DNA from: Paracoccus sp. M683
GTDB taxonomy: Bacteria; Pseudomonadota; Alphaproteobacteria; Rhodobacterales; Rhodobacteraceae
Reading direction: 5' to 3'
Assembly (NCBI RefSeq): GCF_007096355.1
Contig: NZ_VKDF01000013.1
Location: 1 to 64,000 of the forward strand
DNA length: 64,000 nt
A program made the translations under genes and the position numbers. The notes under the pieces were generated by a model that had not been told where the DNA came from, made no database searches, and worked only from the letters and a program-made list of their open reading frames with translations. Shown piece after piece: positions 1-64,000 of the stretch (position 1 is the first letter of the stretch; each line of letters begins with the position of its first letter).

Positions 1-144
1 CGGCGTGGCGAACTTCGGCTCGATCGTGCCCCCCGCCAGGTGCTTGGTAATCGTGTTGCGCGAAAGGCCGGTGCGCCGCGCGATCTCGCGGACCGACAGC
101 TTCTGCCGCAAGTGCATGCGTCGGATGATGTTCAAAAGTCCCAT
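1..144 (-). CDS. istA: IS21-family transposase IstA, N-terminal 48 residues (partial)
   Basis: IstA is the DDE transposase of IS21 elements and works with the ATPase IstB. Only the N-terminal helix-turn-helix is inside the window. It starts at ATG 144 with MGLLNIIRRMH and shows the recognition-helix motif REIARRTGLSRNTITKHL at about residues 19-36, typical of IS21 transposases. The catalytic core lies off the left edge, so whether the element is intact cannot be judged. The family call is firm; the reading frame is open to position 1. Confidence 0.8.
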   Translation of the reverse strand, partial: MGLLNIIRRMHLRQKLSVREIARRTGLSRNTITKHLAGGTIEPKFATP

Positions 145-257
145 GTGGATCACTCCCGTTACCCCCGCCGCTCAACGCTTTGGGGAAAGGTTCACATGGC
201 TCACTTCTCAGTGGAAATTACGCGCCGATCCGCCTCAGTTCTGGGTGGAAATCAACA
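1..257 (-). mobile_element. IS21-family element, terminal part (runs off the left edge)
   Basis: The stretch holds the start of an IstA-type transposase and about 110 bp of terminal sequence. The end reads TGTTGATTTCCACCCAGAAC inward from 257, followed by a second related block (TTTCCACTGAGAAGTG, 208-223), which is the repeated terminal arrangement usual in IS21 elements. The outer TG/CA end at 256-257 coincides exactly with the point where methylase homology stops, so the element is inserted in the dam-like gene. It is a different IS21 lineage from the copy at 40271-42712, whose IstA N-terminus is unrelated in detail. Confidence 0.75.
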
Positions 258-860
258 GGCATGATCGTCTGGCGTCATTTCGTGCCGGTAATCTTTCCCC
301 CGACCACGTGTTTCCGGAAGATAGGGCGGATCGACATAGTGAACGGTCTTTGGTCCATCGTGCGCCTGCATCACCTGCACAGCTGGCCGCTGCTCAATCA
401 CTACACCGCGCATCCGCTCGGCCGAGACCCGCACCGTTTCAGGCATGCTTGCCCAGCCATGTACCGGAAGGGTGCCTGCCCGCATTCCTGCTGCGCGAAA
501 TCCGGTGCGCTTGTGGATCCCCGATGATCCGTGACCGAAATGCGATCGCGCCAGAACTCGGCGTGCGCGCTCGATATCTGATGACGCTTCCTGATAGCCC
601 GTCTGATGTTCCGCGCGGGCGAATGGCGTCAGGGCTATGGCGGCTGCCAGCGCGTCGGGTTTGTCGCGGAGGACGCGAAACAGCGTCACCATGTCTCCAT
701 CCAGATCATTATAAACCTCAAGGCGGGATCTCTGCTTAGCCAGCAGCACAGCGGCGCCACCCCCGAAAGGCTCCACATAGCAATCATGCTCCGGGAAAAG
801 GCCGATGATTTTGCCGGCCACCAGCACTTTTCCGCCATGGTATCTGATCAGTGCGCCCAT
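252..860 (-). pseudogene. Dam-type (D12 class) adenine-N6 DNA methyltransferase, 3' end cut off by IS21
   Basis: This class of enzyme methylates adenine N6 in a short DNA site using S-adenosylmethionine. The ATG at 860 gives MGALIRYHGGKVLVA, the usual N-terminal (R)YxGGK start. Motif I is FGGGAAVLLAK (about residues 32-42) and the catalytic motif IV is DPPY near residue 178. The protein stops at residue 202 right after EMTPDDHA, where relatives continue with a further helical segment. The last codons and the stop lie in the IS21 end, so about 50-80 C-terminal residues are missing. It is transcribed away from the phage genes to its right. Phages often carry such orphan methylases; activity after truncation is doubtful. 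Confidence 0.85.
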
Positions 861-985
861 AGGCTTATCGCTCCGGCGTCAGGTGGAATTTTGGTTCCGG
901 TCTCTCCCGGATGTCACGACAACGGCGGCTCCACGCCCAATATCTCTATTACACCGTAGCGCCGGGCTTACTACCGAAAGCGCGC

Positions 986-1366
986 ATGAGCCGTCTCTTT
1001 CCCGGATGCCTCTGCGGTGGTCGTTCACCTTCAGCATTCCACCCATCCGGTCGGTGGCCCTCCCCTAGCCAGTCTCGGGGTAGGAAGCTCCGCTTTTATG
1101 ACCGCAGGTCAAACTGGCGTCGCGAATATCGTGCCCATTCGGGCGATTTTGGGAAGAAGGATGACGCCCGTGTCCTGGACGCAGGGAAAACCATCCTCGC
1201 CTCCGGATCAGCGTCGCTCGCCAAAGCCACCACCGCCAACATTCTGGCGCTGTCCGCGTCGCAGAACGGCAAGGATGTCGGAATCGGCGTGAAGCCCTCG
1301 GCCAACATCGCCTATGTCCCCGCGACGCCGGCGAACATCAAGCTGATCGTCACCTACAAGGCCTGA
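986..1366 (+). CDS. Phage hypothetical protein, C-terminal part recognisable, 5' end uncertain
   Basis: The last 60 or so residues (from about 1185) read like a real structural protein: a small, Ala/Ser/Thr-rich, beta-like sequence ending in PANIKLIVTYKA. It lies just before the phage head-tail genes in the same orientation, with 77 bp to the next gene. The upstream part of the frame is Arg/Ser/Pro-rich and looks non-native. A good alternative start (ATG 1098) is in another frame, so the gene is either 5'-truncated or frameshifted. A decoration or capsid-associated role is a guess from position only. Positions 861-1097 otherwise hold only the spacer upstream of the divergent methylase. Confidence 0.4.
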   Translation: MSRLFPGCLCGGRSPSAFHPSGRWPSPSQSRGRKLRFYDRRSNWRREYRAHSGDFGKKDDARVLDAGKTILASGSASLAKATTANILALSASQNGKDVGIGVKPSANIAYVPATPANIKLIVTYKA

Positions 1367-1443
1367 TCAGCCAATCGCGCATCTGTGCGCCCGGACAGGG
1401 CGCGCGGTTGTCCTGCCACTCAAGCGAAGATTGGAGCCGATAA

Positions 1444-1884
1444 ATGGCCGTCATCGAGAGCATCATTCGCCGCGCTGCCGGGACCATCGTCAAGATGGAC
1501 GGCACCACCTACCATTTCAAGGATACCGGCGAGCATGACGGGGCTCACGTTACCACCGTCACCAACGTCAACCATGCTGGCCGCTTCCTCAAGCACCCCG
1601 AAGGCTATCGCCTGCTGGGCGATGACGGCAGCGATTTCACCGCGCCCAATCCCAGCGTGCAATCGTCCGAGACCCCGCCGATTGACCCGGACACCGGCGA
1701 CAACATGACGGCGCTGGAAGGTGGAGACGGCAGCCAGACGCCCGCCCTGACCGTCGAGATCATCGATGCGATGACCGACGAGGAACTGGCTGAAGCGTAT
1801 GAACAGGCCGAGGGGCGCAAGCCCGGCAACACGAAGCCCGAAACCATCCGGGCCAAGCTGAAAGAACTGATCGGCGCGAACTGA
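1444..1884 (+). CDS. Phage hypothetical protein with SAP/HeH-like C-terminus
   Basis: 146 aa, starting MAVIESIIRRAAGTIV at ATG 1444. The N-terminal 50 residues form a compact beta-rich block (DGTTYHFKDTGEHDG). A Pro/Asp-rich linker follows, and a short helical tail (about residues 108-144) with EELAEAYEQAEGRKPGNTK then ETIRAKLKELI. That tail resembles the SAP/HeH/LEM-like helix-extended-helix motif found at the C-termini of small phage head proteins near the connector genes. It sits between the capsid-side fragment and two adaptor-like genes, which suggests a head-completion or decoration role, but the family was not identified with certainty. Confidence 0.6.
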   Translation: MAVIESIIRRAAGTIVKMDGTTYHFKDTGEHDGAHVTTVTNVNHAGRFLKHPEGYRLLGDDGSDFTAPNPSVQSSETPPIDPDTGDNMTALEGGDGSQTPALTVEIIDAMTDEELAEAYEQAEGRKPGNTKPETIRAKLKELIGAN

Positions 1885-1931
1885 TCCGCGCCGCAGTCGC
1901 AACACAGTGATCCAGAAGGGGATGCACGACC

Positions 1932-2639
1932 ATGGCATTTACAGCAGCCGCAGTCATGAAGCGTGCATCCACCATTCTGCAGGACGCCGGCGCCGTTCGC
2001 TGGACCGCCATCGAACTGCATGACTGGCTCAATCAGGCTCTGGTGGAAATCGCCACCATGAAGCCCAATGCCAAGACCGCCGTGGTCGAACTCGATTTGG
2101 TGCCGGGCACCGTGCAGGAACTCGCCGCCGAATATACCTGCCTCTCGCGCGTCATGCGTAACGCTGGTGCCACGGGCGGTCGCGCCATCACGACCCTGTT
2201 CCGCCGCGAAATCCTCGACCAGCAGATGCCAGGCTGGCAGGACAGCACCGTCCTTCCCAATGCCGCAGTGGTCAGCATGGTCTTTCAGGATCTCGCCGCG
2301 CCACGCACCTTCTGGGTCGTTCCGGGCAACACAGGCACCGGGTCGATTGAGGCCATTGTCGGCATGAACCCCACGCCGGTCGCTCTGCCCGTGCAGGTGG
2401 CGGATCGCCTTCTGGTCGACAACTACACGAACAACGTGGATCTGCCCGACGCGTATCAGACCATCGTCCTCGATCTTCTTCTGTTCCGTGCCTTCTCGAA
2501 GGACAGCGCCGCGCCCGATGCCGCCGGCCGGGCCAATGCCCATTTCCAAAAGGCCGCCGCAGCCGTCCAGGCGCTGATTGCCGGGGAATCGGCCATGTCC
2601 CTCGCGGGTTCAGTCGCCGCTCAAGCCGCTGCCGGCTGA
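1932..2639 (+). CDS. Phage head-tail adaptor-like protein (DUF6682-like), first copy
   Basis: 235 aa from ATG 1932, preceded by a GGGGATGCAC ribosome site. The opening helix-rich segment (MAFTAAAVMKRASTILQDAG, then VRWTAIELHDWLNQALVEIA) resembles the adaptor proteins of short-tailed phages that line the head-to-tail vertex. The middle is beta-rich with DAYQTIVLDLLLFRAFSKDS late in the protein (about residues 175-195), followed by an Ala-rich helical end. The next gene, 12 bp downstream, has the same overall plan (helical start, beta middle, YxxxVPDWM-type helix), so the two are probably adjacent ring components. The role is inferred from size, fold pattern and position ahead of the nozzle-like protein. 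Confidence 0.65.
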   Translation: MAFTAAAVMKRASTILQDAGAVRWTAIELHDWLNQALVEIATMKPNAKTAVVELDLVPGTVQELAAEYTCLSRVMRNAGATGGRAITTLFRREILDQQMPGWQDSTVLPNAAVVSMVFQDLAAPRTFWVVPGNTGTGSIEAIVGMNPTPVALPVQVADRLLVDNYTNNVDLPDAYQTIVLDLLLFRAFSKDSAAPDAAGRANAHFQKAAAAVQALIAGESAMSLAGSVAAQAAAG

Positions 2640-2651
2640 TAGGGGGACACC

Positions 2652-3305
2652 ATGCCCCTTGCGCGCCTCAACACCCTCTTGCCGCTCATCCTGCCAAAGG
2701 CGACGAACTGCCCCCCATCCGTCGCTGCGCAGCAGGCGCGCATGGCGGCCATCGAGTTCTGTGAACGCACGCGCTGCTGGCGACAGGTCAGCACCGTGAC
2801 CGTGACAGGGCCGAACGAGGCGCTGACCGTCGCTCCGCCCGAGGCCGCGATCTACGAGATCGAAAGTGCCAGCTTCGGTGAAGGTGACACCCCGCTTTAC
2901 CCGACGCAGCATACTGACTTGTTGGGCATGCGCACCGGACGCCCGGCCTATATCACGCAGGTCAGCCCCAATCAGGTGACCATCTTTCCGTTCGACCAGG
3001 CAGTTGACCTCGATATTTCGCTTTTCCTCAAGCCGCGGGTCGAGGATGAATATGGCACGGATCCGCTTGACCCGCTGTTCAACCGATACGACGTGGTGCC
3101 GGACTGGATGCTGACCCAGCACGGCCACAGGCTTGTCGACGGGGCCCTTGGACGCATCCTGGCAATCCCGAACCAGCCATGGACCGATATGGCCCGCGCC
3201 GGGTATCACGCCGGCCTGTTCAATGACGCCTGCAACGCCAAGTTCCACCAGCAGGTGCGCGGCCAACAGCGGGCGCGGGCGCGGTCCCGATTTCAGGATT
3301 TTTGA
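2652..3305 (+). CDS. Phage tail adaptor/tubular-A-like protein, second copy
   Basis: 217 aa from ATG 2652 with a clear ribosome site (AGGGGGACACC). Helical N-terminus (LARLNTLLPLILPKATNCPP), a beta-rich centre (IYEIESASFGEGDTPLYPTQ; ITQVSPNQVTIFPFDQAV), then LFNRYDVVPDWMLTQHGHRL and a basic, Gln/Arg-rich tail. The pattern "decision helix, beta core, long C-terminal helices" is that of gatekeeper/adaptor proteins (T7 gp11-like) in podoviruses. It is spaced 12 bp from the preceding adaptor-like gene and 3 bp from the next one, so the three are probably co-translated. Assignment is by architecture and order, not by a strong motif. Confidence 0.6.
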   Translation: MPLARLNTLLPLILPKATNCPPSVAAQQARMAAIEFCERTRCWRQVSTVTVTGPNEALTVAPPEAAIYEIESASFGEGDTPLYPTQHTDLLGMRTGRPAYITQVSPNQVTIFPFDQAVDLDISLFLKPRVEDEYGTDPLDPLFNRYDVVPDWMLTQHGHRLVDGALGRILAIPNQPWTDMARAGYHAGLFNDACNAKFHQQVRGQQRARARSRFQDF

Positions 3306-3308
3306 TCC

Positions 3309-4886
3309 ATGGCCAAGATCGAACTCAGGGGCTTTGCGGGGGAAATGCCGAAGGCCCAGCCCTTCTATCTGCCTGAGACGCACGCATCGTCCTGCCTCAA
3401 TGCCCGGCTTGAGAACGGCGAACTGTCGCCCTTCCGCATGCCAGACGATATCCACACCCTGCCCGCATCCGCCCAGCAGATTTACCTGCACGGCGCGACA
3501 TGGATCAGCGCCGGCACCGATGCCGATTTTGTTCCGGGCCCGGTGGCTCATGACCGGCTCTATTTCACACAGGACGGTGGCCCTGCATCGGTTCGCGTGG
3601 CCGGGCAGACGTATGATCTTGCCATCCCGACACCAATCACCGCGCCGACGCTGGCCCGTAATGGCACACTTGTCACGGCCGCTGCTGAGGATTTCGCCTA
3701 TGCGTGGACCTGGGTGACGAGTCTGGGCGAAGAAACCGCCCCATCGCCCTTGTCAGCCCGCATCGCCATGTCGCCCGGCAATACCGTCACCCTTAGCAAC
3801 CTGCCCGGCGCGGTGCCGCCCAATCGCCTGATCACGCACAAGCGCATCTATCGAGCGGCAACAACCGCATCCGGCGCAACCGAACTGTTCTACATTGCCC
3901 AGATCGCAGCCTCGGCGGTTTCGTATCTGCATGACCCTGCCGCTACCCCGGATCAGGAAGTCATCTCGACGCTGAATTTTGGCCCGCCGCCGGTCGGTCT
4001 CGAAGGTCTGACCGCGATGCCCAATGGCATGATGGCCGCCTTTCGTGGCAAGGAACTCTGGTTCTGCGAACCCTATCAGCCTCACGCATGGCCAGCGGCC
4101 TATATGCTGACCACCAATGACCTGATCATCGGTCTGGCCGCCTTCGGAACGTCGCTGGCGATCCTGACGACAGGGACGCCCTATGTGGCCCAAGGCCTGC
4201 ACCCCGACCAGATGGTCATGGAGAAGTCGGAACAGCCATTCCCGTGCATCGCCAAGCGCAGCATCGTGGACATGGGATATTCGGCCATCTATGCCTCGAC
4301 CGATGGTCTCGTTGAGATCAGTTCCGGCGCACAGGCCCGACTGATCAGCGCCGAGTTCTGGAGCAGACAGCAATGGAACGCGAAGCAGCCCTATAACATT
4401 CGGGCCGCGCGCCTCGGCACGCGCTATGTCATGTCGGCACTGCCGGAAGGCGAGACAACGCGCCGCATCGACCTGATCGACACATCGGGCCAGCAGCCCT
4501 TTCTGGTGCCAACCAGTTATCTCGCCCGCGCCCTCTATTCGCACATCGAATCCGGTCGACTCTATATCTTGCGCCCCGATGGCGTGACCATTGCGGAGTT
4601 TGACAGCCCAGACGGCGGCCTCTCGTCCTTCACCTGGCGGTCCAAGCCGTTCAGGATTGTGCCCGAGCAGTCGTTTGGCGCCGCCATCATCAGCACCGAA
4701 AGCGGCGATGGCGCTGTCACCATGAACGTCTATGCCGATGGCGCGCTGTTCCATTCGTCCGCGGTCAAGGACCAGATATTCCGCCTGCCCTCGGGGATGG
4801 CAAAGACCTGGCAGATCGAATTGACCGGAACCGCGACTGTGATCCGCGCGGCGATCGCCCATGTGATGGGAGACCTCGCCGGATGA
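3309..4886 (+). CDS. Phage tail nozzle/propeller-like protein
   Basis: 525 aa from ATG 3309. The start MAKIELRGFAGEMPKAQPFY is typical of a family of podovirus tail proteins, with early mention of many short beta strands. A fibronectin-like stretch lies around residues 115-220 (WTWVTSLGEETAPSPLS ... RLITHKRIYRA), followed by repeated propeller-like blades (AAFRGKELWFCEP; YSAIYASTDGLVEIS; LYSHIESGRLYILRPDG). It lies between the adaptor-like genes and the long fibre, the place of T7 gp12 or P22 gp10 nozzle proteins. The stop overlaps the next start by 4 bp (ATGA). The role as distal tail tube is an inference. Confidence 0.65.
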   Translation: MAKIELRGFAGEMPKAQPFYLPETHASSCLNARLENGELSPFRMPDDIHTLPASAQQIYLHGATWISAGTDADFVPGPVAHDRLYFTQDGGPASVRVAGQTYDLAIPTPITAPTLARNGTLVTAAAEDFAYAWTWVTSLGEETAPSPLSARIAMSPGNTVTLSNLPGAVPPNRLITHKRIYRAATTASGATELFYIAQIAASAVSYLHDPAATPDQEVISTLNFGPPPVGLEGLTAMPNGMMAAFRGKELWFCEPYQPHAWPAAYMLTTNDLIIGLAAFGTSLAILTTGTPYVAQGLHPDQMVMEKSEQPFPCIAKRSIVDMGYSAIYASTDGLVEISSGAQARLISAEFWSRQQWNAKQPYNIRAARLGTRYVMSALPEGETTRRIDLIDTSGQQPFLVPTSYLARALYSHIESGRLYILRPDGVTIAEFDSPDGGLSSFTWRSKPFRIVPEQSFGAAIISTESGDGAVTMNVYADGALFHSSAVKDQIFRLPSGMAKTWQIELTGTATVIRAAIAHVMGDLAG

Positions 4887-7800
4887 ACAACCCGACGCTT
4901 GATCGCGCCCTGCGGGCCAAGATCGAAGAAATTCTCGGCGAGCGCGGCACGAAGCCAAACCAAGCAGTTCGGTTCAGGGATATTGAGGGGCTGGCCTTCG
5001 GTGCAGGACTGGCCAAGCAGGTCAAGGATATCGCCGAGAAGGTCGCGCGTGACATCGCAGAAAGCTACGACGGCGCTGACACTGACCTCGCTGAACTGCA
5101 AGCCGAGGTTGCTGATCTGCGACACCGCGCCGATGCCGCAGCAACGGCCGCCGCCAACGCCGAGGCGGCCGCGGCCAACGCCACAGCTTACACCGACGCC
5201 GAGGTGCAGAGCGCACGCGATGATCTGGCGGTCGATTATCAGACGGCGGTCGCTGCGGCACAGGACGCGCTTGCGCACGCTGACGAAGCGGAGCAGTGGT
5301 CAATATCGTCTGAGGCCAACGTGACGCGGCTCTTTCCAGAGGATTTTCGCGACGACGGGGCCTTCTGGACCGAAAATCTTGGCCTTCCACCAACGGCGGC
5401 CAGCGTTCTTCCGCCATTCTCTCAAATCATGAGCGAGGCCCTTGTCGGAGATTTCATCAGGCTTGAGGCTGTGGCCAGCCGCGACCAGAGGGTCGTATCG
5501 CGCGGCGTGATCAGGTTTTCCGAGGGTCGGACAATCCGCGTGACGGCAAAGGTCCGAACTATCGGCGGCACGTCTGGAAAACTGCGCCTGCTATTCGCGG
5601 TCAAACGGGCAGACTACACAAACGCACGAAACCTGTTCTGGAGTAATGCCTTAACCACGTCCACAGCAGACACATGGCAGACGTTCACCTTTGATCAACT
5701 GTTGCCAGCACCGCAGGCCAACGAGGTCTGGTTGCAGATCGGGCTTTATGCCAATTCCAACGCTACCCCGGACGTGGATTGCGATATCGCGTTCATCCGC
5801 ATTGAGGACGTGACCAGTCTGGTTGCAGGCGAACAGGCGGCAGCCGCCGCCGAAATCGCCAGGACCGACGCCATCGCCGCCAAGGGCGACGCTGAAAGCG
5901 CATCGGCGGCGGCTCAAAGCAGCGCCACCCTTGCGGCCAGCAGCGAGGCGGCAGCCGCTTCGCAAGCCGACGCAGCGGGCAACAGCGCCGACGCAGCGGG
6001 CAACAGCGCCGACGCAGCAGCCAGCAGCGCCACGCTGGCAGGCACAGAGGCAGATGCGGCGGGCAGCAGCGCCGTCGCGGCCAACACCGCGCGACTGGCG
6101 GCCGAGACGGCCAGAACCGGATCACAGAGCGCGCAGGCCGGGTCACAACTGGCGCGGGATGAAGCCGTCACCGCCCGACAGAACGCAGAAACTGCCGCCG
6201 CATCGGCACAAACCACCCTGACCCTCAATTCCAAGGTGTCCTCTCGTGGCGTCGGAGTGCTGGAGGATCAGTTCCTTCAGGCGTCGGAATGGTCTGAAAT
6301 CAAACCCGCCGGCAACACCATCACCAAGACCGCCAATGCCCTCTATCCGATCGGGCAGACATGGGAATTTCAGACCGCCGGAACCAACGATGTAGGTATC
6401 CGCATTCTGGACAGCCCGTCATCCATCTGGTCCGGCACGAAGAACGCCAAGGCCTATGTCGCCGAGGTCGAGTTCACGCCGGTTTCCGGGTTACTGACGG
6501 GCGCGGCGGTGCGCCTGTTCTGGAAGAACACGGTCGGCACGGGTTTCGCGACGACGGCGCTGTTCAGCAATGATGCGCTGGCAGCGCCGAGTGATAATGG
6601 CAGGACGAACACGTTCCGGGCCCTTCTCAAGCGCCCGGCAGGATTTTCGGGAACCTTCTACAGCCACACCCTCATCGTTTATGCGGACGTGGGCCCCAAT
6701 CGCTATGCCAAGACTATCCGCTTTCACAGGGTCAACCTTCGGCCCGCGACCGAGGAAGAATTGGGGCTCGGCGAGGTCAGCGCAGCGGTTCAGGCCACGC
6801 TGGCCGAAAACTACTTCACGCGCGCCGAAACCAACATCGCTATCGCAAATGCCGACCTGACCCTGAATGCCTCGCTGGGTGAGACGTTTTCGTCGGTCGA
6901 GAGTTCGAAAACCGCCATCGCCTCGCTGAACGGGTCGGTGGCGCGGTTCCGCAATGTCGTGACGGTCAATGGTGAACAGCGTGCCGGGATTGAGGTTGTG
7001 GCCTTTGACGGCGCCGGGTCAGGCACCGGATCGGTGATGAAGCTGATCGGTGATAACGTGATCGCCGAGGGCACACTGTCCGGCCGCGAGGTCGTGGTGC
7101 ATGACGGATCGGCCAATATGTTCCCCGATCCCGCTTTCTTACTCAAATCCTTCTCGGGATGGACGCTAAACAGCGTTGCGGCCAGCAACTTCTCCCTGAT
7201 CGCCACCTCTGCGATCCCCGGAGCGATTAGCGTCAACAATGCCAAATCCGAAGCCTGCCTTTACATAACGAGCCATCCGGGTCAGGGCGACGCCATCATG
7301 TCCAGCCCGAAATTTAGCGTCGCCCCTGGCGAGCAGTTCGAGCTTGGTTATGACTTGGCCGTGCAGTTAGGGCAATATCACATGTTCTCGCTTCGCCTGC
7401 GCGTTCACGACAAGGACGGTGCACTGCTGGCCACGCTTGGCGTTCAGACCGATACGGCGACCGCAGCGTGGCGGACCTTTTCCGGCACCGTAACGATCCC
7501 AGCCAATGCGACACATGCCGATATCCAAGTGGTCAGTAGGGACGTCACAGGCATGCAGACAGGCTATGCCGCCGCCAGCAACTTCACCGTGATCCGCAAG
7601 CGGACCGGCCGGACGCTGATCACGCCCAACAGCCTGACCACCGATCTGGTTGACACGAACGATTTCAACGCCTCTGGTCTGGCAGTGTTCGGCGGCACGC
7701 TGCAGTCCGACAACTTCAATCAGGCCAACGGCACGGGCTGGCGGATCACGAAGGCCGGTCAGTTGATTGTTCCATCTGCATCAATCACCACGGCAAATCT

Positions 7801-8308
7801 GGAAGATGCGTCGATCACCTCGGCCAAGATCGGAAACACGATCCAGTCGGACAACTTCAATCAGGCCAACGGCACGGGCTGGCGCTTGTCAAAGAACGGC
7901 GGCCTGATCGTGCCGCACGCTTCAATAGGGACGCTGGATCTGGATGGCCGCGCCGTGACCGTGCAGCATCGCAAGGTGGTCAGCGGCAATTCCTTCAGCG
8001 CCAGTTCGTCTCTGGTCATCAGCTCGACCCCGGCCTCTGATCTGATCGTCGGCTATACGATCAATCTGGGCTATTATGCCGGACCAGGCAGCGACGGAGC
8101 CGCCTCGACCAGTATCAGCATGTCGCTTAACGGAACCCAGTTGATCTACGGCCTGCTGCCCGGCGCATATGGCGTGATGAGCTTGCTGGCAGGCGGTCCG
8201 GCGCGGGCCGGGAACAACAACTTCACTGTTACCTACGAGACCAACGTTCACGTTGGCAACGCACCCACGTTCGAAATTCATCAGATCATACTTGAGGCTA
8301 AGCGTTGA
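4883..8308 (+). CDS. Long phage tail fibre with carbohydrate-binding-like modules
   Basis: 1141 aa. The N-terminal ~140 residues are helical and Ala-rich (LAELQAEVADLRHR), followed by three jelly-roll-like modules at about 150-312, 455-625 and 745-912 (for example TADTWQTFTFDQLLPAPQAN; DTATAAWRTFSGTVTIPANA). These are the pattern of CBM-type lectin domains in fibres. Between the first two is an Ala/Ser coiled-coil-like linker (313-446) encoded partly by three tandem 21-bp units. Residues 940-1001 contain two copies of a short motif (QSDNFNQANGTGWR). The end is a beta-rich tip. It probably binds host surface polysaccharide. It is translationally coupled to the preceding gene (4-bp overlap) and to the next (TTGA overlap). 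Confidence 0.8.
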   Translation: MNNPTLDRALRAKIEEILGERGTKPNQAVRFRDIEGLAFGAGLAKQVKDIAEKVARDIAESYDGADTDLAELQAEVADLRHRADAAATAAANAEAAAANATAYTDAEVQSARDDLAVDYQTAVAAAQDALAHADEAEQWSISSEANVTRLFPEDFRDDGAFWTENLGLPPTAASVLPPFSQIMSEALVGDFIRLEAVASRDQRVVSRGVIRFSEGRTIRVTAKVRTIGGTSGKLRLLFAVKRADYTNARNLFWSNALTTSTADTWQTFTFDQLLPAPQANEVWLQIGLYANSNATPDVDCDIAFIRIEDVTSLVAGEQAAAAAEIARTDAIAAKGDAESASAAAQSSATLAASSEAAAASQADAAGNSADAAGNSADAAASSATLAGTEADAAGSSAVAANTARLAAETARTGSQSAQAGSQLARDEAVTARQNAETAAASAQTTLTLNSKVSSRGVGVLEDQFLQASEWSEIKPAGNTITKTANALYPIGQTWEFQTAGTNDVGIRILDSPSSIWSGTKNAKAYVAEVEFTPVSGLLTGAAVRLFWKNTVGTGFATTALFSNDALAAPSDNGRTNTFRALLKRPAGFSGTFYSHTLIVYADVGPNRYAKTIRFHRVNLRPATEEELGLGEVSAAVQATLAENYFTRAETNIAIANADLTLNASLGETFSSVESSKTAIASLNGSVARFRNVVTVNGEQRAGIEVVAFDGAGSGTGSVMKLIGDNVIAEGTLSGREVVVHDGSANMFPDPAFLLKSFSGWTLNSVAASNFSLIATSAIPGAISVNNAKSEACLYITSHPGQGDAIMSSPKFSVAPGEQFELGYDLAVQLGQYHMFSLRLRVHDKDGALLATLGVQTDTATAAWRTFSGTVTIPANATHADIQVVSRDVTGMQTGYAAASNFTVIRKRTGRTLITPNSLTTDLVDTNDFNASGLAVFGGTLQSDNFNQANGTGWRITKAGQLIVPSASITTANLEDASITSAKIGNTIQSDNFNQANGTGWRLSKNGGLIVPHASIGTLDLDGRAVTVQHRKVVSGNSFSASSSLVISSTPASDLIVGYTINLGYYAGPGSDGAASTSISMSLNGTQLIYGLLPGAYGVMSLLAGGPARAGNNNFTVTYETNVHVGNAPTFEIHQIILEAKR
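5966..6028 (+). repeat. Three tandem 21-bp units in the fibre gene
   Basis: Two exact copies of GCCGACGCAGCGGGCAACAG+C (5966-5986 and 5987-6007) and a diverged third (6008-6028). They encode repeated ADAAGNS heptads in the Ala-rich linker of the tail fibre. Such in-frame heptad repeats can change the length of the fibre shaft by slippage. Confidence 0.9.
7703..7884 (+). repeat. Pair of 41-bp direct repeats in the fibre gene
   Basis: Positions 7703-7743 and 7844-7884 are identical except for one base (CAGTCCGACAAC versus CAGTCGGACAAC). They lie 141 bp (47 codons) apart and encode QSDNFNQANGTGWR twice. This motif is a common shaft repeat in phage fibres and sits just before the C-terminal tip; the near-identity at DNA level suggests a recent duplication or gene conversion. 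Confidence 0.9.
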
Positions 8309-8853
8309 TTTTCTCGATCATCAACCCTGACGGATCCTGCGCGGCAGTCCTCGATGTCCCGGACAGGGAGACGGCAGAGCTGAACTGCGAGCCGGGGCAG
8401 ACGGTATTTGAAGGCGAGCTGGATCAGCTGACTGAATATCTGCGTGACGGGGTGGTCAGGACCTATCCGCCCCGGCCCGGCCAGTGGGCGGCGTTCGATC
8501 TGGCCACTGAGGCGTGGTTCGACCCCCGAACCACCGCTGACCTGGAGGCCGAATTGCAGGCCCGCCGCGATGGCGCATCGCTGAGCAAGTCGGCTTTCCT
8601 CGTTTCCTGCATGTCTTGCGGCCTTCTCAGCCCAGCCGAGGCCAGCGAGGCAGCCCAAGGCCTGATCCCGGCATCTTTCGCGCCTGCTGTCGCTGGGCTA
8701 AATCCTGAGCAGCGGGATACGCTGGCGGTCATATGGCCATCCGTGACGCAGATCGATCGCACCGATCCATTTATTCTGGCGCTCGCCTCATCCCTCGGGA
8801 TCAGCGATGAAACGCTCGACATGGTGTTCGGCCAGATCCCATTTAGTCCCTGA
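8305..8853 (+). CDS. Phage hypothetical protein after the fibre (fibre-assembly-like)
   Basis: 182 aa. The start is TTG 8305, overlapping the fibre stop as TTGA, with GAGG 8 bp upstream. The N-terminal half (FSIINPDGSCAAVLDVPDRE ... LTEYLRDGVVRTYPPRPG) and the centre (ATEAWFDPRTTADLEAELQA) are the layout of small proteins that follow tail fibres, in which a DUF4376-like or fibre-assembly segment precedes a helical tail. The C-terminal half is helical with SCGLLSPAEASEAAQGLIPA. It has no membrane segment or catalytic motif. Fibre chaperone or attachment is inferred from position. Confidence 0.6.
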   Translation: MIFSIINPDGSCAAVLDVPDRETAELNCEPGQTVFEGELDQLTEYLRDGVVRTYPPRPGQWAAFDLATEAWFDPRTTADLEAELQARRDGASLSKSAFLVSCMSCGLLSPAEASEAAQGLIPASFAPAVAGLNPEQRDTLAVIWPSVTQIDRTDPFILALASSLGISDETLDMVFGQIPFSP

Positions 8854-8955
8854 GCCGCTCACACCAGCCTATTCCGTCAGCGCCGACAATCGGCTATCAT
8901 CCCGCAACGATGCATGCAGGACGCCCCGCATCACCTCTCATTCAGGCGACCGCGC

Positions 8956-9450
8956 ATGTCGGATTCCGAAGCTGACCGCAAATCCGGGCTGCACCTCAGC
9001 AGGCAACCGCAATACTTCCTTCTCGATTGGGCGCGGCAACGCTGTGGCTTAGGCGATGACCTGTGGCCGCGAGAATCCGAGGCTGTCGGGGTCCGCGACG
9101 CCGATGGCAGGGTCCGCGCTGTCATGGTGCTGAACGCCTTCTATGGCGACACCTGCACCGCGCATATCGCATCCGACCACACCCGCGTATGGGCCAGCCG
9201 GAAAATCCTCGCAGGCCTGTTCGGCTATACCTTCATTTATCGGCGCATGAACCGCATGCAGTTGATCGTGCCGGTCAGCAACAAGCGCGCGGTCATCCTG
9301 GGCGTGAAACTCGGGTTTCGCCCCGAGGGCGTCGTCCGAGCGCATTGCGCCAATCATGAGGATGGTTTCCTCATGTCCATGTTGAAGCACGAATGTCCGT
9401 TCATTGAGGATGACGTGATGCCCGAAGAATTGGAGAACGACCATGGGTAA
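8956..9450 (+). CDS. Phage GNAT-like acetyltransferase-fold protein
   Basis: 164 aa from ATG 8956 (MSDSEADRKSGLHL), chosen over an in-frame ATG at 8914 because AGGCGA lies 7-12 bp upstream. The order of elements is that of the GNAT fold in phage virion gene blocks: AVGVRDADGRVRAVMVLNAF (central strands), then TCTAHIASD, WASRKILAGLFGYTFIYR and NKRAVILGVKLGFRPEGVV. The last part is the usual N-x-A-x-x-lGFr acetyl-CoA end motif. Similar small proteins occur next to ejection-protein genes in other podoviruses. Target unknown. The stop overlaps the next gene by 8 bp. Confidence 0.65.
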   Translation: MSDSEADRKSGLHLSRQPQYFLLDWARQRCGLGDDLWPRESEAVGVRDADGRVRAVMVLNAFYGDTCTAHIASDHTRVWASRKILAGLFGYTFIYRRMNRMQLIVPVSNKRAVILGVKLGFRPEGVVRAHCANHEDGFLMSMLKHECPFIEDDVMPEELENDHG

Positions 9451-10387
9451 GGGCTCAAGCGCACCGTCGCCAGATCCTAAGATGGGTGAAGCCGCGCTTC
9501 TCTCGGCCAAGACCGGCCAAGACTATCTCAAGATCATGCGCGGGCAGATGGACATCGCCAATGAATGGGCGGCCACTGATCGCGAACGCCAGCAGGACGT
9601 GTTCATCCCGCTTGAGGACGAATACATCAAAGAGGCCCAGAATTGGGACAATCCGGGCCGGATCGCGCAGCGCGTCAGCGAGGCGCGCAGCGATGCACAG
9701 TTGCAAGGTCAGCTGGCCGAAGAAGGCGCGAAGCGGCAGGCGATGGCCATGGGGGTCAACCCCGGCTCTGGCCGGTTCCTCGCCGGGTCGCGAGCTGCGA
9801 AGATGAACACGGGGCTGGCCCGGCTCGGCGCAGGGAACACCGCGCGGCGCATGGTCCGCGCCGAGGCCGACCAGCGCGAGGCGAACGCGATCAACCTTGG
9901 CAAAGGACTTGCCGTCAACCCCGGCACATCGCTGGGACTCGCTAACGGGGCGGCAAGCAGCGGTTATCAGGGCGCCATGCAGGGCTATGGTCAGCAGGCC
10001 AATATTCTCGGCCAGGAGTTTGATCAGCGCATGTCGAAATGGCAGGCCGATCAATCATCCAGCGCCGGGCTGTGGGGCGCGATCGGCACCGTTGCTGGCA
10101 TGATGCCGATGCTGTCCGATGAGGATGCCAAGACCGACAAGAAGAAGCCGGGCCGGTCATTGCTCAAGGCGGTCGAGGACATGCCCGTAGAGGAATGGTC
10201 CTACAAGGACGGGCGCGGCGACGGTGGCCGCCACGTTGGCACCTATGCCCAGGATTTCCAGCGGGCAACTGGCGTCGGTGATGGCAGGACCATCAACGTG
10301 GTCGACGCCATCGGCACGACCATGGGTGCCATCAAGGAACTGTCCAAGAAGGTGGACAAGCTTCAGGGGCGGAGGATCGCGGCATGA
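9443..10387 (+). CDS. Phage internal virion protein with S74-like intramolecular chaperone end
   Basis: 314 aa from ATG 9443. The first 220 residues are helical, Gln/Ala/Gly-rich and charged (EDEYIKEAQNWDNPGRIAQR), with a short hydrophobic stretch at about 212-222 (AIGTVAGMMPM). From about residue 224 (SDEDAKTDKKK ... VEEWSYKDGRGDGGRHVGTY) the sequence is the peptidase S74/ICA-type module: S-D-x-x-x-K-T start, xxWxYK strand and VGTYAQDFQ-type motif. In tail spikes this module folds the trimer and then cuts itself off. Its place here, first of four genes for ejection-type proteins, suggests a T7 gp14-like role with a chaperone tail. It overlaps the next gene by 4 bp. Confidence 0.7.
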   Translation: MGKGSSAPSPDPKMGEAALLSAKTGQDYLKIMRGQMDIANEWAATDRERQQDVFIPLEDEYIKEAQNWDNPGRIAQRVSEARSDAQLQGQLAEEGAKRQAMAMGVNPGSGRFLAGSRAAKMNTGLARLGAGNTARRMVRAEADQREANAINLGKGLAVNPGTSLGLANGAASSGYQGAMQGYGQQANILGQEFDQRMSKWQADQSSSAGLWGAIGTVAGMMPMLSDEDAKTDKKKPGRSLLKAVEDMPVEEWSYKDGRGDGGRHVGTYAQDFQRATGVGDGRTINVVDAIGTTMGAIKELSKKVDKLQGRRIAA

Positions 10388-11175
10388 GCCGTTCCTTCGC
10401 CGCATTCGCAGAGGGCTTTGCCAGCAGCCGGCGCGCGCGCGCCGATGCAGATGAACGCACGGCGCAGCGTCAGATTGAACGAGACCGGATCACAGCGGAT
10501 CGTGATCTTGCGGCCTCTAGTGGTCGCCGTGTCATTCCTGATGCCGATTATCGCCCCCGCGAGGGTTCCGCGCCGCCATATCGCGATATGGCCGCATATG
10601 TCACTGATGGTCTGATCAACCGCGGCATGTCCCCGATGTTCGCCGACGCCTTTGTCATGAATTTCGATGATGAAAGCGGGCTGGATCCCGATATCACCGA
10701 GGGCGCGGCCAACGTTCACGGCACCTATGGGCGCGGCCTTTACCAACTGACCGACACCGCGCCGGGCGTGGGGCGCAGATCAGCCTATGAGAAATGGGCT
10801 CAGGATCGCGGCGACGATCTATACGGCGTCGATTCGCAGTTGGATTACCTCATGCACGAATTGAACGGATCAGAGGCCGCCGCTTGGAAGAAAATTCAGC
10901 GCGCCACGACGCGCGGTGAGGCGGCGTCCGAGATCGTTCGTTCGTTCCTGCGGCCGGCACGCGAGCATCGTGATCGCCGCATCGCAAAATATATGGGCCG
11001 CGATCTTCCGCGTTCTGATGCATCGGGGCGCCGCCTGCCTGCACCGGAACTGCCCACCGCCACCCCCGGCGCCGATATCGCTTCATCGTCCTCGGGCGCC
11101 GCGGGGCGCAAGTTCACCATGAACCCCGGCGCTGCCGGGCCGTGGCTGTCGTTCGGCCGCGCAATAGGAGCGTAA
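10384..11175 (+). CDS. Virion-associated tail lysozyme (phage_tail_lysozyme family)
   Basis: 263 aa. After a charged helical N-terminus the domain at about residues 70-205 shows NRGMSPMFADAFVMNFDDESG, then GTYGRGLYQLTD and DSQLDYLMHELNG, typical of tail-associated lysozymes that open a hole in peptidoglycan during DNA entry. The likely catalytic Glu is in DESG (about residue 96). The end is a Pro/Ser-rich linker and a short tail. It is translationally coupled on the left (ATGA) and 3 bp from the next gene. It belongs with the neighbouring ejection proteins rather than with the lysis genes 20 kb downstream. Confidence 0.75.
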   Translation: MSRSFAAFAEGFASSRRARADADERTAQRQIERDRITADRDLAASSGRRVIPDADYRPREGSAPPYRDMAAYVTDGLINRGMSPMFADAFVMNFDDESGLDPDITEGAANVHGTYGRGLYQLTDTAPGVGRRSAYEKWAQDRGDDLYGVDSQLDYLMHELNGSEAAAWKKIQRATTRGEAASEIVRSFLRPAREHRDRRIAKYMGRDLPRSDASGRRLPAPELPTATPGADIASSSSGAAGRKFTMNPGAAGPWLSFGRAIGA

Positions 11176-11178
11176 GAC

Positions 11179-12639
11179 ATGAGCAGCGCCGGTATCGCCA
11201 GCTTCATCGACGGTTTCATCAGCGGGCAGGACATTCGCCGGCGCCGCGCGGACGAGGACAAGGACCGCGCATGGGATGAAAAGTCCCGTGCGCGGCAGGA
11301 AACGGCGTGGGGCCAGGACGATCAGGACCGCGGCCGCCGCATGGCGTGGGAAGATGAAACCCGTGGTCGCACCCGGACGGAATGGGCTCAGGGCGACGTT
11401 GACCGTTCCCGGCGGCATGCCCGCGAGGATTGGAGCTTTGACCGTGACAAGGTCGAAGCGGGCCGCGACGATACCCGTTTCGGATGGGAGGGCGAGCGTG
11501 AGGCGGATCGCAGGTCTGATCGCGGCCGCCGCATGGCGGTGGAGGATTACGAACAGGATCGGCGGCGCGCTGCAGATCAGCGCGAGGACCAGTTGCGCGA
11601 GGATATTGCCGCCGCCTATGACGAGGCGGAGCAGATGCACACGATCAGCAATGCGCCCGGCCCCGTGATCCCCGACACGGCCCCGGCCCAACCCCAATAT
11701 GAAGGCGGCCGCAATTTCGTCCTGCCGGGGACAGAGATCGCGCCGCAGCAGCGCGCCGCACCGCCCCAACAGTCCGCGCCGCAGGACCGGCGTTTCTCTG
11801 CTCAGTCGGAACCCGCCGCCCAGCCAACCGGGGCAAGGAATCAGCAGCCCGCCATCGCCCCGGCCAGCTCGGGACGCACCGTGGTGCCAGCCGATGTCGA
11901 CCAATTCGATGCCAAGGCCGTGAAAGCGGGTAGCAGCTTCATGGACGCCTATCGCGACGGCCCGGCGCAGAAGATCATTGGCGCCTATATGCGGGCGGGC
12001 GATATCGACAAGGCCGAGAAGTTCGAGACCTTCATGGATAATGGCCAGACCAAGGAAGCCCTCGGCCACTGGTCCAAGGCGATCTATGCGGCGCAGGCCG
12101 GCAATGCGCGCTCGTTTGCCGAAAACCTCGCCCGCGCCTACAACACGCGCGGGTATTTTGACGACGGAATTGATGCGGTCATCGAGAAGTCGGAAATCGT
12201 CCAGGACGACAAGACCGGGCGCATTTCCGGCCACATCACCTTTGTCGACACCCGCACGGGCGAGGAAATGCAGATGCCCTTTGACGGGCTCGATGATCTT
12301 TACCGTTCCGGCATTGGCATGCTGTCGCCCGAGCAGGTTTTCGAACGGGGCTATGAGCAGGTGCAGAGGGCCGATGAGCGGCAAGCCGCGATCGTGGACG
12401 CCTATCAAAAAGGGTTCGACAAGGAGCCGACCGACACCGACATGGACCGGATCACCGATGCGCTGGACATGATCGCCAAGTCGCCCGAGGGTATGGGCAT
12501 GTCGGCAGATGAGCAGATGCAAGCTGCGCTTGCCTTCGTGGCGCAGTTCGACGGGAAAGGTCGCTATGTCGGCAAGCCCGCCGGTTCTGGCGAGGCCGCA
12601 ACCGCACCCAGCAACGACGTTCCGATCTTCATCCGCTGA
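11179..12639 (+). CDS. Arg/Asp-rich internal virion protein, family unknown
   Basis: 486 aa from ATG 11179. The first 150 residues are an extreme charged helix (RRRADEDKDRAWDEKSRARQ, EDETRGRTRTEWAQGDVDRS), Trp-containing and almost certainly a long coiled coil. A Pro/Gln-rich linker follows (about 185-235). The C-terminal half is helical-globular (MDAYRDGPAQKIIGAYMRAG ... GHWSKAIYAAQAGNARSFAE), like tail-tube or ejection subunits in which helical repeats alternate. It lies between the tail lysozyme and the giant protein, the place of T7 gp15. No enzyme motif is visible. Confidence 0.6.
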   Translation: MSSAGIASFIDGFISGQDIRRRRADEDKDRAWDEKSRARQETAWGQDDQDRGRRMAWEDETRGRTRTEWAQGDVDRSRRHAREDWSFDRDKVEAGRDDTRFGWEGEREADRRSDRGRRMAVEDYEQDRRRAADQREDQLREDIAAAYDEAEQMHTISNAPGPVIPDTAPAQPQYEGGRNFVLPGTEIAPQQRAAPPQQSAPQDRRFSAQSEPAAQPTGARNQQPAIAPASSGRTVVPADVDQFDAKAVKAGSSFMDAYRDGPAQKIIGAYMRAGDIDKAEKFETFMDNGQTKEALGHWSKAIYAAQAGNARSFAENLARAYNTRGYFDDGIDAVIEKSEIVQDDKTGRISGHITFVDTRTGEEMQMPFDGLDDLYRSGIGMLSPEQVFERGYEQVQRADERQAAIVDAYQKGFDKEPTDTDMDRITDALDMIAKSPEGMGMSADEQMQAALAFVAQFDGKGRYVGKPAGSGEAATAPSNDVPIFIR

Positions 12640-12642
12640 TCA

Positions 12643-12870
12643 TCAGCAATCAGAATACCAACCGCCGCGGCCATTGAACCGGCTGTCGCAATCCAGATCG
12701 GTTGATGCGTCGGGCGGGATCACCGCCAATGCGACGATGGTAAACCCGCCGACCGCGACAAAGAACCAGACCTGAAATAGGAACTGGTTCGCATTCGTCT
12801 GTGCGTTCCGCACCGTCAGGGCGGCGCCAATAGCGAGGATGACAAGGCCGATCAGCAGCATCATGCGCAA
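12643..12870 (-). CDS. Small two-helix membrane protein on the opposite strand
   Basis: 75 aa from ATG 12870. Two transmembrane segments: MLLIGLVILAIGAALTV (residues 4-20) and FQVWFFVAVGGFTIVALAVI (about 32-51), with a Cys-bearing C-terminal tail. It fills the only gap in an otherwise tightly packed + strand block (12640-12972) and is convergent with the 486-aa gene and divergent from the giant gene. A reverse-strand membrane gene between late genes is a typical place for a moron or immunity gene. There is no recognised family and no strong ribosome site, so it is a moderate call. Confidence 0.45.
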   Translation of the reverse strand: MRMMLLIGLVILAIGAALTVRNAQTNANQFLFQVWFFVAVGGFTIVALAVIPPDASTDLDCDSRFNGRGGWYSDC

Positions 12871-12972
12871 AATCCATTGTTGATGCCTTTATCATGCCTT
12901 GCGCGCCGCCGGGTGTCCATTCTTCCCTCGCATCGGTCGTTCTGTTAGTCTGACGCAATAACGGGCCAGGAC

Positions 12973-15900
12973 GTGCCAAAACCTCAACCGATGGGGCTTT
13001 CATTGGCACGCCTTCCCTTCTCGACCGACCCGTATTCCGAGCAAATCGAACAGGAAAAATCCGCACTGCGTGGCCGGGGCGTGGTCCTGCCCGGCGATGA
13101 GCCGGTGAAGGAGAAGCCAAAGGTCGACGGGGCAAGCACGAAAGCCGAGATCGAGGCGATTTCGCGAGAATCGAACGTTCCGGCAAACGTTCTGATGGCG
13201 CTGGCCGAGAAGGATGGCGCGGGCGATGGCGCCGCGGCGATCGAAAGCGCGCGGCGCAACGCCCAATCGCTGCGCGGGAAGGATCTGGCGGCCACCGTTG
13301 ATGGCGCCGTCCTTGACCGCGCCGAGGCCATCCGAAAGGCCGTCTATCCCGATGCCCCGAACACGGTCTCGGTGAAGAAGGATGACCCTTTCGAGGGCGA
13401 AGGCGTCGGAAGTCTGCTGAAGCGGCGCGGCCAGCAGTTAATCGCCGGGGCAACAGATGCAGTTGCGGGCGTGGCCGAGGGCGCGGCGCTGGCCGAGCGG
13501 GCGCGGCGCGACGATGCCAACGACCTGATGACCGTTCAGGCAGAGGAATTGTCCAAGCGCATCGACGCAATGCGGGCAAACCTTCCGAAGATGACGCCAG
13601 CGCAGCGCGAGAGCGCGGAACGCATTCTTCCGAACCTGGAACAGAAGCTGTCGACCTATCAGCGCGGCATGGATGCAACCCGCAAAGGGCGCAGTCTGGC
13701 CGACACCGGCGCCTATCAGGCTGGCACCGCCATCAAGGACGCATCGAAGGAAACGTTCGGCGAGCCTGACAAGCGCGATGATGGCCTTTGGAGCCAAGTC
13801 GCCCGAGGCGGCGGCAACGTTGTGGGCATGATCGGCACAGCCCTCTCACCCGTTGGCGCGGGCGGGGCGGCGCTTTCCGGCATGGGCATGACCCAGCGCC
13901 AGATGTATGAGGAAGCGCTTGCATCAGGGGTCGACGAGAAAACGGCCACCCAGGTCGCCCAGATCGGCACCGCCATCGGCATGACTGAAATGGTGCCGGT
14001 GCTGAACGCGATCAAGCCTTTGGCCAAGCCGCTGCAGCAACGCATCACCGGCACGCTGTCCCGGCGCCTGATGAAGATCGCGGAATCCTCGGGCGAGGAA
14101 GCCGCACAGGAGGCGCTGTCGCAGCTCATGCAGAACGCGACGGCGAAGGGCTATTATGACCCGGATCGCGGGATCATGGATGGCGTGGGCATGGCGGCGC
14201 TGGTCGGCGGGATCATTGGGGGCGGCATGGGCACCGTGGGTGCCATGCGCACGCCTGGGGAAAAGCCCCAGCCCGAGGCCTTGCCTGCCCCTGATCGTCT
14301 CGCGTTGCCTTCGCCCGGCGCCTTTGCCCTTCCCGCGCCGTCAGATCGAAGCCGCGCTGGCCTGAATTTCCCCGGCGCCCCCCGGATCGTCAATCCGCAG
14401 GGTGGCGCGGCTGCGCCCGCCTCTGACCCTTTCCCGCAGGTCGATGAGAAAGGACGGCTGGAAAAGGCGCTTGAGCGCGCCCCCGGCGCTGCGCCTGTGG
14501 CCGCCGGCATTCCGGGTGTCGAGCCAGGTTCGACCATCACCGTCACTGATGGGCCGACCGGAGAGGTCTTTTCCGATGCGGTGTTCATCGGCGCCACGGA
14601 TCGCGGCATTGAGGTAGAGATTGCGGGCGAGCGCCTGACGATCGATCCGAACGAAATCACCAGTGGCGCGGTTTCGATCGCCCCTGTCGCTGCCCCGGAA
14701 CAGGAGGCCGGAACTGATGCAGACATCATTGCCCGCGATGAAGGTGAGCCCGCGACTGAACCTGTCCTGCCTGACAGTGCCGATGACGCGCGTGATGGAC
14801 GCGGAGCGGGCGACGCTGGACCTGTGCTGCATGGGGATACTGACGCCCGCGCTGGCGCAGGAAATGCGGAAACTGATGCTGAGCGAGGCGATGCTTCCGT
14901 TCTCGCATCCGATGATTCCGGTCTTGCAGGCGGTCTGGCTGTGGAGCCTGATGCCGGGCAGCGCGATGCAGCACTGACACCGCGTGATCCGCTGGGCGCA
15001 AAGGCTCAGTCTGCCGTCGATCAGATCACACCGCCCGGTGCGCGCCGCGTGACGATCGAGGACGAGATCGCCGCCATGTCGCCGGAACAGGCGCGAAAGT
15101 CCCTGACCAGCCTCCAGCAGGCCGCCAGATCGCAGGGCTGGAACCTTCGCAGGACGCGGATGCGCGATGCGCTTGAAAAGGTGATTGCCGCCGCGCCGCC
15201 CGCCGTGATCGACACGGAAAGCGAGGCGCTGACCGGCGAAATCATCACTCCCGAGGACGATGCGGCGCGTCAGCAGGATGCTGCCAAGCAAGCCGGTTTC
15301 GAATTGACCGCACCGCCTGTGCCTGCCCGCGCCCCGTGGTGGACCAACGCCGACGAGGCAACCCGCGCGGCCATTGTGAAGGAGGCCGGGCCCATCGCTG
15401 CGCGCGACCTCAAGGATGCGATGGTCTGGGATCGCATGACCAATGATGGCAAGCGTGCGCTTCAAGATGCCTATGGCCGGCTTTACCGTGCAGGCAAGAT
15501 CGAGAATGCGGGAACGATCGAGGCACCGCGCCCCGCACTTGCCGCGATGGATAAGGCATCGCTCGTGATCGAGCCGATCCGCGCCAAGGCTGCGATCCTG
15601 CGGGGCTGGACCGGGCCCGATGCGCCCGAAGTGCCTGGCGTGTCCATCAAACACGACGCCAAGGAAGGCGGCTGGATCTTCTCGCGAAAGCATGAGGACA
15701 AGGTTCGCAGTGCTTTGGGCCTTATGGGCACCCCAGCGCCCGAAGTCATCGCGCAGGCGCCAACCGTGGCCGATGCCGCAGCAGAAACGGCACCTGATCC
15801 AAATGACGCGCCGGAAACCGTGGAATCTGGACCTAAGCCGCTGCCCAAACCGAGCGAACGCGCCGAAATGATGGCCGAAGCCATGGGGCTGGATGACCCT

Positions 15901-18900
15901 TACTCCGCAGGACGCATTCAGGAGGAAGCAGAGCGCGAGGGTTGGGAAAATCTGGCATTCCAGTTCAAGATCGAAAAACCAGATGGTCGGCATTCCTATG
16001 CGTGGACGGACTCGCAAGGCAAGGTGATCGCGCGGATGAAGCGCATGGGCATGCCTGCCGCGCTCAAGGACGGTCGGTATCGTGATGCCCTGTCGGCGGC
16101 GATCCCGGTGGCCGAGGCGAAGTTCAAGCCCGCATGGGCGTTCCGTAAAGCGTGGGAGGCGCCGGGCGAAGTCAGGGCACCGCAGAAGAACACACCGGCT
16201 CAGGATAGGCCAAAGCCGGGTGATTCCGCCTATACCCGCGACGACGCGGTTGCCGACCTTCACGCACTGGAAGGACAGCGTAACGGCGGGATGATCGCCG
16301 ATGCGAGGCTGGAAGAACGCATCAACAAGCAGCGAAATCTAGTCGAAAGCCTGTCAAAGTCGGAGGCCGACACGACAGCGGGCAGCCGCGAAGATCCCGC
16401 GCCGGCGCGGGAACGCGCATGGAGCAACCCACCCGCGCCCCTATCCCCGCAACCACACGGCCCGCGCCGTTTTGATTGGTGGTGGACGAACAACCCGAAC
16501 AAGCGCGGTGTGGCGCTGGCAAACGCGCGCCTTGACACCTCGCTGAGTCGGAAACTCTCGGGGGAGGTGAGCGACGCCCTGACGCCGGATCAGTATGGCG
16601 CGCTGACGGATGCCATCTTTGGTCCGCATGCCGAAAACAAGCCCACAAAGTCTACGCCGAAAATCCAGCAGGCGCAGGCGCAAGCGGCCCAGGTGGAAGA
16701 ACCTGCACAAGTTGCGCCGAAAGTAGCCCAGCCCACGCAGGGCGTTCTGGGGGTTCTGTCGCAGGAGAAGCAGGACCGTGCGGCGGAACTGAAAGCCCGG
16801 CTGGCCGCCAAAGCGCGCAATCAGGCCAGCAGCGGCATTGACCCGGAATACATCACTCTGGGCGGCGAACTGGTCGCGCTCTATATCGAGGCCGGCGCCA
16901 AGCGGTTCGGCCAGATGCTGCGCGATTTCGCGGAATCGACCGGGCTGACGCTGCGCGAGGCTCAGGCGCCGATGCGCGCAGCCTATAATCATGTTCGCGA
17001 CGACATGGACCTGAACGGACAGGACGTGTCCGACATGGACGATGCGGCGGCCGTCATGGCCGAGGTTCGGGCGGCGCTGGCCGAGGCCGACGCGGCACCT
17101 GACCAATCCGCCATCTCGCAATCCCCGGCGGAAAATGATAACATCGCTGCAGGACAAGAGCCCGAGGAAGCGAGCGATGATCGGCGAACTGATGGCAGCA
17201 ATGCGGGAGCAAGCCCCCGGCGAGGGCCGGAAGCTGACCAAAGCGGGCGGACCCAAAGCCTGGGAGAACCGGGTGCGAGAGGTGGTCGCCCGAACGCGCG
17301 CGACGATGGACCCGGACGGGAAGATCGCGGCGCAAGGGCCGAACGAGGCGCAGATGCTGAACGAGACGATCTTTCACGAGTCGCTGGCGGAACTGACCGC
17401 GCCGACCGAGGCGCCCGAAACCATGTAATTCCCGAGGGCGGTCTTGCCCTCGCCGGGGGCGACAAGACGCGCGCCCGCAATGCCGTCAAAGCCATCGAGA
17501 CACTGCGCACGCTCGAACGCGAAGGACGACCGGCAAGCCGGGACGAGCGCCAGGCCCTATCACTCTATAGCGGATCCGGAACGCTGGCGCCCGCGCTGCC
17601 CAACAGCGAGGGCAAGGTCCGTTTCCCCGATATCGCTGCCGATCTGGACCGCCTCCTGACGCCAGAGGAACGGGCAACCGTCGAAAAGACCAGCCAATAT
17701 GCCTTCTACACGGCTGAACCCGTTCTGCGGAATATGTGGAACCTCGCGATGCAGTTGGGCATCACAGGGGGTCAGGTGTTCGAGCCGGGCATGGGCGTCG
17801 GTGGCTTCGCCGGAACCATGCCGAAAGGCTTCTTCGGCAAGTATTCCGGTATCGAACTGGATCACATCACGGCCAAGATCGCGGCCGCTCTCTATCCCAA
17901 TCACCACATCAAGCATGGCGACTTCATCAAGACGCCCATGCCTCAGGACTATTACGATCTGGCCATCGGCAACCCGCCTTTCGCGCGCACCCAGATCAAG
18001 GCCGACCCTTCATATCCGCAGGGGTTCATGATCCACGACTATTTCTTTGCCAAGACGCTGGACAGCGTAAGGCCGGGTGGCCTGCTGATGTTCGTGACCT
18101 CGGCCGGGACCATGAACAAGATCGACAGCAAGGCTCGCGACTATATGGCCGACCGTGCCGATCTGGTCGGCGCGATCCGCCTGCCGAACACGGCCTTTGC
18201 CGAAAACGGGACGCAGGTCACGACCGATATCATCGTTCTGCGCAAGCGCCATGCCGGGGAGGCCGAGGCAGATCCGTCATGGCGGGAATCGACGGCTGTT
18301 GCGCTGCCGGACAAGGACGGCGGCACGGTGGAACTGGCGGTGAACCGTTATTTTCAGGCGCATCCCGAAATGATCTTGGGCGAGCAAGGCGCATTTGACA
18401 CGCTGGTCGGGCGGCCGCGTATCGGCGTGCGGGCCAAGCCTGAGGCGGATCTTGCCACCGATCTGGCAGCTGCTGTCGCGCGCTTCCCGCGCAAGATCAC
18501 ATCTATGGGCGATCCGCAGCAGATGATGATCGGGCCTCGCGACGCCAAGGCGGGCGAGACAAAGGCCGGCTCGTATTACCTGAAGGATGGCGACCTGTGG
18601 CAGTTCGACGGGTCCGAGGGCAAGCCGGTTCAGCGCCGCGCCAAGGGCCAGTCTGGTCTGACCAAGGCCGACTATGAACTTGTCACCGACCTTCTGCCGT
18701 TGCGGAATGCGTTGCGCGAGGTCTATTCCGCCGACCTGGCTGGAGCGGACGCCGTAAAGGCACGAAAGCGGCTGAACAAGGAATATGACGCCTTCGTTTC
18801 CAAGCGCGGGCCGATCAACAAGGTCGAAACGACATTGCGCCGCCCCAGTGCCGTGCAGATGGAGGGACTGCGTCAACAGGCGGCAGAGGACGCCCGCGCC

Positions 18901-21900
18901 GCCGGCGCCTCGTTCGATATCGGCAGCTTCGATGCCGGACCGATGATAGAGGGAGGCGCAACCCTCGCCCAGATCGCCCGCGCGAGGCGCGAGGCATCCC
19001 AGCAGACCGGATACCGGGAAGGCGATTTCGACCCTGATGCGGTCGATGACATTGAGGTCAACAGCTTCCCGAACATCGACGCATTCAGCGATGATCCTGA
19101 GAATTTCAGGCTGCGGGCGATCGAGAAATATGATCGCGAGACCGGCATCGCGACCAAGACGCGCGTGTTCACCGAGAATGCGATCAACAAGAGTGTTCGG
19201 CCCAAGATCAACTCGCCAGAAGATGCGCTTCTGCACCTGCTGGCTGAGACCGGCCGCGTGGATATCGACCGCATTGCGGATTTGTCGGGGTCAAGCGCAG
19301 CAACGGTTCGCGAGGAACTGGCTGACAAGGTATTCGAGAACCCGGCCACGGGCGAATTTGAGACCCGCGCGAAATACCTGTCGGGGAACGTCCGGGCAAA
19401 ATTTCGCGAAGCGGAAGCGGCAATGCGCCGTGACGACCGTTTCAAGACCAACGTTGACGCTCTGGCGGCCGTCCTGCCCGATCCTATCCCGCGATCAGCA
19501 ATCGTCGTTCCGTTGGGTGCGCACTGGTTCGACCATGGCCTCTACGGCGAATTTGCCAAGGCCAAGGGTCTGAACCTCAAGGCCGAGTTCAAGCCTGCTC
19601 TGGGCTTGTGGGTGGTCGATGGCGACACGCGATCATTGGACGCACGGAACGCATGGGGGACCGAGGATCTGCCATTTGCCGATCTGATGCGCCGGGCCAT
19701 GAACAACAAACCCATGCGCGTGACAAGGACGGTCAAGAGCAGCGACGGCAGCACGTCCACCACCGTCGATGAGGAAGCCACACAGGCGGCAGCCGAGAAA
19801 GCGACCGAGATCAAAGCCGCATTTCAGGAATGGCTGTGGTCGGACGAGGCGCGCGCGGACCGGCTTGAGGAACAGTATAACGAAACGTTCAATGCCGAGG
19901 TCGCGCCATCATACGATGGTGGATATCTGACGACGCCCGGTGTCTATTCCGATTGGTCCTGGCGCCCGCACCAGACAGCGGTGATCGCGCGTATCCTGCA
20001 ATCGGGGTCGACCTATATGGCCCACACGGTCGGCGCCGGCAAAACGTCTGCCATGATCGGGGCCGGGATGGAGGCGCGGCGCCTCGGGCTGGCCAGGAAG
20101 CCTTGGTATGTGGTGCCAAACCATATGCTCGTGCAGTTCGCGACCGAATTTCAGCACCAGTATCCGCTGGCCGATATCCTTGTGGCAGACGAAAAGCGGT
20201 TCCACACCGACCGGCGCAAGCAGTTCGTCGCTGACGCAGCGACCGGAGAGTTCGATGCGGTGATCATCACTCATTCCGCGTTCGAGAAGATCCCGGCGAG
20301 CGAGGCGGCCAAGGGCCGCGTGGTGCAAGGCATCCTTGATGATATCCGCGAAATGGTGGATTCGGGAAACGACACCGGAGACCGCGGTAAGGATGCAGGC
20401 CAGCAGCAGGCCACGCTTGGCGCGCTTAACTCCATCGCCGCCCAGCTTGGCATCAAGATCGAGAAGGAAAAGGGTGTCAGCACAGCCAAGAAGATCGCGC
20501 AGGTTCTGGAACAGGCTGAACAGCGGCTGTCGAAGCTGACCAGCGACACCCGCAAGGATGCAGTGTTCGATTTTGATGAGATCGGCGTGGATATGCTGTT
20601 CGTCGACGAGGCGCATCTGTTCCGAAAGCTGTCCTTCGCGACGACCAACGGCAATATCAAGGGGATCGACCCGGCCGGTAGCCAAGCGTCCATGGACCTG
20701 TTCATCAAGTCACGGATCGTGAACGAGCGAAATCCGGGGCGCGGGCTGGTCTTGGCATCGGGAACACCCATCACCAACACCATGGCCGAACTCTATACGC
20801 TTTCGCGGCTGATGCAGCCGGAGGCGCTGGAGGAACGCAATATCACGGCGTTCGACGCTTGGGCTGCAACCTTTGGCGAGGTGGCTTCTGAACTCGAACA
20901 GACCCCCGATGGCGGCTACAAGGAGGTCTCGCGCTTCTCGAAATTCGTGAACACGCCGGAATTGTCGCTGATGGTGCGGCAGATCATGGACGTTGTGACC
21001 TCTGCCGACCTCGAACAGTATGTGACCCGACCGAAGCTGAAGGATGGCGGGCGAAATCTTGTGGTGGTCGACGCAACACCTGAGCAGCAGGCGTTTCAGG
21101 GTGCACTTGCGGCACGCATGACCGCGATTTCCAAGCGCAAAGGGCCGGTGCAGAAGGGTGATGATATCCTGCTTTCGGTCATCAACGACGGGCGACTGGC
21201 CGCAATCGACATGCGTCTGGTCGACCCGTCGAGCGATGGCGCCGGCTCGAAGCTGGAGCGCATGATCGGCAATATCTTCAAGAGGTGGAAGGACGGTGCT
21301 GACGCTGGCTTTCATTCGGTCAAGCCCGGCGGCGGCTATGCCGACAAGCCCACCATGCGCGGCCCATCCACGCAGATCGTCTTTTCCACGCTTGGAATCG
21401 ACGCCAGCAAGCACAACCCGGATTTCTCGGTGCATCGCTTCATCAAGGCCGAACTGATGCGCCGCGGTGTTCCAGAGCGGGATATCGTGCTGGCCAAGGA
21501 TCTGAAATCGCATGCCCAGAAACAGCGGGCATTCAACGACATGAACGAGGGCAAGAAGCGTATCCTCGTTGGGTCGAAATCCATCTTCACGGGCGTTAAT
21601 GCGCAACGCCGCATCGCCTCAATCCACAACCTCGATCCGCTCTGGTATCCGGCCGACGATGAACAACGCAACGGTCGCGGGCTGCGCCAGGGCAACATGA
21701 ACCCCGAAATCGAGATTCTGGATTACTCTACCAAGGGCACCTATGACGCAACCATGTGGCAGATGATGGCGCGCAAGGCGGCGTTCATCGAGGCCTTCTA
21801 TCGGGGCGACCCGACCCAGCGCGACATGGAAGACATGGGTGAGGCCAGCCAATTCGAGCAGGCGAAGGCCATGACGACGCGCGATCCGCGCATCCTCAAA

Positions 21901-24900
21901 CTGACCGACATGAAGGCTGCGCGCGACAAGCTGCGGCGACGTGCCGGCGCTGTGGACACCCAGCGGGCCCGGTTGCGCAGCGAGATCCGCACCAAACTGC
22001 GGGAAATGGAGTTCTACGACGAGAAGATCGAGCGTGCCGAGCCAATCGCGGCCAGTGTGCCGGACCTGAGCGGCGACAAGTTTGCAATCAAGATCGGGGG
22101 CAAGAACTTCGACAGCCGATCGGACGCCGGAAAGGCGTTGATCAATGTAGCCGAGGAAATGGCTGCAGCCAACGTCTATGTCGAGGAACAGCGCGTCGGC
22201 GAGATCGGCGGATTTACCATCGAGGCCATGCACCGGATCACGGACGGGTCGACCAGCTTCTCGGTCAGGTTCGCGGCTGATGAAGATCAGGATGCGGGAT
22301 GGAGTGATGATGCTGTCGGGCTGGTCCGCAGGATCGAAAACGCGCTGAACGCGCCGGCGAACAAGCTTGACTATTACCGGAAGAACCGCGCGCAGTCCGA
22401 AAAGGCCGCAGAGGCCGCCCGCAAGTCCCTTGCCGAGGTGAAGGACTTTGCCCAGGCCGACGAACTCGCGCAGACAGATAGTGATATCGCGGCTCTGGAA
22501 GCCGAACTGCTGGCCGACAGCGCCAGCAACGACGCGCCGAAGGAATCTCGCTTCGGCGATGAACCTGTTGCCACCCTGACCGGGAACGAGTTGGGCGAGT
22601 GGTCCGATATGCTGGACCTGCAGCGCAAGGCGCGGAAATGGTATCGTGAAAACCTGCAAGGTTCCACGGTCGTCAACCTTGCCACGGGCTGGCCGATCAA
22701 GTTCACCCGTGCGGGAAGCGGCAAGATAGGCGGCAAGCGGCCCGACTACCTGTTGAAGGCTGTCCCCGGTTTGTTTGACCTTCTCGAAAATGCGAAACTG
22801 GATGGACAGCCAGAAGCTGATCGGTATGCCCGTGAAGGGATGAAGGCATTCCATCGGTTCGTAGCGCCTGTTTCGATCGACGGAGATACCAAGCTGGTCC
22901 ACATGGTCATTCGCGAAATGCAGGATGGCCGCATGTTCTATGACTTGAACTTGGGTTCTGATGTCAGCGCCCGAGCCGAGGGCCCGATGGACGCGCGGGA
23001 AGCCCGCATGGAGCCAGAATTACAAATCAGCGCCGACACGCTCAATATAGCGTTTGCCGACGCGGAAATCAATTCCGACCCTAAGCTGACGCCCGCGCTG
23101 GCCCGACAAATAAACGAGGTGGCCCACGCAGAACTGGCCAAGGTCGGGATTGGCAGGCAGGTAAGCGCCGAGGCGGGCGGCGCCGGCAAGGCAACCGGCA
23201 GCTATCACGCGGGCGTCATCCGTATCCTGCGCAATCGAGGGCGAGGCTGGAAGCACACGCTGGATCACGAGATCATCCATGCGCTGCGCGACGGCGACCT
23301 GTGGGGCGGCAGTCATGGCCTTTTCACCGCCGAGGAATGGCGCACACTGGTCAAGGCAGCACGGAGCGATGCAGCGATCAAGGCGCGCGTCGAGAAGGCA
23401 TATTCCGACAAGTCGACAGTCCAGCAGACCGAGGAAATGGTTGCGGAACTCTATGCCGATTGGGCGCAGGGGCGGCGCACAGAGGCATCTGGCCCCCTTG
23501 GCCGCGCATTCCAGCGGATCCGCGACTTCTTCAGGGCTGTCGCCCGCGCCCTGCGGGGCGAGAACATGAACGAGGCCGCCGCGATCATGGAGCGCATCGC
23601 ATCGGGCGAGATCGGCGGGCGCGGTCCTGACGGGCCGGGCGGTGTCGACCGGCAGGCGATGCGGGAACAGCGAGAAATGGGGCCGTTTGGGGCTGTCATT
23701 CGGGGACATGAAGGTAACTGGAAAGATGCCGCGCTAGCTTTGGAGGCGATCAAGGACGGCGAGGCCGTCGATGCGCTGACCCATCCTGAAGTCGGAGGCA
23801 TAGCCCTTGTATGGGGAAAGGAAGGAACGAGCCGTAGCGACGGATACGGCCTGTCCAAGCTGATCGCCTGGCATCCCGAAATCTTGGACGATCTTCAAGG
23901 CCGGATCTCGCGCATGGTGGTGACAAGTCGGTCGGATAACCGCATCCAGCTTGAAAGCAAACGTGACCGCGCGGGCGTTCGCCTTGATTGGGATGGAAAA
24001 ACCGGCAAGTGGCTAATCGGAGCATATGAGAAAGGAGCACCGCGTCTCACCGAGAAGTTTACAGGCACTCTCAGTGAATTGTGGGGCGGCATGTCTCCGC
24101 AACCCCGGCGCGGCAATGGTGACTATACCACGACATCGCGCGAGGTCAAAGAGCAACGCGACATGGGCGGCACGACGCCGGAACAGGATCGTTCCTTGGT
24201 TCGGTCCATCCTCGACGGTGTGGCAGGTGCCGCGAAGGATGCCGGCCGCATTGCCAAGGGCCTGCCCGGCGAGATCAGGAAGCGCGGCACCAAAGAGGGC
24301 TTGTCCAATGCCCTGACTGACGCCATGGCCATGGGTGACAAGGGGAAAACCTCGATTCTGTCTCTGGTGCCGGGGCGGGCCCTCTTTACCGAACTGTCGA
24401 GCGAATTGCCCTCGGCGCGCACCTATCTGCGCACCAAGGATAATATGGACGCTCTGCGTAACGAATGGCATGCCCGCGCTGATGAGACGGCGCAGGGCTG
24501 GCGCAAGCTGCTGTCCGATGCGGACATGAACGCGGAACTGATGGACCTCATGCACGAGGCCACGCTGGCCCAGGTTGACCCCTCGGAGCGGCGCCAGTCC
24601 ACCATCGATGAAAACGACCGGCGGCTTGTCGATGAGTTCGCCGCGCACCCGCGCGTGCGTCAGGCGGCCCGTGATCGGATCGCGGCCGACGAGCGCGACG
24701 CCGCGCGCTGGTCCGATCTGCGCACCCGGTTCAACAAGTTGCCCAAAGCCTATCAGGATATGTTCCGCCGGGTGCGCGACGACTATTCGGCGATGGCCGA
24801 TGCGACCGAGGAAGCGGTTTTGGACAACGTGAAGAAGTCCATGGCGGCCGCGACGCGGCGGGCGCAACAGGTCTTTGACCGCCGTATGCGCGAGATCGCG

Positions 24901-27126
24901 GACGAGGGGTTGAAGGGCGACGAGAAGGCGCGGGCCGAGAAGGACGCGAAAGCAGCACTGACCCGCGCCAAGGCCCGCGGTGCTTTCGCCGCGCGACAGA
25001 AGGTGTCCGGGCTCAGGTCTCGATTCGAGGCGAACCGGCTGCAAGGCCCGTATTTCCCGCTGGCGCGCTTCGGCGACTTCTTCGCCACCGTCAGGGACGC
25101 ATCCGGCGAAGTGGTGTCCTTCTCTCGCTTTGAGCGCGAGCGCGATCTGAAGGCCTTTGCCGCCGAGATGAAAGCCACGCCGGGCTTGACCGTGGAACAG
25201 GGCGTGCTGTCGAACGCCAAGGACGTGCGCGGTTCGGTCGACCCCAATTTCGTGGCCGAGGTCGAGGCGATGCTGGGCGATGCTGGCGTCGGGGGCGACG
25301 TGATGGATCAGGTCTGGCAGCACTGGCTTGCGACGCTTCCCGATCTGTCGTTGAGGACGAACCGCATCCACCGCAAGGGCCGGACCGGGTTCAGCGCCGA
25401 CGCCTTCCGCGCCTTCGGTCGGCAAATGTTCCATGGCAGCCATCAGTTGACCCGCCTCAAGTATGGCGTCGACCTGACCGAGGCTCTGGACAAGATGGAT
25501 CGCGAGGCGCAACTGGCCAAAAATCCGGTGCGGGCCGGACTGGTCGTCAACGAGATGAACCGCCGGCACCAGTTCACCATGAACCCGACCAATGCGAGTT
25601 GGACGCAATGGTTCTCAAGCGGGGCCTTCGTGTGGCACCTCGCAATATCGCCGGCTTCGGCCATGGTCAACATATCGCAGACGACGGTTGTCGGCATCCC
25701 GATCCTGTCAGCAGCGTTCCAGAAGCAAGGTGCGACCGGCGCATCGCGCGAACTGGCGCGGGCGCTGGCCGACTTCACGCGCGGCCGCGGCCTGGCTGGA
25801 AAAAGCAGCAAGGTCAGCGATGATGAAATCCGGGCACTCGCTGCGGCCTATCATCGCGGCATGATCGACAAGTCGCAGGCGCATGACTTGGCGGGCGTGG
25901 GCGAGACAGGGGTGGAATACAGCGATGTGCGCGCGCGCTGGATGGCGAAAGCATCGTTCTTCTTCCACCACGCCGAGAGGCTCAACCGGGAAGTCACCTT
26001 CCTTGCCGCCTATCGAATGGCCCGGAAGGACGGACGGTCCCATGATACTGCGGTCGATCAAGCCGGGGATCTGACGTGGAAAACCCATTTCGATTACCAG
26101 AACACGAGCAAGCCTCGCTTCATGCAGGGGGATTTCCCCAAGGTGCTACTGACCTTCCGCAATTTCACGGTCAACATGCTGTGGCGCCTGTTCCGCGACA
26201 CGCATCAGGCGATCAACGCCGAGAAGCCCGCGGATCGCGCCGTCGCGCGGCGCCAGGTGCTGGGTATGACCGCCTCGATGATGCTGCATGCAGGTATCAA
26301 GGGGACTTGGGGCTATGGTATCGCGATGATGCTGGCGGGCCTGTTCTTCGACGGTGGCGACGACGAGGCAGAGGAAGAATTGAAGCGGATATTCGTCGGT
26401 TCGCCTGATGATACCGGCGCTGCTGCGGCGCTGCGCCGCAATATCGGCGGCCTGATGTTGAACGGACTGCCCGGCCATGTCACCGGAACCAGTCTGTCGG
26501 AGCGCATTGGCATGCCGAACCTCTGGTTCCGCGACAGCGGAAAGAACCTTGAAGGCAAGGACGCCTATCTTGAAATGCTTCAGGGTTTGGTTGGGCCGGG
26601 CGTTGGCCTGTTGGCGATCCCCTATGATGTGGCATCGGCCGCGTCTGATGGTCATTACTGGCGCGCGCTGGAGAAAGCCGTGCCCGGCGCGGTCGGCGAC
26701 GGCATGAAGTCCGGTCGGTATCTCTATGAGGGCGTCACGACCTGGAACGGTGATGACGTGGTGCCCGATGTTTCGGCCTATCAGGCACTCGTTCAGGCAA
26801 TCGGTTTCACGCCTGCAGAGGTCGCGGAACGATACGAGGCCAACCGGCGAATGATGAATGAGCAAGAGCGGCTGATGAACGAGCGTGGTTCGATCCAAGG
26901 CGCAGCAGCGAAGTCGATCATCAGCGGCGAGCCTTTGTCACCGAAGATCATGGACCAAATCAGGGATTGGAACCGCGAGGTGCCGGAATACCCGATCACG
27001 GCTGATACCATCCGGCAATCGGTGCAGGGCCGCCGTCGATCGAGCCAGCGGAACGAGTATGGTATCCAGTTGAACCCCAAGCTGAATAACCGGATCCGTG
27101 GTGAGCAGGCGGCCATGGTCTACTAG
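12973..27126 (+). CDS. Giant polyvalent virion protein: internal-virion segments + adenine methylase + SNF2-type helicase + zincin + PBECR nuclease
   Basis: 4717 aa from GTG 12973. By eye: residues ~50-110 are weakly transglycosylase-like; 270-430 is a Gly/Ala-rich hydrophobic region suited to membrane insertion; 430-1500 is a run of low-complexity linkers with small helical modules. About 1540-1770 is an N6-adenine methylase with FEPGMGVGGFAG and the catalytic NPPF at 1667-1670. About 2330-2930 is an SNF2-like helicase: Walker A GAGKT 2354-2358, DEAH 2545-2548, SGTPIT 2596-2601, and NGRGLRQG late. HEIIH at 3432-3436 marks a zincin. About 3570-3700 matches the PBECR (barnase/EndoU/colicin-like) domain (HPEVGGIALVWGKEG, then SRSDNRIQLESK). 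About 3760-4717 is a helical LPD38-like region with LTFRNFTVNMLWRL. Such polyvalent proteins are packaged and injected with phage DNA. One unbroken 14-kb frame argues for function. Confidence 0.85.
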   Translation: MPKPQPMGLSLARLPFSTDPYSEQIEQEKSALRGRGVVLPGDEPVKEKPKVDGASTKAEIEAISRESNVPANVLMALAEKDGAGDGAAAIESARRNAQSLRGKDLAATVDGAVLDRAEAIRKAVYPDAPNTVSVKKDDPFEGEGVGSLLKRRGQQLIAGATDAVAGVAEGAALAERARRDDANDLMTVQAEELSKRIDAMRANLPKMTPAQRESAERILPNLEQKLSTYQRGMDATRKGRSLADTGAYQAGTAIKDASKETFGEPDKRDDGLWSQVARGGGNVVGMIGTALSPVGAGGAALSGMGMTQRQMYEEALASGVDEKTATQVAQIGTAIGMTEMVPVLNAIKPLAKPLQQRITGTLSRRLMKIAESSGEEAAQEALSQLMQNATAKGYYDPDRGIMDGVGMAALVGGIIGGGMGTVGAMRTPGEKPQPEALPAPDRLALPSPGAFALPAPSDRSRAGLNFPGAPRIVNPQGGAAAPASDPFPQVDEKGRLEKALERAPGAAPVAAGIPGVEPGSTITVTDGPTGEVFSDAVFIGATDRGIEVEIAGERLTIDPNEITSGAVSIAPVAAPEQEAGTDADIIARDEGEPATEPVLPDSADDARDGRGAGDAGPVLHGDTDARAGAGNAETDAERGDASVLASDDSGLAGGLAVEPDAGQRDAALTPRDPLGAKAQSAVDQITPPGARRVTIEDEIAAMSPEQARKSLTSLQQAARSQGWNLRRTRMRDALEKVIAAAPPAVIDTESEALTGEIITPEDDAARQQDAAKQAGFELTAPPVPARAPWWTNADEATRAAIVKEAGPIAARDLKDAMVWDRMTNDGKRALQDAYGRLYRAGKIENAGTIEAPRPALAAMDKASLVIEPIRAKAAILRGWTGPDAPEVPGVSIKHDAKEGGWIFSRKHEDKVRSALGLMGTPAPEVIAQAPTVADAAAETAPDPNDAPETVESGPKPLPKPSERAEMMAEAMGLDDPYSAGRIQEEAEREGWENLAFQFKIEKPDGRHSYAWTDSQGKVIARMKRMGMPAALKDGRYRDALSAAIPVAEAKFKPAWAFRKAWEAPGEVRAPQKNTPAQDRPKPGDSAYTRDDAVADLHALEGQRNGGMIADARLEERINKQRNLVESLSKSEADTTAGSREDPAPARERAWSNPPAPLSPQPHGPRRFDWWWTNNPNKRGVALANARLDTSLSRKLSGEVSDALTPDQYGALTDAIFGPHAENKPTKSTPKIQQAQAQAAQVEEPAQVAPKVAQPTQGVLGVLSQEKQDRAAELKARLAAKARNQASSGIDPEYITLGGELVALYIEAGAKRFGQMLRDFAESTGLTLREAQAPMRAAYNHVRDDMDLNGQDVSDMDDAAAVMAEVRAALAEADAAPDQSAISQSPAENDNIAAGQEPEEASDDRRTDGSNAGASPRRGPEADQSGRTQSLGEPGARGGRPNARDDGPGREDRGARAERGADAERDDLSRVAGGTDRADRGARNHVIPEGGLALAGGDKTRARNAVKAIETLRTLEREGRPASRDERQALSLYSGSGTLAPALPNSEGKVRFPDIAADLDRLLTPEERATVEKTSQYAFYTAEPVLRNMWNLAMQLGITGGQVFEPGMGVGGFAGTMPKGFFGKYSGIELDHITAKIAAALYPNHHIKHGDFIKTPMPQDYYDLAIGNPPFARTQIKADPSYPQGFMIHDYFFAKTLDSVRPGGLLMFVTSAGTMNKIDSKARDYMADRADLVGAIRLPNTAFAENGTQVTTDIIVLRKRHAGEAEADPSWRESTAVALPDKDGGTVELAVNRYFQAHPEMILGEQGAFDTLVGRPRIGVRAKPEADLATDLAAAVARFPRKITSMGDPQQMMIGPRDAKAGETKAGSYYLKDGDLWQFDGSEGKPVQRRAKGQSGLTKADYELVTDLLPLRNALREVYSADLAGADAVKARKRLNKEYDAFVSKRGPINKVETTLRRPSAVQMEGLRQQAAEDARAAGASFDIGSFDAGPMIEGGATLAQIARARREASQQTGYREGDFDPDAVDDIEVNSFPNIDAFSDDPENFRLRAIEKYDRETGIATKTRVFTENAINKSVRPKINSPEDALLHLLAETGRVDIDRIADLSGSSAATVREELADKVFENPATGEFETRAKYLSGNVRAKFREAEAAMRRDDRFKTNVDALAAVLPDPIPRSAIVVPLGAHWFDHGLYGEFAKAKGLNLKAEFKPALGLWVVDGDTRSLDARNAWGTEDLPFADLMRRAMNNKPMRVTRTVKSSDGSTSTTVDEEATQAAAEKATEIKAAFQEWLWSDEARADRLEEQYNETFNAEVAPSYDGGYLTTPGVYSDWSWRPHQTAVIARILQSGSTYMAHTVGAGKTSAMIGAGMEARRLGLARKPWYVVPNHMLVQFATEFQHQYPLADILVADEKRFHTDRRKQFVADAATGEFDAVIITHSAFEKIPASEAAKGRVVQGILDDIREMVDSGNDTGDRGKDAGQQQATLGALNSIAAQLGIKIEKEKGVSTAKKIAQVLEQAEQRLSKLTSDTRKDAVFDFDEIGVDMLFVDEAHLFRKLSFATTNGNIKGIDPAGSQASMDLFIKSRIVNERNPGRGLVLASGTPITNTMAELYTLSRLMQPEALEERNITAFDAWAATFGEVASELEQTPDGGYKEVSRFSKFVNTPELSLMVRQIMDVVTSADLEQYVTRPKLKDGGRNLVVVDATPEQQAFQGALAARMTAISKRKGPVQKGDDILLSVINDGRLAAIDMRLVDPSSDGAGSKLERMIGNIFKRWKDGADAGFHSVKPGGGYADKPTMRGPSTQIVFSTLGIDASKHNPDFSVHRFIKAELMRRGVPERDIVLAKDLKSHAQKQRAFNDMNEGKKRILVGSKSIFTGVNAQRRIASIHNLDPLWYPADDEQRNGRGLRQGNMNPEIEILDYSTKGTYDATMWQMMARKAAFIEAFYRGDPTQRDMEDMGEASQFEQAKAMTTRDPRILKLTDMKAARDKLRRRAGAVDTQRARLRSEIRTKLREMEFYDEKIERAEPIAASVPDLSGDKFAIKIGGKNFDSRSDAGKALINVAEEMAAANVYVEEQRVGEIGGFTIEAMHRITDGSTSFSVRFAADEDQDAGWSDDAVGLVRRIENALNAPANKLDYYRKNRAQSEKAAEAARKSLAEVKDFAQADELAQTDSDIAALEAELLADSASNDAPKESRFGDEPVATLTGNELGEWSDMLDLQRKARKWYRENLQGSTVVNLATGWPIKFTRAGSGKIGGKRPDYLLKAVPGLFDLLENAKLDGQPEADRYAREGMKAFHRFVAPVSIDGDTKLVHMVIREMQDGRMFYDLNLGSDVSARAEGPMDAREARMEPELQISADTLNIAFADAEINSDPKLTPALARQINEVAHAELAKVGIGRQVSAEAGGAGKATGSYHAGVIRILRNRGRGWKHTLDHEIIHALRDGDLWGGSHGLFTAEEWRTLVKAARSDAAIKARVEKAYSDKSTVQQTEEMVAELYADWAQGRRTEASGPLGRAFQRIRDFFRAVARALRGENMNEAAAIMERIASGEIGGRGPDGPGGVDRQAMREQREMGPFGAVIRGHEGNWKDAALALEAIKDGEAVDALTHPEVGGIALVWGKEGTSRSDGYGLSKLIAWHPEILDDLQGRISRMVVTSRSDNRIQLESKRDRAGVRLDWDGKTGKWLIGAYEKGAPRLTEKFTGTLSELWGGMSPQPRRGNGDYTTTSREVKEQRDMGGTTPEQDRSLVRSILDGVAGAAKDAGRIAKGLPGEIRKRGTKEGLSNALTDAMAMGDKGKTSILSLVPGRALFTELSSELPSARTYLRTKDNMDALRNEWHARADETAQGWRKLLSDADMNAELMDLMHEATLAQVDPSERRQSTIDENDRRLVDEFAAHPRVRQAARDRIAADERDAARWSDLRTRFNKLPKAYQDMFRRVRDDYSAMADATEEAVLDNVKKSMAAATRRAQQVFDRRMREIADEGLKGDEKARAEKDAKAALTRAKARGAFAARQKVSGLRSRFEANRLQGPYFPLARFGDFFATVRDASGEVVSFSRFERERDLKAFAAEMKATPGLTVEQGVLSNAKDVRGSVDPNFVAEVEAMLGDAGVGGDVMDQVWQHWLATLPDLSLRTNRIHRKGRTGFSADAFRAFGRQMFHGSHQLTRLKYGVDLTEALDKMDREAQLAKNPVRAGLVVNEMNRRHQFTMNPTNASWTQWFSSGAFVWHLAISPASAMVNISQTTVVGIPILSAAFQKQGATGASRELARALADFTRGRGLAGKSSKVSDDEIRALAAAYHRGMIDKSQAHDLAGVGETGVEYSDVRARWMAKASFFFHHAERLNREVTFLAAYRMARKDGRSHDTAVDQAGDLTWKTHFDYQNTSKPRFMQGDFPKVLLTFRNFTVNMLWRLFRDTHQAINAEKPADRAVARRQVLGMTASMMLHAGIKGTWGYGIAMMLAGLFFDGGDDEAEEELKRIFVGSPDDTGAAAALRRNIGGLMLNGLPGHVTGTSLSERIGMPNLWFRDSGKNLEGKDAYLEMLQGLVGPGVGLLAIPYDVASAASDGHYWRALEKAVPGAVGDGMKSGRYLYEGVTTWNGDDVVPDVSAYQALVQAIGFTPAEVAERYEANRRMMNEQERLMNERGSIQGAAAKSIISGEPLSPKIMDQIRDWNREVPEYPITADTIRQSVQGRRRSSQRNEYGIQLNPKLNNRIRGEQAAMVY

Positions 27127-27206
27127 GTCTAGCGCCGCAAGCCACCATCAGGTATAGTTTGTCCATCTGAGCGCATGACGTGCTTTCGCCTTTCGCGGAG
27201 CGTATC

Positions 27207-27452
27207 ATGGCAGACTATCCCGTAACCGTTGCAGACCAAGACGATTGGAAGGCGCTGCCAGTGCCGGCCGCCGATGCTATCGTCCAGTGTCAGGGCCGAC
27301 CGATCAAGATCACGGTCAGCGTGGACCTGAACGACGTGGCGGGAATCAACCTGCAGCCCAATCAGGTCGTTCGCATTGCTGCCGGACAGCAAGCCCGAAT
27401 TCGGCCGAACGGCGGATTCGGTGGGGTCGCGGTTATGGAGGCCCTGTCCTGA
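27207..27452 (+). CDS. Small phage structural protein
   Basis: 81 aa from ATG 27207 with GCGGAG 8 bp upstream; this start is preferred to a longer in-frame option at 27180. The sequence is beta-rich (VTVADQDDWKALPVPAADAI; ITVSVDLNDVAGINLQPNQV) with no helices or membrane segment. Its stop shares one base with the next start (TGATG), so it is coupled to the SGNH tail protein and may be a partner or base for it. The remaining 80 bp upstream separates it from the giant gene. Confidence 0.6.
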   Translation: MADYPVTVADQDDWKALPVPAADAIVQCQGRPIKITVSVDLNDVAGINLQPNQVVRIAAGQQARIRPNGGFGGVAVMEALS

Positions 27453-29491
27453 TGCTCGGCCTCGGCCTTGATGACATGCGGCTTTCCCCCGGCCGTCATA
27501 GGATATCTGGCGGATCCCAGCCGCCGGCCGACGTTGCGCCCGCATGGACAACGAACCCGATGCTGGCCGGGGGCACTGTCGTTGGCGACACGCTGACGGC
27601 GACGCCCGGCACTTACACGGGCAGTCCAGCTCCAACCATCCAGTATCGCTGGCACCGTCGTATCGGCGCCGACCCTTGGGTGCAGATTGCCGGGCAGAGC
27701 AGCGACACCTACGTCATCGTCGCAGGAGATGAAGGTTACAACATCCGCGCGCAGGTGCGACTTGTAAATAGCGCGGGCGCTACAGGTTGGACGGCGGCTA
27801 CGCCCAACATCGGCGTCGATACGACGGTGCCAGGGGCAAGCGTCCTGGATCCTGCTACGGCGCGGTTCATGTTCATGCCGTATTCTTTCGCAAGCAACAT
27901 GCTTTACCTGCCTTGGCGCGATGGTGTGGCCGACCATGGTATGTCCGATCTGTTCCGGCCGGGCTATTCAGGGCCGGCCGGTGTTGCCCCGGTGCCGGGC
28001 CTGCCGGGATATAGCGTGAGCCAACTGGTCGCGCCATATGAGCGGCTGTTGCCGGAAATGATAGACGGCAGCCTGACCTATAATCCGGGCACTGATCCAA
28101 TCGCGGATATTGCGGGGTATGATGCGCTGGTCATCAGTCTGGGCGATTGGGGTTGGCACTCTGATACTGGTGGACACCTCTGGCAGCCTGACCAATGGGG
28201 CCGCACGGATCACCATGACGGCTTGGCTGCGAACGTTGCGGCTGCGCTGGATCTGGTCGAGGCTGCCGCCACGGCGGGCGCTAAAGGGATTCTGATTTAC
28301 GGTCAACCGCCGTTCCTGCCGAGCGAAACGGATTTCAGTAACGATGGCCTCTGGCGCAGTCATATCGACGGCTATGAGGGCGCGCATCAATACCTCGCTG
28401 ACGCCATCAGGCAGTGGCTCGATAATAACGGTCACGCGGACATGTTCTGCCGGATCGTCCCGGCGCATCGCCTGCTGGCCCGTATTTATGATGATGTGCA
28501 GGCTGGTGGCATCGTGCCCGGCGGGGTGACGGATCATCGTTATTTTCGGAGTGGGTATGATACGACCGGCGGCGCATCGACCCATCAATATATGCTGTCA
28601 GAACCCGGCATCTGGGCCATGCAGGCGCTTTTCGCCCTGGTCGCCTATAATCACTTGTCGTCGCCGCTTCCGTCGCCGCTGCCGATGACAACCTATGTCG
28701 ATGCGGCTATGGCGGCCTATCTCGCAGGCATCGCGACCGAGATCGCCGACGACTATGCCTATGCAGGCCGTGGCGGATCGGACCGAAGCCCCGTTGGTCT
28801 GGTGGCCTCGACCGGCGCAACCCCCGCCGAAATATTCGCGGCCGCGCGGATCGTCCAGATGGATGCAGTGTCTGATGCCAAATGGGCGGATTCGGCGCGG
28901 ACGACCCCCGCTGTCGATGGCGGACCGGTCGCCGCAATCGGCGATAGCTGGGCTGTCACAGACCCGGCCCGCGTGCCGATTCTTGATGGCGACGTGATCC
29001 ATTTCGCCGGCGACCCCATGCGGGCGAATGTCTCGCCGGCAATGACACCGGCCTATCAGGCGATGTTGGTCGATCTGCGTTATATGTCCGGGGATCACCG
29101 GATCATCGAGATGGACGGTTCAGAGGTCTGGATCAACAGCGGCGGGCAGTGGGCTCAGGCGTCTGGTGGGGCCAACCCGCAAGCAAGCTTTGGCGGCGGC
29201 GTCGATGGAGATCGCGCGCTGATCGAGGTGATCTGGTCGGGCGGTCAAAAGACCATCCGGCTGACCAATCTCGCCCGGCTGTCTGGCGAGGATCTGGTGC
29301 GGCAGTCGACATGGACCAGCGCGCCGATACCGGCGGCGGTCAACTGGGCGCAACTGTCCAGCACGGCCTATGGCGAGGATCACCAGAGCTGGATCAACTG
29401 GGTGCTGGTTGCGGATCAGGTGCCTACATATGATCAGCGGATCCTGCTCTACGATTGGATTGCCGCCCGCGTCGGACAAGAGGTGTGGTGA
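27452..29491 (+). CDS. Phage tail/receptor-binding protein with Ig-like and SGNH-hydrolase-like domains
   Basis: 679 aa from ATG 27452. Residues ~30-125 form an Ig-like domain (PTIQYRWHRRIGADPWVQIA ... NIRAQVRLVNSAG). About 140-400 has the SGNH-hydrolase plan: an early strand ending in FMPYSFASNM, YDALVISLGDWGW near 222, AKGILIYGQPPF, and ASTHQYMLSEPG near 375 as the possible catalytic His block. The usual GDS motif is not obvious, so catalysis is uncertain. About 460-679 is a concanavalin/LamG-like end (HRIIEMDGSEVWINSGG ... SWINWVLVADQ). A deacetylase or binding role on surface polysaccharide is likely. It could be the second receptor-binding protein besides the long fibre. Confidence 0.65.
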   Translation: MLGLGLDDMRLSPGRHRISGGSQPPADVAPAWTTNPMLAGGTVVGDTLTATPGTYTGSPAPTIQYRWHRRIGADPWVQIAGQSSDTYVIVAGDEGYNIRAQVRLVNSAGATGWTAATPNIGVDTTVPGASVLDPATARFMFMPYSFASNMLYLPWRDGVADHGMSDLFRPGYSGPAGVAPVPGLPGYSVSQLVAPYERLLPEMIDGSLTYNPGTDPIADIAGYDALVISLGDWGWHSDTGGHLWQPDQWGRTDHHDGLAANVAAALDLVEAAATAGAKGILIYGQPPFLPSETDFSNDGLWRSHIDGYEGAHQYLADAIRQWLDNNGHADMFCRIVPAHRLLARIYDDVQAGGIVPGGVTDHRYFRSGYDTTGGASTHQYMLSEPGIWAMQALFALVAYNHLSSPLPSPLPMTTYVDAAMAAYLAGIATEIADDYAYAGRGGSDRSPVGLVASTGATPAEIFAAARIVQMDAVSDAKWADSARTTPAVDGGPVAAIGDSWAVTDPARVPILDGDVIHFAGDPMRANVSPAMTPAYQAMLVDLRYMSGDHRIIEMDGSEVWINSGGQWAQASGGANPQASFGGGVDGDRALIEVIWSGGQKTIRLTNLARLSGEDLVRQSTWTSAPIPAAVNWAQLSSTAYGEDHQSWINWVLVADQVPTYDQRILLYDWIAARVGQEVW

Positions 29492-29528
29492 TGCGCGGCC
29501 ATACCTGTCGCAGCCGGGGCTGGTGCTG

Positions 29529-29789
29529 ATGGACCCATCCGCCATTATCCAAGAAATAGGTGGCGGCCTTTCGGCGGTCGTCAATGTCGCGCTGGCGGTG
29601 GCCCTTGTCGCGCTGTGGCGGCGCAACCTCACCCTGACCGACCGCAACGACTCCCTCAACGACAAGATGCTCGAAATCACGCAGACGATGGGCCGCGAGA
29701 ACCGGGAACTGATCGTCGCGACCAACACCACCCTGACAGCAGCAACGGGGGCGATCAATGCAGCAGTCAACCGATTGGATCGGCGTTGA
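29529..29789 (+). CDS. Small phage protein with one membrane helix and coiled coil
   Basis: 86 aa from ATG 29529. A transmembrane helix at about residues 14-31 (LSAVVNVALAVALVALW) is followed by a basic RRN and a heptad-patterned helix (LTLTDRNDSLNDKMLEITQT ... ELIVATNTTL). This is the layout of spanin- or holin-associated proteins. It starts the run of small membrane genes after the tail protein, 37 bp downstream of it. Function not determined. Confidence 0.6.
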   Translation: MDPSAIIQEIGGGLSAVVNVALAVALVALWRRNLTLTDRNDSLNDKMLEITQTMGRENRELIVATNTTLTAATGAINAAVNRLDRR

Positions 29790-29790
29790 T

Positions 29791-29976
29791 ATGGGCAAGC
29801 TCTGGAAGGCGATCTTCGGCAAGAACACGGGCGAGCGCGAGGCGCGTGTGGATGATCTGCTGCGCGAGCATCATGCCGCCTCTGATCCGCAAATCGCAGC
29901 GGTCAAGCAGCAGGCCAATGCAGCGCAGAGGCTTGTAAATCAACTTCAAAGGGACGTGACGCAATGGCCACGCTGA
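29791..29976 (+). CDS. Small soluble helical phage protein
   Basis: 61 aa from ATG 29791, one base after the preceding stop; an in-frame ATG at 29758 overlapping the previous gene has a better GGGGGC ribosome site and cannot be excluded (72 aa). The sequence MGKLWKAIFGKNTGEREARV continues as one charged helix rich in Gln/Ala (VKQQANAAQRLVNQLQRD), ending TQWPR. The amphipathic start could be membrane-peripheral. It overlaps the next gene by 13 bp. Confidence 0.55.
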   Translation: MGKLWKAIFGKNTGEREARVDDLLREHHAASDPQIAAVKQQANAAQRLVNQLQRDVTQWPR

Positions 29977-30359
29977 GTTCAGTTCTTTCAATCGTGACCA
30001 TTGTCGGCATGACCTGTCTGGCATGGGGCTATCGTCACGCGCTGGCCGTGCGCGGCACCGCGACATGGCATTTCACCATGAGCATGATGGTTCTGGCGAC
30101 CACGTTCAGCCTGCGCCGGGTCTATTGGGACGTGGTAGCCCCCATCGTTCGGCATCGCTGGCCCGAGACATGGGCCGAGATTTTCGCGATCCACGGCGGC
30201 ACAAACATCAACATCCTGTTCAACCTGGTCGCGCTGATGGCGATTTATCACGGCCTCAAGGCGCGCTGGTTGCTGTTGCCGGACGATGAGCGCGCGCGGT
30301 GGCATTGGTGGTCGGCATGGACGCATCCTGATGGCATCTATTTTCTTCGGCGGCGATAA
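29964..30359 (+). CDS. Phage membrane protein (holin-like), 131 aa
   Basis: Starts at ATG 29964 with GGGACG upstream. Three hydrophobic segments: LSSVLSIVTIVGMTCLAWGY (4-23), HFTMSMMVLATTFSLRRVYW (36-55), and INILFNLVALMAIYHGLKAR (about 80-99). The C-terminal tail is Trp/Arg-rich and presumably cytoplasmic. The size and three-helix topology suit a class I holin or a tail-fibre-associated membrane protein. It ends the + strand block before the toxin-antitoxin genes. No family was recognised. Confidence 0.55.
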   Translation: MATLSSVLSIVTIVGMTCLAWGYRHALAVRGTATWHFTMSMMVLATTFSLRRVYWDVVAPIVRHRWPETWAEIFAIHGGTNINILFNLVALMAIYHGLKARWLLLPDDERARWHWWSAWTHPDGIYFLRRR

Positions 30360-30396
30360 GCGGCTGCGAAATTGCGGAGTTGGCCGGGGTTAGGGG

Positions 30397-30681
30397 TCAG
30401 TCCATAGCCTTGCGCAGAGCTTCGTTCATTCGGGTCTGCCACCCCTGACCCGTCTGCCTGAACGCTTCCACGATGTCCGGATCGAGGCGCAGCGAGACCG
30501 CAACCTTCGGGTTGCTGGATTTCGGGCGCCCGGCTCTGCGGGCTTTTTCTGCCAGGGCGGGGAACACCTCGGCAAAAGGCTTGGCGCGGGCCAGTTCTTC
30601 GTTGGCCCATTCGGGGGTGTCGGGGTCGGAGGCGATCATGGCCTGAACCTCAGGTTCGGTCGGTTTCTTCGTCGTCATCAT
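30397..30681 (-). CDS. brnA: BrnA-family antitoxin, no BrnT toxin beside it
   Basis: 94 aa, starting at ATG 30681 or 30678 (MMTTKKPTEPEV). BrnA proteins neutralise the RNase BrnT and autorepress through a C-terminal ribbon-helix-helix. The family signature is clear at the end: KVAVSLRLDPDIVEAFRQTG followed by GWQTRMNEALRKAMD. BrnT normally lies directly upstream in the same operon. Here the upstream neighbours on that strand are hicB and hicA, and no BrnT-like sequence is visible in 30690-31430. It is therefore an orphan antitoxin, possibly an anti-toxin shield or a repressor. A 12-bp perfect inverted repeat sits 46 bp upstream of the start. Confidence 0.8.
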   Translation of the reverse strand: MMTTKKPTEPEVQAMIASDPDTPEWANEELARAKPFAEVFPALAEKARRAGRPKSSNPKVAVSLRLDPDIVEAFRQTGQGWQTRMNEALRKAMD

Positions 30682-30726
30682 AATTCCCACACAATTTGCT
30701 ACGCCGGTCCGCTATCTGTAATTACT

Positions 30727-30766
30727 GTATATGCATTAATTGATCACAATGAAATAATGCATATAC
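30727..30766. promoter_or_regulatory. 12-bp perfect inverted repeat between hicB and brnA
   Basis: GTATATGCATTA (30727-30738) and TAATGCATATAC (30755-30766) are exact inverse copies around a 16-bp loop. The arms are AT-rich with no following T-run, so an operator for brnA or hicAB autoregulation is more likely than a terminator, though attenuation of hicB mRNA is possible. Each arm itself contains the palindrome ATGCAT. Confidence 0.65.
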
Positions 30767-30773
30767 AAAAATA

Positions 30774-31169
30774 TCACGTCCCGATCAGTTCACGGCGGGC
30801 GGCAGAGGCCAGAAATGACGACCGATTCATACCGCGGTTCCTGGCCGTCTCGTCAATGGCGCGCAGCAAGCCGCGCTCTATGGTGATGTTGACACGTTGG
30901 ACGGCGGTATCGGCGGGGATATAGGGCACCGGGATCAGGACAGCGCCATCGGCAAGTTCGGCAGCAACATCGTCCCGCTTGCGGATCGCATCGAGTGATG
31001 CTGGCTCAACATCAGGCATATCCTCGAACCATAAGTCGAGGGCTTCGGCGGCGGCGGCAGGAATGCCGTCCCAATCGTCGGCGGCGGCGAATGCGCCGGG
31101 AAGATCGGGGAAGGTCAGGCCAAGGGCGCTGTATTCGTCCTCGTGAACAATGGCGATGTAGTAACGCAT
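30774..31169 (-). CDS. hicB: HicB antitoxin with ribbon-helix-helix end
   Basis: 131 aa from ATG 31169 (MRYYIAIVHEDEYSALGL), preceded by GGAG 7 bp away; a longer start at 31187 is less likely. The N-terminal half is the partial RNase H-like HicB fold (VHEDEYSALGLTFPDLPGAF, then AAAEALDLWFEDM). The C-terminal half (RVNITIERGLLRAIDETARN, then RSSFLASAARREL) is a ribbon-helix-helix DNA-binding domain, so it should both block HicA and repress the operon. It lies 47 bp downstream of hicA. Confidence 0.85.
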   Translation of the reverse strand: MRYYIAIVHEDEYSALGLTFPDLPGAFAAADDWDGIPAAAAEALDLWFEDMPDVEPASLDAIRKRDDVAAELADGAVLIPVPYIPADTAVQRVNITIERGLLRAIDETARNRGMNRSSFLASAARRELIGT

Positions 31170-31216
31170 GAGTTTGCTCCATGACATGGGTGCGGAGGGG
31201 CGATGGATCGGCCGGG

Positions 31217-31405
31217 CTATAAAAGCCCGGCCTGTCTGTAGATGCTTCTGACGGTCCCGAGCGGAAGGTCCTTCTTCGGGTGAGGCAGGATGACGGTCCT
31301 GTCGCCCTTCCGAAGCTTGAGGTGCGAGCCTGTCTTGCTGACTTCCTCGAACCCTTCGCTCTTGAGCCGTTTCAGGAGCTTTCGGGAATTGGTCTCTAGC
31401 TCCAT
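31217..31405 (-). CDS. hicA: HicA toxin (mRNA interferase)
   Basis: 62 aa from ATG 31405 with a strong AGAAAGGAGGGG ribosome site. HicA toxins are small double-stranded-RNA-binding-fold RNases that cut mRNA. The conserved pattern is present: GFEEVSKTGSHLKLRKGDRT with the catalytic His28, then VILPHPKKDLPLGTVRSIYR. Length is standard for the family and no lesion is seen, so the toxin is probably active. A good sigma70-like promoter lies upstream and hicB follows. The pair sits in reverse orientation within the lysis end of the prophage. Confidence 0.9.
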   Translation of the reverse strand: MELETNSRKLLKRLKSEGFEEVSKTGSHLKLRKGDRTVILPHPKKDLPLGTVRSIYRQAGLL

Positions 31406-31426
31406 CGCCCCTCCTTTCTGAATACA

Positions 31427-31455
31427 TTTATACACACCGGCTATTATGGTGTCAA
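31427..31455 (-). promoter_or_regulatory. sigma70-like promoter of hicAB
   Basis: On the minus strand TTGACA (31455-31450) and TATAAA (31432-31427) are separated by exactly 17 bp, 22 bp upstream of the hicA start. TGTGTAT occurs twice, once over the -10 region and once upstream of the -35 (about 31473-31480), with the flanking sequence AT-rich, as expected of an autoregulated TA operator. The divergent endolysin gene starts about 70 bp to the right, so the region may be shared. Confidence 0.65.
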
Positions 31456-31522
31456 TTATAATATGTATATAAATACACAAAATTTCATCAACCTGCCTGT
31501 GAGAAATCAAGGGAAATCCGAC

Positions 31523-32161
31523 ATGAGAGATAATTTCGACCGGTGCTTGCGCGCCGTGCTGGCGCATGAGAGCGGCTGGGCGGATCACCCGTCCGATCCG
31601 GGCGGCGCGACGATGAAGGGTATCACCATCGGCACCTATCGCGCATGGAAGGGTCGAACGGTCAGCAAGACCGAACTGCGAAATATCAGCGATGCCGAGG
31701 TCTCCGAGATCTATCGCAAGAACTACTGGGACAACGTTCGCGGCGATGACCTGCCGTCCGGGCTTGATCTTGTGGCGTTCGATGCAGCGGTGAACAGCGG
31801 CGTTTCGCGGGGTGCAAAGTGGCTGCAAGGTGCCGTTGGCGCTGCGGCTGATGGTGCGGTCGGGCCGAACACGGTTTCCGCCGCCCGCGCCGCCGATCCG
31901 TTCCGCGCCGTCAACGCCGCCTGCGATGCACGGCTTCAATTCCTGCACCGCCTCAAGACGTGGCCGACCTTCGGCAAGGGCTGGTCGCGCCGCGTGGCCG
32001 AGGTCCGCGAGATGGCGCTGTCGATGGCGTTTCAGGCGAATGTCATTCCCCCCGCCGGACCCAACACCCCAATTGGCGAACCGTTCGCCGTCACCAATCC
32101 GCTGGCCACGTTCTTCGCCGCGCTGGCCCGCATTCTCGGCAACATCTTCGGAGGCAAGTGA
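31523..32161 (+). CDS. GH108-type endolysin (N-acetylmuramidase)
   Basis: 212 aa from ATG 31523 (AAGGGAAA ribosome site). The glycosyl hydrolase 108 domain covers about residues 1-165: AVLAHESGWADHPSDPGGAT with the catalytic Glu16, MKGITIGTYRAW, IYRKNYWDNVRGDDLPSGLD and VAFDAAVNSGVSRGAKWLQG, which is the peptidoglycan-binding-3 part. The C-terminal 40 residues are hydrophobic (NPLATFFAALARILGNIFGG), perhaps a membrane anchor, unlike most soluble GH108 enzymes. It would lyse the host late in infection together with the small membrane genes that follow at 2-bp spacing. Confidence 0.85.
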   Translation: MRDNFDRCLRAVLAHESGWADHPSDPGGATMKGITIGTYRAWKGRTVSKTELRNISDAEVSEIYRKNYWDNVRGDDLPSGLDLVAFDAAVNSGVSRGAKWLQGAVGAAADGAVGPNTVSAARAADPFRAVNAACDARLQFLHRLKTWPTFGKGWSRRVAEVREMALSMAFQANVIPPAGPNTPIGEPFAVTNPLATFFAALARILGNIFGGK

Positions 32162-32162
32162 C

Positions 32163-32360
32163 ATGTTTCTTTATATCCGCATGGTCCTGTATTTCGTGTT
32201 CGCGTGGCTCGCAGGCATGGGATACGGCGAAATGAGCGCAGACGGGGCGTTCTACCGCGTACCGCTCGATCTGCTGACCCAGATCATCGCCGGGGCCGTG
32301 GGCTTCGTCGGCACGTTCATCGTCGGCAGGATCGCCGAGGGCCGGGGCGGCAAAACATGA
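32163..32360 (+). CDS. Holin-like two-helix membrane protein
   Basis: 65 aa from ATG 32163, two bases after the endolysin stop. Helix 1 is MFLYIRMVLYFVFAWLAGMG (residues 1-20) and helix 2 LLTQIIAGAVGFVGTFIVGR (about 37-56), with a short basic C-terminus. The two-helix plan fits a class II holin or a pinholin. It overlaps the next gene by 4 bp. Confidence 0.6.
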   Translation: MFLYIRMVLYFVFAWLAGMGYGEMSADGAFYRVPLDLLTQIIAGAVGFVGTFIVGRIAEGRGGKT

Positions 32361-32575
32361 TCGCCCTGCTGCTTAGCCGTGCGGGCCTCTTGGCGCTTGC
32401 TGTGGCGGGCGTGGCGGCCCTTGGCGGCTGGGTCTACTGGCAGGGCGGCAAGGACGCCCGGCGCGAGGCTGACGGCTTGCGCGATCATATCACCACAAGA
32501 GAGAGGATCGACAATGCGCTGGATCGCCCTGCTGGCTGTAGCTGGCTTGACCGCCTGCAATCAGCCTGCGAATGA
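32357..32575 (+). CDS. Inner-membrane spanin-like protein (Rz-like)
   Basis: 72 aa from ATG 32357. The N-terminal membrane helix (IALLLSRAGLLALAVAGVAA, residues 2-21) is followed by a charged periplasmic helix (GGKDARREADGLRDHITTRE). It is shorter than most Rz proteins. The key support is the lipoprotein gene that begins inside it in another frame, the classic nested i-spanin/o-spanin arrangement. It would connect the inner membrane with the outer membrane lipoprotein for the last step of lysis. Confidence 0.6.
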   Translation: MIALLLSRAGLLALAVAGVAALGGWVYWQGGKDARREADGLRDHITTRERIDNALDRPAGCSWLDRLQSACE

Positions 32576-32717
32576 CAGCGGCCTTTGCGCCGGGCTGTCG
32601 CGCCCCGTGACTGCGCTGCGCGGCGCGCTGATCGAGAATTCCGCGCAGGTGCCCGAGCCGGTGGGTGAGGCGGGGGCTGACGTGGTTCTGGGATTCAACG
32701 CAGGTTGTGGCAAGTGA
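32514..32717 (+). CDS. Outer-membrane spanin-like lipoprotein (Rz1-like)
   Basis: 67 aa from ATG 32514, overlapping the Rz-like gene by 62 bp in a different frame. A lipoprotein signal is clear: MRWIALLAVAGLTAC with the lipobox LTAC and Cys15 as the acylation site. The mature part is short (NQPANDSGLCAGLSRPVTAL ...) with a hydrophobic-moderate helix and a second Cys pair (residues 24 and 65). This is the expected o-spanin partner. Confidence 0.7.
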   Translation: MRWIALLAVAGLTACNQPANDSGLCAGLSRPVTALRGALIENSAQVPEPVGEAGADVVLGFNAGCGK

Positions 32718-32871
32718 TCGCCGCCGGGGGGGCGTTGACCTGCACATTGAGCAGATGAGCGATGGCGTTTGGTGGATCGGTATCACGCACACTAGCGGGT
32801 CAGTCGATCATCTGACGCTAGCAACGCGTCGGGGAGCACTTATCTCAGCGACACTCGAGGTCGATGTGTGA
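32707..32871 (+). CDS. Small phage hypothetical protein
   Basis: 54 aa if started at GTG 32707 (CAGG just upstream), overlapping the spanin gene by 11 bp; an in-frame ATG lies at 32752. The sequence is a compact beta-strand protein (MSDGVWWIGITHTSGSVDHL, then RRGALISATLEVDV). No function is visible. It is one of the last genes of the + strand prophage block. Confidence 0.45.
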   Translation: MASDRRRGGVDLHIEQMSDGVWWIGITHTSGSVDHLTLATRRGALISATLEVDV

Positions 32872-32898
32872 CCCATTCCAACTGACGCGGAGAACGGG

Positions 32899-32997
32899 AT
32901 GAACTGTTTCATGATCCGGTGGGGCCTCGGCGGCGGCTATAGCGACTATCATGGCCGCTGGTGGCTGCATATCGGCCCGCTTCTGCTGCTGGCCTGA
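32899..32997 (+). CDS. Possible 32-aa phage microprotein
   Basis: ATG 32899 with GGAGAACGGG upstream gives MNCFMIRWGLGGGYSDYHGR and a hydrophobic end (HIGPLLLLA). It lies 27 bp after the preceding gene. Gly/Tyr/Trp-rich short proteins at the end of lysis cassettes are common, but at this size the call rests only on the ribosome site and position. Confidence 0.35.
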   Translation: MNCFMIRWGLGGGYSDYHGRWWLHIGPLLLLA

Positions 32998-33123
32998 CAC
33001 ATTCCACGAGACGCACCTGATCGTCCCAAGATCGGCTGATATTTGCTGCACATTATGCAGCGCATTTTGCGGCGCGTCCATTTCAGATTGGCTAATACCT
33101 GCGCGATTTCATGAAAAATTGTG

Positions 33124-33158
33124 GCGGAGGGGATGGGCCTGACGTCGAACCTTCTCCA
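33124..33158. repeat. 35-bp imperfect direct repeat, copy 1
   Basis: GCGGAGGGGATGGGCCTGAC... recurs at 34947-34981 with 32 of 35 bases identical and in the same orientation. Copy 1 lies in the noncoding stretch after the prophage (32998-33190); copy 2 sits where the IS5-like transposase frame breaks off. No other similarity extends beyond the 35 bp. The two copies flank the CorC fragment, the exchanger gene and the transposase fragment. Confidence 0.8.
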
Positions 33159-33189
33159 GTCTAAGTCATTGTTTTTATTGATCGCACGC

Positions 33190-33476
33190 ACCCTCGACGG
33201 AATGGCGAGACCCGACCTCCTGTATGACCTGCGACGCGGGCCGACGGATCCTACCTGATCGCGGGCTGGATGCCGGTCGACGAGTTCGCCGATCTGCTCT
33301 CGCTCGACTTGGACGAAGATCGCGACTTCGAGACAGTTGCAGGACTTGTCCTCGACGAAGTGGGCCAGTTGCCGGAAGTGGGGCAGCGCATCGACCTGCA
33401 AGGCTGGGGGGTCGAGGTGGTCGATATGGACGGTCGGCGCATCGACAAGCTTCTGGTGCAGAAGGCGGCGGCCTGA
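33190..33476 (+). pseudogene. CorC/HlyC-type transporter-associated domain, C-terminal remnant
   Basis: Only the end of a TlyC/CorC-family hemolysin-like or Mg/Co efflux-associated protein remains. The CorC_HlyC domain reads ADGSYLIAGWMPVDEFADLL then LSLDLDEDRDFETVAGLVLD and ends GWGVEVVDMDGRRIDKLLVQ. The frame upstream has a stop (TGA about 33222) inside what looks like the preceding linker, and the CBS and membrane domains are missing. The fragment begins close to repeat copy 1. An ATG at 33270 could still express 68 residues, but the domain would be incomplete. Confidence 0.7.
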
Positions 33477-33498
33477 GCCCGCCGCCGCTATCCTGGAT

Positions 33499-34485
33499 TT
33501 AGGGCCAGATCGCCCAGACATAGACGAGGTAGCCGGCGAGCAGGACCGCGCCCTCCCATCGCGCGATCCTGCGCCCGGTCCAGGCGAAGGCGACCAGCGC
33601 CAGCGAGACGCCGATCATCACGAGGTTGTCGAAGCTCACGATCTCGGCCGGGACCACGCCTGGCGCGATCAGCGCGGTGAAGCCGCCGATGCCAAGGATG
33701 TTGTAGATGTTCGAACCGACGATGTTGCCGAAGGCCACGTCGCCCTGCTTTTTGAGCCCGGCGACGATGGAGGTGACGAGTTCCGGCATGGAGGTGCCGA
33801 CCGCGACGATGGTCAGCCCGATCACTGTCTCTGAGATGCCGAAGCCACGCGCGAGCGATACGGCGCCGTCGACGAGGAACTTGCCGCCGAACACGACGAG
33901 CACCAGTCCGGCGACGGCGATCAGGGCTGAGACGAGGAGCGACGCCTGTGGTGGCGCCGGAGGGGCGAGCGCGGGATCTACCTCCTGCAAGGCGATGCTC
34001 TTGTCGTAGACCGCTCCGTGATCCGGGGTGGCGGCGCGCTCTTGCCGGAAGGCAAGAAAGATGTACCCAACGAGCGCAAGGATGAAGACCGCGCCTACGG
34101 CCCGCCCCATGGGCATCACCGCAGCGGCTGCCGCGAAGGCCACGGCCACGGCCAGCATCACCAGACCGTCGCGCTTGAGAGCCGACGACGCCACGATAAT
34201 CGGGCTCAGGAGTGCCGCGATGCCCGCGATCAGCAGGATGTTGGCGATGCTGGAACCGACGATGTTGCCGTACGCGATCCCCGGCGCATCCGAAAGCGCG
34301 GCCTGCACGGACGTTACGAGCTCGGGCGTCGAGGTGCCGAAGCCCACCAGCGTTAACCCAATGACAAGTGGCGAAACGCCCAAGCCCGTGGCGACCTGCA
34401 CGGCCCCGCGCACCAACAGTTCGCCGCCTGCAATCAGCAAGACAAGGCCGCCAATAAGCGGCAACCAGATTTCCAACACGTTCAA
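33499..34485 (-). CDS. Calcium/sodium antiporter, CaCA family (YrbG-like)
   Basis: 328 aa from ATG 34485. Ten or so membrane helices in two inverted halves, each with the alpha-repeat motif: GFGTSTPELVTS with GNIVGSSIANILLI (about residues 50-90), and VGTSMPELVTS with GNIVGSNIYNILGI (about 220-262). An acidic cytoplasmic loop separates them (about 150-180). It exchanges Ca2+ for Na+ across the inner membrane. Length and motifs are complete, so it is likely intact even though both neighbours are broken. No operon partner. Confidence 0.9.
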   Translation of the reverse strand: MNVLEIWLPLIGGLVLLIAGGELLVRGAVQVATGLGVSPLVIGLTLVGFGTSTPELVTSVQAALSDAPGIAYGNIVGSSIANILLIAGIAALLSPIIVASSALKRDGLVMLAVAVAFAAAAAVMPMGRAVGAVFILALVGYIFLAFRQERAATPDHGAVYDKSIALQEVDPALAPPAPPQASLLVSALIAVAGLVLVVFGGKFLVDGAVSLARGFGISETVIGLTIVAVGTSMPELVTSIVAGLKKQGDVAFGNIVGSNIYNILGIGGFTALIAPGVVPAEIVSFDNLVMIGVSLALVAFAWTGRRIARWEGAVLLAGYLVYVWAIWP

Positions 34486-34563
34486 ACTCCGTACGTTTTT
34501 TGATTGAGACCCTAGGGTCAGTCCCTATAAATCTTTCTTGCACGCCAGCATGTTGACTGATTC

Positions 34564-34965
34564 ATGCTGGTCATGAACCAGAGCAATACAAGATACTTCT
34601 GGCTGAGCGCGGAGCAGATGCGACGCATTCAGCCCTTCTTTCCCAAAGCGCGAGGGCGTGCCCGATCTGACGATTGCAAGGTGCTGAGCGGCATCATCTA
34701 TGTCAAGCGAAACGGTCTTCGCTGGCAAGATGCGCCAGCGGTCTATGGCCCTTACAAGACCCTGTATAACCGGTTCGCCCGCTGGTCCCGGATGGGCATC
34801 TTCGCCAGAATATTTCAGGAGCTGGCGCAACCAGGCGCTCAAGGCGACACGCTGATGATGGACAGCACATTCCTGAAGGCGCACCGCACCGCGGCCAGTC
34901 TTCGAAAAAAGGGGATCGTCCGCGCGCGATCGGACGCACGAAAGGCGCGGAGGGGATGGGCCTGA
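34564..34965 (+). pseudogene. IS5-family transposase, N-terminal part only
   Basis: 133 aa from ATG 34564. The N-terminal domain of IS5-type (IS1031/ISL2-like) transposases is clear: YFWLSAEQMRRIQPFFPKAR, SDDCKVLSGIIYVKRNGLRW, and the first catalytic Asp region GDTLMMDSTFLKAHRTAASL. The sequence then breaks into RARSDARKARRGWA and a stop within repeat copy 2; the remaining two thirds with the other catalytic residues are absent. It is inactive by itself. The stretch upstream (34500-34560) may hold the left end of the element. Confidence 0.8.
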
Positions 34966-34981
34966 TATCCAACCTTCTCCA
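34947..34981. repeat. 35-bp imperfect direct repeat, copy 2
   Basis: Partner of 33124-33158 (3 mismatches). It coincides with the point where the IS5-like transposase loses homology, so a recombination between copies, or insertion of a fragment, may have made the junction. Confidence 0.8.
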
Positions 34982-35011
34982 TGTCGGAAACGAGTTGGAG
35001 AGTCGTCGCGT

Positions 35012-35575
35012 TCAACCGGCGCGCCGCGGGATCTTCCTGCGGTAGGCATGCCGTTGGACGGGAGCAACGATGCTGGCGGCCGTCGCGACCTGATCTCGTG
35101 ACGTTGGCTTGGCTTTGCCGCGCCTGATAGGGTCCCTCAGCAAGCGCAGGCCGTTGAGCACCACCAGAACCGTTCCGCCTTCGCGACCGATCACGGCGAG
35201 CGGTAGGGGAAGCTCGAAGAACAGGCCGCCCGTGACAAGGATCGCCATCGCACCCATGGCGAAGGCGAGGTTCTGCCGGATGATCCGCGAGGTGCGGCGC
35301 GCCAGGCGATGGGCTTCCGCAAGACGCCCCATATCCTCCGAAAGAAGAGCCACGTCCGCCGCCTGCAGTGCGACGTCCGACCCGGCGGCGCCCATAGCGA
35401 TACCCACATCGGCGCGAGCCAGGGCCGCTGCGTCATTGACGCCATCGCCGACGAAGGCGACCTTGCCGCGGGCAGCCAGTTCGCCAGCCATCCGGACCTT
35501 GTCCTCCGGAAGCATGTCGGCGTGGATTTCCTCGGGCCTCAGGCCAAGCTCTTCGCCTATGCCCGTGCGCCGTCA
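35012..35575 (-). pseudogene. Heavy-metal P1B-type ATPase, C-terminal fragment
   Basis: The frame is open from the junction at about 35575 (RRTGIGEELGLRPEEIHAD) through LLPEDK-type hinge MLPEDKVRMAGELAARGKVA, the hinge motif VGDGVNDAAALARADVGIAM, and the last two membrane helices (NLAFAMGAMAILVTGGLFFE; LAVIGREGGTVLVVLNGLRL). This is the end of a ZntA/CadA-type exporter of zinc, cadmium or lead. The metal-binding, actuator and phosphorylation domains are replaced by an IS4-family fragment. An internal ATG (35515) exists, but the product could not pump. Confidence 0.85.
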
Positions 35576-36350
35576 TTGGAAAAGGTGATTGCCGCCGGCG
35601 CCGATTTCATCGTCCGCTCAGGTTGGCGCACCATACGCATCGTCATTATGGATGGCCATCCGGTCGACTGGAATGCCGTTTATGCGCCGATGCGGATTGG
35701 CCAAGTCCGCGAGATCGATGTCTTCATCGAACACTCTGGCCACAAGCAGAAGGGACGCGGCAAGCCTCTGTTTCAGGCAAGGCTCATCATCAAACGGAAA
35801 GATGCCGAAGCGGCGGAACGCTCCTTGAAGTCGGCAATAAGTAGACATCAGCGCCGCCGTTCCAGTCAGGTCATGCTGCCGACAACCGTCGCGGCGACGG
35901 GGTTCGTCATGTTGCTGACGTCGATCCCGGCAGCCGACATGACGGCTAAAGCCGTTCTGGACGTCTATCGGCTGCGCTGGCAGATCGAACTCGCCTTCAA
36001 GCGTCTCAAGAGTGGTCTTGGCATCCACAAGCTTCCGGCCAGGGACGTGCGATTGGCCAGAACCTGGCTGACGGCGCATCTTATCCTGGCGCTGATGATC
36101 GAAGAGGCCGTCACCGACGTTCTCGACTCTCCCCCCTGCGACGACGAAACCGTGGTCAACCAGGCCCATGTCGCTGTGGCGGCTGCATAGCCTCCTACGG
36201 CATGCGATCCTCACCGTTATCTTGACGGTGCGAACGGCGAGCGAAATCTCGAACAGCTTCGCCGGCATCATGCGCCACATTTGCGATCCACCGAGACGCA
36301 GGAAGAACCAGGCTGCTGATGCAAGGAATGCAACCATCCCCTTGACTTAA
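35576..36350 (+). pseudogene. IS4-family transposase, C-terminal half, frameshifted
   Basis: Open from the junction as LEKVIAAGADFIVRSGWRTI, through KRKDAEAAERSLKSAISRHQ to the Y(2)R(3)E(6)K-type motif VYRLRWQIELAFKRLKSGLG with the catalytic Glu of the DDE triad. That frame stops at 36190. Homology appears to continue in another frame (LWRLHSLLRHAIL ... AGIMRHICDPPRRRKNQAAD) to 36350, so a frameshift lies near 36160. The N-terminal half with the two Asp residues is missing. Inactive. Confidence 0.75.
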
Positions 36351-36364
36351 CGCTTGTGGGGCAT
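35576..36364 (+). mobile_element. IS4-family element, right-hand remnant
   Basis: Begins abruptly inside the P-type ATPase gene and ends at CCCTTGACTTAACGCTTGTG plus GGGCATG (36338-36364), which resembles a second relic end at 39529-39555. It contains the C-terminal half of a transposase. The left end is missing, so a deletion or recombination followed the insertion. Confidence 0.6.
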
Positions 36365-36494
36365 GGCCTTCCCTTTCGTAGGTAGTTTGCGGAGGGGTGT
36401 CAATCAGGCGACAGATCCGGATGACGCTGGACCCGACTGCACCGGGCTGAAGACCTGCACCGATCGCGGGCACGCCGCTATGCTGGCGGGACAA

Positions 36495-37532
36495 TCACGG
36501 CTCCGGGACAATCAGCCTGTCATGCGCTTCGTCGCCGATCAACAGGCGTTCGAGGAGGGCTGTCAGGAATGCGGCTCCGACCGCTCCGACAAGCGTGAGC
36601 ACGATGCGCAGCGTGCTGGCCGAAACCGGGTTCTGCGTCGACAACGCGCCGGCCACGAGCGAGATCATGACCGAGAAAGCGAACTGGTAGACCATCGGCG
36701 GATGGGAGCCGTTCATCATCCGGCTCGCGAGAAAGAGACCACCCAGGAACACAAGGATCAGCAGGACGGGAAAGTGCGCCATGTAGTCGAAGGAATAGAG
36801 GATGGCGAACGAGATCGCCGCGCCAATCATCGTGGCGAGAGTACGTTCCCACGCCTCGGCATAGAGCTGTTCGCGTGTCGGAAATACCAGCACGAAGACG
36901 GCGGCGACGGCGAGCATCAGATTGGCCGCATCGAGAACGGCATAGAGCCAGAACGACAGGAGCAGCAGGACGCCGCCCCGGATGAATGCGCGCAGCACGT
37001 GATGGCCTTCGCTGGCCGGCTGGTAGATCTCGACCATCATTTCCTTCGCACGCGGCGGGAACACAGCGTAGAGAAGGGGTATGGCGACAAGGGCGCACAG
37101 GCTCGCCTCGATGAAGCCGTCGCGCATGTAGTCCATCATCACGGCGGACGACATGCGCATGACGGACATCAGAACCGCGACGATCGCGACCAGCATGCCG
37201 ATCGGGTTGCCGGTGCTGAGGATGATGTAATAGGACAGAACGCACAGCGCGCCCGTCAGCGTGATGAGAACCAGCGGCATCGGCCGCGCCAATTCCACCA
37301 GCCCGGATATCAAGATCACCATGATGATCATCGCCACAGGCCCGCCGACCGCCTTCTTCGGATCGAACGCCTTGCGCATGCCGGCCATCAGGCCGACGAT
37401 CAGCGCCGGGGGCAACATCGGCATCGGTGACTGAAGCAGGATCGCCAGGCCGAAGCCGACGACCGCCGCGCTCGACAGCCGGACCGCGAACAGCGGATCG
37501 TCATCGACATGCGGGCGCGGTGCGACATACAT
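36495..37532 (-). CDS. DUF2955/FUSC-like inner-membrane protein of an efflux system
   Basis: 345 aa from ATG 37532. About ten membrane helices in two sets (for example SSAAVVGFGLAILLQSPMPM; PVAMIIMVILISGLVELARP; LVAIVAVLMSVMRMSSAVMM; LLLILVFLGGLFLASRMM), separated by a cytoplasmic segment (EIYQPASEGHHVLRAFIRGG). The family resembles aromatic-acid exporters of the AaeB/FUSC type and is nearly always paired with a HlyD-like adaptor. Here it starts 9 bp after the hlyD-like stop, in one operon. Likely exports small amphipathic or aromatic compounds; the substrate is unknown. Confidence 0.8.
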   Translation of the reverse strand: MYVAPRPHVDDDPLFAVRLSSAAVVGFGLAILLQSPMPMLPPALIVGLMAGMRKAFDPKKAVGGPVAMIIMVILISGLVELARPMPLVLITLTGALCVLSYYIILSTGNPIGMLVAIVAVLMSVMRMSSAVMMDYMRDGFIEASLCALVAIPLLYAVFPPRAKEMMVEIYQPASEGHHVLRAFIRGGVLLLLSFWLYAVLDAANLMLAVAAVFVLVFPTREQLYAEAWERTLATMIGAAISFAILYSFDYMAHFPVLLILVFLGGLFLASRMMNGSHPPMVYQFAFSVMISLVAGALSTQNPVSASTLRIVLTLVGAVGAAFLTALLERLLIGDEAHDRLIVPEP

Positions 37533-37541
37533 GGATCGACC

Positions 37542-38780
37542 TCAATACAGATAGGATAGCCAGGACTGTATCTTGAGAAGTGTCGAGGCCACGCCCGAGA
37601 TCGGCGTTCCGGTCCCTCCCGCATAGACGACGACGCTGACCTTGGCGCCTGCCTTGACGGTCAATGGCCACGCCTGCATGCCGCCCTCAAGCTCGATGTG
37701 GACCGGCATGCGGCGGGCCGGCTCGAACCACTGGTTTTCCGGACGGTTCTGCATCAGGCCGCCGGCCGAGGTGCGGCCCGGATCGATACCCCATGCGATC
37801 GAATGGACGCGCCCCCTGAAGGTCTGGCCCGGCATGGCGTCGAACAGGATTTCCACTTCGTCGCCGGGTTCGATGTTGCCGATCTGGTTCTCACGCAGAT
37901 CGGCGGTGATCCACGCTCCGCGCGAATCGAAGAAGGTCATTACGGGCGAGCCCGCCGCCGCGAACTGACCGATGGCAAGTTGCAGGTTGGTGACGACGCC
38001 ACGGGTCGGCGCGGTGACGGTCGAATAGAGAAGGTTGAGCTGCGCCTGCTCCAGTTGGAGTTGCGCCGCCATGATCTGCGGATTTGACGCGCCGCCGTCC
38101 TTGCCCAGTTGCAGCAGGGCGCTTTGCAGGTCGGCCTCGGCGGCTTCGAGTTGGGCTTCGGCGACACGCAACTCGGCCCTTGCGTTGTCGACCTGCGCCT
38201 GGGCCACCACTCCTCGCTCGAAGAGCGACGCGGTCCGGTTGGCGGCGGTGCGCGCGTTCTCGAGACTGGCCCGCGCCTGGGACACGCGTGCCTGAGACGA
38301 GGCGATCGCCGCTGCCGAGGCGTCAGTCGCCTGAACGGCCTGCGCCAGACCAACCTCCGCCTGACGGACCGCCAGTTCGAATGGACGGCGGTCGAGCTGG
38401 AACAGCGGCTCGTCCTGATCGACGATCGTGTTGTCCTCGACGAAGACTTCGGTCACCTGCCCGGCGACCCTCGGGGCAATCTGCGCAACATAGGCCGACA
38501 CCGTGCCTCTCGACGAATAGGGCGCGAGCCGGTCCGAGACCGCATACCAACTGACGAACACCGCCAGGACAACCACGAGCAGCGCCGCGATTTTCTTTGC
38601 GGGGTTTCCTCGATTTCCGGGCAACGGCTCCGCATTGGGAGCAGCTTCGTCCTCGAGGGTGACGGGAGCCGATTCAGGCTCCGGCTCACTTGCATCTTGC
38701 CTGGTGACCAGTGGTGTCGCCGGCGCGTGTTCAACGTCACCGGCATCGTCTCCAGGCTGTGGGGTCCTCTCGGTTGTCAT
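37542..38780 (-). CDS. HlyD/EmrA-family membrane fusion protein
   Basis: 412 aa from ATG 38780 (MTTERTPQPGDDAGDVEHAP). A long acidic cytoplasmic N-terminus (~75 aa) precedes one membrane helix (IAALLVVVLAVFVSWYAV). Then the biotinyl-lipoyl-like half (VSAYVAQIAPRVAGQVTEVF and DNTIVDQDEPLFQLDRRPFE), a long alpha hairpin (residues ~140-250, rich in Ala/Gln), the second lipoyl half (TVTAPTRGVVTNLQLAIGQF) and a beta-barrel end. It bridges the DUF2955 pump to an outer-membrane channel (not encoded here). Divergent from the MarR gene, which probably controls it. Confidence 0.88.
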   Translation of the reverse strand: MTTERTPQPGDDAGDVEHAPATPLVTRQDASEPEPESAPVTLEDEAAPNAEPLPGNRGNPAKKIAALLVVVLAVFVSWYAVSDRLAPYSSRGTVSAYVAQIAPRVAGQVTEVFVEDNTIVDQDEPLFQLDRRPFELAVRQAEVGLAQAVQATDASAAAIASSQARVSQARASLENARTAANRTASLFERGVVAQAQVDNARAELRVAEAQLEAAEADLQSALLQLGKDGGASNPQIMAAQLQLEQAQLNLLYSTVTAPTRGVVTNLQLAIGQFAAAGSPVMTFFDSRGAWITADLRENQIGNIEPGDEVEILFDAMPGQTFRGRVHSIAWGIDPGRTSAGGLMQNRPENQWFEPARRMPVHIELEGGMQAWPLTVKAGAKVSVVVYAGGTGTPISGVASTLLKIQSWLSYLY

Positions 38781-38837
38781 GCGGAACAATCCATCTGGCG
38801 CTGTGGGCAAGTCGGCATTATATGTGCTGTCAAGTAA

Positions 38838-38858
38838 CTCTATGGTAGAGCCATATAG
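38838..38858. promoter_or_regulatory. Candidate MarR operator in the divergent promoter region
   Basis: TATGG (38841-38845) and CCATA (38851-38855) form a dyad around TAGAG, extended outward by matching bases (CT at 38838-38839 with AG at 38857-38858). It lies directly against the marR start codon (38859) and 60 bp upstream of the hlyD-like start, in the 78-bp shared region, the expected place for autorepression. Confidence 0.5.
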
Positions 38859-39323
38859 ATGCAACGGCACGACATGACAAGGGCAGCGGATTCCCGATTG
38901 GAAAAGGAGCAACAGTTGCGGCGCGATTTGCGGTCGGTGCTTCGCAAGGTGCTAAGGCTGGACGCCACCGTCGCACGCAGGCTGGGTATCCACGGAACCG
39001 ATCTCGCTTCGCTGGAATTGCTGGAGACGGCCGACGAGCCGGTGACGCCGACAATGCTGTCGGACTATCTCGGCATCTCGACCGGCTCGGCGACCGCGGC
39101 GATCGACCGGCTGGAACGGGCGGGCTTCGTCCGGCGCGTTCCCAACAGCCACGACCGGCGCGGCATCATCATCGAACCCGTAGAGGGCCAGCAGGAGCGG
39201 TTGCTTTCGGCATACCATCAGCTCCGGTCGCGCTATGCCGAATTGATCGAAGGCATTTCCGACGACGAACTCGACGTGATCAACCGCTTCCTCAAGGGGA
39301 TAGAGCGGATAGAACTGTCCTGA
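38859..39323 (+). CDS. MarR-family transcriptional regulator
   Basis: 154 aa from ATG 38859; an ATG at 38874 is also possible. The winged helix-turn-helix runs LEKEQQLRRDLRSVLRKVLR (dimer helix), TPTMLSDYLGISTGSATAAI (helix 3-4), and RLERAGFVRRVPNSHDRRGI, the DxRxxxI wing typical of MarR. The C-terminal helix is LDVINRFLKGIERIEL. MarR proteins are ligand-released repressors of efflux genes; the divergent hlyD-DUF2955 operon is the obvious target. Confidence 0.9.
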   Translation: MQRHDMTRAADSRLEKEQQLRRDLRSVLRKVLRLDATVARRLGIHGTDLASLELLETADEPVTPTMLSDYLGISTGSATAAIDRLERAGFVRRVPNSHDRRGIIIEPVEGQQERLLSAYHQLRSRYAELIEGISDDELDVINRFLKGIERIELS

Positions 39324-39528
39324 AACCCGGATTCGACAGTTTCGCCGCAGATGGAAAGACACGCCGCCGCATGCGCACGCCGGTCTCCCGCGCCGTCGCT
39401 TCGAGATCAACGGATTGCGACAGCCGCGTTATCAGAGACTGCCAGTCCGATCAGGGCCTGCCAGTTAATGTTTATGGAATCGGTCGTTCGCATCTGCCCG
39501 AGGAATTGCATCATGATTCCAAGTGCCC

Positions 39529-39555
39529 ACCCTTAAGTTAGCGCCTATGGGGATG
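39529..39555. mobile_element. Solo IS-end relic
   Basis: ACCCTTAAGTTAGCGCCTAT plus GGGGATG resembles the end of the IS4-family remnant at 36338-36364 (roughly three quarters of bases identical, same orientation). No transposase is attached. The two relics bracket the efflux cassette. The stretch 39324-39604 otherwise holds no gene that can be supported, apart from the terminator at its right end. Confidence 0.45.
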
Positions 39556-39570
39556 CCCCCCCCCGCAGCC

Positions 39571-39593
39571 AAAAAGCCCGGCGTGGCCGGGCT
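39571..39593 (-). terminator. Rho-independent terminator for the 221-aa gene
   Basis: AGCCCGGC-GTG-GCCGGGCT is an 8-bp perfect GC-rich stem with a 3-nt loop; on the minus strand it is followed by five T residues. It lies 11 bp after the stop of the gene at 39605-40270. Confidence 0.85.
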
Positions 39594-39604
39594 CGGGCAG
39601 TCGA

Positions 39605-40270
39605 TCAGGAGAATCGGATATTGAGGCGATAGCGGCCGCGGCGGTCGGACTGGATCAGCTTGCGCCATTCAGGCTGCGTCTTGAACAGGTCCGACATGCG
39701 CGTGCAGGAGGAGCCGGCCTCGGCCAGCACCATCTTCCCATGCCGCCATGGCAATTCGCTCGAGGCGGCATCATGGAGAATGCGCACCACGCGCGCCTGG
39801 ATCGGCCCGAGCAGGAAGGTCCGTTCGCCCAGAATGATCTCGCTGAACTCGTGGCGTTGCTGGAAGACGGTCTCGGATGTCCGTCTTCTGCCGCCCAGCC
39901 CATGCCTGGCCTCGGCGCGATGGCGCTCCTCGCGCCGAACGACCAGTTCTTCCTTATGCACCAGGATCCCGTCCTCGGGCTTCAGCACGACGCAATAGCG
40001 ATCCTTGGGAGCGTCGAAGTGAGAGACCCGGATCGATCCCTCATGGAACAGGCGGTAGACATCATGGGTGCGAAGATCCTGAAGCCCATGGAATGGCGAC
40101 CGATCCTCGGGAATGGTGAACCACTGTCTGTCGTCTTCCACCTCGTAGCTGCCCTGCTCGAGGAGGGCGCCATAAAGGCGGACCGAGACCTTCAACAGGC
40201 CGTTCTCGGCGAGATAGGCCAGATCGCGTGAGAATGGCGGTGCGAAATTAGTCCACGTTAGCGGCGGCAT
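39605..40270 (-). CDS. Conserved-looking hypothetical protein beside the second prophage
   Basis: 221 aa from ATG 40270 (MPPLTWTNFAPPFSRDLAYL). The sequence has a helix-strand mixture with DDRQWFTIPEDRSPFHGLQD, VYRLFHEGSIRVSHFDAPKD and a long charged helical middle (KEELVVRREERHRAEARHGL), ending RYRLNIRFS. No signal peptide, membrane helix or known motif. A strong terminator follows. An IS21 element lies immediately upstream of the start codon, so its own promoter and perhaps some 5' codons have been displaced. It lies on the same strand as the M15 peptidase beyond the IS, so it was probably the next gene of that prophage. Confidence 0.65.
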   Translation of the reverse strand: MPPLTWTNFAPPFSRDLAYLAENGLLKVSVRLYGALLEQGSYEVEDDRQWFTIPEDRSPFHGLQDLRTHDVYRLFHEGSIRVSHFDAPKDRYCVVLKPEDGILVHKEELVVRREERHRAEARHGLGGRRRTSETVFQQRHEFSEIILGERTFLLGPIQARVVRILHDAASSELPWRHGKMVLAEAGSSCTRMSDLFKTQPEWRKLIQSDRRGRYRLNIRFS

Positions 40271-40348
40271 GGTGCTGCTGCGGGCGGCGTAAAAGTCGTC
40301 CACCTTTTCCCTTTCTGCGGCTGCAGGGAGGATGGGAGGATCTACAGC

Positions 40349-41848
40349 GTGGAACTCTATCTCAAGGTTCGTCAGGCCTGTGCTGCTGGTATGAGCCAGC
40401 GTCAGGCGGCGACGGAATTCAACATATCGCCGCGCGACACGGTCGCGAAGATGATGACGTTCTCGGTTCCTCCGGGCTACCGGCGGACGGCCGAGGTCAA
40501 GCGCCCGAAGCTTGATCCGTTCATCCCGATCATCGAGGATTGGCTGGAGGCGGACCGGACCATGCCGCGCAAGCAGCGGCATACGGCGAAGCGGGTGTTT
40601 GACCGGCTTCGCGAGGAATGCGGGTTCACCGGGGGCTACACGATCATCAAGGATTATATCCGGGAACGTAAGCGTCGGGGCCAGGAGGTATTTGTGCCGC
40701 TGGCGCATCCCCCGGGGCACGCGCAGGCCGACTTCGGCGAGGCAATGGTTCGGATCGGAGGTGTCGAACAGAAGGCGCATTTCTTCGTGCTGGACTTGCC
40801 GCATAGCGACGCCTGCTACGTCCGTGCCTATCCGGCGGCGGTTGCCGAGGCCTGGGTGGACGGTCATGTCCATGCCTTTGCCTTTTTTGGGGCGGTTCCG
40901 CAGTCGATCGTCTACGACAATGACCGCTGCCTGGTGGCGAAGATCCTGCCGGATGACACCCGCAAGCGGGCGGCGCTGTTCAGCGGGTTTCTGTCGCATT
41001 ACCTGATCCGGGATCGCTATGGCCGCCCTGGCAAGGGGAACGACAAAGGCAATGTCGAAGGCTTGGTGGGCTATTGCCGCCGCAACTTCTTGGTGCCGAT
41101 GCCTGAGTTCGCCAGTTGGGAAGAATTCAACCTCTGGCTGGAGGAGCGTTGCAAGCGGCGTCAGCACGATGTCCTTCGCGGCGAGAGCGAAACGATCGGC
41201 GAGCGACTGCAGCGCGATCTCGCCGCGATGCGCCCGCTCCCGGCGGCGCCCTTTGATGCCTGCGATCAAGCGACCGGCCGCGTGTCGTCGCAATCGCTGG
41301 TGCGCTACAAGACCAACGACTATTCGGTGCCTGTCGCTTACGGCCATCAGGATGTCTGGATCCGGGGCTATATCCATGAGGTGGTGATCGGCTGCCGGGG
41401 CGAAGTGATCGCCCGCCATCCCCGGTGCTGGGATCGCGACGAGATCGTCTTCGACCCGCTCCATTACCTTCCGCTGATCGAGCAGAAGATCAATGCGTTG
41501 GATCAGGCGGCACCATTGCAGGACTGGGACCTGCCAGAGGAGTTCGCCACCCTGCGCCGGCTGATGGAGGCACGGATGAACCGGCACGGCCGACGCGAAT
41601 ATGTCCAGGTCCTGCGGCTTCTGGAAACCTTCGATCTGGCCGATCTGCATGCGGCCGTGAGGCAGGCGCTGCAGATGGGGGCGATCGGCTTCGATGCGGT
41701 GAAGCATCTCTTGTTGTGCCGGGTGGAGCGCCGGCCACCCCGGCTGGATCTGGACTGCTATCCCTACCTGCCCAGGGCCAGGGTCGAGAAGACCGAGGCC
41801 CGCTCCTACATGCGGCTGCTGTCTGTCAATGCGGAGGGCGTGGCATGA
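40349..41848 (+). CDS. istA: IS21-family transposase IstA
   Basis: 499 aa from GTG 40349 (GGGAGGAT upstream). N-terminal HTH with AAGMSQRQAATEFNISPRDT, then the DDE core: HAQADFGEAMVRIGG (first Asp), SIVYDNDRCLVAKIL (second Asp), and GNDKGNVEGLVGYCRRNFLV (Glu). The C-terminal half includes a beta-barrel-like segment (VRYKTNDYSVPVAYGHQDVW) that binds the element's ends. Full length with no lesion. The stop overlaps istB by 4 bp. It acts with IstB in cut-and-paste transposition. Confidence 0.95.
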   Translation: MELYLKVRQACAAGMSQRQAATEFNISPRDTVAKMMTFSVPPGYRRTAEVKRPKLDPFIPIIEDWLEADRTMPRKQRHTAKRVFDRLREECGFTGGYTIIKDYIRERKRRGQEVFVPLAHPPGHAQADFGEAMVRIGGVEQKAHFFVLDLPHSDACYVRAYPAAVAEAWVDGHVHAFAFFGAVPQSIVYDNDRCLVAKILPDDTRKRAALFSGFLSHYLIRDRYGRPGKGNDKGNVEGLVGYCRRNFLVPMPEFASWEEFNLWLEERCKRRQHDVLRGESETIGERLQRDLAAMRPLPAAPFDACDQATGRVSSQSLVRYKTNDYSVPVAYGHQDVWIRGYIHEVVIGCRGEVIARHPRCWDRDEIVFDPLHYLPLIEQKINALDQAAPLQDWDLPEEFATLRRLMEARMNRHGRREYVQVLRLLETFDLADLHAAVRQALQMGAIGFDAVKHLLLCRVERRPPRLDLDCYPYLPRARVEKTEARSYMRLLSVNAEGVA

Positions 41849-42600
41849 GCGACGCCCCGGAAATCCTGCTTGCCCATCACCTCAAGACGCTGAAACTGCC
41901 GACCTTCCTACGAGAACACCAGAAACTGGCCCGGCAATGTGCGGCGGAAGGCGTGGACCATGTCCGATATCTCGCCCGGCTCGTCGAACTGGAACTGATC
42001 GATCGGGAACGGCGGATGGTCGAGCGGCGCATCAAGGCCGCCAGGTTCCCGGCCGTCAAAAGCCTGGACAGCTTCGACTTCACGGCCATCCCGAAGCTCA
42101 ACAAGATGCAGGTGCTGGAACTGGCCCGGTGCGAATGGATCGAGCGGCGCCAGAACATTATTGCTCTCGGCCCCAGTGGCACGGGCAAGACGCACATCTC
42201 GCTCGGCCTTGGTCTGGCCGCCTGCCAGAAGGGCCTGTCCGTCGGCTTCACCACCGCCGCGGCCCTGGTCAGCGAGATGATGGAGGCCCGCGACGAGCGC
42301 CGTTTGCTCCGCCTTCAGAAGCAGATGGCCGGATACAAGCTTCTCATCATCGACGAACTCGGCTTCGTGCCCTTGTCGAAAACCGGCGCCGAACTCCTGT
42401 TCGAGCTGATCTCGCAACGCTACGAGCGCGGATCGACCCTGATCACCAGCAATCTGCCTTTTGACGAATGGACCGAGACATTCGGCTCCGAACGCCTCAC
42501 CGGCGCGCTTCTCGACAGGCTGACCCACCACGTCAGCATTCTCGAAATGAATGGCCAGAGCTATCGTCTCGCCCAAAGCCGCGCCCGAAAGGCCGGCTGA
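41845..42600 (+). CDS. istB: IS21-family helper ATPase IstB
   Basis: 251 aa from ATG 41845. DnaC-like AAA+ ATPase: an N-terminal helical domain (EILLAHHLKTLKLPTFLREH), Walker A GPSGTGKT, Walker B LLIIDELGF, sensor STLITSNLPFDEW and the arginine-rich end (SERLTGALLDRLTHHVSILE). It selects target DNA and delivers it to the IstA transpososome. Complete. Confidence 0.95.
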   Translation: MSDAPEILLAHHLKTLKLPTFLREHQKLARQCAAEGVDHVRYLARLVELELIDRERRMVERRIKAARFPAVKSLDSFDFTAIPKLNKMQVLELARCEWIERRQNIIALGPSGTGKTHISLGLGLAACQKGLSVGFTTAAALVSEMMEARDERRLLRLQKQMAGYKLLIIDELGFVPLSKTGAELLFELISQRYERGSTLITSNLPFDEWTETFGSERLTGALLDRLTHHVSILEMNGQSYRLAQSRARKAG

Positions 42601-42620
42601 CCCCTTTCAAAAAATACCAA

Positions 42621-42679
42621 CGGCACAAGCACGGAACTCTGGTCGGGCTACGCCCTCCCGACGTTCCGTGCTTGTGCCG
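42621..42679. repeat. Large perfect hairpin after istB
   Basis: CGGCACAAGCACGGAAC (42621-42637) and GTTCCGTGCTTGTGCCG (42663-42679) are 17-bp perfect inverse copies; inside them GTCGGG (42642-42647) and CCCGAC (42657-42662) form a second stem. No T-run follows on the + strand, so it is a structured site (cruciform or transcript hairpin) rather than a standard terminator. It starts 20 bp after the istB stop and lies inside the IS element's right end. Confidence 0.85.
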
Positions 42680-43186
42680 CTAACTGGCAGACTTTTGCGC
42701 CGCCGCGTGGCCGGGTTTTACTCCGCCGTTGACAGCCAAGACCTCGCGCGCCGGCGGGGTCTCGGCCACGAAGGGAACGGCACGCACCGGGAACCGCTCG
42801 CCCCACTGGCGTGCCGGCCCGAGATCGACATGGATGAACCCCGATCTCGGGTAGAAGCCGAAGCCGAGGAATCCGACCTCGCGCGCCGCGGCCTCGAAAG
42901 CCACCGGGTCGTGGTTCGCCATGGCGATATCGAAGGCGGCGCCGTCGAGGTGCTTCGATCGGGTCGCGCCGCCCACGGCGCGGTTGTGCTCGGGGCTGCG
43001 ATAGGCGGAACGCACGATCAGCGGCTTGCCGAGCCGGTCGCGCAGCGCCTGCAGCTTGTCGAGCGCAGGTTCGTTGATGAGCAGCTTGCCAGTGCCCCTG
43101 CATGCGATTTCGGCCGGGCTGAAGTTCGGCCAGCGCCAGGTGCTCTCCGGCACGTCGCGCCAGTGGCGGTGGAAAGTCGTGGTCAT
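42680..43186 (-). CDS. Peptidase M15A-type phage endolysin, 3' end altered by IS21
   Basis: 168 aa from ATG 43186 (MTTTFHRHWRDVPESTWRWP) with GAGGACCCC upstream. Metal-site motifs of D-Ala-D-Ala carboxypeptidase-like M15 enzymes: SAYRSPEHNRAVGGATRSKH then LDGAAFDIAM (His and Asp ligands) and FYPRSGFIHVDLGPAR (HVD, third ligand). The catalytic domain is complete; the C-terminal tail after EVLAVNGGVKPGHAA ends in IS21 sequence (QKSAS), so only a tail of unknown length is lost. It cleaves peptide cross-links of peptidoglycan and is the lysis gene of the second prophage. Confidence 0.8.
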   Translation of the reverse strand: MTTTFHRHWRDVPESTWRWPNFSPAEIACRGTGKLLINEPALDKLQALRDRLGKPLIVRSAYRSPEHNRAVGGATRSKHLDGAAFDIAMANHDPVAFEAAAREVGFLGFGFYPRSGFIHVDLGPARQWGERFPVRAVPFVAETPPAREVLAVNGGVKPGHAAAQKSAS

Positions 43187-43346
43187 GGGGTCCTCCAGAA
43201 AAGAGTTTCCGGCCCCTCGCAGGGCTCGGTGCGTTCGCCGCTCGGGAAGGTCCACTGGACCTTCCCGTCTGCCTGCCAAGCAGACCACGGCTCACCCCGC
43301 CACGAGGGCGGGTGCGGTTGGGCTGATGGGTTTGGGTGTTGAGCGG

Positions 43347-43634
43347 CTACGGGCCGCCGCCGAAGATCTTCAGCTTGATGGCGATGCCCGCGAGCAGCGC
43401 CAGCATGACGGCGGTGGTGATCATGCGGACGGCGGTCTGCATGGCGGTGCGGCGCACCAGCCGGATGCAATCGACCAAGGATCGCAGGTCGCGGATGTCG
43501 AGCGCGGCCTCGTCGCCGTCGAGCCCGACATCGGCCAGCGCGCGCTTCGCGCCTTCCTCGGCCGCCCGGGTCAGGATCGCCTCGAACTCGGCGTCGGGCA
43601 TGCGCACGAAGCCCTCGGATCGGGGTGGGTTCAT
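43347..43634 (-). CDS. DUF6127-type small phage membrane protein
   Basis: 95 aa from ATG 43634. Soluble acidic N-terminus with FEAILTRAAEEGAKRALADV, a helix (DIRDLRSLVDCIRLVRRTAM) and one membrane segment near the end (MITTAVMLALLAGIAIKLKI). Genes of this type sit between tail-fibre and endolysin genes in Rhodobacterales prophages and may act as holin or holin partner. 160 bp to the endolysin start; 19 bp after the fibre stop. Confidence 0.7.
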   Translation of the reverse strand: MNPPRSEGFVRMPDAEFEAILTRAAEEGAKRALADVGLDGDEAALDIRDLRSLVDCIRLVRRTAMQTAVRMITTAVMLALLAGIAIKLKIFGGGP

Positions 43635-43653
43635 CGGGTCCTCCTTCCGCCGC

Positions 43654-44730
43654 TCAGCCGACCTTGCAGCCCCAGAAGGACGTGTGGTCGGCGGCGAAGT
43701 AGCCGTCCGCGACCCGGAAATACCCCTGCAGCTCGACGGTGTCGCCCGCGGTCAGCGGCACCATGGTCTGCAGCCAGATCGCGGTGGCGAGCGAGACGTG
43801 GGTGGCGGAGATTTCGCCAAGTGAGCCGCGAATTTCCGTGGTGCCATTCAGCACGAGCCGGCCGCTCATCCGCGCGGTCGTACTGGCGTTGACCTTGTAG
43901 AGCAGCGTCGCGCCGAAGAGGTATGTGCCATCCGAAGGCGCCACGAAATTGTTGTTCGCGGCGTCGAAGGCGCCCTGATCGTTGTAGTCGGTGTTGTTCA
44001 GGCCAATCTTCGTCCAGGTTCCGACGCCCACGTAGTTGTCGTAGTTCGTGTACGCCTTGAACCGCGGCAGTCGGGGCTGATCGACGATGCCGGTGGCGTT
44101 GTTGACGCTCAGCCCGTCGAAGAAGGTGCTGCCGTCGGCCGAGACTGCCAGCCGAAACCGGTCGGAGCCGAACAGCCCCACCAGCGCCTTGGTCACGAAG
44201 CCGGTCTGCAGCGTAAGGCCGAGATCGTCGCCCGCAGCCTCCTTGTTCATGGTGTAGAACAGGTTGCCAGTCCCGCCCTCGGCCACGGTCTTCGCCGTCC
44301 AGAGCGCGGCGTTCAGCTTGGCCGAGAACGGATTCGACGCATCCGCCGTCGTGCCCAGCCCGAGCAGCGCCATGTTCTGCAGCGCATCCGGGGTGGCCCC
44401 GATCCAGCCCGCGCCGTCGTAGATCAGCAGCAGACCCTCGTCTTCGACCCAAGCCCGCCACCCGGTCCGAGGCGGCAGGCGCAGCCACGCGCCGTCGGTC
44501 CAGAGCGCGACGTTCAGGTCCCAGCCCGCCCAGTCGCCCGTCGCGCCGGTGGCGACGATGTAGCGGTCGCCGTCGGCCGGAGAACCGGGCGGAGCCGTCA
44601 AATCCCGGTCGAGGACGGAGAGCTGGACGAGACCGTCGAGGATCCGCAGCGCCTCATTGTGGGTGACATGCTTCTGGGCCTGCGCCGCGAGGATGTAGGG
44701 CAGCAGGAGATGGGTCGTGGAGTCGGACAT
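43654..44730 (-). CDS. DUF2793 tail fibre with C1q-like tip
   Basis: 358 aa from ATG 44730. The DUF2793 domain is at residues ~1-115: TTHLLLPYILAAQAQKHVTH, NEALRILDGLVQLSVLDRDL, then DGDRYIVATGATGDWAGW and WLRLPPRTGWRAWVEDEGLL. The C-terminal 130 residues have a C1q/TNF-like jelly-roll (FVAPSDGTYLFGATLLYKVN ... DTVELQGYFRVADG). Usual in alphaproteobacterial phages and GTA-like elements directly after the tail-tip gene. Probably the receptor-binding fibre of prophage 2. Confidence 0.85.
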   Translation of the reverse strand: MSDSTTHLLLPYILAAQAQKHVTHNEALRILDGLVQLSVLDRDLTAPPGSPADGDRYIVATGATGDWAGWDLNVALWTDGAWLRLPPRTGWRAWVEDEGLLLIYDGAGWIGATPDALQNMALLGLGTTADASNPFSAKLNAALWTAKTVAEGGTGNLFYTMNKEAAGDDLGLTLQTGFVTKALVGLFGSDRFRLAVSADGSTFFDGLSVNNATGIVDQPRLPRFKAYTNYDNYVGVGTWTKIGLNNTDYNDQGAFDAANNNFVAPSDGTYLFGATLLYKVNASTTARMSGRLVLNGTTEIRGSLGEISATHVSLATAIWLQTMVPLTAGDTVELQGYFRVADGYFAADHTSFWGCKVG

Positions 44731-44740
44731 GGGATGGCCT

Positions 44741-47700
44741 TCAGAGTCTCAGCGTGACGGTTTTCTGCGCGCCCCGTCCCACGAGGGCGGAGAGCTGGTA
44801 GATGCGGATGTCGAGCGTGTCGCCGGGGCCGAGCGGCGCGCCCCAGTCGGCACTCTGCTGGGCGGCGGTGTAGACCGCGCTGGTGGTGGTCGTACTGAGG
44901 ACCCGTTTCACGGTGGCGCCATCGAGGATCTCGACCTCGTAGGCTTCGAGCTCCTCGGCCAGCGGCACCTCGAGTCCGCCCCAGCTGTCGGCCGCGAGTG
45001 CCCGGGACCGGCGTGTCCAGCGGATCGTCAGATCGCCGGGCGTGCGCGGCGTGCGCCATGGCTGCTCGACATGCGCGACCGAGAACGGCCGCAGCCCCAC
45101 GCCCTCAGGCGGGAAGGCCTGCGCCACATAGGTCTCGTCGCTGACCGGGCGGCTCGCCGGGCCGATGCGCCAGTTCCATGGGATGCCGAGATCAGCCTCG
45201 GCGATCGGCAGCGATGCGAGGCTGTCGTCGATCACCGCGACGCGGGCGCCCGCAGGCGCCGGATTACCCATCGCACCCTCGGTGCCGCGCTGACCGCGCA
45301 GCAAGCGGGTCACCCGATACCGACCCGGCGCCAACAGCTCGGCCGCACCCGCCTGCACGATCTCCCAGACGCCGGGCGCACTTTCGATCGCGAGTGCGTT
45401 CGCCCCGCCGAACAGCGTCAGGTCCGTGACGCTTTCGAGCGTGCCGGTCAGCAGATCGACCACCAGCGCATTGCCGAGATCGAAGCGCGCGGTGGGGCCC
45501 TGATAGAAGTCCGAGACCAGCGCCCCGATCCGGGCGCGGCTGCCGAACGTGGTCAGCAGATCGAACCCGTCCGTGGACGGGCTGCGGAACACCGCCATCT
45601 CGCCCGGCCAGGGAACCGCGTGGGCGGCGACCAGCGGCCGATGCGCGGGCTGGTCCTCGGTCAGCTGCGGCAGGTCCATCAGCACCGCATCCGGCGCGCC
45701 GAACACGACAGCCCGCGTCAGCGACGCCGCGCGCGGATCGCCGGGCGGCAGATCGTAGGTCGCGCGGTCCTGGCGGACCGCCTCGATGCCGCGCGCCTCG
45801 GCGTCGGCGATGGAGACGAGCCGCAGATCCACCAGCCGCCCGTCATGGGCGAGCCGGATCGCGTCGGCCGGATCCAGCGCCAGGCGCGAGGGCGGCAGAC
45901 GGAAGGCCGCCGTCTCGCGCCCGACCCACGCCTCCATCAATGCGCGGCGGCATCGCCGCTCGGCTTCCTCGGGCGGAACGGCCATCGGGAAGGACTCGGA
46001 CGCGATCCGCGTTGTGTCCACCGTGATGCGCCGCGCCTCAACGAGGGCCGCGTCGTAATCCTCGTCGGCGCGGGCGACCTGCCATTTCAACGCCTGCGGC
46101 AGCTCGGTCTCCTGGCCGCGCGTCAGTTCCAGCAAGTCGCCCTCACGGGCGGCCACGAGATCGTCGGCACCGAGCGTGGCGACGGAGGCCCGGCCGCGCA
46201 TGATGAAACGGATCACGCCCTCGGTCTCCACGGCGTCGAAGCCGAAGTGGCGCGACAGCGTGGTGATCGAGGCGCGCGGGCTTTCGAGCGCGCCGATGGC
46301 GTAGCCCTCGACCGCGCCCCAGAGACCGGAGACGTCGATCCGGTCCTCGGGCAGCCCGGCGCGTAGGCAGAGGTGCCGGACCAGAGCCGCGAGCGACACC
46401 GCGCCGAGCCGCCCGGTCAGCCAGTGGCCGAGCCGCCAGTTCGCCCCGTCCGTCCAGACGTCGGTCAGCGCCGGAAAGAACGGATAGGGCCGCGCGTCCC
46501 AGGTCCAGGCGGCGCATTCCGGCACATGCACCATGCGGCCGCCATAGACCGAGGACAGCGGATTGTTCGCGGCCTCGCCCCACCAGAGATAGGTCGCCTC
46601 GAGATACGCCCGCTGGATAGCGTCGTCGCGCCATCCGCGCGAGAAATGCGGCGTGAAGCTCTCGGATGACTTCGGGTCGAAGAAGACGTTCGGCTGGTTG
46701 GTGCCCCGGTCGATGGCCGGACAGCCGAGTTCGGTGAACCAGATCGGCTTGGACTGCGGCGCCCATGCCGTCGGCGTTCCGGACTCGACCCCGCCCGGGC
46801 GGTCGTAATGCGCGTTCGACCACCAGGCGCGCAGATCCTTGTAGCGAAAGACCCAAGGCTTGCTGGCCGCGCCGTCGGTGATCGGGGTCCGCACCTGCCC
46901 GGTGCGATCCGTCGCACTGGCATAGAACCAGTCGACGCCTTCGCCGCCCGCGATGTTCCCCTGCAGGTAGGCCTGGTCGTAGATCGCGGGCCAGCCCTCG
47001 GCCGCGTCGGCATGCTCGAAGCCGTCGCGCCAGTCCGAGAGCGGCATGTAGTTGTCGATCCCGACGAAATCGATCTCCGGATCCGCCCAGAGCGGATCGA
47101 GGTGAAAGAACACGTCGCCACTGCCGTCGCCCGGCTGGTGCCCAAAATACTCCGACCAGTCGGCCGCATAGCCGATCTTCGTCCCGGACCCGAGGATCGA
47201 GCGCACATCCGCGAGGAGGTCCCGGTAGGCCAGCACCGCCGGATAGCTGCTGGCGCTCGAGCGGATCGTCGTCAGCCCCGGCATCTCGGTGCCGATCAGG
47301 AATGCGTCGACCCCGCCCGCCGCCGCGCAGAGATGGGCGTAGTACAGCACCATGCGGCGCAGGCCCCAGTCGCCCGATGGCCCGGTCCAGGAGACCGACT
47401 GACCCGAGACGCTGAAGCTCGCGGGCGTCGCCGCGCCGAACAGCGCCGCGACCTGACTTTCGGCCGTTGCGGTCTTGTCCACGGTCCCGGCGAAACCTGC
47501 TGCTGGAGAACAGGTGATCCGGCCCCTCCAGGGAAAGGCAGGCTGGCCCGATGCGGCGGCATTGTCGGAATACGGGTTGGGCAGCGTGTTGCCCGGCGGC
47601 ACGTCCATCAGGATGAACGGATAGAAGGTCACGCGCAGCCCGCGCGCCTTCATCTCCTGGATCGCCTGCAACACGGAGAAGTCGGACGGCGTGCCGCCAT

Positions 47701-48614
47701 AGACCGGGCGATCCTGATCGTCTCGGCTGACGAGGAAGGCGCTGGCGCGGCTGACGCCATTGACCGACCAGCTGACCGGCGTGGTCGACTTGGCCGACAC
47801 TTCGACGCCGGGCCGTACCTTGCAGGAGCCCGCGCGCAGATCGTCGCCGAACCACGCCACCACGAGGCTGACGCTTTCGACTGCCGGGGCCATCGCCTGC
47901 AGCCGGTCGAGCGCCTCCACCATGTCGGTGGAGTCTGCCAGCGCGTTCAGGTTCTCGGGCACTGTCGCGCCGCCGTCGGTCTTGCGGATCGCCTGCGTCG
48001 CGTAGGTGAACTCGCCCGAGGCCGGGATCAAGGTGACGGCGCGGGTCAGCCCCTCGGCGGTGTCGGCGTCGGCGAGCGGCCGAAACACCTCGAAGGAGAG
48101 CTGCGGCAGGCGGTTGCCGTAGGTCGAGAGCGCCAGCTCCTCGAAGACGACATAGGCCGTGCCGCGATAGGCGGGCGTGTTGGCCGCTCCCATCCTGGCC
48201 GCGATTAACGGGTCCGCCGTCTGGGTTTCGTCGCCCGGATACCAGCGCCAGGTGACGCCGGAGAGGTCCATCGGCTTGCCGTCGGCCCAGATGCGGCCGA
48301 TGCCGGTGATACCCCGCCCTGCCGGGCCTCCTCCGCCTCCATTCTCTCCACCGGAGAGAATGGTCCCTGCGGGACCGGCTTCGGAGCCCTCGCAGAGCGC
48401 GACCGCGAAGGAGGCGTAGTAGAGATACTCGGTCGTCTTGACCTTGCCGCCCCCGCCGCCCTTGCCGCCGCCCTGCGTGGTGGTCTTCGTCTCCTCGCGG
48501 AAATCCGTCGCCCAGATGATGTTGCCGCCCATGCGCATGCGCCCATAGAGCCGCGGGATCACCGCGCCCTCGGTTGAGGACGTGATCCGCAAGCTGTCGA
48601 GCCGCGCGCCCTCT
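44741..48614 (-). pseudogene. GTA-type tail-tip (TIM-barrel/megatron) protein, 5' end cut by IS3
   Basis: The open frame runs from the IS3 boundary (EGARLDSLRITSSTEGAVIP, RLYGRMRMGGNIIWATDFRE) to 44741, about 1290 residues. A TIM-barrel-like glycoside hydrolase region covers ~300-690 (AGGVDAFLIGTEMPGLTTIR; VGIDNYMPLSDWRDGFEHAD; KPIWFTELGCPAIDRGTNQP), followed by tail-associated domains (LPPSRLALDPADAIRLAHDG) and an Ig-like end (WRTPRTPGDLTIRWTRRSRA). This is the GTA gp15-like baseplate hub. Only the N-terminal ~60 residues (Gly-rich membrane-like start) are missing, replaced by IS3. A TTG at 48592 could allow some translation. Confidence 0.88.
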
Positions 48615-48651
48615 GGACCTGCACCGCTTCTGTTCCGGTCAGGTGCTCATG

Positions 48652-49509
48652 TTAAGCGGCCCTCTGCTCGAAGGCCACGGGTGATTTCCAGCCGAGGGCT
48701 GAGTGTTTGCGGCGCGGGTTGTAGAAGCCATTGATGTATTCGAAGAGGGCGATCTCGACGTCGCGTCGGGTGTGCCATTCGCGCCTCCAGACCAGTTCGG
48801 CCTTCAGGGACTTGAAGAAGCTCTCGACGGCCGAGTTATCATAGCAGTTGCCCTTGCCGCTCATTGATACCTTGAACCCGTTTTTGCGGAGAAGTTTCTG
48901 GTAGTCATGGGCGCAGTATTGCGCGCCGCGATCCGTGTGATGAATACAGCCTGGTGGCGGGCGGCGCAGGGCAACAGCCATGTTCAGCGCCCTGATCGCC
49001 AGATCCTGTTTCATCCTGTTGCTGATAGCCCAGCCAATCACGCGCCTCGAGAACAGGTCGATGATGACGGCCAGATAAACCCAGCCCTCACGCGTCCAGA
49101 TGTAGGTGATGTCGCCCGCCCACTTCTGGTTCGGGGCACTCGCCGAAAAGTCCTGTTGCAAGAGGTTCGGCGCGATGTTGAAGGCGTGATCGCTGTCGGT
49201 GGTGCGCTTGAACTTGCGGCTGCGGATGATGCGGATGCCGTTCTGGCGCATCAGACGGCCTACCCGACGCTGTCCGACCCGCAGGCCCAGCTCGTTCAAC
49301 TCTTCGGTCATCCGCGGCCTGCCGTAGCTGCCCAGGCTCAGCCGATGCTGTTCGCGGATATGCGCCAGGATCACCATGTCGCGCCGCTGACGGATGGACG
49401 GGGGCCTGCGCAGCCACGCGCGCAACCCGCGATCCGTTACGCCCATCATGCGACAGAGATGGCTGCGCGAAAGGCTGCCCCGATAGCTGGCAATGAACTG
49501 AAACCTCAC
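48652..49509 (-). CDS. IS3-family transposase OrfB (DDE catalytic part)
   Basis: 285 aa from ATG 49509. An HTH_21-like start (SRSHLCRMMGVTDRGLRAWL) and the rve integrase core: NQKWAGDITYIWTREGWVYL (first Asp), HHTDRGAQYCAHDYQKLLRK (second Asp), YDNSAVESFFKSLKAELVWR (Glu), with the typical end FYNPRRKHSALGWKSPVAF. Complete. It is normally made as an OrfAB fusion by -1 frameshifting. Confidence 0.95.
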   Translation of the reverse strand: MRFQFIASYRGSLSRSHLCRMMGVTDRGLRAWLRRPPSIRQRRDMVILAHIREQHRLSLGSYGRPRMTEELNELGLRVGQRRVGRLMRQNGIRIIRSRKFKRTTDSDHAFNIAPNLLQQDFSASAPNQKWAGDITYIWTREGWVYLAVIIDLFSRRVIGWAISNRMKQDLAIRALNMAVALRRPPPGCIHHTDRGAQYCAHDYQKLLRKNGFKVSMSGKGNCYDNSAVESFFKSLKAELVWRREWHTRRDVEIALFEYINGFYNPRRKHSALGWKSPVAFEQRAA

Positions 49510-49781
49510 GGCTTTTGAGCCGCGAAGAACTGAGCCGCCTTTTTTAATACTTCCCTCTCCTCGCGCAATATACGGTTCTCTTTCCGCAGCCGTTCATTCT
49601 CGCGCAGAAGATCGGCGTCCCGGTCAGGCACCTTCGCCTCATCGGAAATCGCCCGTATCCACTTGCCGAGCGTCGAAAGCCCAACCCCAAGATCAGACGC
49701 AACCTGACGTCTCGTCAGGCCGCTGGTGAGCGCGATGCGAACCGCATCCCGCTTGAACTCGTCGCCGTGTGTCGCTGCCAT
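49506..49781 (-). CDS. IS3-family transposase OrfA
   Basis: 91 aa from ATG 49781. Helix-turn-helix (FKRDAVRIALTSGLTRRQVA, SDLGVGLSTLGKWI) and a leucine-zipper-like end (LLRENERLRKENRILREERE). It overlaps orfB by 4 bp. Binds the inverted repeats. Confidence 0.95.
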   Translation of the reverse strand: MAATHGDEFKRDAVRIALTSGLTRRQVASDLGVGLSTLGKWIRAISDEAKVPDRDADLLRENERLRKENRILREEREVLKKAAQFFAAQKP

Positions 49782-49843
49782 ATCCTGTCTCCTTTGGTGA
49801 GAGCATCGCTCTCAGAAGACCGGAACGAAACCGGGGCAGGTCC

Positions 49844-49977
49844 AAAGCTCTCGGCGTCACGCGCCATGATGGTTATGTTGACGCCTCCGCCTGCGCCGTA
49901 GCTCTGCGCCTCGCGCCGCGACAGCACGCGCTCGCCCCGCTGCAGGATCGCAGGAACCTCGTCGTGGCGCAGCGCAC
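49844..49977 (-). pseudogene. Phage tail tape-measure protein, C-terminal scrap
   Basis: In one frame the minus strand reads ALRHDEVPAILQRGERVLSR then REAQSYGAGGGVNITIMARD and AESFG, the standard end of tape-measure proteins of GTA/lambda-like tails. It runs into the IS3 end, before its last ~20 codons. Its upstream side joins, out of frame, the start of another tail gene at about 49977, so nearly the whole tape-measure gene is gone. Confidence 0.75.
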
Positions 49978-50189
49978 TGAACGACAGCCTCGATCTCGGC
50001 GCGGTGCTGGTAGTGGTAGCGTAGTGGCGAGAGCGTGACCTCCGGCTCGCCTGGCTCGCCGTCGCGCAGGATCAGCAGGCCTTCGGCCGGGACGCGCTCG
50101 GGCAGCACCTCACCGCGCAGGGCGGTGGCGGGCAGCGCCAAGAGCCGCGCGTGCAGCGCGGCGAGGATGGTTTCGCGGGGAGTGGGCAT
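49978..50189 (-). pseudogene. Phage tail gene (acyltransferase-annotated type), N-terminal 70 residues
   Basis: ATG 50189 gives MPTPRETILAALHARLLALP, GEVLPERVPAEGLLILRDGE and SPLRYHYQHRAEIEAVVQ, matching the start of the small tail protein often called phage acyl-CoA transferase or minor tail protein, about 140 aa in intact phages. After AVVQ the frame enters tape-measure sequence in a wrong frame (CAAPRRGSCDPAAG) and ends at 49857. A deletion fused the two genes. Confidence 0.65.
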
Positions 50190-50192
50190 GGT

Positions 50193-50699
50193 TTACGGGC
50201 TGTCTGGGTTTTTGGGATGAGCCTTCCGGTCATCCGGGTGTAGGAGAGAGCGATCTTCCTCGATCTCGGAGTAGACCCAGACCATCCTGTCCAGGAGCCA
50301 AAGCTTCGACAGCATTGCGATAGCAACGCCAGTCATCGTCAGGGACAGATTCAACGCCGCAAGCCCGACGACCAGAAACACTGCGCCTGTCGACGTCGCA
50401 ATCGTCAGGGCTCTGACCACCGGGACATGATGCGCGAGCGCCGCGTCCTTGCCCCGCAGCAGCCAGATGCGCTCGCCTAGGACACCCTTCGACATCCAGT
50501 TGTTGGTGGACGCCGGAGGTGGGAACAGGCGCGGGTTCAACCATGTCCAGATCAGCACTGCGCCTATTGGAAGCAGCGCCCACCAACCAATCCAGACGCG
50601 ACTCCAGACGGCAACGGCAAGCAGGGGCAGGATCGAAACCCGCGACCAGCCACTCCAGGGATTCGCATGCCGCGCCCAGACTGTAGCGTTCATGGCCAT
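50193..50699 (-). CDS. DUF6653-family membrane protein (cargo gene in the tail region)
   Basis: 168 aa from ATG 50699 (alternatives at 50693 and 50729). The family motif start MAMNATVWARHANPWSGWSR, then helices LPLLAVAVWSRVWIGWWALL and IGAVLIWTWLNPRLFPPPAS; GVLGERIWLLRGKDAALAHH; two further helices (ATSTGAVFLVVGLAALNLSL; VAIAMLSKLWLLDRMVWVYS). DUF6653 proteins are ordinary bacterial membrane proteins of unknown function, not phage structural parts. It lies between the DUF6441 gene and the tail gene, 3 bp before the latter, so it is probably a passenger (moron) of prophage 2. Function not known. Confidence 0.75.
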   Translation of the reverse strand: MAMNATVWARHANPWSGWSRVSILPLLAVAVWSRVWIGWWALLPIGAVLIWTWLNPRLFPPPASTNNWMSKGVLGERIWLLRGKDAALAHHVPVVRALTIATSTGAVFLVVGLAALNLSLTMTGVAIAMLSKLWLLDRMVWVYSEIEEDRSLLHPDDRKAHPKNPDSP

Positions 50700-50803
50700 G
50701 ATCCGTTCGGCGCCAAAGCCGTTTAGCATTTCTGTGCCCCCGATCCTGCCAAATTACTGTAGCGCCGATGCAGGTCGTTGTCCGCCCGCCGGAGGTCCTG
50801 CCA

Positions 50804-51436
50804 TTAGCCGATCCGCCCCTCGACCCAGTTCGCCACGATCAGCCCCGGCACGCTGTCCACCGCTCTCTCCGCATCCCGCGCCAGATCCAGCCGCTTGGGC
50901 AGCTTCACCTGCGGGACCAGCAGGAAGATCGGCGCGGTGACCTTGCCGCGTCCGGTCTTCGAGCGCGACACCACCGCCTGGCCCTTCGTGTTCAGCCGCC
51001 CCTCGGCCACCAGCAGGCTCGGACCGGTGCGGCGATAGACGAAGCGCAGCCGCAGCCCGCGTCGCCGTTCCCACTCGCCAGGAGTGATCCGGCCGCCGCG
51101 CAGGGACTTGCCCGCGGCGGGCAGCGGGATCGCCAGCCAGAACCCGTTTTTCGAGCGGATCAGCGGCCCGGCGTCATGCGCGCCGACGATGACCGGCGCC
51201 TTGGACCAGACCAGAGCTGCGGCGTCCAGGCTCTCGCCCGACCTCGGGAAGGTCTGGCTCCGGATCGAATTGGCGAGCCGTGTGCCGAGCCCCGCGCCGG
51301 TGATCTGCAACCGCCACGCCGACTTCAGCCCGGTCCCGGCCTCGCGCATGGCGGCGGTCACGGCGCGTTCGCCCGCGGCGACCTCAGCCGCCATCATCGC
51401 GACGATGTCGGGATCGATGTCGAGCTTCAGTTTCAC
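50804..51436 (-). CDS. DUF6441-family phage protein
   Basis: 210 aa from ATG 51436 (overlapping the previous gene by 4 bp). Sequence: MKLKLDIDPDIVAMMAAEVA, then VTAAMREAGTGLKSAWRLQI, GLGTRLANSIRSQTFPRSGE, and FWLAIPLPAAGKSLRGGRIT, EWERRRGLRLRFVYRRTGPS. This is the usual family layout for a minor head-tail protein encoded after the head-tail connector genes in alphaproteobacterial prophages. Probably a tail-completion protein. Full length. Confidence 0.75.
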   Translation of the reverse strand: MKLKLDIDPDIVAMMAAEVAAGERAVTAAMREAGTGLKSAWRLQITGAGLGTRLANSIRSQTFPRSGESLDAAALVWSKAPVIVGAHDAGPLIRSKNGFWLAIPLPAAGKSLRGGRITPGEWERRRGLRLRFVYRRTGPSLLVAEGRLNTKGQAVVSRSKTGRGKVTAPIFLLVPQVKLPKRLDLARDAERAVDSVPGLIVANWVEGRIG

Positions 51437-51744
51437 GCGGGCCTCAGATCCACGGTCCAGACGAGCCGCTCGCGGTCGCGGACGGGCTCGCCCTGAATGA
51501 GGAAGGCGTCCCCATCGATCTCGATCCTATCGCCGGGACGCGGGTTCGCCACCTCGGCGACGCGCAGGTCGATCCGCGTGGTCTCGGACCAGAGCCGCGC
51601 ATCGCCGAAGTCGGTGACCGCATCGGCACGCCGGGCGACGACGCGCACCAGGACGGGCGTGCCGCCGTCGGCGATGTAGACCGCGTCCCGGCCGATGTTC
51701 GGATCGGCGAAGAGCGCACCGACGGCGGCGGCGAAGGCGCTCAT
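51433..51744 (-). CDS. Phage head-tail joining protein
   Basis: 103 aa from ATG 51744. The start FAAAVGALFADPNIGRDAVY and the strands GDRIEIDGDAFLIQGEPVRD and RERLVWTVDLRPA are those of small head-tail connector/stopper proteins of lambda FII type. It shares one base with the preceding gene and overlaps DUF6441 by 4 bp, so the three are translationally coupled. Confidence 0.75.
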   Translation of the reverse strand: MSAFAAAVGALFADPNIGRDAVYIADGGTPVLVRVVARRADAVTDFGDARLWSETTRIDLRVAEVANPRPGDRIEIDGDAFLIQGEPVRDRERLVWTVDLRPA

Positions 51745-52079
51745 CAGAAGGCCGCGTTCAGCCGTACCCGGCCGATGGTATCGCTCGCGCCGCTCGCCAC
51801 CGCCTCGACGGCCACGCCGATGAGGGTGTTGTCGGTGGCAACCGTGGTGCAGCGCTTGTTGGTGTCGTCCCAATAGATCTTGGCGCCGACGGTCCAGGCC
51901 TGGGAGCCGACCTTGGTGATGTCGAACACGCCGACGAGCGAGGTCTCGACGGGCTCGCCGAGGGCGGCCGCTCCGGCGGCGATGCCGAAGATGGAGCCGA
52001 CGAGCAGACCATCGCCGGAGGCGACGGCATAGGGCGCGGTCAGGGTGATGGTGTTGCCGGGCTGGACGAAGTTTTTCAT
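51744..52079 (-). CDS. DUF2190-family capsid cement/decoration protein
   Basis: 111 aa from ATG 52079 (MKNFVQPGNTITLTAPYAVA). Typical DUF2190 features: SGDGLLVGSIFGIAAGAAAL, then GVFDITKVGSQAWTVGAKIY and DDTNKRCTTVATDNTLIGVA. Binds the outside of the capsid in related phages. 74 bp separate it from the capsid gene; next gene starts on its stop. Confidence 0.85.
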   Translation of the reverse strand: MKNFVQPGNTITLTAPYAVASGDGLLVGSIFGIAAGAAALGEPVETSLVGVFDITKVGSQAWTVGAKIYWDDTNKRCTTVATDNTLIGVAVEAVASGASDTIGRVRLNAAF

Positions 52080-52153
52080 GGACGTGATCCTCGTGGAAAG
52101 ACGAAGGGCGGCCCGTCAGGACCGCCCGTGTGTCAGGGTTCAGGATGGGTGCG

Positions 52154-52785
52154 TTACGCGCCCGGGTTCTTGTAGAGACCGCGCCAGTCGATCGCCTTGG
52201 CGCCGAAGTCGAGGCGGCACTTGATCTCGACGCCGTCGACGTCGAAGCCGTTGCGCGTCTCGATGTAGGCGCCCTGCTGACCCTCGAGATAGGCGTACTC
52301 GATGGTGTCGATCTGGTTCGGGCTGGCCGCGAGATACCAGGCGGTCTCGCTGGCCGCGTCGAGCCGGGGCTCGCTGATCGGCGCCAGTGTGCGGATCGAC
52401 TGCGGCACCACGCTGGACGTCGCGGCGGGCACGAGGTTCTGCGCGACCAGCTGCTCGGCCTTCAGTTCCAACGAGGCGGGCACGATCAGGAAGGCGGGCC
52501 GGACGTTCAGCACCGTCTTCTTGTCGAGGCCCGTCTGCTTGGCCATCGCCGCCCGCGCCGCGCCCACCGCATCGACCGCCAGCGCCGCGCCGGTGCCCGC
52601 GAGGTTCTTGTGCGTGGTGTGGAACAGCGCGTTGCCGTCGGCCATGGCCGGGTTCGAGGTAATGATGCCCCAGACCACGTCCGACTCCAGCTGCGCGATG
52701 GAATTGCCGTACATTGCCGGGATCCGGGTGAAGGCGTCGAGATCATCGTTGATCAGCGTCTGGCGCATGACCCCGTCGCGCACCT
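52154..52785 (-). pseudogene. Mu gpT-like major capsid protein, 5' end replaced by IS66 sequence
   Basis: About 210 residues from RDGVMRQTLINDDLDAFTRI through AQLESDVVWGIITSNPAMAD, GNALFHTTHKNLAGTGAALA and QIDTIEYAYLEGQQGAYIET to DFGAKAIDWRGLYKNPGA. This is the C-terminal half of the Mu gpT-like capsid, often fused to a prohead protease in alphaproteobacterial phages. The frame continues upstream into an IS66 TnpB fragment. Capsid start, protease, portal and terminase are all missing from the window. Confidence 0.8.
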
Positions 52786-52913
52786 GTGGCCAGACGAACT
52801 TGCCGCCCTCGAGCCGCTTGTGAACCAGCACTATCCCGGTCTGATCCCAGATCAAGAGCTTGATCCGATCCGCCCGCTTCGCTCGGAACACAAAGGCGGC
52901 TCCGCAGAACGGG
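52780..52913 (-). pseudogene. IS66-family TnpB accessory protein, internal fragment
   Basis: DPFCGAAFVFRAKRADRIKL then LIWDQTGIVLVHKRLEGGKF and VWP, the core of TnpB (IS66 Orf2). It is fused in frame to the capsid remnant at about 52785 and cut on the other side by the IS5-like fragment at about 52913. Confidence 0.85.
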
Positions 52914-53549
52914 TCTCTGGATAGTCCGGACCGGTTGTCCATGGCGCGACTTGCCGGCGGATTTCGGCAAGTGGAACTCAGTGTTCAAGCGGTTCCGGCG
53001 ATGGGTAAAGGCCGATGCGTTCTACCGCATGTTCCGAGCCCTGGCTGAAGATGCCGATTTTGGATACGCCATGATCGACGGCAGCATCGTCAAGGTTCAC
53101 CGCCACGGACAGGGCGCAAAAGGGGGACGCAAAGCCAGGCCATCGGGCGCTCTCGCGGAGGGATAACAACCAAGATCATGGCTTTGGCCGATGCGGTCGG
53201 CAACCTGACCGACTTTCGGCTGCTGCCGGGACAGGCCCATGATCTGCGCGGCACAGGGGCGCTGATCGATGGCCTGACGTGTGGCCAACTTCTTGCCGAC
53301 CGGGCGTTCGATGCCGATTGGCTGCGCGAGGCGCTAACCGGTGCAGGGATCGAGCCGGTCATTCCGCCAAAGTCCAACCGCCGCTTCCCCGCCGAATTCG
53401 ACCGCGAAACCTGCAAGTGGCGGCACCTGATCGAGAACCTCTTCGGCAGGCTCAAGGAATACAGAGGCATCGCCATGCGCTGCTGCAAGACTGATGAAAG
53501 TTTCAGCGCCTTCATTGCTCTCGCCGCAACCGTCATCCGACTCCGGTGA
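52914..53549 (+). pseudogene. IS5-family (IS427-like) transposase, 5'-truncated, two frames
   Basis: The first frame, open from 52915 (LWIVRTGCPWRDLPADFGKW), runs through DADFGYAMIDGSIVKVHRHG (first Asp) to 53166. The second frame (53178-53549, MALADAVGNLTDFRLLPGQA, LADRAFDADWLREALTGAGI, WRHLIENLFGRLKEYRGIAM) has the second Asp and the Glu. The AAAAGGGGG run at 53116-53124 allows -1 slippage to join them, as in this IS group. The start of orfA is missing. Its right end touches the 3' end of gltS. Confidence 0.85.
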
Positions 53550-53562
53550 ACGTCAACACACC

Positions 53563-54768
53563 CTAGCCGACCAGCGCCGAGATGATCAGCGCGTTGACGA
53601 TATCGATGAAAAAGCCGCAGACCAGCGGCACGATCACAAAGGCCCGGTGCGCCGCGCCATGTTGCTGCGCCACGGCGGTCATATTGGCGATGGCGGTGGC
53701 GGTTGAGCCGAGCGTGATACCGCCAAACCCGGCCGAGATCACCGCCGCCTCATAATCGCGCCCCATCGCGGGGAACACGACCCAAATCGTGAATCCGACC
53801 GTCAGCAGGATCTGCATCACAAGGGCGGCGGTAATGAACAGAAGGACGCCGTTCAGCTCCCAGACCTGCAGGCCCATCAGCGCCATGATCAGGAAAAGCC
53901 CGAGTGACAGATCCGAGATCAGCGCCAGCGCATCATCGACCCCAGGCCAGATCCGCCGCACTAACCGCCTCGGGGCCAGCGGCAAAAGGTTGCGCAGCAC
54001 GATCCCCGCGACAAGGCAGCTGACAAAGGCTGGAAGCGTGACGCCGGCCGCCGTGATCGCCTCATGCAGCGCCAGCCCGATCAGCACGGTGACATTCAGC
54101 GCCAGGATCGACCAGAGGATGCAGAAGTAATCCATCCGGACCGCGCGCCCCTCATTCGGAACGCCGATGTCCAGATCGCGCTTGTTTTCCGCCTTCAGCC
54201 CGCCCCGCCGGATCAGGAGCGCCGCAATCGGCCCGCCGATCACACAGGCCGCGATTAGCCCGACAGTATTGGCCGCGACCCCCAGTTCCAGCGCATTCGT
54301 GATCCCCAGCTTTTCGGCGAATATCGGTGCCCAGGCCAGCGTGGTGCCAACGCCGCCGGTCAGCGAAACCGAGCCGACCATCAGCCCGGTCTTCGGCTCC
54401 ATTCCAAAGAGCCTCGCCAGCCCCATCCCCGCGAAGTTCTGCAAAAGGATGAAGCTGGTCGCAAGGATCAACAGGATCACCAACGGCCTGCCCCCCGCAA
54501 GCAGCGTGCGGATATCGGATTTCAGCCCGATACCGGCAAAGAACACCAGCAGCAGGAAATCACGGATCCCCACCTCGAATGAGACCTTCAGATCGAACAG
54601 CGCCCAGAGGAGCCCCGTTACCGCGATACAGAGAAAGCCGCCCGCCACCGGCTCGGGGATCGAATAGCGGCGCAGAAGATCAATGTTCAGGGTCAGGATC
54701 TTGCCCGCGATCAGCAAGACCACGGCAAGATTGAAGGAATGGAAGGGATGAACCGTAAAGAAGGTCAC
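53563..54768 (-). CDS. gltS: Sodium/glutamate symporter GltS
   Basis: 401 aa from GTG 54768. Inner-membrane Na+-coupled glutamate uptake. Ten or more helices in two inverted repeats, each with a Gly-rich re-entrant motif: VGSVSLTGGVGTTLAWAPIF (about residues 130-150) and ISAGFGGITLGSTATAIANM (about 345-365). The end (VCGFFIDIVNALIISALVG) is normal, so the adjoining IS5 fragment seems not to have damaged it. A palindrome resembling the phaC upstream site lies 24-40 bp before the start. Monocistronic by spacing; 92 bp to fabI. Confidence 0.93.
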   Translation of the reverse strand: MTFFTVHPFHSFNLAVVLLIAGKILTLNIDLLRRYSIPEPVAGGFLCIAVTGLLWALFDLKVSFEVGIRDFLLLVFFAGIGLKSDIRTLLAGGRPLVILLILATSFILLQNFAGMGLARLFGMEPKTGLMVGSVSLTGGVGTTLAWAPIFAEKLGITNALELGVAANTVGLIAACVIGGPIAALLIRRGGLKAENKRDLDIGVPNEGRAVRMDYFCILWSILALNVTVLIGLALHEAITAAGVTLPAFVSCLVAGIVLRNLLPLAPRRLVRRIWPGVDDALALISDLSLGLFLIMALMGLQVWELNGVLLFITAALVMQILLTVGFTIWVVFPAMGRDYEAAVISAGFGGITLGSTATAIANMTAVAQQHGAAHRAFVIVPLVCGFFIDIVNALIISALVG

Positions 54769-54791
54769 GCGGCGGCGCCTGTCAGAATGCT

Positions 54792-54807
54792 GTCAACTGA
54801 TGTTGAT
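54792..54807. promoter_or_regulatory. Palindrome GTCAAC-N4-GTTGAT upstream of gltS
   Basis: GTCAACTGATGTTGAT matches the palindrome ATCAACGAGTGTTGAT found upstream of phaC (59985-60000) in both arms except the first base. It lies between 24 and 40 bp upstream of the GTG start, over the likely promoter. Regulator not known; the arms contain FNR-type half sites (TTGAT) in everted order. Confidence 0.5.
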
Positions 54808-54860
54808 TCCGCTTTGCCCCGGATCCGCCTTCCGGTCAAGGGCGGGGCCCCGCGCCTGCC

Positions 54861-55625
54861 TCAGGCGGTGGTGTGAAATCCGTTATCGGCATAGACCACC
54901 GATCCGCTCATGGGACTTGCGGCCTCGGTTGCCAGAAAGGCCGCCAGCGTACCGATCTCTTCGATGCTTACCAGTTTTCCCGCAGGCGTACGGGCGCGAA
55001 TCTTATCCATCAGCGCATCGAACCGGTCGATCCCCGAGGCGGCGCGGGTCTTGACCGGACCGGTTGAAAGCGAAAAGGCACGAATCCCTTCGCCCGCCAG
55101 ATCGGCCGCCGCATAGCGGACCGAAGCCTCCAGCGCGGCCTTTACCGGACCCATGAGGTTGTAATTCTCGACCACCCGATCCGCGCCGTAAAAGCTGACC
55201 GTGATCAGCGAACCACCCGCCTGCATCAAAGGCCGCGCCAGCCGCGCCATGCGCAGGAAGGAGTGGCAAGAGATATCCATCGCCGTCGCAAAACCTTCGG
55301 CCGAAGCGTTGACAACGCTGGTGTGCAGATCCTCGCGCGGGGCGAAGGCGATGGCATGAAGCAGAAAATCAAGCCGCCCCCATTCAGCGGTAATGCGGTC
55401 AAACACGGCTTCCAACTGGCCGGGTTCACGCACATCGCAAGGAAGGAACAGCGGCGCACCCACTTCCTGCGCCACGGGTTCGACCCATGGCCGGGCCTTT
55501 TCATTAAGAAAGGTCAGCGCCAGCTCTGCCCCCGCCGCGCGAAAGGCCCTGGCGCAACCGGCGGCGATGCTGGCCTCATTCGCCACGCCAACCACGAGGC
55601 CGCGTTTGCCTTTCAGATCAATCAT
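54861..55625 (-). CDS. fabI: Enoyl-ACP reductase FabI-type
   Basis: 254 aa from ATG 55625 (overlapping the ackA stop as ATGA). NADH-dependent reduction of enoyl-ACP in fatty acid synthesis. Short-chain dehydrogenase fold with the FabI-type cofactor start GKRGLVVGVANEASIAAGCA, FLLHAIAFAPREDLHTSVVN, and the catalytic Y-x6-K pattern YGADRVVENYNLMGPVKAAL. The last part SMEEIGTLAAFL-like (SIEEIGTLAAFLATEAASPM, GSVVYADNGFH) is standard. Being in an operon with pha and ack genes suggests a dedicated role in acyl-chain metabolism rather than the housekeeping copy. Confidence 0.9.
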   Translation of the reverse strand: MIDLKGKRGLVVGVANEASIAAGCARAFRAAGAELALTFLNEKARPWVEPVAQEVGAPLFLPCDVREPGQLEAVFDRITAEWGRLDFLLHAIAFAPREDLHTSVVNASAEGFATAMDISCHSFLRMARLARPLMQAGGSLITVSFYGADRVVENYNLMGPVKAALEASVRYAAADLAGEGIRAFSLSTGPVKTRAASGIDRFDALMDKIRARTPAGKLVSIEEIGTLAAFLATEAASPMSGSVVYADNGFHTTA

Positions 55626-56791
55626 GTCGCTGCCTCTTCGCTGACGGCCTCCTGGGCGATGATGCTTTCCTCATCGGTCGGAATGACAAGAAGCTGCACC
55701 CGGCTGGCGGCGGTGCTGATCCTGCGCGACCCTGCTTCATTGGCATCGGGGTCAAGCTCTGCCCCAAGCCAGGCCAGCCGCGCGGCGACACGGGCGCGGA
55801 TACCGGGCTGATGCTCGCCGATTCCTGCCGTGAAGACCAGCGCATCGATCCCGCCCATGCTGGTCGCCAACCGTGCCACCTCGCCCGCGATGCGCAGGCA
55901 AAAGAGGTCGATCGCCTCGGCAGCCTCTGGGCGCGTGCTGGCCATCAGCTCGCGGCTGTCAGCCTCGAAACCCGACACGCCCAGAAGGCCGCTTTCACGA
56001 TAGAGCATGGTCTCGACCTGTTTCAGGCTTTGCCCCATTTCGCCCATCAGATGCAGGATCACGCCGGGGTCCAGCGCACCCGAACGCGTCGCCATCGGGA
56101 TGCCGTCCAGCGTCGAAAACCCCATCGAGCTGTCGATGCTCTTGCCGCCCCGGATCGCACAAAGGCTTGCGCCGCTGCCCAGATGTGCGGCGACCACCTT
56201 TGCATCGGTGGCCAGATCGCCCAGTTGCCCGGCGATATAGCGGTAGGAGAGACCATGAAAGCCATAGCGCTTGATCCCCTGATCATAAAGCGCGCGCGGC
56301 AGGGCAAAGCGGCGGATCAGGGGCGGGTTGGTGGCATGAAACGCCGTGTCGAAAGAGGCTGTCTGTGGCACATCGGGGTAAAGCCCCCGCATCGCCCGGA
56401 TCAGCGCAAGGCTTTGCGGCTGATGCAGCGGCGCAAGCCGCGCCAGCGCGTCGATCTGCGCGATCACCTGATCGGTGATCCGGGCTGGTCCTGTGAAGAC
56501 ATCGCCGCCATGCACAACCCGATGGCCGATCACCGCAAGGCGCGAAAGATTGAAATGCCCGGCCAGCCAGGCAAAAGCCTGGTTCAGCACGGCTGTCAGA
56601 TCGCCGGGATCCGCTGTGATCGGGCCTGAAAAGGTCTTGCCCTCGCGCGTCAGGCGCACTTCGAAAGGCTCATCGCGGAAATCGATCACGCCCGACGCCA
56701 GCGGGCGCGGCGCGGCGGCCTCCAGTGCGTAAAACCCCAGCTTGATAGTCGAGGATCCGGTGTTGAATGTCAGGATCAGATCGCGGGTCAC
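55622..56791 (-). CDS. ackA: Acetate kinase
   Basis: 389 aa from GTG 56791, coupled as GTGA to the preceding stop. Converts acetyl phosphate and ADP to acetate and ATP. ASKHA fold motifs: LILTFNTGSSTIKLGFYALE, VIGHRVVHGGDVFTGPARIT, ASFDTAFHATNPPLIRRFAL, YRYIAGQL, VVAAHLGSGASLCAIRGGKS, MGFSTLDGIPMATRSGALDP, and FTAGIGEHQPGIRARVAARL. All catalytic motifs present. Forms the Pta-Ack pathway with the neighbouring fused phosphotransacetylase. Confidence 0.95.
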   Translation of the reverse strand: MTRDLILTFNTGSSTIKLGFYALEAAAPRPLASGVIDFRDEPFEVRLTREGKTFSGPITADPGDLTAVLNQAFAWLAGHFNLSRLAVIGHRVVHGGDVFTGPARITDQVIAQIDALARLAPLHQPQSLALIRAMRGLYPDVPQTASFDTAFHATNPPLIRRFALPRALYDQGIKRYGFHGLSYRYIAGQLGDLATDAKVVAAHLGSGASLCAIRGGKSIDSSMGFSTLDGIPMATRSGALDPGVILHLMGEMGQSLKQVETMLYRESGLLGVSGFEADSRELMASTRPEAAEAIDLFCLRIAGEVARLATSMGGIDALVFTAGIGEHQPGIRARVAARLAWLGAELDPDANEAGSRRISTAASRVQLLVIPTDEESIIAQEAVSEEAAT

Positions 56792-58182
56792 GCCTTCCCC
56801 TCCGCTTTGCGGACCGCGACCATCTTGGCCAGCGCAGCCGAGGCGATGCGGGCCGATAAAGGATCCGCCCGGCTTGTCAGAACGATTGGCACCCGTGCGC
56901 CCAGAACCAGCCCCGCGGCCGTGGCGCCCGCGAAATAGATCAGCTGTTTGGCAAGCATGTTCCCGGCCTCGAGATCCGGCACCAGAAGAATATCGGCCTC
57001 GCCCGCCACCTGCGAGACGATGCCCTTCGTCGCCACCGCCTCGGGGCTGATCGCATTGTCGAAGGCCAGCGGCCCGTCAACCAGCGCGCCCGTGATCTGG
57101 CCTCGAGCCGCCATCACCGTCAGCGCGGCGGCATCCAGCGTGGCGGGCATCGTCGCGTTCACCGTCTCGACCGCCGCCAGCACCGCGACCTTCGGCTGAT
57201 CGCGCCCCAGAAGCCGCATCAGATCGACGGCATTCTGGCAGATGTCGCGCTTATGCTCTAATGTCGGTGCGATATTGATCGCGGCATCGGTGACGATCAC
57301 CGGCTTGCGATAGGCGGGCACATCCATCGCATAGACATGGCTGATCCGGCGTTCGGTGCGCAGGCCGCCGCTTTTCGAAACCACCGCCGCAAGCAGTTCA
57401 TCGGAATGCAGGCTGCCCTTGACCAGCACCTGGACGTTGCCACAGGCCGCCAGTTCCACCGCCCGCGCCGCCGCTGCATGGCTGTGCTCTGTCTCCTCGA
57501 TCCGGAAGCCGTCAAGCGAGACCCCGGCCTCGGCGGCCGCCGCGCGAATCTTTGCGCCGGGACCGATCAGGATCGGGTCAAGCAGGCCTTCGTCGCGCAC
57601 CTCGATCGCGCCAAGGATCGCGGATTTCGAACAGGGATGCACCACCGCCGCCCGCACCGGGGGCAATGCGCGGGCCTCTTCGACAAAGCCCTGCCAGCGC
57701 CCCTTCGGCAAGACCACCGCCTCGGGAAGGTCACCCGGCACCCAGGTCACCTGCTCGACCGGGGCCAGCACCAGCGCCTCGCCCGAAAGCACCACCTCGC
57801 CCCGCTGATTGCGGGCGGTGGTCGTCAGGCGGACACGGTTCTTGCCCTCGATCAGCTCGGCCACTTCAACTTCGGCGGTGATGGTATCGCCTGGCGAAAC
57901 CGGCTTGTTAAAGCGGATCTGCTGGTCGAGATAGATCGTCCCCGGCCCCGGCAGGCGGGTGCCCAGCACCGCCGAAATCAGCGCCGCAGTCCACATGCCG
58001 TGCACCACGACATGGCCAAACGGCCCATGGGCGGCGAAACCGGCATCCAGATGCGCGGGGTTGGCGTCGCCGGAAACAGCGGCGAACAATTCAATATCCT
58101 TGGGGCCGACGTGGCGGACAAGACTGGCGCGGTCGCCGATTTTCATCTGGTGAAACAGATAGTTGGTCAGAGTGCCGGTCAT
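56788..58182 (-). CDS. Bifunctional MaoC-like (R)-enoyl-CoA hydratase / phosphate acetyltransferase
   Basis: 464 aa from ATG 58182; the ribosome site AGAGGTG lies in the end of phaC, 4 bp upstream of it. The N-terminal ~150 residues are a hot-dog MaoC domain with the hydratase motif (SGDANPAHLDAGFAAHGPFG, HVVVHGMWTAALISAVLGTR). The C-terminal part (~165-464) is a Pta/Ptb domain (GAIEVRDEGLLDPILIGPGA; NVQVLVKGSLHSDELLAAVV; VTDAAINIAPTLEHKRDICQ; VLGARVPIVLTSRADPLSAR). Such fusions make acyl phosphates from acyl-CoA and hydrate enoyl-CoA, which fits the surrounding PHA and acetate genes. Confidence 0.9.
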   Translation of the reverse strand: MTGTLTNYLFHQMKIGDRASLVRHVGPKDIELFAAVSGDANPAHLDAGFAAHGPFGHVVVHGMWTAALISAVLGTRLPGPGTIYLDQQIRFNKPVSPGDTITAEVEVAELIEGKNRVRLTTTARNQRGEVVLSGEALVLAPVEQVTWVPGDLPEAVVLPKGRWQGFVEEARALPPVRAAVVHPCSKSAILGAIEVRDEGLLDPILIGPGAKIRAAAAEAGVSLDGFRIEETEHSHAAAARAVELAACGNVQVLVKGSLHSDELLAAVVSKSGGLRTERRISHVYAMDVPAYRKPVIVTDAAINIAPTLEHKRDICQNAVDLMRLLGRDQPKVAVLAAVETVNATMPATLDAAALTVMAARGQITGALVDGPLAFDNAISPEAVATKGIVSQVAGEADILLVPDLEAGNMLAKQLIYFAGATAAGLVLGARVPIVLTSRADPLSARIASAALAKMVAVRKAEGKA

Positions 58183-58186
58183 CTTG

Positions 58187-59944
58187 TCACCTCTGGAAAA
58201 CATATGTGCCGGGCGCATCTGCCAGCGCGTTGCCCATTGCGGGCGGCGCGGCGGGGGCACCCGAACGCGCGGCAAGCCAGGCCTGCCAGGGCGTCCACCA
58301 CGAACCCTCGGTTGCAGGATTGGCCTCGACCCAGGTCTCCGGCGGCAAAAGCGCGTCGTCATGGGCGCGGGTCGCCAGCCGGTAGCGGCGGCGCGGGTGA
58401 CCGGGAGGAGAGACGATCCCCGCATTATGCCCGCCCGACGTCAGCGCGAAAGTCACCTCGCAATCGGTGAACTGGTGGATTTTGTAGACCGACTTCCAGG
58501 GTGCGACATGATCGCGCTCGGTCCCGACGGCAAAGATCGGCACCCGGATGTTCTGCAACAGAACTGTCTTGCCCCCGGCGGTGAAGCGTCCCGAAGAAAG
58601 CTCATTATTCAGATAAAGCCTGCGCAGATATTCGGCATGCATCCGATAGGGCATCCGGGTGCTGTCGGCATTCCAGGCCATGAGATCATTCATCGCCGTC
58701 CGCTCGCCCATCATGTAATCGCGCACCATCCGGGACCAGATGAGGTCATTCGAGCGCAAAAGCTGAAACGCCCCCGCCATCTGATCGGCAGAGAGATAGC
58801 CGCGGTTCCACATCATGCTTTCAAGAAGATGCAGCTGGCTTGGGTCGATGAACAACGCGAGCTCGCCCGGTTCGGCGAAATCGACCTGCGCGGCAAGCAG
58901 CGTCAGCGAGGCGAGACGCGCGTCCCCCTTCCCCGCCATGGCAGCCGCAGCGATCGACAGCAAAGTGCCACCCAGACAATAGCCGGTGGCGTGGATTTTC
59001 TGATCGGGCATTAGACGGGTGATCTCATCCAACGCGGCCATCACGCCCAGCCGGCGATAATCCTCCAGCGTCAGATCACGATCCTCTGCACCCGGATTGC
59101 GCCAGGAAATGGCGAAAACCGTGTGGCCCTGCGCCACCAGCCAGCGGATCAGTGAATTCTCCGGGCTGAGGTCGAGGATATAGTATTTCATGATCCAGGC
59201 CGGAACGATCAGCACCGGCTCGGGGTGCACGGTTTCTGTCGTGGGCGTATACTGGATCAGTTCGATCAGGTGGTTGCGGAAGATTACCTTGCCCGGCGTC
59301 ACCGCCACATCGCGACCCGGTGTAAAGGCCTCGACACCCTCTGGCGGCTCCTGCCGGATCTGGCGGACGACGTCCTGCAGCCAGTTCTGCCAGCCCTTCA
59401 CAAGGTTCATGCCTCCGGTAGCCCAGGTCCGTGCCACAACCTCGGGATTGGTAAAAGGGTTGTTCGAAGGCGCACAGACATCAAGGATCTGTTTCGCGGC
59501 AAAAGACACCACATCCTCGTGGTGCTTCGTCACGCCTGGAACCTCATGGGTGACGTTATGCAGCCATTGCTGCTGCAGCAGGAAAGCCTGCGACATCCAG
59601 CTGAAGGGCGGTTTCGCCCAGGCTTCACCGGCGAAACGGCGGTCGCCCGGCAAGGGCGTGATGACCGGCGCGGCCTGCGGATCCATCGCCGAGGCCATCA
59701 GATGCGCCATGAGACGCTGCCATTTGCGGCCCGCCTTGACGCCCAGTTCCATCTGCTTGCCCGGTGCCTGCGCCAGGTGAAAGGCCCAGTCGACATGGGC
59801 CATCATCAGCGAGCCGGGCGAGACCCCGCCGCTGAGCTGTCCCGAGAGCGCCTCTCGTATGCGGTCAACGGCCTGAAAAGCCTCGATGCCAAGGCTTTCA
59901 TCGCCGGTTGCACCCGAGCCATCTGATTTGGGAGTAAGGACCAT
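58187..59944 (-). CDS. phaC: Class I poly(3-hydroxyalkanoate) synthase
   Basis: 585 aa from ATG 59944. Polymerises (R)-3-hydroxyacyl-CoA into storage granules. The N-terminal PhaC domain (QQQWLHNVTHEVPGVTKHHE; FTNPEVVARTWATGGMNLVK) precedes the alpha/beta-hydrolase core with VLIVPAWIMKYYILDLSPEN, ISWRNPGAEDRDLTLEDYRR and the lipase-like box GYCLGG whose Cys323 is the catalytic residue; VGTERDHVAPW and SGGHNAGIVSPPGHP supply the Asp and His. The class I length is right. First gene of the operon, with an FNR-type box upstream. Confidence 0.95.
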   Translation of the reverse strand: MVLTPKSDGSGATGDESLGIEAFQAVDRIREALSGQLSGGVSPGSLMMAHVDWAFHLAQAPGKQMELGVKAGRKWQRLMAHLMASAMDPQAAPVITPLPGDRRFAGEAWAKPPFSWMSQAFLLQQQWLHNVTHEVPGVTKHHEDVVSFAAKQILDVCAPSNNPFTNPEVVARTWATGGMNLVKGWQNWLQDVVRQIRQEPPEGVEAFTPGRDVAVTPGKVIFRNHLIELIQYTPTTETVHPEPVLIVPAWIMKYYILDLSPENSLIRWLVAQGHTVFAISWRNPGAEDRDLTLEDYRRLGVMAALDEITRLMPDQKIHATGYCLGGTLLSIAAAAMAGKGDARLASLTLLAAQVDFAEPGELALFIDPSQLHLLESMMWNRGYLSADQMAGAFQLLRSNDLIWSRMVRDYMMGERTAMNDLMAWNADSTRMPYRMHAEYLRRLYLNNELSSGRFTAGGKTVLLQNIRVPIFAVGTERDHVAPWKSVYKIHQFTDCEVTFALTSGGHNAGIVSPPGHPRRRYRLATRAHDDALLPPETWVEANPATEGSWWTPWQAWLAARSGAPAAPPAMGNALADAPGTYVFQR

Positions 59945-59984
59945 GTCGCGTCTCCAATTTACCGGCGGAAGTTAGCACAGAACT

Positions 59985-60009
59985 ATCAACGAGTGTTGAT
60001 CGAAATCAA
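59985..60009. promoter_or_regulatory. FNR/FnrL box and overlapping palindrome upstream of the phaC operon
   Basis: TTGATCGAAATCAA (59996-60009) is a perfect FNR consensus (TTGAT-N4-ATCAA). It shares its left half with ATCAACGAGTGTTGAT (59985-60000), a perfect palindrome also seen in near-identical form upstream of gltS. The sites lie 41-65 bp upstream of the phaC start codon, so oxygen-dependent control is likely; whether it activates or represses cannot be told. Confidence 0.65.
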
Positions 60010-60012
60010 AGA

Positions 60013-60032
60013 GTTCAAGATTTTTCTTGAAC
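60013..60032. promoter_or_regulatory. 20-bp perfect palindrome GTTCAAGA-TTTT-TCTTGAAC
   Basis: An exact 8+4+8 inverted repeat, 4 bp from the FNR box and 69-88 bp upstream of phaC. It could bind a dimeric repressor. The rest of the 318-bp gap (60033-60262) between phaC and the lipoprotein gene shows nothing that can be called. Confidence 0.65.
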
Positions 60033-60262
60033 ATAGGCATTGCGCCCAAGGCCCGATGCCGACGACATGTCGTAAAGCGCCGTCAAACCGCCGAAACAGC
60101 CGCCCCCGGACTGAACAGGCAAAGCATCGGCGTCCGGCGGCGGACACGGAATCCCCTGTCCCTGCCCTGATCATCATGGACGATTACCGGCAAAACGGCG
60201 CGACGTCGAGGCCATGACCCGGCCAATGCCGCTGGCACCAACGCCGGGCCAAGGCCGCGGCC

Positions 60263-61342
60263 TCAATCCGCCAGCACATCACCGATGCCAGTGAAGACAC
60301 CACCGACCTGATTGAAGACAAAGGCCCCAGCCAAGCGTACCTCACCGAAAAGGGTGCTTTCAACCACAGCCCCGGCCTCGCCGGAAAGCAGGCCGACATA
60401 GCGGCTGTGGGCGGGATCATCGGTCGGAATATCGGTAATATCCACGATCCGTATTCCGGTCGCGACCGCCAGGCGCTGGACCGCCGGATCACGCACATCG
60501 ACAAGCCCAAGCCGTATCCGACGTGCCGAAAGCCGCGACGACAGTTTCAGCGCCAGATCGTCCGAGGAGACGAGCACCGTGATGGGATGCTTCATCGGCC
60601 CAAGGCTGACCATCTGGGCGCGGAAAAGATCGATATCAATATCCGGGGCGGCAAGGATGACCTCGATCCGGTCCAGCACATCGTCCCGCCCGGCAAGACG
60701 CAGTTGCACCAGCGTCTCCATCGTCAGCCGCGCGCCCATGCTGTGAGCCAGCACCGGCACCGCGTCGGAAGCGGACCGACCCTTTGTCAAAAGCCGCAGC
60801 AGATCGGCAAGCGCCGCGCGGGAAAAGTCAGACGCGTCACGATCAGCCAGATAGGCGCCCGGATCGCCTGCCGAGGGCCATGTAAAAAGGACGGGCTTTT
60901 CCTCGATATGCGCATCGACCGAAAGCTGCGCGGTACGGAACAAGGCCTCATGAAAGCGGGTGTTGAAGCCGTGGACATAAAGTCCGACCCCCTCGCGCGA
61001 GAGACGCTTTGCAAAGGCGTCACGGCTAAGCGTCTGCCGGCTGCGCATCACGAAATTCCGGTCGGCGCTGCTGCCATTGCGATCCGGCCATTCAATCTTT
61101 CCCGGCCGATGGCCAGGCGGCACCGAGACCTCGTATTCCAGCCAGCTTGGCCGGATGGAGCGAGAGTCGCCAAAGGCCCCCGGCAGATTTGCCTCGGGCG
61201 CGCGGGTGGTCATGGTCAGCACCCGGACAAGGCGGGCGCCCTCGGGCAGGGCACCGGCATCGGGGGCCAGAACTTCCGGCCCCGGACGCGCAGCGCAGCC
61301 TGCAAGCGCAAGCGTCAGGATCAGAAGCAGGCGGCCCAACAT
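60263..61342 (-). CDS. DUF900-type alpha/beta-hydrolase lipoprotein
   Basis: 359 aa from ATG 61342. Lipoprotein signal MLGRLLLILTLALAGCAARP with the lipobox LAGC and Cys16. The DUF900 esterase-like domain contains VGLYVHGFNTRFHEALFRTA, VLFTWPSAGDPGAYLADRDA and the nucleophile elbow VLAHSMGARLTMETLVQLRL; VSSDDLALKLSSRLSARRIR may carry the Asp. Substrate unknown. It starts 5 bp after the ABC permease stop, so it belongs to the exporter operon and may act on the exported or envelope compound in the periplasm. Confidence 0.85.
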   Translation of the reverse strand: MLGRLLLILTLALAGCAARPGPEVLAPDAGALPEGARLVRVLTMTTRAPEANLPGAFGDSRSIRPSWLEYEVSVPPGHRPGKIEWPDRNGSSADRNFVMRSRQTLSRDAFAKRLSREGVGLYVHGFNTRFHEALFRTAQLSVDAHIEEKPVLFTWPSAGDPGAYLADRDASDFSRAALADLLRLLTKGRSASDAVPVLAHSMGARLTMETLVQLRLAGRDDVLDRIEVILAAPDIDIDLFRAQMVSLGPMKHPITVLVSSDDLALKLSSRLSARRIRLGLVDVRDPAVQRLAVATGIRIVDITDIPTDDPAHSRYVGLLSGEAGAVVESTLFGEVRLAGAFVFNQVGGVFTGIGDVLAD

Positions 61343-61347
61343 ATGCC

Positions 61348-62460
61348 TTACCGCAGGAATTTCTTGAATCGTATCAGTGCCACCCAGAACAGCGCCACCC
61401 CGATCGCCGCCAGCGCCGCGAACTGGGGCCAGACCACGTCAAGCCCCGCACCTCGGAACAAGATGCCCTGCGAGAGGATGATGAAATGCGTGTTGGGGGC
61501 TGCAAGCATGATGGTCTGGATGATCTCTGGCATGGATTCCCGCGGCGTCATCGCGCCTGACAGCACCTGCAGCGGCAAAAGCGCCATCATCAGCAAAAGC
61601 GCGAATTGCGGCATCGACCCGGCGATGGTGGCAAGGAAAATTCCAAGCCCCGTCATGGCGAAAACCATCAGCACCGCGCCCGCAAGAAACAGCACGACCG
61701 AGCCCTGCACCGGAACCGCCATCAGCGCCTGCACCACAACACTTAGCGAAAAGATCGACCCCAGCAGCACCACCAGCCCCATCGACCAGATCTTGGAAAA
61801 CATGATCTCGGTCGTGGTGACGGGCATGACCAGCAGGTGCTCGACCGTGCCATGTTCCTTTTCGCGGATCAGCGCCGCGCCGGTCAGCACCAGCGACAGC
61901 ATGGTGATCGACCGGATCACGGCGGAAATCGCGCCGAACCACTTCGGATCCAGCGAGGGATTATACCGCGCGCGGAGCGCCAGATCGACCGTCAGCGCGG
62001 TCTCGGCCCGGTAGCCCGCCACATATTCCGAAACCTCGGAGGACACGATCTGCTGGATATAGCCGCCGCCGGTGAAGGCCTGGCTCATCCTTGTCGCGTC
62101 GATATTCAGCTGGATCGCCGGGTTTTTTCCGGCCAGCACATCGCGCGCGAAATCCGGTGGGATGTTCAGCGCAAAAGTATCCAGCCCCTGATCCATCCGC
62201 CGATCCATCTCGGCCGTCGTGGTCATCTGCGGCTCGACAAAATAGGGCGGATAAAAGGCCGAGGTGATGCGGGCGGAGAGATGCGACTGATCCTCATCCA
62301 CGATCGAGATCGCGGCATTCGTCAGCGCCTCGGGCGAGACGTTCGCAGAGGTCCAGATCGAGAGCGAAAAGGAATAGACGATCAGCACCAGCATCACCGG
62401 ATCGCGCCAGAGCCCGCGCAATTCCTTGACGCCCAGATTGAAGGTGTTGCGCAGGTTCAT
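61348..62460 (-). CDS. ABC-2 type transporter permease (YhhJ-like)
   Basis: 370 aa from ATG 62460. One N-terminal helix (LRGLWRDPVMLVLIVYSFSL), a large periplasmic domain (INIPPDFARDVLAGKNPAIQ), then five helices from residue ~175 (ITMLSLVLTGAALIREKEHG; VEHLLVMPVTTTEIMFSKIW; VLFLAGAVLMVFAMTGLGIF; ALLLMMALLPLQVLSGAMTP). This is the YhhJ/YbhS-type half of an ABC-2 drug or cell-envelope exporter. It starts 7 bp after the RbbA-like gene. Confidence 0.9.
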   Translation of the reverse strand: MNLRNTFNLGVKELRGLWRDPVMLVLIVYSFSLSIWTSANVSPEALTNAAISIVDEDQSHLSARITSAFYPPYFVEPQMTTTAEMDRRMDQGLDTFALNIPPDFARDVLAGKNPAIQLNIDATRMSQAFTGGGYIQQIVSSEVSEYVAGYRAETALTVDLALRARYNPSLDPKWFGAISAVIRSITMLSLVLTGAALIREKEHGTVEHLLVMPVTTTEIMFSKIWSMGLVVLLGSIFSLSVVVQALMAVPVQGSVVLFLAGAVLMVFAMTGLGIFLATIAGSMPQFALLLMMALLPLQVLSGAMTPRESMPEIIQTIMLAAPNTHFIILSQGILFRGAGLDVVWPQFAALAAIGVALFWVALIRFKKFLR

Positions 62461-62467
62461 CCGCCCC

Positions 62468-64000
62468 TCACTTCGCCTGTTTTTCCAGGAAGGCCGCCGC
62501 CAGCCCGATAATCACCGGAATGGCGATGCCCATGGCCAGCATCGGCCCGGCCAGTTCCGCCATTCCGAAGGCCTTGGAGAAAGCCCCCCGCGCGGCGGTG
62601 ATAAACCAGGTCGAGGGGTAGATCTCGCCCAGAACCCGGCCAAAACCCGACAGCGAAGAGACCGGGTAGATCAAACCCGAATAGCTGACCGCCGGGATCA
62701 TCGTCAGCATGGCGGTCGCGAACAGCGCCGCGACCTGACTTGCGATGAAGACCGACACCAGAAAACCAAGCGCCGTGGTCGCGGTGACATAGATCAGCGC
62801 CGAAAGGGTAAAGCCCAGAAAACTGCCGTTGAAGGGCACTGCGAAGAATGTGACCGCCATGGCCATCATCAGGAAGAAATTCAGCATGGCCAGCGCGATA
62901 TAGGGCAGCTGTTTGCCAAGCAGAAATTCCAGCCGCGTCACCGGCGTGACGTAGAAATTGATGATCGAGCCCAGTTCGCGTTCACGCGCGACCGAAAGCG
63001 TGGTCAGGATCGCCGGGATCATCAGCAAAAGCAGCGGGATGATCGCCGGGACCATCGCATTCAGGCTGCGCACGTCGGGGTTGTAGCGGTATCGGGTCAC
63101 CAGTTCGAAACTGCCGCCGCTCGCCTTGTCACCGTAAAGCTGACGCGCCTGACGTGTGATCCAGTCGGCATGCATGCCCTGCACATAGCCCTGCACCGTA
63201 TTGGCGCGGCTGGGGTTGGCGCCGTCGAACCAGGCCCCGACCTGCACATCCCTGCCTGCCGCGATATCGGCGGCAAAGCCGGGCGGGATCTCGATCGCCA
63301 GCGCCAGCTCGCCCGAGCGCATTCTTGCGTCGATCTCGTCGTAACTTGTCAGGGCCGGCTGTTCGATGAAATAGCGCGATCCCGCAATATCGGCGATATA
63401 ATTGCGGCTGGTGGTGGTCTGGTCGCGGTCAAGGGCGGCGAAGGTCAGATCCTCGACATCCATGTTGATGCCCAGCCCCACCACGATCATCAGAAGAAGG
63501 CTGCCGACCAACGCCATGGTCAGCCGGATCGGATCGCGCTGCAATTGCAGGCTTTCCAGCTGCGAATAGCTAAGCAGTCGCCGCAGGCTGAAGCCGGATT
63601 GCTGCGCGTGATGGGTCACCCCGGCTGCGGGGGCCTCGGGCGCGGCCTCGGGCGCAGCGGCGGGGGCGGGTGCCGTCTCGCCAATCGCCTCTTCAAGATA
63701 GGCGATGAACGCGTCTTCCAGCGTGGCGCAACCTTTGGCTTTCGTGATCCCCTCGGCGGTGTCCGAGACCAGCACCTTGCCCGCATGCATCAGGCTGATG
63801 CGGTCGCACCATTCCGCCTCGTTCATGAAATGGGTCGAGACAAAGATCGTCACGCCATCCTTGCGCGAAAGTTCCGCCAGAATGCGCCAGAAGCCGTTGC
63901 GCGCCACCGGGTCCACCCCCGAGGTCGGCTCGTCAAGGATCAGGATCTCGGGCGCATGGATCATCGCCACCGCCAGCGAAAGCCGCTGGCGGATACCCAG
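62468..64000 (-). CDS. Fused ABC ATPase/ABC-2 permease (RbbA/YhiH-like), N-terminus off the right edge
   Basis: The frame is open to position 64000; 510 C-terminal residues are visible. The ATPase end shows the signature region LGIRQRLSLAVAMIHAPEIL, Walker B ILILDEPTSGVDPVARNGFW and the H-loop TIFVSTHFMNEAEWCDRISL. An Ala/Pro linker (ETAPAPAAAPEAAPEAPAAG) leads into an ABC-2 permease with its first helix at about LTMALVGSLLLMIVVGLGIN, a periplasmic domain (ALAIEIPPGFAADIAAGRDV) and five helices. Together with the YhhJ-like permease it forms a heterodimeric exporter; a HlyD-like adaptor is expected upstream, beyond the window. RbbA-type proteins usually have two ATPase domains; only the end of one is in view. 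Confidence 0.88.
   Translation of the reverse strand: MGIRQRLSLAVAMIHAPEILILDEPTSGVDPVARNGFWRILAELSRKDGVTIFVSTHFMNEAEWCDRISLMHAGKVLVSDTAEGITKAKGCATLEDAFIAYLEEAIGETAPAPAAAPEAAPEAPAAGVTHHAQQSGFSLRRLLSYSQLESLQLQRDPIRLTMALVGSLLLMIVVGLGINMDVEDLTFAALDRDQTTTSRNYIADIAGSRYFIEQPALTSYDEIDARMRSGELALAIEIPPGFAADIAAGRDVQVGAWFDGANPSRANTVQGYVQGMHADWITRQARQLYGDKASGGSFELVTRYRYNPDVRSLNAMVPAIIPLLLLMIPAILTTLSVARERELGSIINFYVTPVTRLEFLLGKQLPYIALAMLNFFLMMAMAVTFFAVPFNGSFLGFTLSALIYVTATTALGFLVSVFIASQVAALFATAMLTMIPAVSYSGLIYPVSSLSGFGRVLGEIYPSTWFITAARGAFSKAFGMAELAGPMLAMGIAIPVIIGLAAAFLEKQAK

Follow-up and report, generated by a model that had tools for sequence, protein, structure and literature searches.

A giant DarB-like polyvalent protein gene in a Paracoccus prophage, with an N-terminal module suggestive of kinship to the N4 virion RNA polymerase

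Introduction

The window analysed here, a stretch of 64,000 nucleotides from Paracoccus sp. M683, opens a contig of 82,241 bases (NZ_VKDF01000013.1) in a 4.4 Mb genome assembled in 81 contigs, and contains one gene of 14 kb in a block of virion genes. The question raised by this locus is what the protein may do for its phage and whether it belongs to anything already known. A preliminary description, made from the sequence alone, had taken it for an ejected protein carrying a methylase, a helicase, a protease and a nuclease, and had put it forward as the main candidate for an undescribed system.

A giant gene of a described family

The gene at 12973-27126 of the forward strand comprises 4,717 codons from a GTG start with no internal stop. 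Over the same bases, none of the other five frames stays open for more than 665 codons, and the probability of a chance run of 4,717 codons at 63% GC is about 10^-58. The gene is real and intact, as one open frame, in agreement with the preliminary description. The hydrophobic segments that it named are also present as six Kyte-Doolittle peaks of at least 1.3 (at residues 156, 283, 405, 2163, 4231 and 4531). A search of the PDB with the whole protein gave no sequence relatives at E 0.1. The parts of the gene are as follows.

12973..27126, + strand: giant DarB-like polyvalent protein gene (4,717 aa, GTG start)
13135..13323, + strand: residues 55-117, remnant of a lytic-transglycosylase-like domain, without the ES and GLMQ residues (which we take to be the transglycosylase motif) present in PEp14 and LASTA
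13252..14286, + strand: residues 94-438, N-terminal module, related by profile to the N-terminal region of N4 gp50 (virion RNA polymerase), with an EExxQExxxxLxQN block and hydrophobic segments
17347..18852, + strand: residues 1459-1960, methylase region (FEPGMGVGGF, NPPF)
19957..21942, + strand: residues 2329-2990, SNF2-type translocase (GAGKT, VDEAH, SGTPITN, QRNGRGLRQGN)
22606..22941, + strand: residues 3212-3323, LPD3 (E 5e-27)
23092..23604, + strand: residues 3374-3544, zincin-like metallopeptidase (HEIIHALRD at 3432, EEMVAE downstream)
23671..24087, + strand: residues 3567-3705, PBECR-like domain between the protease and the C-terminal module, with Gly 3683 at the place of the presumed catalytic Thr
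24304..24927, + strand: residues 3778-3985, LPD39, the first part of the C-terminal module (E 4e-57)
25045..27087, + strand: residues 4025-4705, tail-700 (PLxRFG) region, helical C-terminal module

The protein is a member of the DarB-like family (PHROG 10089), and its gene adds one more to a described family, whose members are packaged by phages and very probably enter the cell along with the DNA as a protection against host defences. It matches the PHROG 10089 profile 'DarB-like antirestriction' over its whole length in five stretches (E = 0, 2509 bits), the NCBI tail-700 model (NF032893) with 731 bits and both Pfam LPD3 and LPD39. In a tblastn search of 50,697 phage records, 118 matched residues 1-2999 and 89 matched residues 3001-4717; some of the matches that were fetched are proteins of about 3,600-4,900 aa with a DarB-like annotation, and genes of about 3,600-5,200 codons are found in JC1, PEp14, POI1126, Atu_ph08, LASTA, Y7, Mwe-JY07, Skulduggery, Parlo, VvAW1, 8P and BcepIL02. 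The idea of an undescribed system is ruled out by the matches to PHROG 10089 and NF032893 together with the published accounts of relatives (Iyer et al. 2017, PMC5512222; the JC1, Parlo and Atu_ph08 papers). The class had been described by 2017: in the available text of Iyer et al. (PMC5512222) the MPTase, the methylase-SNF2 dyad, PBECR, LPD3 and LPD39 are all named among polyvalent proteins. The M683 protein shares that repertoire, its single chain combining a number of domains with different activities and being encoded in a virion gene block at the place conserved in Bcep22-like phages, so that the term polyvalent protein chosen in the preliminary description is apt; it differs in the fixed place of its protease, which is not mentioned in that text.

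Compared to the Bcep22-like DarB-like proteins (JC1 gp69, BcepIL02 gp70 and PEp14_00027) the M683 protein is alike in size, gene place and the methylase-helicase pair. Its N-terminal module occurs also in JC1, BcepIL02, PEp14, POI1126 and Atu_ph08, its LPD39/tail-700 part also in PEp14, POI1126, LASTA and Atu_ph08, and the modules shared with JC1, PEp14, LASTA and POI1126 are about 32-44% identical. In contrast to these relatives, the transglycosylase of the M683 protein has decayed and the context of its HExxH motif is different.

Proposed function

We consider it probable that the product of this giant gene, which lies in a Paracoccus prophage, is the DarB-like polyvalent ejection protein of a podophage of the Bcep22 type. 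It would be packaged and ejected, would meet the envelope with its N-terminal module, would shield DNA by means of its methylase-helicase pair and would most likely free this cargo by its zincin. Ejection, cutting and antirestriction are inferred for the M683 protein. Once packaged in the capsid, it would pass out by way of the tail as beads on a string, either together with the DNA or ahead of it. The N-terminal module may then anchor in the envelope or cross it, as was proposed for the N4 virion RNA polymerase, and the methylase-translocase pair may reach the incoming DNA and modify or guard it against restriction, in the way that P1 DarB counters type I enzymes. Before or after entry, the zincin most likely would cut where the enzyme cargo borders on the helical C-terminal module and so free the cargo. 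The injection and the action on host defences anticipated in the preliminary description may be judged right in this sense, the analogues being N4 gp50 and P1 DarB.

The check proposed there, a search for peptides in virions, has in effect been made on a relative. According to the available part of the JC1 report (PMC9144972), gp69 was present in CsCl-purified virions with 51 unique peptides, 15.6% coverage and the second-highest score in the table, these being figures for the whole protein. JC1 gp69 has the N-terminal module and the methylase-helicase pair of the M683 protein but, like the BcepIL02 protein, no LPD39/tail-700 module at the cut-offs used, and the virion evidence therefore comes from a relative with another C-terminus.

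The methylase-helicase pair

The methylase of the preliminary description was found as stated: NPPF occupies residues 1667-1670, motif I reads FEPGMGVGGF, and a slice of the protein matches Eco57I with E 4e-6. When the M683 protein is compared with seven phage homologues and P1 DarB, motifs I and IV of the methylase can be aligned in all of them, as can stretches Q, I, Ia, II, III, V and VI of the helicase. The stretch taken for helicase motif IV does not align across this set, so that most of the SNF2 motifs claimed earlier stand, but a 'full set' is not shown. The names of the motifs are those that we presume for the aligned stretches. The DarB-like combination, an adenine methylase (NPPF) fused to an SNF2 translocase with the motifs kept, is thus present, helicase motif IV not being placed. 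Compared with the protein of the P. hibiscisoli prophage, dN/dS is about 0.24 for the methylase and about 0.20 for the helicase at dS near saturation, which argues for constraint on the pair. A pair of the M683 type was seen in 45 of 67 proteins from viral contigs, for each of which a part of the protein is visible; the count takes in this type only, and Parlo, reported to have helicase and methyltransferase domains in the available text of PMC6606913, was scored as being without the pair.

The pair of P1 DarB aligns piecewise with that of M683 at 21-33% identity. P1 DarB is a head protein that protects against EcoB and EcoK (type I), and P1 antirestriction requires proteins beyond DarB. Unlike the M683 protein, it has 2,255 aa, is without HExxH, carries NVPF in place of NPPF and is packaged via an N-terminal signal and helper proteins.

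The N-terminal module and N4 virion RNA polymerase

When six rhodobacterial giant proteins were scanned singly, the N-terminal part of all six matched phrog_2206 (virion RNA polymerase), the best with 2.3e-13 and M683 residues 95-440 with 1.4e-7. An HMM of these six modules was run on a small collection, 116 proteins and a reversed copy of each, in which the best reversed copy reached 0.049. It matched N4 gp50 at residues 107-439 (E 1.1e-7; 25 bits against a composition bias of 30, in a glycine/alanine-rich stretch) and the Sulfitobacter phage EE36phi1 vRNAP at residues 227-410 (5.4e-6). The alignment contains a specific block, Y...GMS.E.A ... EEGVQ.A...LAQN. Plain tblastn of the module against phage records with two queries gave one record each, neither of them N4-like, and the N4 link therefore needs profiles. 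These data show kinship by profile between the N-terminal module and that of the N4 virion RNA polymerase. Among 24 relatives the module was detected in 14 and was below the cut-off in 10; in all 14 it precedes the C-terminal module, and it precedes the methylase-helicase pair wherever this is present.

The N4 gp50 protein is ejected and, according to the available text of a structural preprint (PMC12633501), is built in the order N-terminal domain, RNA polymerase, HExxH domain and helical C-terminal part. The N-terminal domain could not be resolved in that study and is described as likely membrane-spanning and lipid-binding. The HExxH domain (residues 2124-2375) follows the polymerase and precedes the C-terminal part, which is large and helical; repression of the polymerase by the C-terminal domain is also reported. 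The M683 protein has the same order, N-terminal module, cargo, HExxH domain and helical C-terminus (in N4, HExxH at 2228 and C2 from 2376), with kinship to N4 detected by profile in the N-terminal module alone and with the composition bias mentioned. The two differ in that the cargo of N4 is an RNA polymerase and the C-terminal parts are without detectable sequence kinship. An assignment of the C-terminal module as a homologue of N4 C2 was rejected, the HMM search giving no N4 gp50 row and its lowest E (0.019) belonging to a reversed decoy.

In the searches by Iyer et al. with the N-terminal and polymerase regions of N4, as given in the available text of PMC5512222, only the T7-type RNAP module of related phages and prophages was retrieved, and no link between the N-terminal region of vRNAP and DarB was seen in the available texts of PMC5512222 and PMC11437467. 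The word 'polyvalent' is absent from the available text of PMC12633501. In the open-licence literature no earlier report was found of the N-terminal kinship to N4, the place of HExxH or the exchange of cargo in Paracoccus described below.

The protease-like domain and its place

The HEIIH protease named in the preliminary description was confirmed at residue 3432 within a zincin-like AlphaFold model (pLDDT 80). The domain combines HExxH, a downstream Glu and a modelled zincin-like fold, for which no structure was matched with Z of at least 8 or Foldseek E below 0.001. In 17 of 17 aligned rows, picked by HExxHALR, the downstream EE and A are invariant; the Asp after HExxH, which Iyer et al. describe for one MPTase type in the available text of PMC5512222, is present in the M683 protein and absent from some of these rows. 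Foldseek against the PDB gave nothing below E 0.001 (best 0.11). A second structure search gave, among its top 20 chains, mostly metallopeptidases or their relatives by title, with Z of 4.5-7.1, and the HExxH region of N4 gp50 with Z about 3, values below the Z of 8 under which, as the tool warns, a match may reflect a common arrangement only.

The HExxH motif just upstream of the LPD39/tail-700 module has a fixed place. It lies at most 650 aa upstream of the C-terminal module in 18 of 24 proteins (25 found, one duplicate dropped) and at most 500 aa upstream in 17, while shuffling gave a mean of 0.3 and a maximum of 2. In the viral-contig set it was found upstream of the module in 50 of 67 proteins, or in 54 if HExxxH is included, against 0.9 expected by shuffling (maximum 3). 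The latter set derives from 79 of 80 loci with a module ORF, reduced to 68 at 90% identity and to 67 with at least 700 residues upstream; most of its ORFs end at 10 kb, it includes the M683 protein itself, and it overlaps the set of 24 (PEp14, LASTA, PBC5, Parlo and others). As many as 51 of all 59 HExxH motifs fall in the stretch upstream of the module that makes up 17% of the residues. The distance from HExxH to the module is 131-220 residues in 39 of the 50 proteins and 345 in the M683 protein, where PBECR lies in between. The motif was absent upstream of the module in 6 of the 24 and 17 of the 67 relatives, including the phages of Agrobacterium and Sinorhizobium in which PBECR precedes the methylase.

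The PBECR-like domain has lost its presumed catalytic Thr. Pfam PBECR1 matched the M683 protein below threshold, with 16.9 bits over 32 profile positions (cut-off 27.6), and the kinship is clear via homologues sharing the helix His. This His is present in all 43 aligned rows, which represent 46 viral loci and the M683 locus with identical ones dropped and count the M683 protein twice. The presumed catalytic position is Thr in 38 rows, Ser in one and Gly in four (L210, L212, the M683 protein and the identical protein from IMG/VR). Since His and Thr/Ser form the active site in five of the six PBECR families, according to the available text of PMC5512222, and the M683 protein keeps the His but has Gly 3683, the nuclease proposed in the preliminary description is doubtful; the kinship of the domain was rightly recognized, but here it probably does not cut. 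The domain lies behind the protease in the M683 protein, whereas in Atu_ph08, Itty13 and PBC5 it lies before the methylase.

The zincin and PBECR might instead be effectors against host proteins or RNA, the zincin having no part in self-processing. Both options are listed for such domains in the available text of Iyer et al. (PMC5512222), where it is also stated that N4 vRNAP is packaged unprocessed despite such a domain, and the HExxH stretches found at the same place differ in their sequence context. We regard this explanation as rather improbable: a fixed place between the cargo and the C-terminal module suits self-processing, and the loss of the PBECR Thr (Gly in M683, L210 and L212) speaks against an active RNase.

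The C-terminal module and exchangeable cargo

The model of the C-terminal module (941 aa) is a helical array with pLDDT 80 and pTM 0.77. Its matches in BFVD are unnamed viral proteins down to E 3e-58, proteins with polyvalent-associated names from 9e-26 and the Roseobacter phage CRP-4 'Internal virion protein D' at E 3.5e-5. With this 941-residue query Foldseek found nothing in the PDB below E 0.001 (best 0.9), and non-significant rows in the PDB lists include a T7 core protein (9jyy_I, E 2.0) and the PhiM1 ejectosome (8vb2_A, Z 4.1).

The tail-700 region occurs in eight other Paracoccus genomes of 147; counting the own genome each time, the model matched in 9 of 148 genomes among relatives, in 9 of 390 at the level of the order and in 3 of 385 at that of the class. 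Six Paracoccus tail-700 regions were fetched and gave four long proteins, the ORFs of G018 and G021 having only 1,093 and 643 aa. LPD3, HExxH and LPD39 are present in all four long proteins, as is tail-700 by choice of the set. The enzymes before them vary: the P. hibiscisoli prophage protein keeps the methylase-helicase pair, the G069 and G057 proteins carry a pyrophosphatase, LPD5 and LPD1 in its place, and the G013 protein carries a DdrB-type ParB domain and PBECR3. Paracoccus prophages thus retain the C-terminal part and swap the enzymes before it, and the make-up of the M683 protein suggests a delivery scaffold with exchangeable enzyme cargo. The available main text of the Paracoccus virome paper (PMC6536676) contains no mention of helicase, DarB, antirestriction or polyvalent, and mentions methylase once.

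These proteins bear on another explanation, in which the giant protein is mainly a structural ejection protein, a conduit similar to T7 gp16, whose enzymes act in genome entry, the SNF2 motor pulling the DNA in, and not in antirestriction. The place of the gene fits the last and largest ejection protein, and the helical array with its BFVD match to the CRP-4 protein (E 3.5e-5) points the same way, the T7 and PhiM1 rows in the PDB being non-significant. The methylase, however, is kept with its motifs under constraint, and in three Paracoccus relatives a Pfam scan found neither a methylase nor a helicase family but other domains at that place, so that the motor is not needed for entry in all. 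A mainly structural role therefore appears quite unlikely to us, and we retain the reading as a DarB-like ejection protein with antirestriction cargo.

As a possibility that we hold to be somewhat less likely than not, the giant DarB-like proteins and the N4 vRNAP may be variants of one modular delivery machine. It would consist of a common N-terminal envelope module, a cargo bay with exchangeable contents (RNA polymerase; methylase-translocase; pyrophosphatase/LPD5; ParB nuclease), a protease in a fixed place that would release the cargo, and a helical C-terminal module that would package or restrain it, the phages swapping the cargo and keeping the delivery parts. What deserves further attention is the N4 link of the N-terminal module, together with the protease motif bordering the cargo. 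Should the protease site and the N4-like module be confirmed, the entry of half-megadalton phage enzymes may become testable on a defined scaffold, and cargo exchange, if this layout is true, would explain how podophages change their first-minute counter-defence.

Gene neighbourhood and state of the prophage

The neighbours of the giant gene in the window are as follows.

3309..4886, + strand: internal virion protein, phrog_511, homologue of JC1 gp61 (annotated as head closure protein)
8914..9450, + strand: acyl-CoA N-acyltransferase, a Bcep22-like neighbour
9443..10387, + strand: virion structural protein, phrog_8003, a conserved neighbour in Bcep22-like phages
10384..11175, + strand: separate tail lysozyme, Phage_lysozyme2 (E 8e-21)
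11179..12639, + strand: 486-aa virion protein, phrog_9667, at a position corresponding to PEp14_00026 (recorded as resembling Bcep22 gp74) and BcepIL02 gp69
31463..32161, + strand: endolysin, Glyco_hydro_108 and PG_binding_3

Matching neighbours were found in JC1, PEp14, POI1126, LASTA, Parlo, Skulduggery and Paracoccus prophages, and the giant gene is present in the related virion gene blocks both of Bcep22-like phages and of Paracoccus prophages, as the preliminary description would have it. The order of the internal virion protein, the acetyltransferase, the two virion proteins and the giant protein is the same in PEp14 and LASTA. JC1 has matches to all of these except the 486-aa protein; the block of Atu_ph08 and PBC5 is encoded on the strand opposite to the giant gene, and none of the three long Paracoccus loci (L023, L024 and L026) gave a match to the acyl-CoA N-acyltransferase. 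The tail lysozyme named in the preliminary description lies two genes upstream of the giant gene. One might guess that this separate lysozyme stands in for the lost transglycosylase, a guess because its tblastn search gave a match in only 1 of 22 loci (L119).

The assumption of an intact prophage could not be upheld, since queries for the portal, capsid and large terminase found none of these in the M683 assembly. The same queries match the P. hibiscisoli and G057 prophages by tblastn, and closer portal and capsid queries matched three of six genomes (P. hibiscisoli, which is the source of the query, G057 and G069), M683 not being among them. The M683 copy may accordingly be a prophage remnant, or the assembly may be broken there. 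It is possible, though rather doubtful in our opinion, that the prophage is dead and the giant gene, its passenger, has ceased to act. The head genes were not found in the M683 assembly but were found in its Paracoccus relatives, and the contig starts just downstream of the place expected for the capsid gene; on the other hand, 14 kb are free of stops with the motifs kept, and in a genome of 81 contigs the missing part may be an assembly gap. In IMG/VR there is a viral contig of 32,717 bases whose coordinates agree with those in the window and whose sequence is 100% identical at the two places compared; the IMG/VR viral call therefore probably covers window bases 1-32,717.

Position of the PBECR-type domain and relatives in other phages

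In the 4,717-aa giant protein of the window the PBECR-type domain (residues 3567–3705) is located behind the protease, whereas in three phages, Atu_ph08 (residues 1806–1945 of the ORF), Pseudomonas phage Itty13 (1210–1350) and Sinorhizobium phage PBC5 (192–331), it is found ahead of the methylase. The window copy is 45–55% identical to the other three, and this difference of placement between related sequences marks the PBECR-type domain as mobile.

The 3,912-aa hypothetical protein of Ruegeria phage 45A6 (10978–22716) has the N-terminal module (E = 5e-30) and the zincin type (E = 2e-30) in common with the giant protein, but shows no significant match to the C-terminal module. The annotation of PBC5 splits the giant gene in two and that of Itty13 places opposite-strand genes where the giant gene lies; sequencing or annotation errors may possibly be behind both.

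Surroundings of the giant gene

Genes around the giant gene (window coordinates)
252–860, −, D12-class adenine methyltransferase (PF02086, E = 4e-15)
12646–12870, −, small ORF, 75 aa, in the gap ahead of the giant gene
27245–29491, +, 748-aa ORF, directly 3′ of the giant gene
30774–31427, −, HicB-like antitoxin (PF15919, E = 4e-23), between the giant gene and the endolysin
35309–36190, +, transposase-like, DDE_Tnp_1
40349–41848, +, transposase-like, Mu-transpos_C_2 with rve
48652–49509, −, transposase-like, rve with HTH_21

Neither the 75-aa nor the 748-aa ORF had a match in the Pfam scan, and the PHROG matches of the latter were weak. Phage POI1126 likewise carries a small reverse gene in the gap ahead of its giant gene. 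In the Bcep22-like phage JC1 the giant gene is followed by two small reverse genes, in contrast to the 748-aa ORF of the window.

All three transposase-like genes lie beyond the prophage part, on its right-hand side. At the left, the methyltransferase gene lies close to the contig start and directly ahead of the first conserved virion genes, a position compatible with a rearranged or truncated prophage end.
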